Source: Candidatus Parcubacteria bacterium (lineage in GTDB: Bacteria > Patescibacteriota > Minisyncoccia > Phycocordibacterales > CAIJYI01). Taken from it: a stretch of DNA of 41,129 bases. The DNA lies in the NCBI GenBank assembly GCA_026395595.1, contig JAPLYL010000003.1:140136-181264 (forward strand). Reading direction: 5' to 3'. This document shows, one piece after another, positions 1 through 41,129 of the stretch. The notes under the pieces were generated by a model. That model was not told where the DNA came from and did not search any database. It was given only the letters and a program-made list of their open reading frames with translations. The stretch's first letter is position 1; each line of letters begins with the position of its first letter. The position numbers and the translations under genes were made by a program.

Positions 1-1
1 T

Positions 2-547
2 CAGGCTCTTGTTTCTGATGTTGACGGCGAGGATGTGGATTTTCAGGTTACGAGCAACGGACAGTCTTCCTCCATGTTTGCTTTGGATAAAATGAAAACG
101 CTGTTTCCTGATGTCGTTGTTTCCGAAAAGCTCGCACTGAAAACAAAACGACTTGATACGCTTTTTAAAGAAAAGCATCTTGACCCGAAACAGTATGATT
201 TTTTGATCATTGATGTGCAGGGAGCTGAATTGAAAGCGATAGAAGGAATGGGGAAAATTCTGGAGAGTATAGAGTGGCTTTGCGTTGAAGTAAATCTTGT
301 GAAATTCTACCACGGCACTCCGCTTATGCACGCGGTGGATTCTTATTTGGCAAAAAAGGGATTCAGAAGGATTGAAACCAACCTGAAACCTCGCCAGTGG
401 GGAGACGCTCTGTATCATCGTGAAAAAATGACCAAGTGTGAGCTCCAAAAAACTCTTCTCAAAGATTATCTTTTGGAAGCCAAAATTCTTTTCTTTTTCA
501 AACTTCGGTTCTTACGATTTTTAAGAAAGTATTTGAAACGCGGATAA
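2..547 (+). CDS. FkbM-family SAM-dependent methyltransferase, 5' end cut by window edge
   Basis: The reading frame is open from base 2 to a TAA at 545-547, giving 181 visible residues; the real start lies before the window. A GTG at 35 is in frame, but conserved-looking sequence continues upstream of it, so it is not taken as the start. The visible part matches the C-terminal half of the FkbM family: an SDVDGE segment, an NGQSSSMF segment and the hallmark IDVQGAE motif (about residues 67-73 of the visible part). Family members are O- or N-methyltransferases often found in glycan clusters. The N-terminal SAM-binding glycine motif is missing because of the window edge. A glycosyltransferase starts 5 bases downstream, so the two are probably co-transcribed. 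The basic, aromatic tail may lie at the membrane. The acceptor cannot be told. Confidence 0.85.
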   Translation, partial: QALVSDVDGEDVDFQVTSNGQSSSMFALDKMKTLFPDVVVSEKLALKTKRLDTLFKEKHLDPKQYDFLIIDVQGAELKAIEGMGKILESIEWLCVEVNLVKFYHGTPLMHAVDSYLAKKGFRRIETNLKPRQWGDALYHREKMTKCELQKTLLKDYLLEAKILFFFKLRFLRFLRKYLKRG

Positions 548-552
548 TTACT

Positions 553-1635
553 ATGGCGGATAAGAAATCATCAACAGAATCGGCTCATGAAAAGAAAGTT
601 CTTTGTCTTTTTAACCGTGTCAGAGAGGGTTCTCTGGAACGAATAGCAAAAGGGGAGGAAAGTGACAACTCTTATTTTGGAATGCTTCGCCTGGCGCATT
701 TTGGCTATCCTGCGGAATACTTGGAGATTGAGCAATTCTTTTCTCCTGCGGTTTGCAAGTTTTTGCGCAAACACCTGTTGAACATTCATTTTGTTCATAC
801 CCCTCTTTTTAGAAAAATTTTGTCATACGATATCGTCTTTACTTCCACAGCCTTTGGAACATTTTTTCTGTGGGTCTTGTATCCGTTCAAGAAACCGAAA
901 TGGGTAATGTTTGATTTTAATCTTTTAGGGATTATTGGAGAGAAGAAAACTTTGAAACAAAAAATATTTTCTTTCCTCGTTTCCCGTTCTTCCGGAATCG
1001 TTACTATTTCTCGTGAAGGAGCGGAAGAAATAAAAAAAGCATTTCCTCAATTGAAGGAAAAAACGCAATTCATTCCGCTCGGGACGGATACAAAATGGTT
1101 TGCGCCTCAAAGCATTCAGGAGAAAAATCTTATTTTTTCTCCCGGAAGAGATCCCGGCCGTGATTATAAAACTTTTTTTGAAGCAGTCCGAGGTATTCCT
1201 GCACAGGTAATCATTACCGCCAAACCGCAAAAACTGAAAAAATACTCATTGCCTGAAAATGTAAAACCATCTGACCTCACGGCCAAAGAAATGGTTGACA
1301 TGTATGCAAAAGCGAAAATTGTTGTTTTACCGCTTCATATCTCTGATGAATACTATAATGCTATGGGGTGTTCTACTCTGGTGGAAGCGATGGCCATGGG
1401 AAAGGCAATTATCGCGACTCGTTCCGCCACGATGGAATCCTATATACAAGACGGAGAGAATGGAATTTTGGTTCCGCAGAACGACGCGTTGGCCTTTCGT
1501 AAAGCTATAAACGAACTTCTTTCCGACCCCGACAAAAGAAAACGTCTCGGAGAAGGCGCGAGAAAGTTTACCGTTCAATACAGTGAAGCGGAAAAATTCG
1601 CGAAAAACCTCGCTGATTTTTTTGAAAAAATATGA
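553..1635 (+). CDS. Glycosyltransferase family 4 (GT-B fold)
   Basis: A 360-residue GT4-like protein. The C-terminal donor-binding half has IPLGTD near residue 176 and a GCSTLVEAMAMGKAIIA segment (about 272-288), the E-x7-E region that holds the nucleotide sugar in retaining GT4 enzymes, followed by an NGILVP segment. The N-terminal acceptor domain is divergent and partly hydrophobic around residues 95-125, in line with a membrane-bound lipid acceptor. It starts 5 bases after the FkbM stop and its TGA overlaps the ATG of the GtrA gene (ATGA), so it belongs to the same operon. Donor and linkage cannot be predicted from sequence. It should act at the cytoplasmic face of the membrane. Confidence 0.85.
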   Translation: MADKKSSTESAHEKKVLCLFNRVREGSLERIAKGEESDNSYFGMLRLAHFGYPAEYLEIEQFFSPAVCKFLRKHLLNIHFVHTPLFRKILSYDIVFTSTAFGTFFLWVLYPFKKPKWVMFDFNLLGIIGEKKTLKQKIFSFLVSRSSGIVTISREGAEEIKKAFPQLKEKTQFIPLGTDTKWFAPQSIQEKNLIFSPGRDPGRDYKTFFEAVRGIPAQVIITAKPQKLKKYSLPENVKPSDLTAKEMVDMYAKAKIVVLPLHISDEYYNAMGCSTLVEAMAMGKAIIATRSATMESYIQDGENGILVPQNDALAFRKAINELLSDPDKRKRLGEGARKFTVQYSEAEKFAKNLADFFEKI

Positions 1636-2030
1636 AGAAATTATTACACGAACATCGGTCGGTCATAAAGTTTTTGGCAACGGGCATTTTTGTCTTTTTG
1701 TTCAACCTAGCCGTCCTCTCTTTGTTTACCGAAGCGTTTAAAATATGGTACCTCGTTTCTTCTGTCCTTTCTTATACTCTTTCCGTTATTTTGAATTTTT
1801 CTCTTCAGAAGTTTTGGGTGTTTGAAAACTCAGCAAATGAAAAAACAAAAAAACAATTCATTTTTTATCTTTTTGTCGCTTGCTCCTGCTTAATCCTTAA
1901 TACTTTGTTTATGTACGTTTTGGTAGATTATGCGAGAATACACTATTTGCTTTCGCAGGCTTTTATTACCGCCGTACTCGCCACTTTAAACTTTTTTATT
2001 AATAGAAATTTTATATTCGCTGAAAAATAA
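1632..2030 (+). CDS. GtrA-like family membrane protein
   Basis: A 132-residue protein with four predicted membrane segments (about 12-31, 37-55, 73-95 and 102-122), the size and layout of GtrA-like proteins (PF04138). The F..NRNFIF ending is also typical of that family. GtrA-type proteins are thought to flip polyprenyl-phosphate-linked sugars across the cytoplasmic membrane. The start overlaps the preceding stop as ATGA. Two genes downstream lies a DPM1-like polyprenyl-phosphate sugar synthase with a GT-C-like membrane protein between them. This is the usual composition of a three-part Gtr glycosylation system, which supports the call. Confidence 0.85.
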   Translation: MKKLLHEHRSVIKFLATGIFVFLFNLAVLSLFTEAFKIWYLVSSVLSYTLSVILNFSLQKFWVFENSANEKTKKQFIFYLFVACSCLILNTLFMYVLVDYARIHYLLSQAFITAVLATLNFFINRNFIFAEK

Positions 2031-2034
2031 TACT

Positions 2035-3687
2035 ATGATGTTTTCAATTAACTCCTGGGTAAGAAATCACAAGAAAGATTTTGTCGCTTTGTTCTTTTTT
2101 ATGGTCGTCGCCGGCGGATGTGTTCTCTACGGATTCACCCTTCCTTTTTCTGTAAACGGAGACACCTATGTTTCCCTCCTCGCGAATAAAGCCTCGGCAG
2201 ATATCAGTTATCCGGACAGAGAGATGATTCTGCGAAATGATTTTAGACCGTATCTTTACCCCAGCGTTCTTCAATTTTTCAATGACCGCTTCACCCCCCA
2301 TGACTATACGTTTATTTTTCTTTTCTTTCTGGTCGTCGCTACCGGGTTTGCCGGGTATGTCGCTCTTCGTATGCTTGGATTTTCACGAACCGTTTCTTTC
2401 GTCGTGTCTTTAATTGCTTTACCTCCACGGTCCAGCATTGGTTCTGAGATTTGGGGAGTTTTTGTCCCAGGGGATACCCTTGGGAGGACCTTTGGACTTC
2501 CTGTTCTTTGGCTCTTGGCGGCATGGTTCATTAAAAGAAAACATGAGAAAAAATCTCTCTGGCCTGTCTTTGCCGTTTTGGGTCTCACGACCTATGTACA
2601 TCCGGTCAGTATTATTTTCTTCGGTGGAATGCTGTTTTTGATTATGCTGTACCAGATCATAAGCGAAAAAAATTATCGAGAAGGAATAAAGGATTTTGCG
2701 ATAAGTATTGTTATGTTCGGTATTGGCGCATCTCTTCTCCTTCAAAGGATTTTTACTACGACTTCTCGTATTGCCTCAAAACACGAGGGAATGCTTCCTG
2801 TTACCAGTGCGGAATATGCACAGGCGGTATTTTCAAGGATTCGTTGGGATTTTCCTCCGGCGAGTACGGTATGGTTGCGCGTTGTGTTTATTATCAGTTT
2901 TGTGTTCGTTGCCGGAGCGATTTGGGCCTATCTCCAAATTTGCAAACAGAAACCGTCAAAGGAAAATACTCTTTACCGAGAGATCTATCGTTTTGCTGTT
3001 CCTCTTATCATTTTTTCTGCGGTTCTCTCCATTGTTCTCCCGTCTCTACAGATTTGGCTTATGCGCGAGTATAATTGGCCTCTCATTCTTCAACAAGGAA
3101 GTCGCATGTTCAAGTACTATTATTTGGCGGTATTCCTTCTTTTTGCGGTCGCATTATCGGTATACATAAAAAAGTATTCTCCCAAAAAATATGTCATTGC
3201 TCTTATTGTGATCATCGGAATGACAAGTTCTTCTTTTGGTCTGGAATGGTTTGAGTTTCTTATCGGATATAAAAATTACTGCGATGGATTTATTCCCGTT
3301 GCCTTGCAAAAAAAGACTTTTGCAAAAGCAGACACAAAAATGTATCCGGAAATTTGCCAAGAGATGAAAAATGCCGGGATCAAAAAAACAGACCTCGTAC
3401 TTTCCGGAGATTTTCCTCTGCGGTATTTTTGCGAAACAAAACTTCTCGCCACTTTAGAGGAAGGGTCATCATACCTTATGGCTGGGAAATCTGAGATGGT
3501 TTGGTGGTATCGAACTTTTTGGCAGCAAGACGCCGCTTTCAATAAATCCGAAGATTTGATTGATTTTGCAAAAAAGCAAAAAGCCAGCTATGCTTTGGTC
3601 ACGGTTGGGTCTCCTCTTGAGCAAGAGTTTGAAGGGAAGGGTATGATAAAAACAAAGGGGACTGTCTATTCTGTCGTTAAATTCTAA
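2035..3687 (+). CDS. Multi-pass membrane protein, probable GT-C-type glycosyltransferase
   Basis: A 550-residue protein with roughly ten to twelve hydrophobic segments up to about residue 405, then a soluble C-terminal part of about 140 residues. The first outside loop after the first membrane segment carries an acidic residue (NGDTY, about residue 42), where GT-C enzymes often place their catalytic acid. I do not recognise a named family; GT-C is inferred from topology and from its position between a GtrA-like flippase and a DPM1-like lipid-sugar synthase. In that setting it would take the sugar from the lipid carrier and attach it to a glycan or protein outside the membrane. Starts at 2035 and 2038 are both possible. 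It could instead be an unrelated polytopic protein. Confidence 0.6.
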   Translation: MMFSINSWVRNHKKDFVALFFFMVVAGGCVLYGFTLPFSVNGDTYVSLLANKASADISYPDREMILRNDFRPYLYPSVLQFFNDRFTPHDYTFIFLFFLVVATGFAGYVALRMLGFSRTVSFVVSLIALPPRSSIGSEIWGVFVPGDTLGRTFGLPVLWLLAAWFIKRKHEKKSLWPVFAVLGLTTYVHPVSIIFFGGMLFLIMLYQIISEKNYREGIKDFAISIVMFGIGASLLLQRIFTTTSRIASKHEGMLPVTSAEYAQAVFSRIRWDFPPASTVWLRVVFIISFVFVAGAIWAYLQICKQKPSKENTLYREIYRFAVPLIIFSAVLSIVLPSLQIWLMREYNWPLILQQGSRMFKYYYLAVFLLFAVALSVYIKKYSPKKYVIALIVIIGMTSSSFGLEWFEFLIGYKNYCDGFIPVALQKKTFAKADTKMYPEICQEMKNAGIKKTDLVLSGDFPLRYFCETKLLATLEEGSSYLMAGKSEMVWWYRTFWQQDAAFNKSEDLIDFAKKQKASYALVTVGSPLEQEFEGKGMIKTKGTVYSVVKF

Positions 3688-3697
3688 TAAAATTCAC

Positions 3698-4642
3698 ATG
3701 AAAATATCCGTAGTTATTCCCGTGTATAATGAGTCAAAAAGTCTCCCTGAACTTTTTTCAGAGATTATTCAGGTTTTGGAACGGGAGAAATTGGCTTTTG
3801 AAATCATTGCGGTGAATGATGCTTCCAAGGACAATAGCTGGGAGGTGCTCAAGAAATTTGCATCTTCCGATACACGAATAAAAGCTATCAACTTCCGTTC
3901 CAATTACGGGCAGACTTCGGCTATGTCGGCAGGAATAAAAAATGCTACGGGTGATGTTATTGTGCCGATAGATTCTGATCTTGAAAATGATCCCGCTGAT
4001 ATTCCGAAACTTTTGAAAAAAATGAGAGAGGGATACAGTGTCGTTTCCGGTTGGAGAAAGGATCGTTGGGGAGATAATGCGTTTACCCGAAAGCTCCCGT
4101 CTGTATGCGCGAATTGGCTCATCTCTCATATTTCCGGAGTATATTTACACGATTACGGTTGTACGCTCAAAGCCTACGAACGCGATATTATCGCCGAGGT
4201 GGAATTGTATGGTGAGATGCATCGATTTATTCCGGCCTATGCCGTGTGGAAAGGAGGAAAAGTTGCGGAAATTCCGGTCAATTATCGCCCGAGAAAATAC
4301 GGCGAAAGTGCTTATGGAATGTCCCGTATTTTCCGCGTCATTCCCGACCTCGTTCTTCTTAAATTTTTCATCAAGTACATGAATCGCCCGATTCATTTTT
4401 TCGGCGGTTTGGGTTTTATTTCTTTTGCTCTCGGTATCCTTTCAGGGATCACCGCGATAGGATTGAAAATCTTCGGTATTCGCGATTTTGTTCAAACTCC
4501 ATTACCGTTATTCACCGCGCTTTTCATTATTGTCGGAGTACAACTTGTCGTTATGGGTCTGCTTGCAGAAATGATAATGAGAACCTATTACGAGTCGCAG
4601 GATAAAACAGCGTACTCTATAAAAGAGAAGATTAATCTGTAA
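3698..4642 (+). CDS. DPM1-like GT2 glycosyltransferase (polyprenyl-phosphate sugar synthase)
   Basis: A 314-residue protein with an N-terminal GT-A domain: VVIPVYNE near residue 5, VNDASKD near 39, and the metal-binding D-x-D (Asp92 and Asp94 in IDSDLENDP). Two C-terminal membrane segments follow (about 233-256 and 270-293). This is the layout of ArnC/GtrB/DPM1-type enzymes, which move a sugar from a nucleotide donor to undecaprenyl or another polyprenyl phosphate. The PRKYGESAYG segment before the membrane region is typical. It sits 10 bases after the GT-C-like gene and 7 bases before the S23-type gene. With GtrA and the GT-C candidate it forms a plausible donor, flip and transfer unit. Confidence 0.88.
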   Translation: MKISVVIPVYNESKSLPELFSEIIQVLEREKLAFEIIAVNDASKDNSWEVLKKFASSDTRIKAINFRSNYGQTSAMSAGIKNATGDVIVPIDSDLENDPADIPKLLKKMREGYSVVSGWRKDRWGDNAFTRKLPSVCANWLISHISGVYLHDYGCTLKAYERDIIAEVELYGEMHRFIPAYAVWKGGKVAEIPVNYRPRKYGESAYGMSRIFRVIPDLVLLKFFIKYMNRPIHFFGGLGFISFALGILSGITAIGLKIFGIRDFVQTPLPLFTALFIIVGVQLVVMGLLAEMIMRTYYESQDKTAYSIKEKINL

Positions 4643-4649
4643 AACAGAT

Positions 4650-5072
4650 ATGGAAAAAGAAAAAAGCAAAAAGCAAAAAGGAACGGACGACGGGAAAATA
4701 ACTTCTTTTACTCAACTTGAAGTTTGGAAAACGGGACATAAAACGGTTCTTGATGTTTATCTTATTACTAAAAAATTTCCAAAAGAGGAAATTTTTGGAA
4801 TAACTTCTCAAATGAGAAGATGCGCTGTTTCCATTACTTCAAACATAGCAGAAGGATTTGGTCGGTTTTCGTATAAAGAAAAAGTACAGTTTTACGCGAT
4901 TGCGCGGGGTTCAATAACAGAATTGCAAAACCAGCTTCTTATTTCAAAAGATATCGGTTACCTTTCAAAATCAGAATTTGAAAGGATCGCAAAGAAAACA
5001 GTTGATACGCACAAAATGTTACAAGGTCTTATTAAAAGTTCTCAAAAAAGGATTCAGGGTGTTGAAAGCTAA
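4650..5072 (+). CDS. Four-helix-bundle protein (S23 / 23S rRNA intervening-sequence family)
   Basis: A 140-residue protein with the conserved core of the S23/IVP family (PF05635, TIGR02436): the LEVWK opening, then a KKFPKEE segment, QMRRCAVSITSNIAEGFGR and a closing ELQNQLLISKDIGYL region. These proteins fold as four-helix bundles. They were first described from intervening sequences in 23S rRNA genes, but free-standing copies are common in Parcubacteria. Its role is not established; the related bAvd protein partners a reverse transcriptase in diversity-generating retroelements, but no reverse transcriptase is present here. The first 16 residues are Lys/Glu-rich and encoded by one arm of a 28-nt inverted repeat that encloses the gene. 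It separates the lipid-sugar synthase from asnB, where no S23 function is expected, so insertion is likely. Confidence 0.85.
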   Translation: MEKEKSKKQKGTDDGKITSFTQLEVWKTGHKTVLDVYLITKKFPKEEIFGITSQMRRCAVSITSNIAEGFGRFSYKEKVQFYAIARGSITELQNQLLISKDIGYLSKSEFERIAKKTVDTHKMLQGLIKSSQKRIQGVES

Positions 5073-5100
5073 CCTTTTTTCTTTTTGCTTTATTCTTATT
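4654..5100. repeat. 28-nt imperfect inverted repeat enclosing the S23-type gene
   Basis: The left arm is 4654-4681 and the right arm 5073-5100. Read against each other, 25 of 28 positions are complementary. The inner 19 (4663-4681 against 5073-5091) pair at 18 positions; the left arm there reads AAAGCAAAAAGCAAAAAGG. The left arm lies inside the start of the S23-type coding region, and the right arm begins at its stop and runs into the asnB leader. In RNA the arms could pair and loop out the whole gene, as rRNA intervening sequences do with their ends. The arms are purine/pyrimidine-rich and of low complexity, so chance similarity is easier than for mixed sequence. Confidence 0.6.
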
Positions 5101-5111
5101 GCTTAAAATAT

Positions 5112-6986
5112 ATGTGTGGTATTTCCGGATTCATCGGACAAGGAACAAAAAACGATCTTCTAAAGATGGTTGGTTCTTTAACGCACCGCGGACCGGATGA
5201 CCAAGGGATTTTTTTTGAAAACGGTGTGGCTCTTGGGCATACACGGCTTTCCATTCTTGATCTTTCACCGCTTGGACATCAACCGATGTTTTCAGAAGAC
5301 AAGGCGGTGAGCATCGTTTTTAATGGAGAGATTTATAATTTTCAGGAGCTTAAAATTGAGCTTTCTTTAGAAGGATATTTTTTTCAAGGCACTTCTGACA
5401 CTGAAGTGATACTCGCTCTCTATGAGAAATATGGAGAGAAATGTTTTGAAAAAATGCACGGAATGTTCGCTATTGCTCTTTACGATAAAAAGAACGAACG
5501 CCTTATTTTGGCACGCGACCGAATGGGGAAGAAACCCCTTTATTGGTCTTTTTTGAACGGAACGCTCGCTTTTGCTTCAGAAATGAAGAGTCTTTTGCAA
5601 CATCCCTCTTTTAAGAAAGACATAGATCTTTTTGCTCTCAATAAATATCTTTTGTATGAGCACATTCCTACTCCGCAAACCATTTTTAAACACGCGAAAA
5701 AACTAGAAGCTGGGCAGTATTTAGTGTATGAAAAAGGGGAGATACGAAAAGAAAAATACTGGAAGCCTGATTTTATGGAAAGCGATATTTCTTTTGAGGA
5801 GGCACTGGTTTCTTTAGATAAGGGAATTGATTCCTCAGTAAAGGAACGAATGGTTTCGGACGTTCCGCTCGGTGTATTTTTGAGCGGAGGATTGGACAGT
5901 TCCGCCATCGCCTATTATGCACAAAAAAACTCAGAACAGAAAATAAAAACATTTTCCATTGGTTTTGACGAAAAAAGCTTTGATGAATCGGGGTACGCAA
6001 GGGAAGTCGCGGATTTTCTGGGAACGGAACATTACGAGAAAAAAGTGAGTGTGCAAGATCTTCTTGATATTATTCCGGAACTCTCACAAATGATGGATGA
6101 ACCACTTGCTGATGCTTCCATCATTCCGACCTATCTCTTGTCTAAATTTGCAAAGGAACATGTGACGGTCGCTCTTGGAGGCGACGGTGGAGATGAGCTC
6201 TTTGCCGGTTATCCGACATTTCAAGCGGATATTTTATGGAAGTATTTTCCAAAATTTTTAATTTCTCCGGCAGAGAAAATTCTTCGCCGACTTCCTGTTT
6301 CTCATAAAAATCTCGGCCCCATATTCCAGTTGCTCAAATTTCTTGAAGGAGCAAAAGAAAAAGACCCGCTTGTCCGCCATCAGAAATGGTTGGGTGCTTT
6401 TACTGATAAGGAAAGACAAGAGTTGTTTGCACCAGAAAAATGGAAATTTTTGGAAAAAGGAAAAGCTGATGGGTATGAAGATCTTAAAACGTATGAAAAA
6501 GAGGCCGATAAGGCAAGCGAAGGAACGAAACTTCTCTATTCTTATGAACGCTCTTACTTGATGGATCACGTGATGGTAAAGGTGGATCGTGCAAGCATGC
6601 GCGCGTCGCTTGAAACGCGGGCCCCGTTCCTTGACCATGAGTTCGTTGAACTCGCGAACTCACTTCCTTTTTCCTATAAGTTACATGGCTTCACGACGAA
6701 ATATATTTTGAAGAAGTTAATGGAGAAAAAAATACCGAAGAATATAATTTATCGCAAAAAGAAAGGTTTTGGCATACCGGTGGCAAGCTGGCTTTCCTGT
6801 GAACTGAAGGAATTTTGTGATAACACTCTTTCGCGAGGAGCTATCCAAAATGCCGGTTTTTTTAATTACTCTTATGTGGAAAAACTAAAAAGAGAACATT
6901 TCCAAAAAGAGAGAAACCACGCCAAAAAACTCTGGACTTTGCTCGTCTTCCAATTGTGGTATAATGCGTGGGTGAAAAGTTTCTAA
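5112..6986 (+). CDS. asnB: Asparagine synthase-type glutamine amidotransferase
   Basis: A 624-residue class II glutamine amidotransferase joined to a PP-loop synthetase. The start is the ATG at 5112, because it places Cys2 (MCGISGF) as the N-terminal nucleophile; an in-frame TTG upstream at 5085 is rejected. The glutaminase domain (about 1-200) has RGPDD and HTRLSILDLS. The ATP-pyrophosphatase domain carries SGGLDSS at about 257-263, and GGDGGDELFAGY further on. Family members amidate aspartate. Copies inside glycan clusters often amidate uronic or other carboxylated sugars instead, which is plausible here but unproven. It follows the S23-type gene, and its stop shares an A with a possible ATG of the next gene (TAATG). 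Confidence 0.92.
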   Translation: MCGISGFIGQGTKNDLLKMVGSLTHRGPDDQGIFFENGVALGHTRLSILDLSPLGHQPMFSEDKAVSIVFNGEIYNFQELKIELSLEGYFFQGTSDTEVILALYEKYGEKCFEKMHGMFAIALYDKKNERLILARDRMGKKPLYWSFLNGTLAFASEMKSLLQHPSFKKDIDLFALNKYLLYEHIPTPQTIFKHAKKLEAGQYLVYEKGEIRKEKYWKPDFMESDISFEEALVSLDKGIDSSVKERMVSDVPLGVFLSGGLDSSAIAYYAQKNSEQKIKTFSIGFDEKSFDESGYAREVADFLGTEHYEKKVSVQDLLDIIPELSQMMDEPLADASIIPTYLLSKFAKEHVTVALGGDGGDELFAGYPTFQADILWKYFPKFLISPAEKILRRLPVSHKNLGPIFQLLKFLEGAKEKDPLVRHQKWLGAFTDKERQELFAPEKWKFLEKGKADGYEDLKTYEKEADKASEGTKLLYSYERSYLMDHVMVKVDRASMRASLETRAPFLDHEFVELANSLPFSYKLHGFTTKYILKKLMEKKIPKNIIYRKKKGFGIPVASWLSCELKEFCDNTLSRGAIQNAGFFNYSYVEKLKREHFQKERNHAKKLWTLLVFQLWYNAWVKSF

Positions 6987-7021
6987 TGTTTTTGTTATCA
7001 AATAATTTTTTATATTTCATC

Positions 7022-7792
7022 ATGGCCTCAGAAGAACGTTTTGGATACGAATGGGATAAATATGACTTTATGGACCCGATCTATGAAGAACAGTTTAAAA
7101 ATTGGACGGGTAAACCTGCAGAGTTTTGGCGAGGAAAAGATATTCTTGATGCCGGTTGCGGTATGGGAAGAAATAGCTATTGGCCCTTAAAATATGGAGC
7201 CCGTTCTGTGGTCGCTTTTGATAATGACGAACGGTCGCTTGCTTCAGTAAAACAAACCCTCTCTGAATTTTCTCACGCAAAAATTGAACGTCATGATTTG
7301 TCTGAAATTGGTTGGAAAAACCAATTTGATATTGTTATGTGTATTGGAGTTCTTCATCATGTACGCCGACCGGAACTTGCTTTGAAAAATATGGTTCAGG
7401 CATTACGAAATGGGGGAGAACTTGTGATTTGGGTTTACAGTTATGAAGGAAATGAATGGATTGTTCGTTTTGTAAATCCAATTAGGAAAAAAATTACATC
7501 GCGGTTGCCTTTGCCAATCGTTCATTTTTTGTCTTACTTGTGTTCTGTACCTTTGTGGATTTTTGTTAAGATATTTCACGGACCAACGCCGTACATGAAA
7601 CAACTTTCGTCCTTTACTCTTCAACACGTTCACTGTATTGTTTTTGATCAGCTGATACCTTCTGTTGCAAATTATTGGAAAAAAGGCGAAGTGGAATCAC
7701 TTGCAAAATCGGCTGGTTTGAAGAACTTTTCAGTAAAAAAACCAAAAAACAATATGGGATGGATATTGACCGCAAAGAAAAATTCGGGCTAA
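7022..7792 (+). CDS. Class I SAM-dependent methyltransferase
   Basis: A 256-residue protein with the SAM-binding motif ILDAGCGMGRN at about residues 41-51, an acidic motif II (VVAFDND) and an IGVLHHV motif, as in Methyltransf_11/25 enzymes. The frame can be read upstream to ATG 6986, which overlaps the asnB stop, or GTG 6968. ATG 7022 is chosen because it opens the polar N-terminus MASEERFGYEWDKY, while the upstream extension is hydrophobic and family-unlike. A hydrophobic stretch around residues 165-185 suggests membrane contact. It is the second-last gene of the left plus-strand operon and probably methylates a sugar or lipid-linked intermediate. The acceptor is unknown. Confidence 0.85.
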   Translation: MASEERFGYEWDKYDFMDPIYEEQFKNWTGKPAEFWRGKDILDAGCGMGRNSYWPLKYGARSVVAFDNDERSLASVKQTLSEFSHAKIERHDLSEIGWKNQFDIVMCIGVLHHVRRPELALKNMVQALRNGGELVIWVYSYEGNEWIVRFVNPIRKKITSRLPLPIVHFLSYLCSVPLWIFVKIFHGPTPYMKQLSSFTLQHVHCIVFDQLIPSVANYWKKGEVESLAKSAGLKNFSVKKPKNNMGWILTAKKNSG

Positions 7793-7810
7793 TCTCCAGA
7801 AGAAACTGAC

Positions 7811-8548
7811 ATGAAAAGAGAACACTATGATATGATGCGTCAAACGGAGGATTCCCACTGGTGGTATCGTGTTCGCCGCGCCTTAATATGCCGTCTGGTG
7901 GCCTCCTATGCCTCTAAACGAGGTTCTGGAAATCCTCTTCGTATCTTGGATATTGGTTGCGGGACAGGGGGTCTTTTTCAGGAATTACAGGCTTTTGGCG
8001 AGGTAAAAGGAATTGATTTTTCGGAGCGCGCCGTCTCTTACTGCCGAGAGCGTGGTCTTACGGGAATGGTTGTCGCTGATGCGACTTCTCTTCCTTTTAA
8101 AGATGAATCGTTTGATTTGGTTATTGCTATGGATATTTTGGAGCACCTGAAAAATGACGCAAAAGGATGTTCCGAAATAGAAAGAGTTTTGGTTCCCGGA
8201 GGAACGGCTCTTATTACGGTTCCCGCTTTTATGTTTTTATGGAGCGTTACGGATGTGCTTTCAGAACATTATAGCCGGTATACCAAAAAAGGAATAGAGG
8301 GAGTCTTGAAAAAAACAGGAATGATTATCCGATACTCCACCTATTTTAATACTTTTTTATTCCCCTTTATTGCCGGGGTGCGTTTGTTTGTTAAATTTTT
8401 CCGAATCCCCATGCGTTCAGAAAACAACGTCGGTGGAAAACTTTCCAATCGAATTTTCTATGAGATATTCCATCTGGAATCGCTTTTGATTCCATACCTT
8501 TCTTTTCCGTTCGGTGTCTCTATTTTAACTATTGTTGAGAAAAAATAA
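7811..8548 (+). CDS. Class I SAM-dependent methyltransferase
   Basis: A 245-residue protein opening with a SHWWYRVRR segment, common in glycan-cluster methyltransferases, then motif I ILDIGCGTGG at about 44-53, and a MDILEHL segment. The C-terminal 80 residues contain hydrophobic stretches (about 177-197 and the very end), consistent with a lipid-linked or membrane acceptor. It starts 18 bases after the previous stop and ends the left plus-strand operon. Its TAA (8546-8548) directly abuts the stop of the convergent GT4 gene (8549-8551), leaving no room for a separate terminator. Confidence 0.85.
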   Translation: MKREHYDMMRQTEDSHWWYRVRRALICRLVASYASKRGSGNPLRILDIGCGTGGLFQELQAFGEVKGIDFSERAVSYCRERGLTGMVVADATSLPFKDESFDLVIAMDILEHLKNDAKGCSEIERVLVPGGTALITVPAFMFLWSVTDVLSEHYSRYTKKGIEGVLKKTGMIIRYSTYFNTFLFPFIAGVRLFVKFFRIPMRSENNVGGKLSNRIFYEIFHLESLLIPYLSFPFGVSILTIVEKK

Positions 8549-9697
8549 TCAGGAGAGGCAAGAATAATATACAGCCCGTGTTTTTTCGGCGGTTTTTTTC
8601 CATGAGTATTCCTCTGCTTTTTTATTGCCGAGCTGTATAAGCTGTGATCGGTAATTTCGGTCTCCGCAGATTTTTTTAAGCGCTTTGGTGAGGGAGGTCG
8701 GATCCGTGGGTTCAAAGTATATGGCGGCATTTCCCGCTATTTCGGGAAAACAACTGGCGTTGCTCAGCACTGCGGGGCACCCAGAGGAGAGTGCTTCCAA
8801 TATGGGTATGCCGAATCCTTCATACAGCGAAGCAAAAACAAAACATTCTGCGTGGCGATAGAGATAGGAAAGTTCACGGTCGTCCGCTTCTTGGCGTACA
8901 ACTTTACGTTCAATGCCGAGTTCTCGGATAAGTGATTCTTCTTCTTTGGTAAAAACTCCTCCTCCTGCACAGAGGAGATACAGATCTTTTTCCGAAAGAA
9001 GAAGGGGTGCTGCTCCACGAACCACTACCGAGAAATTTTTATACCGTACTCGGCTTCCGACATAGAGAAGATATCGCTTTGGTGTTTTTATTTTTTTCGG
9101 TTCTATTTCGTTGAAGTTAGAAGCGAGGTAGACGACGTCAATTTTTTTGGGATCAATCCCGAGAATTTTTACGAGATCATTTTTTGTATTCTCAGAAATG
9201 GCGATGATTCTCGTTGCTTTTTCTGTGAGAAGTTTTTTTTGCGGAGCCGTGATATTTTTGCTGACAAAGTATTCAGGATATAGCTCATGGATCATATCGT
9301 AGACAGTAATGACGAATGGTTTTTCTTTAAGATAGGGAAGAAAGTACGGGTCGTAATGCGTAGGGTGAAAAACATCAAAGTCTGATTTTTCCAAAGCCCG
9401 TATTGAAGTGCGTTTATTCGCGCGTTCCTTGAGTGTCGTATACCATCTTTTTGCCGTTGCTGAATTTCTCAATAAGATACGAAGACGGGAAAGAAGACTT
9501 TTTTTGTCCGAAAACATTTTCGTTGCTTTTGCAACCTTCGGGTTTGATTTGATATAGTCATTATTGGTATGCTGAAGCGCTATATCGTACGAATAGCCGG
9601 GAATTCCCTCTGAATGGCGGGTAACCTCAGAAAAGATGCGCGAAGCCCCTCCAAACCGCTGGTGACTCCAAATTTGATGATCGTAGAGTACTTTCAT
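8549..9697 (-). CDS. Glycosyltransferase family 4 (mannosyltransferase-like)
   Basis: A 382-residue GT4 protein starting MKVLYDHQIW with the RFGGASR glycine-rich loop at the N-terminus. The C-terminal half carries YVGSRVRYKN near residue 208 and an ASLYEGFGIPILEALSSG segment with the E-x7-E donor-binding pair, then CFPEIAG and AAIYFEP, as in WbaZ/MtfB-type mannosyltransferases. The ATG at 9697 is preferred to one at 9727 because it gives the conserved N-terminus and a TAA-T-ATG junction with the gene before it, a junction repeated at 20588 and 21507. It is the last gene of a minus-strand operon and meets the plus-strand methyltransferase stop to stop. Confidence 0.85.
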   Translation of the reverse strand: MKVLYDHQIWSHQRFGGASRIFSEVTRHSEGIPGYSYDIALQHTNNDYIKSNPKVAKATKMFSDKKSLLSRLRILLRNSATAKRWYTTLKERANKRTSIRALEKSDFDVFHPTHYDPYFLPYLKEKPFVITVYDMIHELYPEYFVSKNITAPQKKLLTEKATRIIAISENTKNDLVKILGIDPKKIDVVYLASNFNEIEPKKIKTPKRYLLYVGSRVRYKNFSVVVRGAAPLLLSEKDLYLLCAGGGVFTKEEESLIRELGIERKVVRQEADDRELSYLYRHAECFVFASLYEGFGIPILEALSSGCPAVLSNASCFPEIAGNAAIYFEPTDPTSLTKALKKICGDRNYRSQLIQLGNKKAEEYSWKKTAEKTRAVYYSCLS

Positions 9698-9698
9698 A

Positions 9699-10505
9699 TT
9701 ATTTTGATTTAAACGGTCGAAGTTCATAATGATTCATTCGCGGTATGGGTTTCCATTTGAGTATTGTGCTTAGTTTGTTCCAGATGCGCCGATAAATGAC
9801 GGTTGGCGATATCATGTAGAACCAAAGGGGATTGATGAGGAACTTTTTTGAAGTAATGAGGTGAAAATTCTTGCCGTCAGTATAGAGATTTTTGTGGAAT
9901 TTTTTTGCGATAAATTCCAATGTTTTTTCGGAATAAAAGAAAATATGTTGACCATTATTAAGATTCAAGTAATTCCATTTTTCGTCTATTTGCTCTTTTT
10001 TTGGCAATAAAGTTGTGGAAAAAAGAAGGCTGTCTGTGTGTCGAAAAAACTCTCCAATTTCAATCATTGGTTCGTTTAAGTGCTCAAAAACTTCGAAAGA
10101 GGTGATCATCTCGTAATAATCTTTTCCTGAGGATAATTTTCCTTTTTCAAAATCTTTAGCAAAAAGATTGGAACAATACTGATCGTAAAGATAAAAATCC
10201 AAACCACTATCTTGCATGAGTCGTACGAACATTCCATATCCACCGGCATAATCAAGAAATGAGCTTTTTTGATTAAAACATTTTTTGATTACGTACAGAG
10301 TTAAACGAGCGCATGCGATGTTTCTTGATATCAATCCCGTATCTTGTTTGGTTATTGGGTCTGTATAGGCTTTCTCAAGCCAATTCGGTTTATTGATTTG
10401 TACCGCTTCGCAAAAAGGACAACGAAAAAAAACTGCTGTAATTTTTTTTAAAACGATGGCTGTAAAAATTAATTTTGTTTTATTTTGGCAAACTTTGCAT
10501 TTCAT
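9699..10505 (-). CDS. SAM methyltransferase with N-terminal zinc-ribbon-like CxxC pairs
   Basis: A 268-residue protein. It begins MKCKVCQNK with a second RCPFCE pair near residue 29, a CxxC...CxxC arrangement like the zinc ribbon of C-methyltransferase-type sugar enzymes. The SAM-binding region reads LDYAGGYGMFVR (about 93-104), and EVFEHLNEP follows. The frame stays open to 10745 on the same strand, but that part overlaps the FkbM gene and is unlike any domain, so ATG 10505 is used; it lies 25 bases after the FkbM stop. Zn-ribbon methyltransferases of this shape (Methyltransf_13/14-like) methylate deoxysugars, and the set of deoxysugar genes here fits. The exact acceptor is unknown. Confidence 0.8.
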   Translation of the reverse strand: MKCKVCQNKTKLIFTAIVLKKITAVFFRCPFCEAVQINKPNWLEKAYTDPITKQDTGLISRNIACARLTLYVIKKCFNQKSSFLDYAGGYGMFVRLMQDSGLDFYLYDQYCSNLFAKDFEKGKLSSGKDYYEMITSFEVFEHLNEPMIEIGEFFRHTDSLLFSTTLLPKKEQIDEKWNYLNLNNGQHIFFYSEKTLEFIAKKFHKNLYTDGKNFHLITSKKFLINPLWFYMISPTVIYRRIWNKLSTILKWKPIPRMNHYELRPFKSK

Positions 10506-10530
10506 ATTTTCATCGTTTTCTTTTTGTAGA

Positions 10531-11433
10531 TTAGAAAGTGTTTTTGTTTTGTAAGTCCATTTCTTTTTGTATGAAAGATAGAGCAAGGAGATTGTCTTCT
10601 TTTGAAAACACAGCGATATCATAATAAGGAAAGGAACCTGTTTTTCTGTATGCGTAATAATATAATTGTTTGATCGTTTCTGTTTCTTTAAGAGTACAGG
10701 ATACAAGAAAACGGCCAAGATTGTCGTAAAACAGCACTCGTTCATATCCTATTTTCGCGAGAGCCAAAAGAATATCAACGCCGTCGTCTTTGTTGTTTTG
10801 CAGGAAGAAACGGTCCCACTCAAAAAACAAGACAGGTTTTTCTTCCGAAAGATACTTCCAGCCTCCGCGAATGATTTTTACATCATAGCCGTCTGTATCT
10901 ATTTTAATAATATGAGCGCGAGAAAAATTGTTATACTTTTTTAAAATGATATCAAGCGTTGTTATTGATATGGGTTTTTCTTCTCTTTTTTCTTGAACAT
11001 GGAGGGTTCCCTCGTTACTTACTAATGTTCCATTTACTGTACCGTCTTTTTCTCCAAGAAAACACTGACAGGCTTTTGTGTTTTTAAATTTCGAGAGATT
11101 TTTAGAGAGAAGCTTAAAGTATTTTTCGTCTCCTTCTATACAGAGTATCGGGATGTTTGGGATTATTGTCTGGACAAGAGCAACAGTGTCACCGATATTT
11201 GCCCCAACATCTATCATTTTCAAATCGGGATATTTTTCTTTTGTGTGGGCGATAAGTCTCGGCAGATTTGCTGAATATCCGGGGTTATTTTTAAGATGCC
11301 TAGGGAGAGCATGGTCTCCGTTCATTGTAATAATAAAATTTCCAATTTTTACATTTTTTGAATCTTTGGAAGTAAAGGCCAATACATATAAGAGCATTGA
11401 AAAGCGCCAGATTTTTTTAATTATGTTTTTCAT
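10531..11433 (-). CDS. FkbM-family SAM-dependent methyltransferase
   Basis: A 300-residue complete FkbM methyltransferase. The SAM-binding motif is MIDVGANIGDT at about 73-83, LCIEGDE follows near 97, and the family hallmark appears as IKIDTDGYD near 172-180. The N-terminal 20 residues are hydrophobic and basic and may anchor it to the membrane. It is the first gene of a minus-strand operon (10531, 9699, 8549). A TATAAT box lies 41-46 bases upstream of its start, and a 16-bp perfect palindrome lies only 5 bases upstream of the ATG. It is divergent from the GT4 gene at 11509. The likely product is an O-methylated sugar on the surface glycan. Confidence 0.88.
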   Translation of the reverse strand: MKNIIKKIWRFSMLLYVLAFTSKDSKNVKIGNFIITMNGDHALPRHLKNNPGYSANLPRLIAHTKEKYPDLKMIDVGANIGDTVALVQTIIPNIPILCIEGDEKYFKLLSKNLSKFKNTKACQCFLGEKDGTVNGTLVSNEGTLHVQEKREEKPISITTLDIILKKYNNFSRAHIIKIDTDGYDVKIIRGGWKYLSEEKPVLFFEWDRFFLQNNKDDGVDILLALAKIGYERVLFYDNLGRFLVSCTLKETETIKQLYYYAYRKTGSFPYYDIAVFSKEDNLLALSFIQKEMDLQNKNTF

Positions 11434-11508
11434 TGCAGTGATACCATGGTATCATGATAGGAAAAGCGGTGCAATTATACATTTTTGACAAGGAGTCAAA
11501 CACCTTTT
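11434..11508. promoter_or_regulatory. Divergent promoter region with 16-bp perfect palindrome
   Basis: This 75-base gap separates the minus-strand FkbM operon from the plus-strand GT4. TGATACCATGGTATCA at 11439-11454 is a perfect 16-bp palindrome ending 5 bases before the FkbM start. On the minus strand a TATAAT box occupies 11474-11479, so the palindrome would lie in the FkbM leader. A Shine-Dalgarno-like AAGGAG at 11490-11495 serves the GT4 start at 11509 with long spacing. The palindrome could be an operator or a leader hairpin; neither is shown. Confidence 0.45.
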
Positions 11509-12624
11509 ATGAAACTTATTTATTTTACTTCAAAAATTTTTCCCGCTTCTACCGCTGACCATTTTTTTGTACTTCAAATGGCGCGAGCTTTTACCTCACT
11601 TCTTCATGCGGATTTTTTGTTGATCGTTGGAGCGGAACACAATGACGAACTTCGTGATATTCCGCATTATTCTTTCAATTTGAAAATGAGAAGAGGGAAG
11701 CGAATCTTCATTTTTTTTAAATTTTTATTCGTTGTTTTTACGAGAAGATTGTATACTTCTGATACTGTCTTTTTTACCAATGACCGTTCTTTGTTGCGAA
11801 TACTCTTTTTCTGGAAAAGTATTTTACATTTTAAATATCGTGTGGTTTCGGATTGGCATATGCTCCGCGATGATGAAGAAGAGTCTGATATCATTAAAAA
11901 AAGTGATGGGTTGGTAACTACCACAAAACATCTGAAAGACCTCGTGGAAAGCCGTTTTGGGGTTCCTGGGGATAAAATACTTACGGCTTATGGGGGCGTA
12001 GATATGGATATATTTTCAAAAATAACGGAGTCTCCTGAGTCTTTACGAAAACGTTTGAATTTGCCAGTCGCCGATTTCTTGGTTGGGTATGTTGGGTACT
12101 ATAAAACTATGGGAATGTCTAAGGGACTAGATACTATGATAGAAGCTCTGTCTTTTATTTCTGATAAGACGGTAAAGATGGTTTTTGTTGGAGGAGGAAA
12201 AGAAGACATTGAAGAGTATTCAAATTTTGCCAAAGAAAAAGGAGTTTTTGACCGAGTGATATTTATTCCTGTCGTTTCTCCAGAAACGTTAGCTCTTTAT
12301 GAAAAGGCGGTTGATGTTCTCGTTATTCCATATCCCGACAAACCACATTTTCGCGAGTATGGTTTTCCTATGAAAACGTATGAATATCTCGCTGCAAAAA
12401 AACCGGTTATTTATTCTGATCTGACAATCATTAGAGAAGTTCTCTCTGATTGCGCAATTTCTTTTAATCCCGGAGTCTCAAAAGACCTGTCTGAAAAAAT
12501 ACTTGAAATAAAAAATTCTCCTTTAAAAACAAAAGATTTTATTGAACGCGCGTATGAAAAAGCGCAAGATTCTACTTGGAAAAAACGAGCTGAAAAGATT
12601 ATCGCTTTTGCAAGAGACATTTAA
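11509..12624 (+). CDS. Glycosyltransferase family 4
   Basis: A 371-residue GT4 protein. The ATG at 11509 opens the conserved MKLIYFTSK start; an in-frame TTG at 11485 is rejected, and AAGGAG at 11490-11495 lies upstream. C-terminal features are LVGYVGYYKTMG near 187, a FVGGGKE segment, the PFLPYP-like VIPYPDKPH region and FPMKTYEYLAAKKPVIYSD, the donor-binding loop with the conserved Glu. Donor and linkage are not predictable. It is the only plus-strand gene in a long minus-strand block. Its last 26 bases overlap the end of the convergent GT2 gene. Confidence 0.85.
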   Translation: MKLIYFTSKIFPASTADHFFVLQMARAFTSLLHADFLLIVGAEHNDELRDIPHYSFNLKMRRGKRIFIFFKFLFVVFTRRLYTSDTVFFTNDRSLLRILFFWKSILHFKYRVVSDWHMLRDDEEESDIIKKSDGLVTTTKHLKDLVESRFGVPGDKILTAYGGVDMDIFSKITESPESLRKRLNLPVADFLVGYVGYYKTMGMSKGLDTMIEALSFISDKTVKMVFVGGGKEDIEEYSNFAKEKGVFDRVIFIPVVSPETLALYEKAVDVLVIPYPDKPHFREYGFPMKTYEYLAAKKPVIYSDLTIIREVLSDCAISFNPGVSKDLSEKILEIKNSPLKTKDFIERAYEKAQDSTWKKRAEKIIAFARDI

Positions 12625-13618
12625 TAAATATCTTTGAACCGTCCCAATACTTTTTCACTTCGCCTATTTTGAAAAGAGGGGAGAAGAAAAACATATTAAA
12701 AACAGAAGATCCTCCTGAAGCATTCATTCCACAAAGGGTTCGCCATCTTTCATAGATGACCTTGTTGAGAGAGTTTGTTTTGTAAACCGGATTTTTTTTA
12801 TTCGCTTCTAATATCTTCGTAAGCCATTTTTCTTCTCTCTCTAGAAAAAGAATTGTCGGTTCGTTTTTTGCCGGCTTAAGGAAATTGTGTAGACGTTTTT
12901 CCTTGTCGGTTTGTTCAATGTCTAATTTCTTGAGCATTTTACGCCGAACGAGGTACGCAATATCCCACGTTTCTTGTTTGTGAGCTTGAAAAGCGCTATC
13001 CGGATGGATGCGATAGCGTAAAAGGACTTTTGGAATGTTGGTTATGGGAAAATGTTTCAGGCACCGAGACCAAAGTTCATAGTCTTCGCAGTATCGGATA
13101 GAGGTATCATAGTTCAGGTTGAATTTTTCAAAAAGGCTTTTTCGGAACATGACGGTCGGATGAGCTATGGAAGTATAAAAAAGCATATTGGCACGGAGGT
13201 CGTCAGGATTGATAGGTACTTTATCCACGACCGATTTTCCTGCACCGAAAGTTTTGTACCACGTTCCGCACAATCCGATTTCCGGGTGTGTATCCATGAA
13301 TTTTACCTGTTCTTCAAAACGGTCGGGAAGGCAGATGTCATCCGCGTCCATTCTTGCAATGTATTCTCCTCTGGAAAGATTTACTCCGTCAAAAAGATTT
13401 TTTTGCAGTCCTCTATTTTTTTCACGGTTAATAAGACGAATTCTTTTGTCGTTATAACTTTTTATAATACCAAGACTTCCGTCTGTGGAAGCGTCGTTCA
13501 TGATAATAAACTCAAAATCCTTGAAGGTTTGATTTAAAACACTCTCTATCGTATCGCGAAGGTATCCTTCACTGTTATACGCCGACATGACGACGGATAT
13601 TTTCGGGTTGTTGGTCAT
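12599..13618 (-). CDS. Glycosyltransferase family 2
   Basis: A 339-residue inverting GT-A enzyme. It opens with ISVVMSAYNSEGYL, continues with FIIMNDASTDGSL, and carries the metal-binding MDADD near residue 92 and a CEDYELW segment near 177. No membrane segments are evident, so it is probably a cytoplasmic or peripheral transferase. Its start overlaps the GmhB stop as ATGA (13615-13618), linking it to the heptose operon, so it is a candidate heptosyltransferase, although GT2 is not the usual heptosyltransferase family. Its 3' end overlaps the convergent GT4 gene by 26 bases. Confidence 0.88.
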   Translation of the reverse strand: MTNNPKISVVMSAYNSEGYLRDTIESVLNQTFKDFEFIIMNDASTDGSLGIIKSYNDKRIRLINREKNRGLQKNLFDGVNLSRGEYIARMDADDICLPDRFEEQVKFMDTHPEIGLCGTWYKTFGAGKSVVDKVPINPDDLRANMLFYTSIAHPTVMFRKSLFEKFNLNYDTSIRYCEDYELWSRCLKHFPITNIPKVLLRYRIHPDSAFQAHKQETWDIAYLVRRKMLKKLDIEQTDKEKRLHNFLKPAKNEPTILFLEREEKWLTKILEANKKNPVYKTNSLNKVIYERWRTLCGMNASGGSSVFNMFFFSPLFKIGEVKKYWDGSKIFIKCLLQKR

Positions 13619-14109
13619 AATGATACAGTATCAAGTATTTTTATTGCGACGTCCAGCCTGTCGGACGGGATGAAAATGGAGTATTTAAGACCGGCTTTCA
13701 TCCCCATTTCAATGTCTTTTTGCGAATCGCTTATTAAAATAGAACTTTCTATTTCAATTGGGTACTTTTCTCGGGCTTGATTGATGAGTCCGGGTTTGGG
13801 TTTTCGACATTCGCAGGAATTTTCTTCATGCGGGCAGAAGAACACATCTAAAAGACTGACACCTTTTTGTCTGAGCGTATCTGTCATGTGTGAATGGATG
13901 GCCTCTAGGTCTTTGTTTGTCATTATTTTTCTGGCAATACCTCTTTGGTTTGTAATAATGATTATTTCAAAACCAAGATCTTGAAGTCGGCGCATCAGAT
14001 CAAAAATTCCATCATTCCAAACAAAATTTTCAACACCCGTAATATATTGGTGTTCCTTCGCTTTTTTATTAATGACCCCATCCCTGTCAAAAAAGGCAAC
14101 TTTTTTCAT
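13615..14109 (-). CDS. gmhB: D-glycero-D-manno-heptose 1,7-bisphosphate 7-phosphatase
   Basis: A 164-residue HAD-IIIA phosphatase. The catalytic motif I is FFDRDGVIN (Asp8 and Asp10), ITNQRGIAR near 52 is motif II, and the structural zinc site typical of GmhB is complete (Cys92, His94, Cys99, Cys101), followed by RKPKPG. It removes the 7-phosphate from heptose 1,7-bisphosphate, leaving heptose 1-phosphate for HddC. Its ATG overlaps the HddA stop by one base and its stop overlaps the next GT2 start, so it is translationally coupled on both sides. The histidinol-phosphate branch of the family is less likely given the neighbours. Confidence 0.93.
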   Translation of the reverse strand: MKKVAFFDRDGVINKKAKEHQYITGVENFVWNDGIFDLMRRLQDLGFEIIIITNQRGIARKIMTNKDLEAIHSHMTDTLRQKGVSLLDVFFCPHEENSCECRKPKPGLINQAREKYPIEIESSILISDSQKDIEMGMKAGLKYSIFIPSDRLDVAIKILDTVSL

Positions 14110-15098
14110 TATTCGTGATGTTTGTGAACGAAGAGCACCCGGCTGCCTTCCGGTTCAAAATTAATCGGCATTTCTTTGTATTTTTTGAGTGCCGATTTTA
14201 TTTTTTCATGATTGTTTTTTGAAGCATACACCATAAGGAAACCACCACCGCCAGCTCCTAGAATCTTTCCTCCTTCGGCACCGTTTTTTATTGCCGTGTT
14301 GTACATGGAGTCAATTTCTCCGTTGGAAATTCCTCCGTTCAAAGTTTTTTTTAAAAGCCATGCTTCGTGGAGCATTTCACCAATTTCTCCTGTTTTATTA
14401 TTTTCTATCGCCTTTCTCATCTCGTGCGCCATTTGCACCATTTTTTCAGTATTTTGGAATTTTTGTTTATCGCTTAATCCGGCAATTTGGTTTTTGAGAA
14501 GACTCCCTGTTTGGCGCGTGATTCCAGTATAAAAAAGCAACAAAGAATCCTCTATTTTTTTTAGAGTGTTTGAAGAACAGATAATAGGACTCACTGAAAC
14601 ATGACCGTTAGGGGAGTATTCCATAAATTTCATTCCACCGTAGCTTGCGATGTATTGATCTTGCTTTCCGATAGGTTCCTTCAGTTTTCCGATTTCTATT
14701 TGGCATGCTTCATCTGCCAGTTGTTCTTCTGACACTGTTTTTCCTTGGTAGGCATAAAGCGCTTTTAAAAGACCGACAGTGAAACTGCTGCTGGATCCGA
14801 GGCCTGTCCCCTTGGAAGGTATATCTGCGATTGTGACGATTTCAATTCCTTTGTTTATTCCAGTATGCTTCATGCAGGCTTTTGCTCTGGTATGTTCCAA
14901 TTTTTGAAGAGTATCCACTATTTCGGTTTGAGAATAACTGACGCGAATTTTCTCGTCAAATTTTTTATTCAGACAGACATAGACATATTTATCTATTGCT
15001 GTGGAAAGTGTAGCTCCAGGGGATCTTTTATAGAACTGAGGAATGTCGCTTCCTCCGCCCATGAAACTTATTCGCAGTGGTGTCTTTACTATAATCAT
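14109..15098 (-). CDS. hddA: D-glycero-alpha-D-manno-heptose 7-phosphate kinase
   Basis: A 329-residue GHMP kinase. The N-terminus has TPLRISFMGGGSDIP, the ATP-binding loop KGTGLGSSSSFTVG lies at about 96-109, and the C-terminal glycine motif is GAGGGGFLM. The opening and length match HddA, which phosphorylates D-glycero-alpha-D-manno-heptose 7-phosphate at C1 to the 1,7-bisphosphate. The neighbours gmhA, gmhB and hddC supply the rest of the GDP-heptose route known from Aneurinibacillus S-layer glycans. A fucokinase-like activity is a less likely reading of the same GHMP fold. It lies 7 bases downstream of hddC. Confidence 0.9.
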   Translation of the reverse strand: MIIVKTPLRISFMGGGSDIPQFYKRSPGATLSTAIDKYVYVCLNKKFDEKIRVSYSQTEIVDTLQKLEHTRAKACMKHTGINKGIEIVTIADIPSKGTGLGSSSSFTVGLLKALYAYQGKTVSEEQLADEACQIEIGKLKEPIGKQDQYIASYGGMKFMEYSPNGHVSVSPIICSSNTLKKIEDSLLLFYTGITRQTGSLLKNQIAGLSDKQKFQNTEKMVQMAHEMRKAIENNKTGEIGEMLHEAWLLKKTLNGGISNGEIDSMYNTAIKNGAEGGKILGAGGGGFLMVYASKNNHEKIKSALKKYKEMPINFEPEGSRVLFVHKHHE

Positions 15099-15105
15099 GT
15101 TGTTT

Positions 15106-15825
15106 TTAGAAAATGAAGTTCTTTATTTCGAGTTGCGCTCGATTATATGTTTCGGGCGTACCGACATCAAGTAAAAATTCTGACATCAGGTACACATGCA
15201 AGGCTTCGTTTTTTGAGAGAAGAGAAGGGAAGACGTCGTGTCCGAAATCTAAAAGCTCTTTATTCATATTTTCCAAATGCTGAAAAATACTTTTATTCAA
15301 AACATATATTCCCGCATTCGCCTGATTGCTTATTATATCTTTCTCTGCGGGTTTTTCAATAAATTTATTGATTTTTTTGTTTTCATCAAAAACAATAATG
15401 CCTTTTGAAGAAGGGTTTTTTTCATAGTACGAGGCAATCGTGGCGGTACCTTTATGCGCTTTTAAAAACTCAGAGTAATTGATATTGGTAAGATTATCGC
15501 CATAAACAACGAAAAAATCATCTTCATTTTTGAAAAAATCGCGGTTATGAAAAAGTGTCCCCGCGCTTCCGAGAAGTGATGACTCGTAGGCTATGGTAAT
15601 TTTTATTTCCGGATTCTTTTTTTTATATTCTTCCACGAACTCTGAAATTTTATCCGCGAGATAATGGGTGTTGATAAGGACTTCATGTACCCCGTGTTTT
15701 TGCAAAGAATTGAGATGATAGGCAAGTAAAGGTTGTCCAGCGATAGGGACGAGTACTTTTGGTATTGTATCGGTGAGCGGACGAAGACGCGTACCGAATC
15801 CTGCTCCAAGAATCAGCGCTTTCAT
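15106..15825 (-). CDS. hddC: D-glycero-alpha-D-manno-heptose 1-phosphate guanylyltransferase
   Basis: A 239-residue nucleotidyltransferase. The signature LGAGFGTRLRP occupies residues 6-16, the PKVLVPIAGQPLL segment follows, and VYGDNLT near 107 carries the metal-binding Asp. Similar sequences act on glucose 1-phosphate or mannose 1-phosphate, so sequence alone gives only NDP-sugar pyrophosphorylase. The location between hddA and galE in an operon that also has gmhA and gmhB makes HddC (GDP-D-glycero-D-manno-heptose formation) the best reading. Its start overlaps the galE stop by 4 bases. Confidence 0.82.
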   Translation of the reverse strand: MKALILGAGFGTRLRPLTDTIPKVLVPIAGQPLLAYHLNSLQKHGVHEVLINTHYLADKISEFVEEYKKKNPEIKITIAYESSLLGSAGTLFHNRDFFKNEDDFFVVYGDNLTNINYSEFLKAHKGTATIASYYEKNPSSKGIIVFDENKKINKFIEKPAEKDIISNQANAGIYVLNKSIFQHLENMNKELLDFGHDVFPSLLSKNEALHVYLMSEFLLDVGTPETYNRAQLEIKNFIF

Positions 15826-16802
15826 TTTTTTATTTTTTTAAAATCGTATGCTGTTTTTATTATCTCGGAAATATCCGTATACTTCGGTTTCCAGCCAAGA
15901 AATTTTTGTGCCTTTGTTGCGTCCGCAATAAGCTTTGACGGATCTCCCGGACGGCGATCTCTGATTTGGTAGGGAAGTTTTTTCCCCGAAATTTTTTCGG
16001 CAGCAGAGATTAATTCCAGAACAGAAAATCCTTTGTTGATACCAAGATTGAATTGTTCACAAGTCGGCTTTCCTGAAAGAAGCAATTTTCCGGCCAAAAG
16101 ATGAGCGGAAGCGAGGTCGTTTACATGAATATAGTCGCGGATGCCTGTTCCGTCTTTGGTTTGAAAATCATTTCCGCACACGTAAAATACCTCTCTTTTT
16201 CCGAGTATTGTTTCGATGATAGAAGGGATTACGTGATTTTCAGGGGTATGATGTTCTCCTATTTTTTTTGATTCATCACAGCCGGAAGCGCAGAAATATC
16301 GGAAGGATATGGAGTTGATTCCATAGGCTTGGTGATAATCTTTAAGTATTCCTTCAAAGATAAGTTTTGTTTTTCCGTAAGGATTCGTCGGATTTTTGGG
16401 GTGATTTTCTTTGATTATTTCCGACTCCGGTTCTCCATAGACGGAAGCAGAAGAAGAAAAAACGATATTTTTTACACCCGTTTCTTTCATTGAGGAAAGT
16501 ACATTTAATCCTCCTTTTATGTTCGTATGGTAGTATTCTTCCGGGGTTTTCATTGAATCGGGCACGCTCGCGAGCGCGGCGTAATGGACCACTAGATCTA
16601 TTTTGTATTTTTTGAAAACCTTCAAAAGCGCTTCTTTGTCTCGGATGTCTGTTTGAGAATAGACAAGGTTCTCGTGTTTGATAACATTATTTTTCCCTTC
16701 GCGAAAATTATCCACTACCACTATTTTGTAGCGCGATTTCGCTTTATTCACAAAATGACTTCCGATATATCCGGCACCACCGGTAGCAAGAATGGTTTTC
16801 AT
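15822..16802 (-). CDS. galE: UDP-glucose 4-epimerase-type SDR
   Basis: A 326-residue extended short-chain dehydrogenase. The NAD-binding TGGAGYIGSH lies at 7-16, VHYAALASVPDSM at about 72-84, the catalytic SSSASVYGEP includes Ser117-118, and the Tyr142/Lys146 pair appears in NPYGKTK. Length and motifs fit GalE, which interconverts UDP-glucose and UDP-galactose (or the N-acetyl forms). It lies between gmhA and hddC, so a heptose epimerase role (for example a 4- or 6-epimerase on GDP-heptose) is a possible alternative. Spacing to gmhA is 4 bases. Confidence 0.85.
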   Translation of the reverse strand: MKTILATGGAGYIGSHFVNKAKSRYKIVVVDNFREGKNNVIKHENLVYSQTDIRDKEALLKVFKKYKIDLVVHYAALASVPDSMKTPEEYYHTNIKGGLNVLSSMKETGVKNIVFSSSASVYGEPESEIIKENHPKNPTNPYGKTKLIFEGILKDYHQAYGINSISFRYFCASGCDESKKIGEHHTPENHVIPSIIETILGKREVFYVCGNDFQTKDGTGIRDYIHVNDLASAHLLAGKLLLSGKPTCEQFNLGINKGFSVLELISAAEKISGKKLPYQIRDRRPGDPSKLIADATKAQKFLGWKPKYTDISEIIKTAYDFKKIKK

Positions 16803-16806
16803 GTTT

Positions 16807-17382
16807 TTAACCCTCGTCTTTCAGCAGATCCATAAAGACATTTTTAATCGTATGATTGAGAATAAGGTGGACATCTTCTGAGATTTCCATGTCGTTGATA
16901 TTAGCATTTATTGAGTATTTTGCGAGTTTTTTCAATTTTCCTCCGTCATACCCGGTTAGTCCTACGGTTGCGTTTCCTTGTTCGTTGGCATATTCCACCG
17001 CTTTTATGACATTCTTAGAATTTCCGCTTCCCGATAATGCGATGACGAGATCTCCCGGATTCAGAAAGTTTTTTAGTTGTTCAATAAAGACTTCATCATA
17101 GGATAGGTCGTTTGAATAGGCGGTAATGGTTGCCATGTTATCAGTAAGCGAGTGGACGTGAAATTTTTTGTGTTTGCCATAACTCACTCCTTTGTTCAGG
17201 TCGCATGCGATATGCGAGGCGGTGGAAGCACTGCCACCATTTCCAAAAACGAATATGATATTGTCATTTTTATACGTCTCAAAAATAACATGCGCGACTT
17301 GATTGATTTCGTCTCGGCTCAGTGCTTTGACGCAAGACGCTACTTTTTCCAAGTAGTTATTGATTTGTTCTTTTTCTTCCAT
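16807..17382 (-). CDS. gmhA: Sedoheptulose 7-phosphate isomerase
   Basis: A 191-residue single SIS-domain protein with the phosphosugar-binding FGNGGSASTASH at 46-57, LSGSGNSKN near 120 and the C-terminal ISEDVHLILNH segment with the expected acid and His. It matches GmhA in length and motifs. GmhA turns sedoheptulose 7-phosphate into D-glycero-D-manno-heptose 7-phosphate, the first step of the GDP-heptose path. It is upstream of galE, hddC, hddA and gmhB in the same operon. Its substrate requires transketolase chemistry; a split transketolase lies about 14 kb away in this window. Confidence 0.93.
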   Translation of the reverse strand: MEEKEQINNYLEKVASCVKALSRDEINQVAHVIFETYKNDNIIFVFGNGGSASTASHIACDLNKGVSYGKHKKFHVHSLTDNMATITAYSNDLSYDEVFIEQLKNFLNPGDLVIALSGSGNSKNVIKAVEYANEQGNATVGLTGYDGGKLKKLAKYSINANINDMEISEDVHLILNHTIKNVFMDLLKDEG

Positions 17383-17419
17383 ACAAATATAAAATAAAAA
17401 TAAATAAGGGTGTCAAATT

Positions 17420-18226
17420 TTATAATTTTATCCATAAAGAGGGAATTAGGTCTCTTTCTCTCTCCCTTTCTTTTATGAACCATTTTTTGGGTGTTACGAT
17501 GATTTTTCCCTTATTCTGATTGAGCCAAGCTCCCCACCAACTGAATGTGCTGTTTGCTGTTATGTTGTGTCTGCATTTGCTCATAAGTATGAGCTCTTGG
17601 CAATCAGTAAAACCAAAATCAGAGACAAATGTCACTAAAAAATCAAACCTGATATTTTTTTTCACCCAATCCATATCATCCGAAAAAACAAACAACTCAA
17701 TATCTCCCATTCTTTCTTTTATATACTTGATTGCTTTTTCATAATACTCGTGTGGGCAGTTCTCGTATACTCGCACGTTTTTTTCCGAGAGATAATCCCC
17801 CCGCCGAATATGAAGAGAAACTGAGTTTACTCTGGAAATTTTTTTGAGCAGAGTTTCATATTTTTCGTCTTGAACATCTTTGAGAGTGAAATCTTTTTTC
17901 AAAATATCTTCTATCCCTTCAAAATATTTTGGACTTTGCCAATACCCGTCAAGAAAAACATTTTTTTCAGTGGAGAGAATTTTTGAGTCAAAAGCAAAGG
18001 ACGATTCCTTTATGCGTTGAACAGATAGTGAGTTTATCTTTTGAAATGTGGTAATCGGTTTCCCTGAGATATTAAAATTCTCAAGAGTGAATTGTCGGTC
18101 TGGTGAATTTTTATACCATGATAAGTCAAAGGCAAGTTCGGTTTTTTGATCAAGGGAAAGTCCGCGCCCCAGCGCATACTGAAACATCTGGTTGCCGATT
18201 CCTCCAAAAAGTTTGACAATAATCAT
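17420..18226 (-). CDS. Alpha-1,2-fucosyltransferase family GT11
   Basis: A 268-residue GT11 enzyme. The N-terminal GGIGNQMFQYALGR (8-21) and the donor-binding HIRRGDY (139-145) are the family signatures, and NSTFSWWGAWL near 227 is the conserved C-terminal motif. GT11 enzymes transfer fucose from GDP-L-fucose, typically in alpha-1,2 linkage to galactose; a GDP-fucose or GDP-colitose synthase gene lies at the right end of the window. It overlaps the upstream methyltransferase gene by one base and is followed after 37 bases by gmhA. Colitose transfer is a conceivable alternative. Confidence 0.92.
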   Translation of the reverse strand: MIIVKLFGGIGNQMFQYALGRGLSLDQKTELAFDLSWYKNSPDRQFTLENFNISGKPITTFQKINSLSVQRIKESSFAFDSKILSTEKNVFLDGYWQSPKYFEGIEDILKKDFTLKDVQDEKYETLLKKISRVNSVSLHIRRGDYLSEKNVRVYENCPHEYYEKAIKYIKERMGDIELFVFSDDMDWVKKNIRFDFLVTFVSDFGFTDCQELILMSKCRHNITANSTFSWWGAWLNQNKGKIIVTPKKWFIKERERERDLIPSLWIKL

Positions 18227-18960
18227 TATATTTTTTCTGCTAAAACGTTATACCCAAAACAGAGCAATTCGTTTGATCCAGAATCTTTTTTATTATACTT
18301 GTTTAAGATACTTAGTGTTATTTTGAAGACTATCTTTTCAAAAATACTGGTCTTAGAGTGTGAGTATCTTCCCGCTATTGATGGAATTCTGCGCACTTCT
18401 TGTGCTAAGTATTCGTAGTAATTTCCGTTTGGAGCAATGTCTATTATTCTGAAACCATTTTCTCTCAGGACTTTTTCATAGAAATATTTATTAAAACCGG
18501 TACTGAAATGGTATGGAGCAAAATGCGTCATGCTGCAAAATGGCGCAGTGATTATAAGTTTTCCTTTGGTTTTTAATAGCCGTGAAAACTCTTTGATCGC
18601 TTTTGCCGGTTCTGGAATGTGTTCAAAAACTTCAATACACATTATTGCCCCGAAAGAAGCATCGGGTCGGGGAATATTAATTATGTCTGAAATAATATCC
18701 AGCCGAGAGTTATCCCATTTTTTGGTTTGAAGGCCTTTACTGTCACCCTCCCCGTTATATTTTCCAAAATCTTGAGAAGTATATTTGAGGTGTTCACAAA
18801 AACTTTTGTATTGCAGTTCTCCCGCGCCGGCATCTAAAATAGAAACGCCTGCTGGAATATTTTTAAGTTTTTCTTTAAGCCACATTTCTCTTATTCTTTG
18901 ATTGTTTGTACCGATGTCATTATCTTTATATATTTTTTTTAGTATATTTTTCATTGTCAT
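18226..18960 (-). CDS. Class I SAM-dependent methyltransferase
   Basis: A 244-residue protein with the SAM-binding motif SILDAGAGELQY (about 39-50), an SFGAIMCIEVFEHIP segment and an LLKTKGKLIITAPF segment, as in Methyltransf_11 enzymes. A second in-frame ATG lies at 18954; 18960 is used because it forms a TAATG junction with the preceding stop. It sits directly between the GT2-DUF268 fusion and the GT11 gene in a tight operon, so it probably modifies a sugar of the same repeat unit. The acceptor is unknown. Confidence 0.85.
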   Translation of the reverse strand: MTMKNILKKIYKDNDIGTNNQRIREMWLKEKLKNIPAGVSILDAGAGELQYKSFCEHLKYTSQDFGKYNGEGDSKGLQTKKWDNSRLDIISDIINIPRPDASFGAIMCIEVFEHIPEPAKAIKEFSRLLKTKGKLIITAPFCSMTHFAPYHFSTGFNKYFYEKVLRENGFRIIDIAPNGNYYEYLAQEVRRIPSIAGRYSHSKTSIFEKIVFKITLSILNKYNKKDSGSNELLCFGYNVLAEKI

Positions 18961-20588
18961 TATATTTTTTTAAACCAAAAACATCCACAGCCGTAGCTTT
19001 GGGCATCAGATTGTTCTTTTGTCGCGTTCGTTATCATTCCGATTTTTGAGGCATTGTCCTGTACAAGAGAAAACTCAATAAGATTAAAACCATTAAAATA
19101 TTTCACAATTTGTTCGTAAGAATATATTCGGTGAGAATTGAAACATATTTTCGGTATCCCGACAGGGACGACAAAAAGTAGATCCCCATTTTTTGAGAGC
19201 ACCCTTCTCAGCTCTTTGATGGCTTTTAAATCGCCTTCAGGGTCGATGGGGTCGCCATATCTTCCAAGACCAATGTGTTCGATTGTGTGCATGCAAGAAA
19301 GGGAAGAAATACTTTCGTTTTTAAACGGCAGATCAAGAAGATCTACTTTTAGAGAGGTGAGTCCATCTAGGTTGATGTTTGCTGGACGATAATCATAAAA
19401 GTTGACGGGAATAAACGCAGATAACATCGTGCTGAAAGAAAGAGTCGAAGAAATATCTGTATGAACGGACGGATTTATTTTTTTTACAATTCTTGCCGCC
19501 CACGCGGGGTGGTAAATATAATGGGCATCAAAATTAGTCGAGAGTGTTTTATCGGAAAGCGATGGTTTTTGTTCTTTTTTTGATACCACAAACTCAGGAC
19601 GAATACTTGAAAGTTTTTGAAATCGAGAAAAATCTTTTTTGAAAGTTCTGTTTATTTGAAAATTTTTTACGTTTGCTTTGATAAAAACTGAAATCAATTT
19701 TTTTACAAGAAGTATCCCTTTGTTATGGTTTTTTCTAGATATCTTATTCCCCGTAATACCGACTTCTCTTGACTTGATATGCAATGGTCTTTCAGGAAAG
19801 AGTTCAAACCAATTTCGCGAACCCCAATCGCTTCGCAGATATTCCGCATCTTCGTCTGTAAGGAGATGGGCAAAGTTGAGGAGCATCTTTGTTGCCATAA
19901 GGGAACTTTCGTCGGTTTTTTTAGATTCTCTCACAAAGAGGGAATCGCCTCCAAAACGGTGGAAATAAAAAGAATTCGGAAGTACGACGAATTTTGAACC
20001 ATTTGCGAGGTGTTTTAGGGTGTATCCCCAAGCTTCGTGAAGCCCTTTTCCGTATTCCCAGTAACCGCCGATTTTTTCCCAGCCTTTTTTTGTATAAAGA
20101 AAATTTCCGCCCGGCCCCGGATTTATTGGGCCGGCAAGAAAATCAGCCAGCGACATAACCCCTCCTTTATATACCCATTTGTGGTCTATTTTTTTTGTAT
20201 CAGTCTTGAAATAGTGATATTCACTGAAAGCGGCAACATCGGCTTTTTCAGAAGTGAGATATTCTTTGAGTTTTTTGATGCTTCCTTCTGCTAAAATGTT
20301 GTCGGCATCCAAATTGAAAATAAGAGGATTTTTTGATTTTCGTATGCCGATATTTCTGGACGCGGGACAGCCTTTATTTTGGTCGTTTTTGATGTAAACG
20401 ATTTGCGGATATTTTTTTCGCAATTCAACAATTTTTTTCCCAGTGTCATCAGAAGAAAAATCGTTGACGATAACCACTTCGTCTCCGTTCTCAAAGTTTT
20501 TGTGAAAGATGGAATCAATTGATTCCTCTAGGGTGTCCGCACAATTATATGCCGGTATGACGAAACTGATTTTTGAGTTTTTGTCCAT
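18960..20588 (-). CDS. Bifunctional GT2 glycosyltransferase fused to DUF268 domain
   Basis: A 542-residue two-domain protein. Residues 1 to about 260 are a GT-A GT2 domain (ISFVIPAYNCADTL, IVNDFSSDDT, NLDADNI). Residues from about 360 to the end match DUF268: HPAWAARI, FYDYRPANINL, MHTIEHIGLGRYGDP, FNSHRIYSYEQI and a closing YGCGCFWFKK. DUF268 has a methyltransferase-like Rossmann layout and unknown chemistry. The start at 20588 is chosen over one at 20627 because it begins the GT2 domain cleanly and gives a TAA-T-ATG junction. The fusion suggests sugar transfer and modification are carried out by one polypeptide. Confidence 0.85.
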   Translation of the reverse strand: MDKNSKISFVIPAYNCADTLEESIDSIFHKNFENGDEVVIVNDFSSDDTGKKIVELRKKYPQIVYIKNDQNKGCPASRNIGIRKSKNPLIFNLDADNILAEGSIKKLKEYLTSEKADVAAFSEYHYFKTDTKKIDHKWVYKGGVMSLADFLAGPINPGPGGNFLYTKKGWEKIGGYWEYGKGLHEAWGYTLKHLANGSKFVVLPNSFYFHRFGGDSLFVRESKKTDESSLMATKMLLNFAHLLTDEDAEYLRSDWGSRNWFELFPERPLHIKSREVGITGNKISRKNHNKGILLVKKLISVFIKANVKNFQINRTFKKDFSRFQKLSSIRPEFVVSKKEQKPSLSDKTLSTNFDAHYIYHPAWAARIVKKINPSVHTDISSTLSFSTMLSAFIPVNFYDYRPANINLDGLTSLKVDLLDLPFKNESISSLSCMHTIEHIGLGRYGDPIDPEGDLKAIKELRRVLSKNGDLLFVVPVGIPKICFNSHRIYSYEQIVKYFNGFNLIEFSLVQDNASKIGMITNATKEQSDAQSYGCGCFWFKKI

Positions 20589-20589
20589 A

Positions 20590-21507
20590 TTACTTTTTCT
20601 TGAAAACAACGAGTATACTGTGGCCAATTAAGTGTTTTGACACCGCAGAAATTCCCGTATATGTGATAAGTTTTGAGATTTTTTTGAACAGAAAAGCAAA
20701 AAGACCGATTTTTTTATTCAGTCTCTCTTCTACTGAACGGTTTGCTATTTTTAAAGCGTAACCGAGGTGGTACTCTTGGAATGGTTCAATGTATATCGCT
20801 TCTATTTCCATTTCGAAATGATTTTGGAGAGTAATAAGAGAATTTATATTCCATCGTCCAACATGGTGCGGTGGCATATTAAGGAGGATGCTATCATCTG
20901 TAAAAATAAGGCAGTCGTTATTCGGTATGCTTATAATCATTAATCCCCCGGGTTTTAGAACGGCAAGCGAGGCCTCCAAAAAATTCTTTACTTCAGGGAT
21001 GTGTTCTAATACCTGAAATGAACAGACTATATCGTAGTATAATCCTTTTTTGCGTGAAAAAGTTTCAATACTGTCAGGATAAACGGCAAGGCCTGTTTTT
21101 TTACAGTACAGAAGAGTATCAGAATTCATTTCCAGTCCCTCTGCTTTTGCTCCCGCTTTTGATATTTTTTTAAGAAACCCACCGCGGGCGCAGCCTATTT
21201 CTAAAACTTTGTCTTCTTTCTTTATGAATTGAGAAGCAATTCCGTGTTCCCATTTTTCATCCATATAATACCATGGGAATTTTTGGAGCTCTTGGTAAAA
21301 AGCATCGTCGCCTGCAACGGTAAATGGAGTAAAAAAGCGATACCCGGTATCAAAACAACGGTAAAGACACACTGTTTTGATATTTTTGAAAAATTTTTCC
21401 ACATTCATTCCAAATTCTCTTTTGTATTCGTTTATTAAAAAAGAAGAGGGAATTTCCTTTTCCAAAACAACATTATCTTTTCCTGTAATCGGACTTTTGG
21501 GAATCAT
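20590..21507 (-). CDS. Class I SAM-dependent methyltransferase
   Basis: A 305-residue protein with the SAM-binding motif VLEIGCARGGFL near residue 90, a CSFQVLEHIPE segment and an LKPGGLMIISIPN segment, typical of Methyltransf_23. Starts at 21528, 21522 and 21507 are in frame; 21507 is used because it gives the TAA-G-ATG junction seen at other genes here, and its MIPKSPITGK opening resembles that of related enzymes. The C-terminal basic and hydrophobic tail may contact the membrane. It lies between the DUF115-like gene and the GT2-DUF268 fusion. Acceptor unknown. Confidence 0.83.
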   Translation of the reverse strand: MIPKSPITGKDNVVLEKEIPSSFLINEYKREFGMNVEKFFKNIKTVCLYRCFDTGYRFFTPFTVAGDDAFYQELQKFPWYYMDEKWEHGIASQFIKKEDKVLEIGCARGGFLKKISKAGAKAEGLEMNSDTLLYCKKTGLAVYPDSIETFSRKKGLYYDIVCSFQVLEHIPEVKNFLEASLAVLKPGGLMIISIPNNDCLIFTDDSILLNMPPHHVGRWNINSLITLQNHFEMEIEAIYIEPFQEYHLGYALKIANRSVEERLNKKIGLFAFLFKKISKLITYTGISAVSKHLIGHSILVVFKKK

Positions 21508-21508
21508 C

Positions 21509-22381
21509 TTATTTTTTTTCATTAGCAATACTCTTCATTACATCCTCATATTTTTTGAAAGGGAAAACATCAAGGTATGATCCTGGTGTTACGTTGAAAA
21601 TTTTTACGTCTGGCATTTTTTGTTTGAGAAGACGGTGTGTTTGAAATGTTATTCTCGCACATTCACAGGTTTTTTCATATGGAACAATAGTATCCATTAT
21701 TGGTATTTTTGGAACCTCTTCCGCTTCGTAAAAATGATGTTCTTGGTAATAAGGGGTTTTTCCTTCTATGTAACTTTTTTTTATGAGCCAATCGTGCTCC
21801 ACGCCCATGAGATACATTGTTTTGAATCCCATGTAATTTGCCGAAATCATAGAGGAAAATATTATATTCTGAAGAACGGGTATTTGTTTGTCTATTTCAA
21901 TATTGAATTTTCCATCTTCTGTAAAACCGCGGTCTTGTGATAAATATAATTTTTTATTTTTAGAAAAGAGCTTGCGCTTTTCTATCAGATCTTTATATTG
22001 GTATGGCATGATAATTGTTGTATCATCATGTACTTTTTTGGAAGTGCTTTCAAGAATTTCTTTTGCTCCTTCGTCTTCTCCAAAAATGTCAGAGCAAATG
22101 ATTGAGAAAAATTTCGGATGCACAAGATCGTACTGCGGATGTAGATAAAATCCGGCTACTGCAAACGTCCATTCATTTCTTAATAGCGTAATATCTTGGT
22201 TTTTTATTGATGGCCCTGTTCCTAAAATAAAGCACCGCTCTCCTGTATGAATGTCTTTGTATTTGGTGTTTTCCTCTTTTAAATCCTTTTCAGTTCGGAT
22301 CTTTCCAAAAAAAAGAAGGATTCTTGACCGTATGCGGGTTTTCTTTTTTAACCAAATTAGCGTTTTTTTTATCTTCTTCAT
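21509..22381 (-). CDS. DUF115 / MptE-like Rossmann protein of glycan clusters
   Basis: A 290-residue protein. After a basic N-terminus it has CFILGTGPSIKNQD near residue 50, a nucleotide-binding-type loop, and a LMGVEHDW segment near 214, features seen in the DUF115/MptE-like and Maf-type group, some of which act in glycan or nonulosonate transfer. I do not recognise a specific function. It is the first gene after a good TATAAT promoter (22400-22428) and leads the operon that continues through methyltransferase, GT2-DUF268 and GT11 genes. A sialyltransferase-like role with the CMP-sugar genes next door is possible but unproven. Confidence 0.55.
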   Translation of the reverse strand: MKKIKKTLIWLKKKTRIRSRILLFFGKIRTEKDLKEENTKYKDIHTGERCFILGTGPSIKNQDITLLRNEWTFAVAGFYLHPQYDLVHPKFFSIICSDIFGEDEGAKEILESTSKKVHDDTTIIMPYQYKDLIEKRKLFSKNKKLYLSQDRGFTEDGKFNIEIDKQIPVLQNIIFSSMISANYMGFKTMYLMGVEHDWLIKKSYIEGKTPYYQEHHFYEAEEVPKIPIMDTIVPYEKTCECARITFQTHRLLKQKMPDVKIFNVTPGSYLDVFPFKKYEDVMKSIANEKK

Positions 22382-22399
22382 TTTTTTGTTTGAGTCTAT

Positions 22400-22428
22400 A
22401 TTATATACCTTTTTTGGCTCTGTGATAA
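22400..22428 (-). promoter_or_regulatory. Sigma70-like promoter for the 22381 operon
   Basis: On the minus strand TTATCA (22423-22428) and TATAAT (22400-22405) are separated by 17 bases, followed about 18 bases later by the ATG at 22381. The -10 box is a perfect consensus and the -35 matches four of six. Together with the terminator at 22512-22540 it marks an operon boundary. Confidence 0.5.
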
Positions 22429-22511
22429 CCCCTTACCTCATTCTAAAAACTCAAAAAAATTAAAGCACGAAGGACTTATTTTGTCTATAAAAATACCTAA
22501 ACATGAATAAA

Positions 22512-22540
22512 AAAGCGCTTCCTCTAAGAGAAAGCGCTTT
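22512..22540 (-). terminator. Rho-independent terminator after the DUF4910 gene
   Basis: AAAGCGCTT (22512-22520) pairs perfectly with AAGCGCTTT (22532-22540), and the stem extends inward past one mismatch to a very small loop. On the minus strand it is followed by a T-rich run, and it lies 38 bases after the stop of the DUF4910 gene (22578). Confidence 0.75.
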
Positions 22541-22577
22541 GAATAATACTTAACTATTGAGAATATAAATTTTTTAT

Positions 22578-23894
22578 CTATGCTTTTCGCAATAATTTTT
22601 TTTCTTCAAGTTTTTTTATAACATCAAGGATTTGTGTTTTTTTCATTCGAGATTTTTCAATCATTTGATCAAGGCTTGTTTTTCCGTCAGCGTAAAATAG
22701 TACCCAAGCAAGAGCATCAAGTTCTGTGCTTCTCCACGGTATTTTTTCATAATCTATTCGATTTTCCGCACCAATCTTTGGGTAAAGACCACGTTTTCCT
22801 AACTGCAGTTCACAATGAAGTTCTGTTCGTTCGTAAAATATAAGGGAATCAAGTTCTTTTACTAAATTCAGATATATTTCAAGGCTTTTGAAAATATTTT
22901 CAGCTTTAACGAAATCAAGATTATCTAATGAGGTGTGGTAATAATCATATTCACAATAGTTATCTCGGCAAATAGTAACGCAGGGTATGCGGAACCCTGG
23001 GGAAGAGTATTGGCGTTCGTCGCTTCCTTGGGGTACGAACTCATACTCTTTGAATTCTTGTTTTGATGCTGTCAGTACTTTTCTGGCCGCGAAATCAACG
23101 AAGCTCTTTTCCTCAAAAGAAGGTTTCAATGAAAAATTCCCCGGACCGCCCACACAAGATACGACTATTCCTGCCTTGATTTTCTTCATCATATCTTCGT
23201 TGTTTTTACAGTAAGCAATCGCGCCTATTGTTTCGGGTACAAAGATAATCCGGTAACTGTAATTTAGGTTCATTGTTAACATTTTTTTTGCAAGAAACGA
23301 CGTAAGTACAACACTGCTTAGATTGTCATTCGCAAGGGAAGGATGACATATATAAGTTGAAATCAGAAACTCATCCTTTTTTCTCCCAGCAATGAGTAAC
23401 TCACCAAAAGAAAGCGATCCGTCCACAAGTTTTGAGTCAATGAAAACTTCGTATTTCTCACCCTCCCTAAAATATTTCTTGAAGTCATTATGACTCACGC
23501 AAAATCCCCAGTAATCGTTATAATACGAAGTTCTATAGGGTATCGCACAGGGAAGGTTTTCTTTATAGTGCAAATGGGAAACAAGCTCTTCAAAAGTAAA
23601 TTCTCCTTTTACCGGCTGACTATATCCCACCACGTGCAAATTGCTTTTCTTGAAATCAACAATTTTTTCTCCCTGAGAATTTTTTATCCAGCCGTCTTTT
23701 ATGTTCCATTCTTTTGGAATTATCCAGTCGTAGACTTCTTGTCCAGAAGGGTATTCTTTTATTTTCAAAGGAATAATATCTTGCAGTATTTTGAGTGTTT
23801 TTCTATTTCCAATTCCTGTAAGGCTTCGTGAAATAGGAAAAAGAAGCTCCATATATTGTCGTATCTCATTAGTTATTATCGATCGTTTGCTCAT
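22578..23894 (-). CDS. DUF4910 aminopeptidase-like protein with C-terminal winged helix
   Basis: A 438-residue protein that matches the DUF4910/DUF2172 type: the opening LFPISRSLTG, then an M28-peptidase-like core with CHPSLANDNLSS near residue 183 (His and Asp as metal ligands), PETIGA near 223, a QGSDERQY segment near 293 and YYHTSLDNLDF near 317. The last 80 residues, ending in KTQILDVIKKLEEKKLL, look like a winged helix. Such proteins occur in nonulosonate and other glycan operons. A hydrolase or deacetylase acting on a sugar intermediate is plausible, but the reaction is not established. It lies 4 bases after the upstream methyltransferase and ends at a clear terminator. Confidence 0.8.
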   Translation of the reverse strand: MSKRSIITNEIRQYMELLFPISRSLTGIGNRKTLKILQDIIPLKIKEYPSGQEVYDWIIPKEWNIKDGWIKNSQGEKIVDFKKSNLHVVGYSQPVKGEFTFEELVSHLHYKENLPCAIPYRTSYYNDYWGFCVSHNDFKKYFREGEKYEVFIDSKLVDGSLSFGELLIAGRKKDEFLISTYICHPSLANDNLSSVVLTSFLAKKMLTMNLNYSYRIIFVPETIGAIAYCKNNEDMMKKIKAGIVVSCVGGPGNFSLKPSFEEKSFVDFAARKVLTASKQEFKEYEFVPQGSDERQYSSPGFRIPCVTICRDNYCEYDYYHTSLDNLDFVKAENIFKSLEIYLNLVKELDSLIFYERTELHCELQLGKRGLYPKIGAENRIDYEKIPWRSTELDALAWVLFYADGKTSLDQMIEKSRMKKTQILDVIKKLEEKKLLRKA

Positions 23895-23898
23895 GGCT

Positions 23899-24576
23899 TT
23901 AATTGCTCTCTGTGGGTTTTTGAAATATGAGATCCATTGAATTGCGCCAAAAAGCGAATTTCCCGCGTCCGGTAATGAGTTTTCTTAGAAAGCAGAGATG
24001 GTCTTTAATTGGGTTTGCATAAGCGCTACCAAGATACGGATACCTGATTTCTTTGAAATTGAAGCCAAAATTTTCCATAGCTTGTTTTAAGCTATCATCA
24101 GACGGAAGGTAAAAATTTTGTTCAGGGATAAGAAGAGGTAGAGAATTCCAGAGTTTAAAATATAAACTGTTTGTATTCGGAGTCATAAGAAAGACGACAA
24201 AACCTCCCGGTTTTAAGGAATCAAATGCTTTCTTCATGTACAGAAATGGAGTGTCTATGTGTTGAATTGTTCCGCGAAAAACAATAAGATCAAAGAAGTT
24301 TTTTGAATTAAAAAGATCTTTATCAAACCGTATTCCTTTCTCTACTGCGATGGATTTTGCAAATTCGGATATTTCCATTCCGTAGGTTTCTCCATCCCAT
24401 TTTAGAACATCAAGAAACTCCCCTGTGGAACATCCAACATCCAGAAGTTTTCCTGAATAAATATATTTGTTAATGAATTTTTTTTCAGACAAAAAACTTT
24501 TTTGTCTCTTCGGGTTATTCCCGACCCTGTCTCTAAAGTATTTCGAATTGAATACTTCGTGATACTTTTCGTTCAT
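23899..24576 (-). CDS. Class I SAM-dependent methyltransferase
   Basis: A 225-residue protein with the SAM-binding motif LLDVGCSTGEFLDVL (about 44-58), VFRGTIQHI near 95, and an SLKPGGFVVFLM segment. A strong Shine-Dalgarno site (AGGAGG, within 24581-24587) precedes the ATG, although the start also overlaps the stop of the CMP-sugar synthetase gene by 4 bases. It is followed after 4 bases by the DUF4910 gene. The three-gene unit suggests methylation of a nonulosonate-like sugar or its precursor. Confidence 0.85.
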   Translation of the reverse strand: MNEKYHEVFNSKYFRDRVGNNPKRQKSFLSEKKFINKYIYSGKLLDVGCSTGEFLDVLKWDGETYGMEISEFAKSIAVEKGIRFDKDLFNSKNFFDLIVFRGTIQHIDTPFLYMKKAFDSLKPGGFVVFLMTPNTNSLYFKLWNSLPLLIPEQNFYLPSDDSLKQAMENFGFNFKEIRYPYLGSAYANPIKDHLCFLRKLITGRGKFAFWRNSMDLIFQKPTESN

Positions 24577-25274
24577 ATTGTCCTCCTAATTTTTTTCAGT
24601 AGTTCATATTTCAACTCTGCCATTCCCCAATCTTCTTCTGTGTTGATGTCTTGTCCTTCGAACTGTGGAACTATCAGCGGTAAAGAATGTTTGAGATAGA
24701 GTGTTTTTTGTTCCAAAAAACTATCGGTTTTGAGAAAATAAAATTGATTGGAATCATTGTACGATGGTTCCATGTCTTGGGTTCTTGTTGTGTAATTTTC
24801 CGGCCAAAACATTTTTACCATACCTTCCTCTATCTTCAACGCTTTTTGAATCGGGGCAGGGCAATTCATCACAGGAAATACTGCGTCTGCTTTTTTTTCA
24901 ATAATCATACGTTCGGCCATTTTCAACCGTTCAGGGGTAAGAAATGGAGATGTAGGGTAAATACAGCACACATAATCAAATTCGCGTCCGAGTTTTTTAT
25001 ACTCCTTTAACACTTCAATAAGTACTGTCGCAGTACTCGTTGTGTCTGACGAATTCTCTTGTGAACGCATAAAAGGAACTTTTGCTCCAAGAGCAAGGGA
25101 AATATCGGCAATAGTTTGGTCATCGGTGGATACGATAATTTCACAGAAAACCTCCGACTGAATGGCTGCATCAATTGAGTATTTGATGATGGGTTGGCCG
25201 TTGAACTTTTTAATGTTTTTGTGAGGTATTCTTCTGCTCCCGCCTCTCGCGGGAATGATGGCAAGTATCTTCAT
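24573..25274 (-). CDS. pseF: CMP-nonulosonate cytidylyltransferase, PseF/NeuA-like
   Basis: A 233-residue cytidylyltransferase. The signature IPARGGSRRIPHKNI spans about 7-21, VSTDDQTIA near 48, CCIYPTSPFLTP near 107 and a YNDSNQFYF segment near 163. The CCIYPT and QFYF features are closer to PseF (pseudaminic acid) than to classical NeuA. It should activate a nine-carbon ketosugar as a CMP derivative. A Shine-Dalgarno AAGGAG (25285-25290) lies 10 bases before the ATG. The partner synthase is the NeuB-like gene at 26105, beyond a plus-strand gene. The precise sugar is not determined. Confidence 0.82.
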   Translation of the reverse strand: MKILAIIPARGGSRRIPHKNIKKFNGQPIIKYSIDAAIQSEVFCEIIVSTDDQTIADISLALGAKVPFMRSQENSSDTTSTATVLIEVLKEYKKLGREFDYVCCIYPTSPFLTPERLKMAERMIIEKKADAVFPVMNCPAPIQKALKIEEGMVKMFWPENYTTRTQDMEPSYNDSNQFYFLKTDSFLEQKTLYLKHSLPLIVPQFEGQDINTEEDWGMAELKYELLKKIRRTI

Positions 25275-25457
25275 TTTTTAGTTGCTCCTTCTTTCTGGTT
25301 TTATCTGTTTTTTTGCAAATAAAATGATACTATCAAAGTACGAAAATCCGTTTGAAGTATATCCCATATTTAATGAAAAGGTCAAGGATTTAGTTGTATT
25401 TTTAAAAAATATGATTGCCTTATTGCTTAGTTTTAGAAAAAAGGGATAATATAAATC
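25275..25457. promoter_or_regulatory. Divergent intergenic region with a candidate promoter and a dyad
   Basis: This 183-base gap drives pseF (minus) and the YdcF-like gene (plus). For the plus gene, TTGCTT (25423-25428) and GATAAT (25445-25450) are 16 bases apart, and the expected start of transcription falls at about the ATG (25458), which suggests a leaderless message. TGATACTATCA at 25325-25335 is an odd-centred dyad resembling the palindrome at 11439. I see no other gene or repeat here. Confidence 0.35.
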
Positions 25458-26060
25458 ATGAATATCTCAAGAGAAGAAATGAGGAAAAATCTTCAAAAGG
25501 AATTTGAACAGTGCTATCTGTCAGTTCCGAAAACCAATTCTCCTGATATTGAGGGGGTAGTCATTCTTTCTCACGTTGATTATAATTTTGATACGGAGGA
25601 CATGCAGTGTAAATTCTCAAATGAGCTTATTTCTCGGATAGAATATGGCGCAAAAATGTTTTTAGATTCTTCTTTAAAACCTTTTTTGATTATGGACGGA
25701 TGTCGTTCACAGCTTCTTTTAATGCAGGAAAGAGCTACTAGTCTCGGTGTTAGACAAGATCAAATTTATCTTTTAGATGGGGGTGATATTGCTTCCTCAA
25801 ACACAAAAAAACAGATTGAGGCTTTACGCGACGACCCCATTATCAGTAAAATGAAAAAAATAGTTTTTATAACTAATACGTATCACGTTCCCAGAGTCAG
25901 GAGAACAGCGTCGCTTTTAATTCCTGAAAATATTTCCTTTGATGTTTTTGGCGTTCCAAATGATATTTCACTGTATGATAAACAGAATGCGATTAATGGT
26001 GAAATAGAACGAATCCTAAAATATATTGAAAAAGGTGATATTGCCATCACTCCTCGCTAA
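25458..26060 (+). CDS. YdcF/SanA-like DUF218 family protein
   Basis: A 200-residue protein with the DUF218 layout: a GVVILSH strand, an LDGGDIASSNTKKQIEAL segment in place of the usual S-x-NT motif, and FITNTYHVPRVRRTA near residue 138, the conserved strand with His and Arg. No signal peptide or membrane segment is seen, unlike most SanA/ElyC members, so it probably acts in the cytoplasm. DUF218 proteins are linked to envelope processes, but their reaction is not established. It lies alone on the plus strand between pseF and the neuB-like gene, with its own promoter candidate and terminator. Confidence 0.75.
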   Translation: MNISREEMRKNLQKEFEQCYLSVPKTNSPDIEGVVILSHVDYNFDTEDMQCKFSNELISRIEYGAKMFLDSSLKPFLIMDGCRSQLLLMQERATSLGVRQDQIYLLDGGDIASSNTKKQIEALRDDPIISKMKKIVFITNTYHVPRVRRTASLLIPENISFDVFGVPNDISLYDKQNAINGEIERILKYIEKGDIAITPR

Positions 26061-26071
26061 AAATACATGAA

Positions 26072-26100
26072 AAAGCACCGACCATACGAGTCGGTGCTTT
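26072..26100. terminator. Bidirectional terminator between the YdcF-like and NeuB-like genes
   Basis: AAAGCACCGAC (26072-26082) and GTCGGTGCTTT (26090-26100) form a perfect 11-bp stem with a 7-base loop. It lies between the convergent stops at 26060 (plus) and 26105 (minus). The minus-strand side is followed by a run of T, and the plus side by a weaker TTGTTGTT tract, so it can serve both genes. Confidence 0.9.
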
Positions 26101-26104
26101 GTTG

Positions 26105-27160
26105 TTATTGGAGCTTTCCAAAAACTAATTCTTCTCCCTTTTTAATCTTTTTTATAACTTTTTTTCCGATTATCTCGGAGACGCGATAGGGAGGTAACCC
26201 GTTATTTGATAAAGGTCGGAGAAAATCCAGCATCTCTGATGTTATTATAGAATTTTTGCGGATATCGTATTTTGCTCGGATTGATCTTTTATAAGATAAA
26301 GAGGATTCTTTTTCATTATCTTCCACTTTTTTTATTCCGTCGCCAAGCGCCATATATACTTCTTCTGCACATCGCACCATCTTTTTCCATGATTTTGGGT
26401 CCATAGCAAACTTATGGTCTTGTCCTTCACGAGAATTGTCATCTGTAAAATGTTTTTCAAATACAACCGCACCGAGGGGGATAGCTCCAAGAACGGTTGA
26501 GTATCCTTTTGTGTGGTCTGATAATCCTAAAATTATATCGGGATACATATCCCGATAGACTTTTAAGACATTCAAATTTATATATTTGAAATTTTCAATG
26601 TTTGCTGTGTAATTGGTGTTGCATTGCATCAGTACTATATTGTCGGTATATTTCTGAATCGTTTCCATTGATCGAGTAACATCTTCTAGGGAAGAAGCTC
26701 CTGTTGCAATAATTACCGGTTTTCTTTTTTTTGCGATGTATTCAATAATTTCGAGCCATGTGATATCGCCTGATCCAATTTTGTAGGCATTTACAAACGG
26801 ATCAACATGGTCAATAGACTCAAAATCGTATGGACTTGTTAAGTACTCAATGCCGGCTTCATCGCATTTTGCTTTCAATTTGGCTGTCCAGTCAAATGAG
26901 ATACTTGCGTCTTTGTAGGTCTCAAAAACTGATTTTTTCCAAGTTGCTTGGTTGGATAGTTTTCCGAGAGCATCGAACCCAACCACACTGACCAGTTTTT
27001 CTGCCTGAAAATTCTGGAACTTGGCGGCATGTGCTCCTGATTCTTTTGCGAGTTCAATAAGTTTGAATGCGCGATTAATATCGCCGTCATGGTTAGAGGC
27101 AATATCTGCGATAAAGTATAACGGTCCGCTTTTTGTAATAGATATTTGACCGATTTTCAT
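26105..27160 (-). CDS. NeuB-family N-acetylneuraminate/nonulosonate synthase
   Basis: A 351-residue sialic acid synthase family protein. The TIM-barrel part has FIADIASNHDGD near residue 14, AAKFQNFQAE near 40, TSPYD, YKIGSGDITW, ATGASS, QCNTNYT, LSDHTKG and EKHFTDD, and a C-terminal SAF (antifreeze-like) domain runs from about 290 to the end. It condenses phosphoenolpyruvate with an N-acyl aminosugar to give a nine-carbon acid. ATG 27160 is chosen because AAAGGAG lies 7 bases before it; an upstream ATG at 27181 is rejected. The exact product (Neu, Leg, Pse or other) is not resolved. Confidence 0.88.
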   Translation of the reverse strand: MKIGQISITKSGPLYFIADIASNHDGDINRAFKLIELAKESGAHAAKFQNFQAEKLVSVVGFDALGKLSNQATWKKSVFETYKDASISFDWTAKLKAKCDEAGIEYLTSPYDFESIDHVDPFVNAYKIGSGDITWLEIIEYIAKKRKPVIIATGASSLEDVTRSMETIQKYTDNIVLMQCNTNYTANIENFKYINLNVLKVYRDMYPDIILGLSDHTKGYSTVLGAIPLGAVVFEKHFTDDNSREGQDHKFAMDPKSWKKMVRCAEEVYMALGDGIKKVEDNEKESSLSYKRSIRAKYDIRKNSIITSEMLDFLRPLSNNGLPPYRVSEIIGKKVIKKIKKGEELVFGKLQ

Positions 27161-27167
27161 TTCGATT

Positions 27168-27231
27168 CTCCTTTGTTTCAAAAATCACTATTTCTGACAA
27201 GCAGAATAACCTTTTTTTTGTGATTGGTCAA
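27168..27231 (-). promoter_or_regulatory. Promoter and ribosome-binding site of the NeuB-like gene
   Basis: On the minus strand TTGACC (27226-27231) and TATTCT (27203-27208) are separated by 17 bases, followed by AAAGGAG (27168-27174) 7 bases before ATG 27160. The MITE-like element ends only 15 bases upstream of the -35 box. Confidence 0.5.
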
Positions 27232-27238
27232 TATATAT

Positions 27239-27464
27239 TTTGATAGGTAACTCCTCACTCCCGTCATTCCCGCGAAGACGGGAATCCATGGTTTATCGCA
27301 CCTATTCTGGAGCACCACAAGAGTACTTCCATTTTTATAGTCGCTTCGCTCCTTAAAAATTAGGTCAAAATTAGGTCGCCCCGCATTCGCGAGGATGACA
27401 ATGAGTTATTTTAGCAAGTCTTTAAATAAGGTTTTTTGAGGGGTGTGAGGAGTTACTTTGATAG
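27239..27464. mobile_element. MITE-like element with 8-bp target duplication
   Basis: The element itself runs from 27247 to 27456 (210 bp) and has no coding capacity. Its ends are inverted repeats: GTAACTCCTCACTCCC (27247-27262) against the complement of 27441-27456, with 15 of 16 positions matching. Further inward, 27263-27287 and 27373-27401 continue as an imperfect inverted repeat. TTTGATAG stands directly outside both ends (27239-27246 and 27457-27464), as expected for an 8-bp target duplication. Inside are an ATTCCC-N8-GGGAAT palindrome (27266-27285) and an 11-nt tandem duplication (27356-27377). The right end lies within the RmlD-like gene. Confidence 0.8.
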
Positions 27465-28354
27465 TCTTTTTTCATTTCATTTAATCCGTCAAAAATACTG
27501 AGACTCTGACCCAGCGTTTTTTTAAAAAACGAAGTGTTTAAGGACGTGTTCTTTGGCCGAGCGATATTTGATTGAATATCATTGGAAGAAATCGGTTTTA
27601 CATTGTTCGTCTCATAAGAAAAAGCGTCTGCAAGTAATTTCAAGAAAAAATATTTGCTTAAAATTTCTTCGGAACCGATATTTAAAACTCCAGAGATTTT
27701 TTTCTTTTCTACTATATGCTTAACTGTGCGTGCAAGTTGTTTTGTGTAAATGGGATTAAAAAAAGAATCAGTAAAACCATTTATTGTTTTTTTATTTTTC
27801 CAGTTTTGGAGTGCCCATTCAGCTATAGCATTTCGCGGAGGGGTATGAAAACCGAAGATATGCGTGCGGATGACAAGTGAATCTTTGTCTGCAGAGAGTA
27901 CACTCTTTTCCGCTTCAAGTTTGCTTTTTGAATAAACATTTAACGGGTGTGTCGGTTCCGTCTCTCCATAATTTCCTATTTTTCCGTCAAAGAGTGAATC
28001 GGTTGAAATGTATATAAATTTTGTATGTCTGTTTTTTGTTTCAGCCAAAACTTTTGTCGCTTTTACATTGACAAGATTCGCTTCTTTTTTGTTTATTTCA
28101 CAGAATCCGACATCCACCAGCGCAGCACAGTGAATAATGATATCGGGGTGAATATCCTCAAGAATACTTTTTATTTTTTTGGAATCTTTTACATTAGCAG
28201 TGACATAATGAACCGAAGGAATTTTATTGAAACCATCATTTTTTATTAGTCCAAAAACGGCATATTTCTTGTCTTCACTGAAAATTTTTGTCATATCACA
28301 GCCAAGCATTCCGCCAGCTCCGGTAATCAGTACTTTTTTTGGGGTCATTATCAT
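27422..28354 (-). CDS. RmlD-like sugar-nucleotide reductase (SDR), C-terminus altered by MITE insertion
   Basis: A 310-residue protein of the RmlD type: ITGAGGMLGCDM at about 10-21, CAALVDVGFCE near 97, a YISTDSLFDG segment, and the Tyr/Lys pair in VYSKSK near 142. RmlD reduces dTDP-4-keto-L-rhamnose, but no rmlA, rmlB or rmlC is present, and it starts in ATGA overlap with the PseB-like gene, so a 4-keto reductase of a UDP-aminosugar is more likely. The last 11 residues and the stop come from the MITE-like element. Removing the element and one target copy would end the protein as DYQNIY at 302 residues. The core is intact, so activity is probably kept. Confidence 0.82.
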   Translation of the reverse strand: MIMTPKKVLITGAGGMLGCDMTKIFSEDKKYAVFGLIKNDGFNKIPSVHYVTANVKDSKKIKSILEDIHPDIIIHCAALVDVGFCEINKKEANLVNVKATKVLAETKNRHTKFIYISTDSLFDGKIGNYGETEPTHPLNVYSKSKLEAEKSVLSADKDSLVIRTHIFGFHTPPRNAIAEWALQNWKNKKTINGFTDSFFNPIYTKQLARTVKHIVEKKKISGVLNIGSEEILSKYFFLKLLADAFSYETNNVKPISSNDIQSNIARPKNTSLNTSFFKKTLGQSLSIFDGLNEMKKDYQSNSSHPSKNLI

Positions 28355-29334
28355 TCCGTTACCAATTTTTTAATCTCATTTTTTGTCAGCCAAATATCGT
28401 TTTTGTCACTGGTATAACTGAAGCCTTCTTTTACTTTTTTCCCTTTTGCGTAGTATTTTTTGTACATACCTTCATTGAAACTAATGTCCGGAAGGATTAC
28501 AAAATAATCACCGAGGGAATAGGTGTTGATATCGTTCTCCGTAATGAGTATTTCGTGCATTTTTTCTCCGGGTCGGAGTCCTATTATTTTTTTCTTCGCC
28601 AGCGGTGCCATGGCGTCAAAAAGATCACCAATCTTCATGCTTGGAATTTTGGGAATGAATATCTCTCGTCCTTCCATATTTTTGAGTGCAAAAAGTACGA
28701 GTTGAAAACTTTGGGGGAGAGCAAGCCAGAAACGCGTCATATCCGGATCGGTAACATCGACTGTTTTTATATTTTCTCCGTTTTTTAGGATTGTTTCTAT
28801 AATACTGCCTCTTGAGCCGATTACATTACCGTAGCGCACAACACTAAAAGGTATTTTGTCCCCAGAATACATGTTCGCGGAGCAAAAAAGTTTTTCAGCT
28901 GCCAGTTTGGTTGAACCGTAGAGGTTGATGGGGTAAACCGCTTTGTCTGTCGATATGAGAACAGCTTTGCCCACCTTTTGGTCCAAAGCTGCCTCTATAA
29001 CATTTTGCGTGCCAATAATATTGGTTTTTACCGCTTCAAAAGGATTGTATTCCATTGCTGGAACTTGTTTTAGAGCTGCGGCGTGGACAACGACGTCTAC
29101 TCCCGAAAAAGCGCGTTGAAGTCGGGGAAGATCGCGAATATCTCCTATAAAGAACCGAATGCGAGAGTCTTTTACTTCCTGTTGCATTTGGTGCTGTTTG
29201 AATTCATCGCGACTGAAGATAATGACTTTTTTAGGATTGCATTTTGTTAAAACAAATTTCGCAAAATTTTTTCCGAAAGATCCGGTTCCCCCTGTAATGA
29301 GTACTGTTTTTCCTTTAAGAATTGCTTCATTCAT
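28351..29334 (-). CDS. pseB: UDP-N-acetylglucosamine 4,6-dehydratase, PseB-like
   Basis: A 327-residue SDR. GGTGSFG lies at 15-21, IIFSRDEFKQHQM at about 38-50, HAAALKQVPAMEYNP near 84-98, and the catalytic STDK (128-131) with Tyr139 and Lys143, at positions nearly identical to the Helicobacter PseB/FlaA1 enzyme. FIPKIPSMKI and RPGEKMHE near the C-terminus are also typical. It should make a UDP-4-keto-6-deoxy-N-acetylhexosamine. The following genes (RmlD-like, NeuB-like) support a nonulosonate or 6-deoxy-aminosugar path. CapE/WbjB-type 5-epimerising dehydratases are the main alternative. A TATAAT box lies at 29351-29356. Confidence 0.85.
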   Translation of the reverse strand: MNEAILKGKTVLITGGTGSFGKNFAKFVLTKCNPKKVIIFSRDEFKQHQMQQEVKDSRIRFFIGDIRDLPRLQRAFSGVDVVVHAAALKQVPAMEYNPFEAVKTNIIGTQNVIEAALDQKVGKAVLISTDKAVYPINLYGSTKLAAEKLFCSANMYSGDKIPFSVVRYGNVIGSRGSIIETILKNGENIKTVDVTDPDMTRFWLALPQSFQLVLFALKNMEGREIFIPKIPSMKIGDLFDAMAPLAKKKIIGLRPGEKMHEILITENDINTYSLGDYFVILPDISFNEGMYKKYYAKGKKVKEGFSYTSDKNDIWLTKNEIKKLVTE

Positions 29335-29400
29335 GATATTTTTGAATATAATTATACTATTACATAGTTACTGTAAGATATTTTGAAAATCAATGCAAAT
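29335..29400 (-). promoter_or_regulatory. Candidate -10 element upstream of the PseB-like gene
   Basis: This 66-base gap contains a perfect TATAAT on the minus strand (29351-29356), 16 bases upstream of ATG 29334. No convincing -35 was found. The implied leader is only about 10 bases. Confidence 0.35.
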
Positions 29401-30474
29401 TTAGCATTTTTCTATAGGTAAAATTTGCAGGATGGTTTTTATGAAATTCTCCGGTAGAAACTTTTTGAATTTTTCACTTTGAAGATATCGTTCGCCGGCA
29501 GCGAGATACTCATTGTATTTTTCTTCTGTTATTGAGAAAAGATAGTTGGCGAGTTCTTCGTTGTTTTTGAATTTTCTCCTGTCAATGAAGGTGTCAGCGT
29601 CTACGAATTCTTCAATGTTTTGAGCTCCCCAGTATATTGGAACAGATCTCGCAACAAGAACATCAAATATCTTTTCAGTAACATATCCTTTGACGTTTTT
29701 CATGTTTTCATAACATACGGTAAATTTGTATCTTGAAAGCGTTTCTATCTTATTTCGTACTGAGCCACGATTGGTTTCGTATTTTTTATTAAACCATGAA
29801 AATATTTTTTGCAGTTTGGTTTGCGGGTTATCAATATACCCATAGAGATCAAAATCATTAGGATATTTATTATTGAAGTACTCAATCGTTTTCCTTCTTG
29901 CTGTGTACAATTCATTCGGTTGACTGCTACGTTTATTCATAGACATGTTAGCAAGGAGTTTTTTTTCGTTGAATGCAGATGCATATCTTGGAAAATCTTT
30001 TTGTGCGACAGGAAGGTAGAATTTAAAGAATTTTTTATTATCAACAACGTCATCGTTCCATGCAAATACGTATTTAAACTTACTTAAAATAGCAGGGTCG
30101 TAATTGTGTGGATTTATAGCCTTACATTCCCACTGGAATAACACTATTTTATCCTCTAGTCCCACCTCTTTTATTTCTTGATAGAGAGAACGATATGGCC
30201 ATAATCTTCTCGTTTTAATTCCAAAAAGACTTTTTATCAACGCCTTTACTCCACCTCGTTTAATATAGACACCGTCAAAACTTCGAGCATCAAGGTAAAA
30301 AATCCACTCCACATCTTTGAGAGGATGATTGTCTGCTGTCGTTAAATCATACCCCAAAGAATGTAGTCTTTCTTTTAGTTTAATCCACGGGATTGTTGCG
30401 TTATTTGTATCGGTTTCAAAGATTCGGTTGTTTGCCAGATGAATGCTCGGTACTTGTAAAAGAATTTTTTTCAT
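29401..30474 (-). CDS. Alpha-1,3/1,4-fucosyltransferase-like family GT10
   Basis: A 357-residue GT10-type protein. The diagnostic C-terminal block reads YKFTVCYENMKNVKGYVTEK (about 249-268), continues with IFDVLVARSVPIYWGA, and is followed by FVDADTFIDRRKF. These residues bind GDP-fucose in GT10 enzymes. The N-terminal acceptor domain is divergent, with WECKAINPHNYD near 115. A fucose or colitose donor path at the right end of the window supports the donor assignment. It lies 17 bases after the SDR gene in the operon with the transketolase pair and the exporter. Confidence 0.88.
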   Translation of the reverse strand: MKKILLQVPSIHLANNRIFETDTNNATIPWIKLKERLHSLGYDLTTADNHPLKDVEWIFYLDARSFDGVYIKRGGVKALIKSLFGIKTRRLWPYRSLYQEIKEVGLEDKIVLFQWECKAINPHNYDPAILSKFKYVFAWNDDVVDNKKFFKFYLPVAQKDFPRYASAFNEKKLLANMSMNKRSSQPNELYTARRKTIEYFNNKYPNDFDLYGYIDNPQTKLQKIFSWFNKKYETNRGSVRNKIETLSRYKFTVCYENMKNVKGYVTEKIFDVLVARSVPIYWGAQNIEEFVDADTFIDRRKFKNNEELANYLFSITEEKYNEYLAAGERYLQSEKFKKFLPENFIKTILQILPIEKC

Positions 30475-30491
30475 TTTGACTTGAAGAAATA

Positions 30492-31529
30492 CTAAAATTT
30501 ATAAATTTCTTTTTGCCATGCAATTGTGTTTGCTAATCCTGAATCAATATCTTTGTAATCTTTTTTTGTTTTTTTAAATTCTTTGGAAACACTCCCCATA
30601 TCTAACCTTACGTTGCTCGGCGCTCCGGTGAGTTCTTTGGTTATTTTTGGAAAAATAACCTCAGCATTCATTATTTTTCCGATTTTTTTTGCAAGACCGG
30701 AGATTGTTAGTATTGAGAATCCACCAACATTATAAATAGGATTTTTTCCGGAAAGTAATATGTTCCACATTATCTCCACGGCATCGGAGACATAACAATA
30801 GGTTCTTTTCGCTTCGCCCCGATCCATCATTTCAATTTTTCCGGACATTCCTTTTTCTATGAATGAATTCAACACCCGCATGTCCCCGGCTCTTGTTCCT
30901 GGTCCATAGGCGAGAGAAAGTCTTGCTGACTTGGCGTTTATACCTTTTTTGTAATAAGCATGGCAAATAGCCTCTCCACACCGTTTTCCTTCAATATAAC
31001 AGGCTCTCGGGTGGGTTGTGTTCGTTGTACCAATCTGTTCTTCTTTATACGGCGGATGAGGCAGACAGCTGTATACTTCGCTGCTGCTCACGAACAAAAA
31101 TTTTCCTTCCGGTTTCAATTTTTTGAGAAGGGAAATCGTCGCTGTTGTGTTTATCGCGATAGTTTTTACTTCGTCCCGCATGAACTTTCCCGGCTGTCCG
31201 TACCCGGCGGCATGAACAATGCAGTCGGCAAAAGGAAGCGATTTAATGAAATTTTCATCAGTCACATCGCCGTTTTTTATGGAAAGATTTTCAAAATTCA
31301 AAACTTCTTTGAGATATTCTGGAATTTCATTATGAAAAATAGCGGTAACTTTTGGGGATTTTTGAATGCCGACTTTACGGGAAAATTCCTTGAGAGACAT
31401 GAGGAAATTGATGCCGATAAGACCTGATGCTCCCGTTATAATGATTTCTTTTTCGAGAAGCTCTGTTAAATTTACTTTTTTATTTACGGCGACAGCGTCT
31501 TCCTGTAAGATTTTTTCCAGTTTATTCAT
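30492..31529 (-). CDS. NAD-dependent epimerase/dehydratase (extended SDR)
   Basis: A 345-residue extended SDR with an N-terminal addition of about 28 residues. The cofactor loop ITGASGLIG is at 31-39, VHAAGYGQPGKF near 105, FVSSSEVYS near 147 and the catalytic Tyr178/Lys182 in CYIEGKR. It resembles the UDP-glucuronate decarboxylase and dTDP-glucose 4,6-dehydratase branch, but I cannot name the substrate. Its start overlaps the transketolase C-terminal gene by 8 bases. Close pairing of an SDR with a split transketolase recurs in glycan clusters and suggests that both work on the same keto-sugar. Confidence 0.8.
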   Translation of the reverse strand: MNKLEKILQEDAVAVNKKVNLTELLEKEIIITGASGLIGINFLMSLKEFSRKVGIQKSPKVTAIFHNEIPEYLKEVLNFENLSIKNGDVTDENFIKSLPFADCIVHAAGYGQPGKFMRDEVKTIAINTTATISLLKKLKPEGKFLFVSSSEVYSCLPHPPYKEEQIGTTNTTHPRACYIEGKRCGEAICHAYYKKGINAKSARLSLAYGPGTRAGDMRVLNSFIEKGMSGKIEMMDRGEAKRTYCYVSDAVEIMWNILLSGKNPIYNVGGFSILTISGLAKKIGKIMNAEVIFPKITKELTGAPSNVRLDMGSVSKEFKKTKKDYKDIDSGLANTIAWQKEIYKF

Positions 31530-32400
31530 GGATCAGTTTCTTTATTCTCGTAAGGATATTTTTTTCGGTAAAACCGAGGTGCTCGTCATGTTCTTCCTTC
31601 GTTCCGTAATTTGTTAAAAATTCTTTTGGAACTCCCAGGAATTCAATTTTGAGAGGATCTTTTGATGCTTTGATGATTTCTTCAGTAATGGCACCGCTGT
31701 AATAGGGCTCGCAGATGAACACCTTTCCTCCGGTAATGTTTTTTTGAACCGTTTCTGTGTCAAATGGTCGGAGTGTGGTGAGATATATAACCGTTACGTC
31801 AATATCTTTTGTTGCGTTTATAACTTTATCAAGAAGTGGTCCAACAGCAATCACGGTACCGCTTTTGCCCTTTTTAATGACATTAGCTTTACCGAATTTT
31901 ACAGGAACTTTCGTTTGGTTTTCTCTTTCACTCAGCCTGAAATACTTTAGTTTTCCATTTGAATATGATTCTTTGAAGAGCGTATCAAAATCCTCCGATG
32001 TGCCCGGAACAATTATTTGAACATCCGGTATATTCATGAGGATAGGAACATCCGCAGGGCAGTGGTGGGTGCATCCGAGGCCTGCATAGTCGTATGAGGC
32101 ACCAACGCTTACGAGATTTCCTCCGAGTTTTTGATATCCAAAATCATCTTTAATTTGTTCAAAACATCTCTCTGTGAGAAATGGCGCTATCGTGTGCACA
32201 ATCGGTATGAGGCCGGTAATGCTTAAACCGGAAGCCATACTGATGGTGGATTGTTCTAAAATTCCGATGTTGTAGACTCTGTCGGGATAATTTTTGAAGG
32301 CATTTCGGAAACCAAATACTCCGATATCCCCAAGAAGGAGAACGGCGCGTTCGTCTTTTTTCAGAATTTCTTCAACGGTGGTAACAAATTGTTTTCTCAT
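31522..32400 (-). CDS. Transketolase, C-terminal subunit
   Basis: A 292-residue protein corresponding to the pyrimidine-binding and C-terminal domains of transketolase. The catalytic Glu49 lies in YNIGILEQ, where the thiamine ring is activated; GLGCTHHCPADVPI near 107 and a TLRPFDTETV segment near 208 are further family features. It pairs with the N-terminal subunit encoded 10 bases upstream. Split transketolases of this type act as heterotetramers. Possible roles are making sedoheptulose 7-phosphate for GmhA or transferring a two-carbon unit to a nucleotide sugar. Confidence 0.88.
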   Translation of the reverse strand: MRKQFVTTVEEILKKDERAVLLLGDIGVFGFRNAFKNYPDRVYNIGILEQSTISMASGLSITGLIPIVHTIAPFLTERCFEQIKDDFGYQKLGGNLVSVGASYDYAGLGCTHHCPADVPILMNIPDVQIIVPGTSEDFDTLFKESYSNGKLKYFRLSERENQTKVPVKFGKANVIKKGKSGTVIAVGPLLDKVINATKDIDVTVIYLTTLRPFDTETVQKNITGGKVFICEPYYSGAITEEIIKASKDPLKIEFLGVPKEFLTNYGTKEEHDEHLGFTEKNILTRIKKLIHE

Positions 32401-32410
32401 GTTTTTGTGG

Positions 32411-33172
32411 TTAGGAAAGTTCTTTCATTAATCCTTCGAATTCTTCTTGGTTTGGGGACTTATGATGCCATGCCGAATTGTTTTCTAAAGCTTTGATTCC
32501 GTAGCCTTTTATCGTTTTGGCGATAATAGCAAGCGGGACATTTGCATGTTTTGTTTTTAATGCTTTTTCAATTTCTTTTTGATCATGTCCGTTAATTGTC
32601 ATGCAATCCCAGCCGAAGGAAGAAAATTTATTTTCTAAATTTCCAAGATCAAGAGCTCTATCTCCTGAATGGTTATGGTCAACAATACAACAAAGATTAT
32701 CTAGCTTGTGATGGGAGGCCAAAAGTGCTGATTCCCAAATCGTACCTTCATTACTTTCTCCGTCACCGATAATGACGAAGACCTTTTGTTTTTTCTTTTG
32801 TATTTTGAGTCCTTTGGCGATGCCGACGGCAATAGGAAGTCCGTGGCCGAGAGAGCCGGTGGAAGCCTCTACTCCGGGAACTTTGTTGCGATTTGGATGA
32901 CCGCCGAGAATGCTCTCATACCGACAAAAATCTTTTAGTTTTTTCTTGTCAAAAAACCCTTTTTCTGCAAGTACGGAATAAAGGCCGAGAGAAGCATGTC
33001 CTTTGCTTAAGATAAAATAATCGCGGTTCGGATCATGTGGCTTTTTCGGATTAACTTTTAGTATTTTTGAATACAAGACCCATAAAATATCTAATATAGA
33101 AAGAGAACTTGGAATGTGACCTTCTTTGGAACTAAATGCATTTTGCAGTATTTCTGTTTGTAGTTTTTTCAT
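32411..33172 (-). CDS. Transketolase, N-terminal subunit
   Basis: A 253-residue protein with the thiamine diphosphate fold of transketolase: ILSKGHAS at 54-61, STGSLGHGLP at 104-113, GDGESNEG (136-143) and the downstream DHN (165-167) that completes the ThDP/Mg site. The full-length enzyme is about 620-670 residues; here the halves are separate genes. The C-terminal subunit follows after 10 bases. It lies directly after the ABC exporter genes in the minus-strand operon, so its role is tied to the surface glycan rather than, or in addition to, central metabolism. Confidence 0.9.
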   Translation of the reverse strand: MKKLQTEILQNAFSSKEGHIPSSLSILDILWVLYSKILKVNPKKPHDPNRDYFILSKGHASLGLYSVLAEKGFFDKKKLKDFCRYESILGGHPNRNKVPGVEASTGSLGHGLPIAVGIAKGLKIQKKKQKVFVIIGDGESNEGTIWESALLASHHKLDNLCCIVDHNHSGDRALDLGNLENKFSSFGWDCMTINGHDQKEIEKALKTKHANVPLAIIAKTIKGYGIKALENNSAWHHKSPNQEEFEGLMKELS

Positions 33173-33193
33173 GTATGGCGAGGTTCTTGATAA

Positions 33194-34465
33194 TTATTTT
33201 TTTGAAATTTTCCAATGGGCATCACTTGAAACTATGGCGAGTGTAGGGGCGTATCTCCCGTAAGCCTCCATCGGAGAGTTGTTGTTTACTACGGTGAGTG
33301 TTGTTATATTCTCGTAATAATCAATGTTTCTGACATTTCTTTCGTGAGCACTTATTGAGATAAAGTAGTTGTCCTCCATGAGGAAGTTTTTTTTAATCGT
33401 TGTTGTTGTTGTATAACTTCCTTTCTTCATTGAAACGAACTTTTGTCCATAGGAATCAGAAAGACTGGTAAAGGTGATATTGACCCCCTTTGAATTTTTT
33501 AAAAAGATGCTTATTTCAGCCGTATCAATGTCTTTGTGTACATCAAAATCAAGAGTGATGGTAAAGTCCTCATCTGTATTGATGGTGTTCATTTCTTTCC
33601 CCTTACTGTTTTCAATGGTGAGCTTAGAAAAAGAAACATCTTTGTTGGAATCCGGAGTGATTTTGACGTCTCGCTTTCCTTCTTTGTTGAGGTAATAACG
33701 AATGACATCTTCTGTTTTTCCTATTTTTATTATCTCTCCTTTTTTGAGAAGAATGGTTCTCGTGCACAATTTTTCTATTGCCTCCAGATTGTGGCTGACA
33801 AAGAGAATAGTGCGTCCGTCTTGTTTGGTGACTTCGTCCATTTTTCCGAGACACTTTTGTTGGAATTCGGCATCTCCAACCGCGAGCACTTCATCAACGA
33901 TCAAGATGTCCGGTTCCATATGCGCTGCCACAGAAAAAGCGAGACGCACATACATTCCGCTGGAATAGTATTTTACCGGAGTATCTAAAAATTGGGTAAT
34001 GCCTGCGAATTCAACGATACGGTCAAATTTCTTCGCAACTTCTTGTCTCCCCATTCCCAATATGGCACCGTTCAAGAAAATGTTTTCTCTCCCCGTAAGC
34101 TCAGGGTGAAAGCCTGTTCCTACTTCAAGTAAGCTCCCGACCTTTCCTTGTATTTTTATTTCTCCTCTCGTTGGAGGGGTGATTTGCGAGAGTATTTTGA
34201 GCAGGGTGGATTTTCCTGAACCATTTGGTCCGATGATTCCAATAATCTCTCCTTTTTTAATATCAATGTTTATATCTTTCAACGCCCAGAACTCTTCCTT
34301 AGTATCAATGCCCGCAATTTTTTTCACTTTTGTTTTTAGAAAAGTGAACGGTGATTTTAGGGCATACATTATGACGTCTCGCAGGGCAACATATCCGCCC
34401 CGGTGGTGGTTGATGTTGTAGCGTTTGCCGATACCTTTAATTTCGATTATTGGTTGATTTTCCAT
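33194..34465 (-). CDS. wzt: ABC transporter ATP-binding protein for polysaccharide export (Wzt-like)
   Basis: A 423-residue protein. The ATPase domain (about 5-260) has GPNGSGKST (79-87), the YSSGMYVRLAF signature, the ILIVDEVLAVGD Walker B and a SHN switch. From about 275 to the end a beta-rich Wzt-type domain follows, which in E. coli Wzt binds the end of the finished O-polysaccharide. ATG 34465 is preferred because it opens MENQPIIEIKGIGKRY; ATG 34513, with GAAGG 5 bases upstream, is a real alternative. It pairs with the permease at 34957, from which it is separated by a PemK/MazF gene. Confidence 0.92.
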   Translation of the reverse strand: MENQPIIEIKGIGKRYNINHHRGGYVALRDVIMYALKSPFTFLKTKVKKIAGIDTKEEFWALKDINIDIKKGEIIGIIGPNGSGKSTLLKILSQITPPTRGEIKIQGKVGSLLEVGTGFHPELTGRENIFLNGAILGMGRQEVAKKFDRIVEFAGITQFLDTPVKYYSSGMYVRLAFSVAAHMEPDILIVDEVLAVGDAEFQQKCLGKMDEVTKQDGRTILFVSHNLEAIEKLCTRTILLKKGEIIKIGKTEDVIRYYLNKEGKRDVKITPDSNKDVSFSKLTIENSKGKEMNTINTDEDFTITLDFDVHKDIDTAEISIFLKNSKGVNITFTSLSDSYGQKFVSMKKGSYTTTTTIKKNFLMEDNYFISISAHERNVRNIDYYENITTLTVVNNNSPMEAYGRYAPTLAIVSSDAHWKISKK

Positions 34466-34530
34466 AAGATGTATTGCTTGCTTTTTATTGAGGTTGTGAT
34501 ATACTTTGTTCATAAGTGCCTTCGGGCTTG

Positions 34531-34591
34531 CCCTGTGAAAACAGGGAGAAAAGCGGAGAAGTCGTTAAAGCATGTCTTTAACGGCTTTTCT
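34531..34591. promoter_or_regulatory. Two hairpins between the PemK/MazF and Wzt genes
   Basis: CCCTGT (34531-34536) pairs with ACAGGG (34541-34546) around a 4-base loop. CGTTAAAG (34563-34570) pairs with CTTTAACG (34576-34583) around a 5-base loop, and the stem can extend further with some mismatches. The second overlaps the 3' end of the toxin-like gene. They could reduce read-through or protect the mRNA at this junction; no strong T-run follows on the minus strand. Confidence 0.35.
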
Positions 34592-34951
34592 TATATTTTC
34601 AAAAATATCTTTTTCAATAAAACCAAGCTTGTTGGTAAGTCGTTTCGTATCTACCACTCGTAGTTGCGAAATAATGACAGATGCATTTTTTTCTCCCACT
34701 ATTCCCGCCTGTATTCTCATAGGGTGTTTATTCGGTGATGTGGTAAGCGGAATTACTAAACAGGTATCTTTGCTTAATCCTTTGAGGATAAGAACCGGTC
34801 TTTGATATTCACTTCCGTCACCATCTTGTTCAAAACCTATATTTGCGCCAATTGAGCACCACCAAACTTCTCTGGCATGGTATCGTTTACTTCGTTCATT
34901 TTCATGAATTTCAGATTTTATTTTATGCCAATTTTCAAAATCTTTTTTCAT
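34565..34951 (-). CDS. PemK/MazF-family endoribonuclease toxin-like protein (orphan)
   Basis: A 128-residue protein. After a charged N-terminal helix, the fold landmarks of PemK/MazF appear: REVWWCSIGANIGFEQDG, RPVLILKG, VIPLTTS and ISQLRVVDTKRL with the conserved Ser and Arg. MazF-type toxins cut mRNA. No antitoxin gene is adjacent; the gene sits between wzm (5 bases upstream) and wzt. Orphan copies of this type recur in Patescibacteria. The long N-terminal extension is unlike classical 110-residue MazF and might affect activity. Confidence 0.85.
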   Translation of the reverse strand: MKKDFENWHKIKSEIHENERSKRYHAREVWWCSIGANIGFEQDGDGSEYQRPVLILKGLSKDTCLVIPLTTSPNKHPMRIQAGIVGEKNASVIISQLRVVDTKRLTNKLGFIEKDIFENIRKAVKDML

Positions 34952-34956
34952 ACCGT

Positions 34957-35775
34957 TTATATTATATCCGCAAAGTATCGCTCTGTTTTTTTAAACATAA
35001 CAATGCCGACGGCGAGGAGAACAGACGTGGCGATGAAAGAAATAAAGATAAGTAGTCCGTTTATTTGCGCAGTACCTAAAAGAGCGGCGCGAGCGTTTTG
35101 GATGACACCGGTCATCGGGTTGATAGCGAGTATCCATGAATATTTTCCGGCGATGCTGGCGGGGTATATAACGGGAGTTAGGAACATTAACATTTGTATG
35201 AAGTAAGGGAGAATGTATCTGACGTCTCTATATTTTACATTAATCGCGGCAAGGAAAAGACCCAGACCAACAGCTGCCATAAAACAGATGATAAGAAGAA
35301 CCGGAAGAATGAGAATCCCAATCATATTGGGATGATATCCGTAATAAACCATCATTCCGACAAGGATGGTTGCGGCGATGGCAAAATCAACCAATTGAGT
35401 AATGACTGATGTGATGGGGAGAATAAGGCGAGGGAAGTAAACTTTTGTGATAATGGATTGATTGGCGATCAAGCAAGAACTGGTACTGGAAAGAGCGCTG
35501 GAAAAAAATTGCCAGAAGAGAAGTCCTGTGTAGACAAAGATCGGATAGGGAACCCCATCGGAAGGCATTTTTGCCAGTTTTCCGAAAAAGATGGTAAAGA
35601 CCACCATCGTCATAAAAGGCTGGAAGATCGCCCATGCCGCCCCGAGAGCGGTTTGTTTGTACCTGACCTTTAAATCCCTCCAGGTGAAAAAATAGAGCAA
35701 CTCTTTGTATTGCCAAATTTCTTGGAGATCGTGCCAGTGGAAGATCTTTTTAGGCTTTATGATAGTTGTTTGCAT
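34957..35775 (-). CDS. wzm: ABC transporter permease for polysaccharide export (Wzm-like)
   Basis: A 272-residue ABC2-type permease with six hydrophobic segments after a cytoplasmic DLKVRYKQTALGAAW segment, typical of the Wzm/TagG/KpsM family, and the INVKYRDVRY loop near 190. ATG 35775 is preferred to an upstream start at 35859 because it begins MQTTIIKP just before the conserved region. A TATAAT box lies 3 bases before that ATG, suggesting a leaderless transcript. With Wzt it would export the finished glycan on its lipid carrier. Confidence 0.92.
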   Translation of the reverse strand: MQTTIIKPKKIFHWHDLQEIWQYKELLYFFTWRDLKVRYKQTALGAAWAIFQPFMTMVVFTIFFGKLAKMPSDGVPYPIFVYTGLLFWQFFSSALSSTSSCLIANQSIITKVYFPRLILPITSVITQLVDFAIAATILVGMMVYYGYHPNMIGILILPVLLIICFMAAVGLGLFLAAINVKYRDVRYILPYFIQMLMFLTPVIYPASIAGKYSWILAINPMTGVIQNARAALLGTAQINGLLIFISFIATSVLLAVGIVMFKKTERYFADII

Positions 35776-35897
35776 GTCATTATATCTTATGCTATTTGAA
35801 CGACTTTTTCCAGTGGAAATGCGTTCATTTATAGAACTGTCGGGGAAAGAAAAAGTCACCGGTTTTCAAGTTGAAAAGGCTCGCCGGTTCCTGTAAC
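35776..35897. promoter_or_regulatory. Divergent promoter region between wzm and acpS, with two dyads
   Basis: This 122-base gap separates the exporter operon from the ACP cassette. TATAAT on the minus strand (35779-35784) is only 3 bases from the wzm ATG. Two odd-centred dyads are present: TTTCCAGTGGAAA (35807-35819) and TTTTCAAGTTGAAAA (35863-35877). Either could bind a dimeric regulator of both operons. No clear plus-strand promoter was found. Confidence 0.35.
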
Positions 35898-36263
35898 ATG
35901 TCAGATATGGAGGTAAAAGGAATTGGCATTGATATTGTGGAGGTTAAAAGATTTGCTTCTTTTAAAAAAAAAGGGGAAGATCGATTTTTGAGTAATAATT
36001 TTACAGAAAAAGAGTTGGAATACTGTTTCTCTTTTTCCGACTCGAGCGTTCATCTTGCGGGAACTTTCGCAGGGAAGGAAGCGGTATGGAAAGCTTTGGG
36101 GAAAACCGATATCCTTCAATCTTTGTTTGAGATTAGGAGGGATACTTCCGGGTGTCCGACGGTATGGATAAAAAATCGGCAACAAAAAACCATTTTACTT
36201 TCTATAAGCCATACGGCGGACACCGCGGTCGCCGTCGCAATTATGACGGATAGAAAAAAATAA
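35898..36263 (+). CDS. acpS: Holo-acyl carrier protein synthase
   Basis: A 121-residue 4'-phosphopantetheinyl transferase. GIGIDIVEV at 8-16 includes the metal-binding Asp12, AGKEAVWKALGK at 58-69 includes Glu61, and the C-terminal LLSISHTADTAVAVAI is typical of AcpS. It moves the phosphopantetheine arm from CoA to the carrier protein, here most likely the ACP encoded at 37407. ATG 35898 is used; 35907 is also possible, and an in-frame TTG at 35871 is rejected. A hairpin lies between it and fkbH. Confidence 0.92.
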   Translation: MSDMEVKGIGIDIVEVKRFASFKKKGEDRFLSNNFTEKELEYCFSFSDSSVHLAGTFAGKEAVWKALGKTDILQSLFEIRRDTSGCPTVWIKNRQQKTILLSISHTADTAVAVAIMTDRKK

Positions 36264-36270
36264 AAATAGA

Positions 36271-36319
36271 AAAATAGAAAGATTACAAAATATAACCACT
36301 TTAGCAATCTTTCTATTTT
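36271..36319 (+). terminator. AT-rich 14-bp hairpin after acpS
   Basis: AAAATAGAAAGATT (36271-36284) pairs perfectly with AATCTTTCTATTTT (36306-36319) around a 21-base loop, and a T-rich tract follows. The stem has few GC pairs, so it may be a weak terminator or a processing site between acpS and fkbH. Confidence 0.5.
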
Positions 36320-36361
36320 ATTATTTTACTATTTTTTTACTTTTATATTATTATTTTATTT

Positions 36362-37405
36362 ATGAATACAAAAAAATGCATTGTGCTTGATTTGGACAAC
36401 ACTCTTTGGGGAGGCATTGTTGGCGAGGATGGTTTTGATGGGATACAACTTTCCTTGTCTCATCCCGGGGCAAGTTTTATTGCTTTTCAACAAGCTCTTT
36501 TGGATCTCTATAATCGTGGAATTATTTTGGCGGTAAATAGCCGAAATAATTTTGAAGACGCGATGAAGGTGATTCGTTCTCATCCGAATATGATTCTGAA
36601 AGAACCGCACTTCGCGGCGATGCGTATCAACTGGAATGATAAGGCGACGAATATCATTGAGCTGGCAAAAGAACTCAATATCGGATTGGATTCCATGGTA
36701 TTTTTTGATGATGATCCGACTAATCGCGCCACTGTTCGAGCCATGGTCCACGAAGTAGAAGTGCCTGAGCTCCCGATAAATCCTGAAGAATACGCAAAGT
36801 TCCTTCTTTCTCTCCCGTACTTTCCGAGTTCCGCGACGACCGATGAAGATAAAATGCGCGGAAGCTTGTATGTAACGGAACGGTTGCGTCAAGAGGCGGA
36901 AAAATCATTTCCAAGTAAAGAAGAGTTTTTAAAAAATCTTGGGTTGGAACTTCATTTTTTTGAAGACGATTCATCCTCTATCGCCCGCCTTGCTCAGATG
37001 ACGGGAAAAACCAATCAGTTCAATGTGAATAAAATCCCTATGACAGAAGAAGAAATGACAGGCTTTATTGAACACCCTGAATACAAAGTATTTCACGGAC
37101 ACGTCGCTGATCGTTTTGGAGAACATGGTATTACGAATTTGGCGATTGTGAAAAAAAATGGCGAGGATTGGGGTATTGAGCACTTTCTTATGAGCTGTCG
37201 AGTAATCGGAAGGGGGATAGAAGATGCCTTTTTGACGTCCATTGCCGATTCTGCAAAAAAAGAAGGGGCGAAGCGTCTGACGATTACTTTTATTCCAACG
37301 GAGAAAAACGCGCCGGCTCAAGAATTTATCAATCGGCGTTTTATTAATAATGAAACAATGGTTGAAGATACACCCCCTCTTCCTGAGTGGATTACCATCA
37401 AATAA
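36362..37405 (+). CDS. FkbH-like HAD-IIIC phosphatase
   Basis: A 347-residue protein of the FkbH type. The HAD motif VLDLDNTLWGG begins with Asp10 and Asp12, FFDDDPTNR lies near 114, and the C-terminal half has the GNAT-like fold seen in FkbH (an MSCRVIGRGIE segment near 276). Known FkbH enzymes take 1,3-bisphosphoglycerate and load a glyceryl group onto the thiol of an ACP. The ACP gene starts one base after its stop, which strongly supports this. The upstream SGNH domain of longer family members is absent. The preceding 98 bases are very AT-rich. Confidence 0.88.
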   Translation: MNTKKCIVLDLDNTLWGGIVGEDGFDGIQLSLSHPGASFIAFQQALLDLYNRGIILAVNSRNNFEDAMKVIRSHPNMILKEPHFAAMRINWNDKATNIIELAKELNIGLDSMVFFDDDPTNRATVRAMVHEVEVPELPINPEEYAKFLLSLPYFPSSATTDEDKMRGSLYVTERLRQEAEKSFPSKEEFLKNLGLELHFFEDDSSSIARLAQMTGKTNQFNVNKIPMTEEEMTGFIEHPEYKVFHGHVADRFGEHGITNLAIVKKNGEDWGIEHFLMSCRVIGRGIEDAFLTSIADSAKKEGAKRLTITFIPTEKNAPAQEFINRRFINNETMVEDTPPLPEWITIK

Positions 37406-37406
37406 T

Positions 37407-37637
37407 ATGGAAAAATTTAATGAAATGGCAGGGGAAGCTTTTAAGATGGCGCCTTCTGAAATAAAGGATTCTTTGACACCGAAAGAGATACCCGAGTGGG
37501 ACTCTATGAATTTTCTTTTATTCATCGCGGCTCTGGAAAAAGAATTCAATTTTTCATTCAGTATGGACGAAGTGTTAAATGCAAAATCTCTCGGTGATAT
37601 AAAAGCGGTATTGCAGACTAAAGGACTTGTTGCATGA
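37407..37637 (+). CDS. Acyl carrier protein
   Basis: A 76-residue carrier protein with the phosphopantetheine site in WDSMNFL (Ser33) and helices II and III as expected (LFIAALEKEFNFSF, then EVLNAKSLGDI). The DSM form in place of DSL is common in FkbH-linked ACPs. An in-frame ATG at 37350 is rejected because it overlaps fkbH. It begins one base after the fkbH stop and overlaps the MaoC gene by 4 bases (ATGA). It should carry the three-carbon acyl group handled by its neighbours. Confidence 0.92.
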   Translation: MEKFNEMAGEAFKMAPSEIKDSLTPKEIPEWDSMNFLLFIAALEKEFNFSFSMDEVLNAKSLGDIKAVLQTKGLVA

Positions 37638-38053
37638 TTGCGAAAGAAATAAAATTTGAAGATATCAAAAAAGGAGACCATTCCTCTTTTGAGGTGACCA
37701 TAACGGAAAGCGACGTGCAAAAATTCGCTGAACTTTCCGGTGATTATAATCCGCTTCATATTGATGAAGCATACGCAAAAGAAACTGAATTTGGCGGGCA
37801 GGTGGTTCATGGAATGTTTCTCGGGTCATTGGTTTCTCGTTTTGTCGGAATGGAATTACCCGGAAAAAAAGCGCTCTTAATGAAAGAGATGCTTGAGTTC
37901 AAAAAACCGGCACGCATCGGCGACCGAGTTGCTGTTGAGGGAACCGTTGTCTATAAAAGTGAATCGCTTCGCCTTATAGAACTTTTAATGGAAATAAGCA
38001 CAGAAAAAGAATTGCTCGTTTCCGGTTCCGTGTATGTAAGGGTTTTATCTTAA
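37634..38053 (+). CDS. MaoC-like hydratase/dehydratase
   Basis: A 139-residue single hot-dog protein with the (R)-hydratase signature: SGDYNPLHIDEAYA around Asp37 and His42, then GGQVVHGMFLGSLVS. MaoC enzymes add or remove water at an enoyl thioester. It is coupled to the ACP gene (ATGA overlap) and followed after 4 bases by an SDR. No ketosynthase is present, so it cannot be ordinary fatty-acid elongation. It more likely dehydrates a hydroxyacyl-ACP from FkbH or a related unit. Confidence 0.9.
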   Translation: MIAKEIKFEDIKKGDHSSFEVTITESDVQKFAELSGDYNPLHIDEAYAKETEFGGQVVHGMFLGSLVSRFVGMELPGKKALLMKEMLEFKKPARIGDRVAVEGTVVYKSESLRLIELLMEISTEKELLVSGSVYVRVLS

Positions 38054-38057
38054 GCAA

Positions 38058-38774
38058 ATGAATACTGATAAAAAAATTGCCGTAATCTCCGGTGGGGGTG
38101 GGTACCTTGGAAGCGCTATCTCTCAAGAGCTTATTCGTAATGGATTTTTTGTAATCGCCATAGAAAGGGAAGACAAAGGAATTTTGGACACCGAAAATAT
38201 ACGGTTCAAAATCGCGGATATCTCTGATGTTTCGGCGGTAAAGAAAATAGCAGAAGAAGTGAAAGCGGAGTTTGGGGAAATTTGTACTATTATACATACC
38301 GCCTCGGCACCCCTTGTTCGTCAGCCGGTTTTATCTCTTTCTGAAGATGATTTCACGCAACAGTTTTCCGTAAACGTGGAGGGAGGATTTCATCTTTTTA
38401 AATACTTTTCAGAAATGTTGGAGAAAAACGGATCCATTATCGGTATTACTTCGTCGGCAATTCTGCAAGGAACTCCACATTCAAAAAGTGGTTCGTATGT
38501 TTCCGCAAAATACGGATTACAAGGATTGTTGCGCTCAATTTCTTCCGAATCATTTTTTCGCGTCTATTCTGTCGCACCTGCTTTTATGTCCGGAGGACTG
38601 AATAATGATTTGCCGGAAATTGCTCGTGACTTTATTCTTCAAAAAAGCGACCCGAAGGATATTGCCAGCGTTGAGAACGTGGCTTCATCCGTTCTTTCTC
38701 TTGTGAATGACCAAGAAAAAAAATGGAGAGGAAAGACTATTGCTCTGCCGGGATTTTTTGTAACTGAAATTTAA
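38058..38774 (+). CDS. FabG-like short-chain dehydrogenase/reductase
   Basis: A 238-residue classical SDR with the cofactor loop SGGGGYLGSA (11-20), the NVEGG segment near 106, and Ser132-133, Tyr147 and Lys151 as the catalytic set. Motifs fit a 3-oxoacyl-ACP reductase-like enzyme. In this cassette it probably reduces or oxidises the ACP-bound acyl group. It is the last gene of the plus-strand unit. A 7-bp AT-rich stem (38775-38781 with 38787-38793) follows but lacks a T-run, so termination is unclear. Confidence 0.88.
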   Translation: MNTDKKIAVISGGGGYLGSAISQELIRNGFFVIAIEREDKGILDTENIRFKIADISDVSAVKKIAEEVKAEFGEICTIIHTASAPLVRQPVLSLSEDDFTQQFSVNVEGGFHLFKYFSEMLEKNGSIIGITSSAILQGTPHSKSGSYVSAKYGLQGLLRSISSESFFRVYSVAPAFMSGGLNNDLPEIARDFILQKSDPKDIASVENVASSVLSLVNDQEKKWRGKTIALPGFFVTEI

Positions 38775-38811
38775 ATTTTCTTTACAAGAAAATGGCGTTT
38801 TGTATGCTTAT

Positions 38812-39753
38812 TTATTTTTTAGCGTCTTGGTAGTTTTCTTTGAACCAGGAGTATGACAATTTTAATCCTTTTTCTAGAGAAACTTTGTGCTTCCATCCGA
38901 GCTTGTTAAGTTTTGATACATTGAGAAGTTTTCTTGGTGTGCCGTCGGGTTTTGTTTTGTCCCAAACAATTTTTCCTTCAAAACCGACGGTTTTTTTGAC
39001 GAGTTCGGCTAGTTCTTTTATGGAGGTTTCAATCCCCGTGCCGATATTTATTATTTCTGAATTATCGTATTTGTTCATTAAAAATAGACAGGCGTCGGCA
39101 AGGTCGTCCACAAACAAGAATTCTCTTTTTGGTTTTCCGCTTCCCCAAAGCATTACTTCTTTTGAACCGTTTATTTTTGCATCGTGAAATTTTCGTAGCA
39201 TGGCAGGGAGGACATGTGAATTTTCAAGATCAAAATTATCATTTATTCCATAGAGGTTGGTTGGCATGGCGGAAATAAAATTTGTACCATATTGCTTGTC
39301 GTATGATTCGCATAGTATTATTCCGGCAATTTTTGCTATCGCATAAGCCTTGTTCGTCGGTTCGAGATATCCGTTTAAAAGATATTCTTCTTTTATTGGC
39401 TGAAGACACTCTCTCGGGTAAATACAAGAACTTCCAAGGAAAAGAAGTTTTTTTACTTTAAAAAGATAAGCACTGTGAACGATATTGTTTTGTATTTGAA
39501 GATTTGAATAGGCAAAATCCGCAGGGTAGGTTTTGTTCGCAATAATGCCTCCAACTTTGGCTGCTGCCATGAAAACATATTCTGGTTTTTCTTTTTCAAA
39601 AAATTTTTCAACGGCTTTTTGATCCAGAAGATCCAGTTCTTTTCTCGTTTTCAAAACGAGGTTGTTGTATCCTTTTTTTTGCAGAGCTCTGACAATTGAG
39701 CTTCCGACGAGTCCTTTGTGTCCGGCAACGTAGATTTTTGAATCTTTTTTCAT
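38812..39753 (-). CDS. fcl: GDP-L-fucose synthase, or GDP-L-colitose synthase (Fcl/ColC)
   Basis: A 313-residue SDR matching Fcl. The cofactor loop GHKGLVG is at 11-17, SSCIYPRE holds Ser108 and Cys110, the Tyr137/Lys141 pair is in YAIAKIAG, and His180 is in NSHVLPA. These match E. coli Fcl Ser107, Cys109, Tyr136, Lys140 and His179, so both the epimerase and the reductase residues are present. The neighbour is a ColD-like dehydratase; ColC of the colitose path is a close homologue, so this gene may serve either path. GDP-mannose 4,6-dehydratase is not in the window. Confidence 0.88.
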
Positions 39754-39771
39754 GGTTTTCTTTAGTAAAAG

Positions 39772-40944
39772 TTATTTTCTCAAGCAATTTTCAATGGTGA
39801 TAAAATCGTCTTCCGTGAGTTCCGGGTAGTTTCCCGAATAAAATCCGTTTTTGTGAATAATATCCGTGTGAGGAAGTTTAATTTCTTTTTTAATGTATTT
39901 TTTATAAAAAGGTTGTTTTTGCATATTTCCCGCAATCATCGGGCGTATTTCTATTCCCGCTTTGATAAATCTCTCAATGTATTTTTCTCGCAGTTTTGGT
40001 GTTTTGCAAATAAAAGGAAAAGAGAAAGAAGAAAGAGTTTTTATGTGGTCTCTTTTGAGAATAAAGAAATCATCATTTTTTTTAAGAGCCTTTTCTATGC
40101 GGAGATAATTTTTTTCGCGAACACGTATATTTTCATCAAGATATTTGAGCTGAAAGAGTCCAAGAAATCCGGTTATTTCCGTCGGTCTTAGATTGTATCC
40201 AAGATCGTAAAAGGAATATTTGGACTGAAATTCTGATAGTATTTTAAATTTTGTTCTCCACTTTTGTTGTTGCTTTGAAGTGAGGTTTCTATCCCATCCG
40301 TTCGCCCGAACGATACGGAGCATTTCAGCGAATTTTTCGTCATCAGTGCATACCATTCCTCCTTCAATGGTGGACATGTGGTGTGCGACAAAAAAGGAAA
40401 AACTTGAAGCTAAGCCGAAGTTTCCCGTTTTTCCATCTTGTAATTTTGTACCAAGAGATTCGCAATTATCTTCTAAAAGAATAATTTTGTTTTTCTCGCA
40501 AAGTTTTTTAATGTTTTCAAGGTCTCCGGCAAATCCCAACGCATTCGTTATAAAAAGCGCTTGTATTTTTTTTTCTCGCAGTGTCTGTTTCACCTGCTCG
40601 GACATGACATTAAGTGTCAGCGAATCGCAGTCTACGATGACCGGAATAAGTCCCATTTGTATAATAGGCATGACATTTGTCGACCAGGTGAGCGCTGAAA
40701 ATCCCACCGCGTCTTTTTCTTTGAGTCTTCCAAGGTTTTTTAGGGTTTGGAGAATAGCAAGATTAGAACTCCCTCCACTATTAAAAAGCACGGCTTCTTT
40801 TCGTCCTTGTTTTTTTGCAAATGCTTTTTCAAATTCAACACATTTTTCTCCCATACTGAGTTTGTCGCTTTTTATGATAAAGTCGGCAAGAGCTTTTTTT
40901 GTTTCGCTTTCGTGTAAAAAAGCATTTCTCATGAGTGGAATCAT
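39772..40944 (-). CDS. colD: ColD-like PLP-dependent GDP-4-keto-6-deoxy-D-mannose 3-dehydratase
   Basis: A 390-residue DegT/DnrJ/EryC1/StrS-family protein. The usual PLP-binding Lys is replaced by His in SFFVAHHMSTIEGG: His188, the same position as the catalytic His188 of E. coli ColD (388 residues). Other landmarks are FNSGGSSNLA near 54 and ALFITNALGFAGD near 129. ATG 40944 is supported by an ATGA overlap with the Nudix gene and by family length; a start at 40983 would overlap that gene. ColD removes the 3-hydroxyl in GDP-colitose synthesis, using PLP and glutamate. RfbH/E1-type CDP-sugar dehydratases share the His, but they are longer and carry an iron-sulphur motif not seen here. Confidence 0.85.
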   Translation of the reverse strand: MIPLMRNAFLHESETKKALADFIIKSDKLSMGEKCVEFEKAFAKKQGRKEAVLFNSGGSSNLAILQTLKNLGRLKEKDAVGFSALTWSTNVMPIIQMGLIPVIVDCDSLTLNVMSEQVKQTLREKKIQALFITNALGFAGDLENIKKLCEKNKIILLEDNCESLGTKLQDGKTGNFGLASSFSFFVAHHMSTIEGGMVCTDDEKFAEMLRIVRANGWDRNLTSKQQQKWRTKFKILSEFQSKYSFYDLGYNLRPTEITGFLGLFQLKYLDENIRVREKNYLRIEKALKKNDDFFILKRDHIKTLSSFSFPFICKTPKLREKYIERFIKAGIEIRPMIAGNMQKQPFYKKYIKKEIKLPHTDIIHKNGFYSGNYPELTEDDFITIENCLRK

Positions 40945-41129
40945 AGTTTTGGAATGAGGGTATTTATTCGTTCTTGAACGCACACGTGAATGGTTTTATC
41001 GCTTACATCAAACCATTTGTAATCGCTGTGCTGATTGTCTAAGATAATGTTAGTATTTTTTGTCGCAACATATCCGAAATATATTACGACCGCATGATAC
41101 CCGATATCTTTTCCGAATGCGGAATTAGG
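40941..41129 (-). CDS. Nudix hydrolase, GDP-mannose mannosyl hydrolase-like, 5' end cut by window edge
   Basis: The minus-strand frame is open from the right window edge to TGA at 40941-40943, giving 62 residues. It contains a VVIYFGYVA strand and DNQHSDYKWFDVSD near residue 32, which is typical of the C-terminal end of Nudix GDP-mannose mannosyl hydrolases (Gmm/WcaH), followed by IHVCVQERI. The Nudix box itself lies outside the window. The stop overlaps the ColD-like start as ATGA, so the two are coupled. Gmm-type enzymes accompany GDP-fucose and GDP-colitose clusters. Confidence 0.7.
   Translation of the reverse strand, partial: PNSAFGKDIGYHAVVIYFGYVATKNTNIILDNQHSDYKWFDVSDKTIHVCVQERINTLIPKL

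Follow-up and report, generated by a model that had tools for sequence, protein, structure and literature searches.

A ketosynthase-free FkbH-ACP-MaoC-SDR cassette beside a polysaccharide exporter in a Parcubacteria bacterium: a probable lactyl thioester route

Five genes of a Candidatus Parcubacteria bacterium, encoding an AcpS-type phosphopantetheinyl transferase, an FkbH-type glyceryl transferase/phosphatase, a stand-alone acyl carrier protein (ACP), a MaoC-type dehydratase and a short-chain dehydrogenase/reductase (SDR), probably form a ketosynthase-free route from a glycolytic intermediate to a lactyl thioester that would acylate the polysaccharide of the surrounding gene cluster. The predicted chemistry is well supported by homology. 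The case stops short of full support because the organism's own, incomplete genome yielded none of the acyltransferase types searched for and because the SDR of the cassette is the paralogue SDR2 described below.

Results

The cassette lies at 35898-38774 of the 41,129-nucleotide stretch of contig JAPLYL010000003.1 that was analysed (the window). Pfam and TIGRFAM profile matches bear out the five-gene set of an initial annotation made from the sequence, with AcpS, FkbH, ACP, MaoC and SDR in that order and all on the forward strand (Table 1). That annotation had also described a compact unit with coupled starts, which is true of FkbH to SDR (1 bp between FkbH and ACP, a 4-bp overlap of ACP and MaoC, 4 bp between MaoC and SDR) but not of AcpS, which lies upstream of FkbH across a gap of 98 bp and scores barely over the model cut-off of TIGR00516. 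All five reading frames are intact and retain their catalytic residues. A scan for promoters and terminators gave nothing exceeding shuffled sequences.

Table 1. Genes of the cassette and of the adjoining polysaccharide exporter, in window coordinates
Feature	Position	Strand	Details
Wzt with Wzt_C domain	33194-34513	-	PF00005 1.8e-23; PF14524 3e-16
Wzm, polysaccharide ABC exporter	34957-35859	-	divergent from cassette; exporter matches PF01061 2.6e-19
AcpS-type 4'-phosphopantetheinyl transferase	35898-36263	+	121 aa, ATG 35898; PF01648 1.3e-12; TIGR00556 4e-19
FkbH-type glyceryl transferase/phosphatase	36362-37405	+	347 aa; HAD and GNAT-like domains; TIGR01686 1.6e-86
Acyl carrier protein (ACP)	37407-37637	+	76 aa; PF00550 7.7e-6; S33 in WDS
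MaoC / (R)-hydratase-type dehydratase	37634-38053	+	139 aa; PF01575 1.7e-21; D37, H42 in GDxNPLH
Classical SDR / FabG-like reductase	38058-38774	+	238 aa; PF13561 3.9e-23; PF00106 1.1e-22; Y147xxxK151

The FkbH protein scores 290.4 bits against TIGR01686, for which the curated cut-off is 146.65, and carries both the HAD DxDxT motif and the conserved cysteine of the family. Alignment of 29 FkbHs showed D10 and D12 (DxDNT) and S278, C279 and R280 (SCRV) to be invariant; the FkbH tree used is a quick tree. In a Foldseek search with the AlphaFold model (pLDDT 91), the N-terminal part matched the HAD phosphatase 3slr, and GNAT folds were also matched.

A MaoC dehydratase and an SDR reductase are encoded together with FkbH and ACP, and their catalytic Asp/His and Tyr/Lys are present: D37 and H42 are invariant in nine cassette MaoCs, and Y147 and K151 in seven cassette SDRs. 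In the ten cassette ACPs, W31, D32 and S33 are invariant, S33 being the phosphopantetheine attachment serine. The MaoC family profile matches 1iq6, an (R)-specific enoyl-CoA hydratase (1.4e-34), and the MaoC part of a Rhodoferax MaoC-SDR fusion is 44% identical to the protein; a scan of viral contigs with the window MaoC as the query found no relatives. The sister species has two SDRs, at 11218-11976 and 11980-12696 of locus L019, and the window SDR is the orthologue of the second (SDR2, 62% identity). The sole SDR at each of two other loci, L021 and L037, groups with SDR1, which is absent from the window. Its paralogue SDR2 in the window falls inside the same seven-row set as the cassette SDRs (95% SH-aLRT), and may act on a different substrate.

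The claim that the pathway stands without a ketosynthase held beyond the window: PF00109 was matched in 0 of 31 genomes (own and 30 relatives) against 14 of 14 control genomes, and PF08541 had no match in the organism's own genome, a 979-kb assembly that is 90.9% complete, so that genome-wide negatives hold for the assembled part. The accompanying suggestion to look for another ACP led to the same place, the cassette ACP being the sole PF00550 match in the genome. Two uses of the carrier would call for such an enzyme in the own genome: for a polyketide starter role of lactyl-ACP, with an extending ketosynthase, PF00109 and PF08541 were not found there, and for a type II fatty acid synthase no FabB/F/H ketosynthase was found.

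In a sample of 384 genomes of the class, FkbH as called by TIGR01686 is present in 11. By Pfam, the FkbH locus includes an ACP in 10 of the 11 (any ACP in 37/384; hypergeometric P = 2e-10) and MaoC in nine (14/384 overall; P = 2e-13). The same gene order recurs in divergent relatives with FkbH identities of 58-61%, most class relatives have an AcpS orthologue upstream of FkbH, and FkbH and ACP are 92-93% identical between the window species and its sister. Since the order recurs in divergent relatives and ACP and MaoC co-occur with FkbH, the grouping of the genes goes beyond chance. A search of 380 genomes of the phylum with the window FkbH matched only the own genome and the sister; the sample was another one and the query a lone sequence, so this result is less telling than that of the TIGR01686 profile. 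FkbH-ACP loci were also found in DPANN, Thaumarchaeota and Asgard archaea. The content of the loci varies: 51 of 91 FkbH-ACP loci are without both MaoC and SDR, a methyltransferase is added in two class loci, and MaoC stands without a recognised SDR nearby at ten FkbH loci, Thaumarchaeota included, so MaoC alone may give the final product there.

The cassette adjoins wzm/wzt in a locus with glycosyltransferases, sugar epimerases, NeuB and a heptose module, and the contig ends within this glycan cluster. Among the FkbH-positive class relatives, five have an MBOAT and the other five a cassette-type GNAT. In the sister species an MBOAT and then a DltD-like (SGNH-like) protein, in which GTSR and DxxH motifs are present, follow immediately downstream of the SDRs (spacings of 3 bp and -1 bp), and an MBOAT with an SGNH/DltD partner stands by the carrier protein in the sister (G001) and in two further genomes (G125 and G068). 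The genome-wide search in the window species covered MBOAT (PF03062), Acyl_transf_3 (PF01757), the cassette-type GNAT and the DltD-like partner, and gave no match to any of them anywhere in the 91% complete genome, window included. The role in glycan decoration envisaged at the outset, with the advice to look beyond the window for an acyltransferase, thus gains from the transferases beside the cassette in relatives but not from the organism's own genome.

Comparison with lankacidin and related systems

The closest functional precedent comes from polyketide biosynthesis. Bifunctional DH-KR proteins convert glyceryl-S-ACP to lactyl-S-ACP in FR901464 and lankacidin biosynthesis, according to the passage of PMC4765723 that cites He et al. 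2014, and the proposed lankacidin starter is lactoyl-ACP derived from 1,3-bisphosphoglycerate (PMC6162330). The lankacidin genes of S. griseofuscus are carried on pSGRIFU1 (PMC8443760), where we found them adjoined by an ACP, an FkbH to which that of the window is 34% identical, and a 499-aa protein annotated as an SDR. The latter is a MaoC-SDR fusion (PF01575 1.4e-14; PF00106 1.5e-14) that aligns with the cassette MaoC profile in hhalign at 96.9% with 35% identity, GDxNxLH included, and we infer that the DH-KR enzyme that He et al. assayed is probably this protein. Five further FkbH loci encode a MaoC-SDR fusion (L063, L069, L080, L093 and L109), and in two plasmid PKS proteins a MaoC domain is followed by SDR and then FkbH; a plasmid search with the fusion as query returned mostly unrelated SDRs.

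The dehydrate-then-reduce order to lactyl-ACP, offered in the initial annotation as its author's own inference, thus matches the established DH-KR reaction and, by homology, the lankacidin-side protein. As this conversion was already established, the order is more than inference, yet it is not new chemistry. The lankacidin and FR901464 starter systems share FkbH, ACP, a MaoC-type dehydratase and an SDR reductase with the cassette, and the lankacidin-side copy agrees with it in Pfam domains and in catalytic motifs, whereas the cassette MaoC and SDR are separate genes. The difference from the known lactyl-ACP systems is one of setting: no ketosynthase was found in the host genome, the cassette is part of a polysaccharide export locus, and relatives have a dedicated acyltransferase, MBOAT or GNAT. 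The methoxymalonyl and tetronate systems likewise combine FkbH with a stand-alone ACP (PMC7489565), but there glyceryl-ACP is either oxidised and methylated or coupled to a chain by a FabH-like enzyme, while the cassette has MaoC and SDR next and no FabH-like protein was found in the genome.

Discussion

We propose the following mechanism, in which the starting compound, the individual reactions, the sugar that is acylated and, for the window species, the transfer itself are all our inference. AcpS would turn the ACP into holo-ACP. FkbH would take D-glycerate from 1,3-bisphosphoglycerate, with release of phosphate by its HAD domain, and hand the glyceryl group to the ACP, probably via C279. 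Dehydration of glyceryl-ACP across C2-C3 by MaoC would then give an enol and hence pyruvyl-ACP, the 2-ketone of which the SDR would reduce to lactyl-ACP. Finally, a transferase would place the lactyl group on a sugar, which in relatives may be achieved by MBOAT with the DltD-like protein (Dlt-like O-acylation) or by GNAT (N-acylation). The arrangement recalls Dlt-type D-alanylation (DltC, the MBOAT DltB, and DltD), since in the sister and two class genomes the carrier likewise adjoins an MBOAT and an SGNH-like protein. It differs in that Dlt uses D-alanine via the DltA ligase, whereas the cassette would draw its acyl group from 1,3-bisphosphoglycerate via FkbH, MaoC and SDR, and in that the MBOAT and SGNH-like protein were not found in the window's own genome.

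Loading of the ACP by FkbH could be the same and the product not lactyl, but glyceryl, pyruvyl or some other C3 unit formed with the SDR acting differently, for instance by oxidising glyceryl-ACP as in methoxymalonyl-ACP biosynthesis. We regard this as unlikely, while giving it real weight: FkbH pathways of this oxidising kind are known (PMC7489565), the loci without MaoC and SDR, those with MaoC and no SDR and the two with a methyltransferase are all in its favour, the window SDR is a paralogue, and Campylobacter flagellin glycans bear di-O-methylglyceric acid (PMC3068675). Against it, MaoC and SDR are fused time and again, and both domains recur next to the lankacidin genes, which argues for one consecutive dehydrate-then-reduce step. 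Less likely again is a cassette that survives in the window species as a relic or goes unexpressed, the SDR1, MBOAT and SGNH-like partner of the sister having been lost. SDR1 is cleanly missing, with only 4 bp between MaoC and SDR2, and neither MBOAT nor SGNH-like partner appears in window or genome; but the five frames are intact with their catalytic residues, the 92-93% identity of FkbH and ACP to those of the sister speaks against decay, the genome is incomplete with a contig end inside the glycan cluster, and a different acyltransferase could do the job.

That the acyl-ACP supplies a small secreted metabolite in place of a polysaccharide, in the manner of polyketide starter units, is very improbable; the characterised homologues do work in polyketide pathways, but the genome has no ketosynthase match, and the locus combines an exporter with sugar epimerases and glycosyltransferases, NeuB and a heptose module. 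We give least credence to a remnant of fatty acid synthase or an editor of scavenged fatty acids. MaoC is closest to (R)-specific enoyl-CoA hydratases, the SDR is FabG-like, and such lineages are thought to obtain lipids from others (PMC7242380), but FkbH anchors the unit. This role is rejected because no ketosynthase was found in any of the 31 genomes and because MaoC and ACP track FkbH over the 384.

We therefore retain the lactyl thioester route as the probable function of the cassette. More tentatively, and with rather less confidence, several lineages regarded as devoid of fatty-acid synthesis (the small-genome class of the window and, judged by their FkbH-ACP loci, DPANN, Thaumarchaeota and Asgard archaea) might use their phosphopantetheine carrier systems mainly to acylate surface glycans, by way of lactyl, pyruvyl or glyceryl thioesters derived from glycolytic 1,3-bisphosphoglycerate. 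If correct, this would be a Dlt-like decoration powered by glycolysis and not by an amino-acid ligase. Literature searches linking FkbH to O-antigens, glycans, archaea or lactoyl groups yielded no description of the cassette in glycan loci.

ACPs are usually taken as a mark of fatty acid or polyketide synthesis, and it was solely in these terms that a study of lipids in such bacteria viewed the ACP machinery (PMC7242380). An ACP gene has been reported among the horizontal transfers gained by Patescibacteria (PMC12455944). The cassette suggests an alternative purpose for at least some of these ACPs, in which a glycolytic acyl phosphate would be turned, free of any ketosynthase, into a three-carbon acyl group destined for sugars of the cell surface. 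A gene signature also emerges, FkbH-ACP-MaoC-SDR with MBOAT or GNAT, that could account for lactyl- or glyceryl-modified glycans.

The cassette and its predicted activities

The genome (979,447 bp in 8 contigs, 90.9% complete) carries the cassette in the window at the end of contig C6 (140136-181264). AcpS lies 98 bp from FkbH and the remaining gaps are, in order, 1, -4 and 4 bp; the coupled starts ascribed to all five genes in the initial annotation therefore hold for FkbH, ACP, MaoC and SDR but not for AcpS. To the left lie the divergent wzm and wzt (the latter with a Wzt_C domain), to the right a convergent NAD-dependent epimerase, and the surroundings hold glycosyltransferases, NeuB, a cytidylyltransferase, sugar epimerases and a heptose module. 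The PemK/MazF-like gene has no obvious antitoxin ORF adjoining it and is missing from the corresponding stretch of the sister species (L019), where wzt adjoins wzm. The transketolase pair and epimerase are also missing there; transketolase halves occur near FkbH cassettes at loci L023, L024 and L112 as well.

Features of the window
Feature	Position	Strand	Remarks
23S rRNA-intervening-sequence-type protein gene	4650-5072	+	stand-alone; PF05635, 4.6e-38
Heptose-type module	13615-17382	-	HAD phosphatase, GHMP kinase, nucleotidyltransferase, NAD-dependent dehydratase, SIS isomerase
Split transketolase pair (N and C halves) and epimerase	30492-33172	-	within glycan cluster
PemK/MazF-like protein	34565-34951	-	PF02452, 1.3e-12; between wzm and wzt
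AcpS	35898-36263	+	intact
FkbH	36362-37405	+	intact
ACP	37407-37637	+	intact
MaoC	37634-38053	+	intact
SDR	38058-38774	+	intact

FkbH residues D10, D12 and C279 are invariant in 29 bacterial and archaeal homologues. In its structure model (pLDDT 91.0, pTM 0.69) the N-terminal part matches a HAD phosphatase (3slr) and the other part GNAT acyltransferases, folds that fit, as expected, the predicted dephosphorylation and transfer of the glyceryl group. The ACP serine (in WDS) is conserved, as are the Asp/His pair of (R)-hydratases in MaoC (1iq6 match at 1.4e-34) and YxxxK in the SDR. Two SDRs lie in tandem in the sister species (L019, 11218-12696), and only the second is retained in the window; the first, SDR1, clusters with those of L021 and L037 and has T-T-A where the other cassette SDRs have Ser near the likely catalytic position.

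Precedent for the reaction order

The proposed order, in which MaoC and then the SDR would convert FkbH-loaded glyceryl-ACP to lactyl-ACP, has a characterised precedent, since bifunctional DH-KR proteins of FR901464 and lankacidin biosynthesis turn glyceryl-S-ACP into lactyl-S-ACP, according to a passage in a review (PMC4765723, citing He et al. 2014), and homologous MaoC-SDR proteins were found. Lactoyl-ACP is the proposed starter of lankacidin (PMC6162330), whose cluster is carried by the S. griseofuscus plasmid pSGRIFU1 (PMC8443760). On this plasmid a 499-aa MaoC plus SDR protein, an ACP and an FkbH (34% identical to that of the window) directly adjoin the PKS genes, and the 499-aa protein aligns across the catalytic motif with the profile of the cassette MaoCs (96.9% probability). 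From its position and domains we infer that this is the DH-KR enzyme assayed. MaoC-SDR fusions occur in five more FkbH loci (Omnitrophota, Acidobacteriota, SAR116 and two in Comamonadaceae), and MaoC, SDR and FkbH domains occur together in two plasmid PKS proteins. The latter, from Ensifer canadensis pT173a (L122) and a Streptomyces anulatus plasmid (L121), are very large and start with these domains, which are apparently built-in lactyl loading modules.

Distribution

Within the class sample, FkbH exceeds the curated cut-off in 11 of 384 genomes, PF00550 is found in 37 and PF01575 in 14. By Pfam, an ACP lies at the FkbH locus in 10 of the 11 (hypergeometric P = 2e-10), the eleventh having a weaker adjoining ACP picked up by a cassette profile, and MaoC in nine (P = 2e-13). 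The FkbH-ACP-MaoC-SDR order is kept at FkbH identities as low as 58-61%; two such genomes have one additional gene within it. A related methyltransferase lies inside two class cassettes (L022, 8577-9485, FkbH-MT-ACP; L023, 11719-12657, MaoC-MT-GNAT), which suggests a methylated acyl variant.

A wider set of 91 FkbH loci comprised the best 80 matches of a public genome scan, the class loci and the window, so that its counts are not frequencies; MaoC and SDR both lie near FkbH in 17, and MaoC without a recognised SDR in 10, Thaumarchaeota among them. The thaumarchaeal loci L039, L042, L043, L045, L047 and L053, which represent ACP genes in archaea, read FkbH-ACP-MaoC with no recognised SDR nearby (AcpS follows in the first three), and their end product is possibly pyruvyl. 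AcpS-FkbH-ACP without MaoC or SDR in Asgard archaea (L038, L040, L041, L059) suggests glyceryl-ACP itself as the product. A different subtype, found mostly in Bacteroidales, is represented by at least 16 loci among the matches listed (L060, L068, L071, L074-L078, L082-L085, L087, L088, L094, L099); these instead have a FabH-like ketosynthase, often accompanied by a second ACP and by an SDR. In a quick FkbH tree the window groups with five relatives at 100% SH-aLRT, and the PKS FkbHs fall outside this group. Nealsonbacteria and Harrisonbacteria records are among the neighbours of the window FkbH; together with the small genome and the lack of a ketosynthase match, they suggest a member of the Patescibacteria.

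Acyl transfer and function

In the sister species the cassette runs on as SDR1-SDR2-MBOAT-SGNH-like, the genes being spaced by 3, 3 and -1 bp. The MBOAT matches PF03062 at 1.3e-24; the SGNH-like protein has no Pfam match and carries GTSR and DxxH motifs, presumably the pattern of a DltD/AlgJ-like partner. All ten other FkbH genomes of the class hold either an MBOAT (G001, the sister species, and G125, G216, G068 and G195) or a GNAT-type transferase (G127, G122, G165, G220 and G078), which suggests two outlets for the acyl group, O-acylation and N-acylation; none of those tested for both has the two together (G068 and G195 were tested for MBOAT only). The glycan decoration envisaged initially thus finds support in relatives. 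In the window's own genome (90.9% complete) no MBOAT, GNAT-type transferase, Acyl_transf_3 or SGNH-like protein was found. With neither these nor SDR1 found, the transfer step in this species may lie on a missing contig, may fall to another transferase family, or the cassette may be decaying.

The same genome gave no ketosynthase match, in agreement with the initial annotation. Judged by its sequence, the cassette is a putative ketosynthase-free pathway to lactyl-ACP, or at least to a C3-acyl-ACP. The predicted chemistry is that of lankacidin and other polyketide starters and is already known; we found no earlier description of such a cassette in the openly licensed literature. What is new, and what sets it apart from those starters, is the setting, the absence of a ketosynthase and, in relatives, the accompanying MBOAT/SGNH-like or GNAT transferases. 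Its purpose is most likely the acylation of surface glycans.
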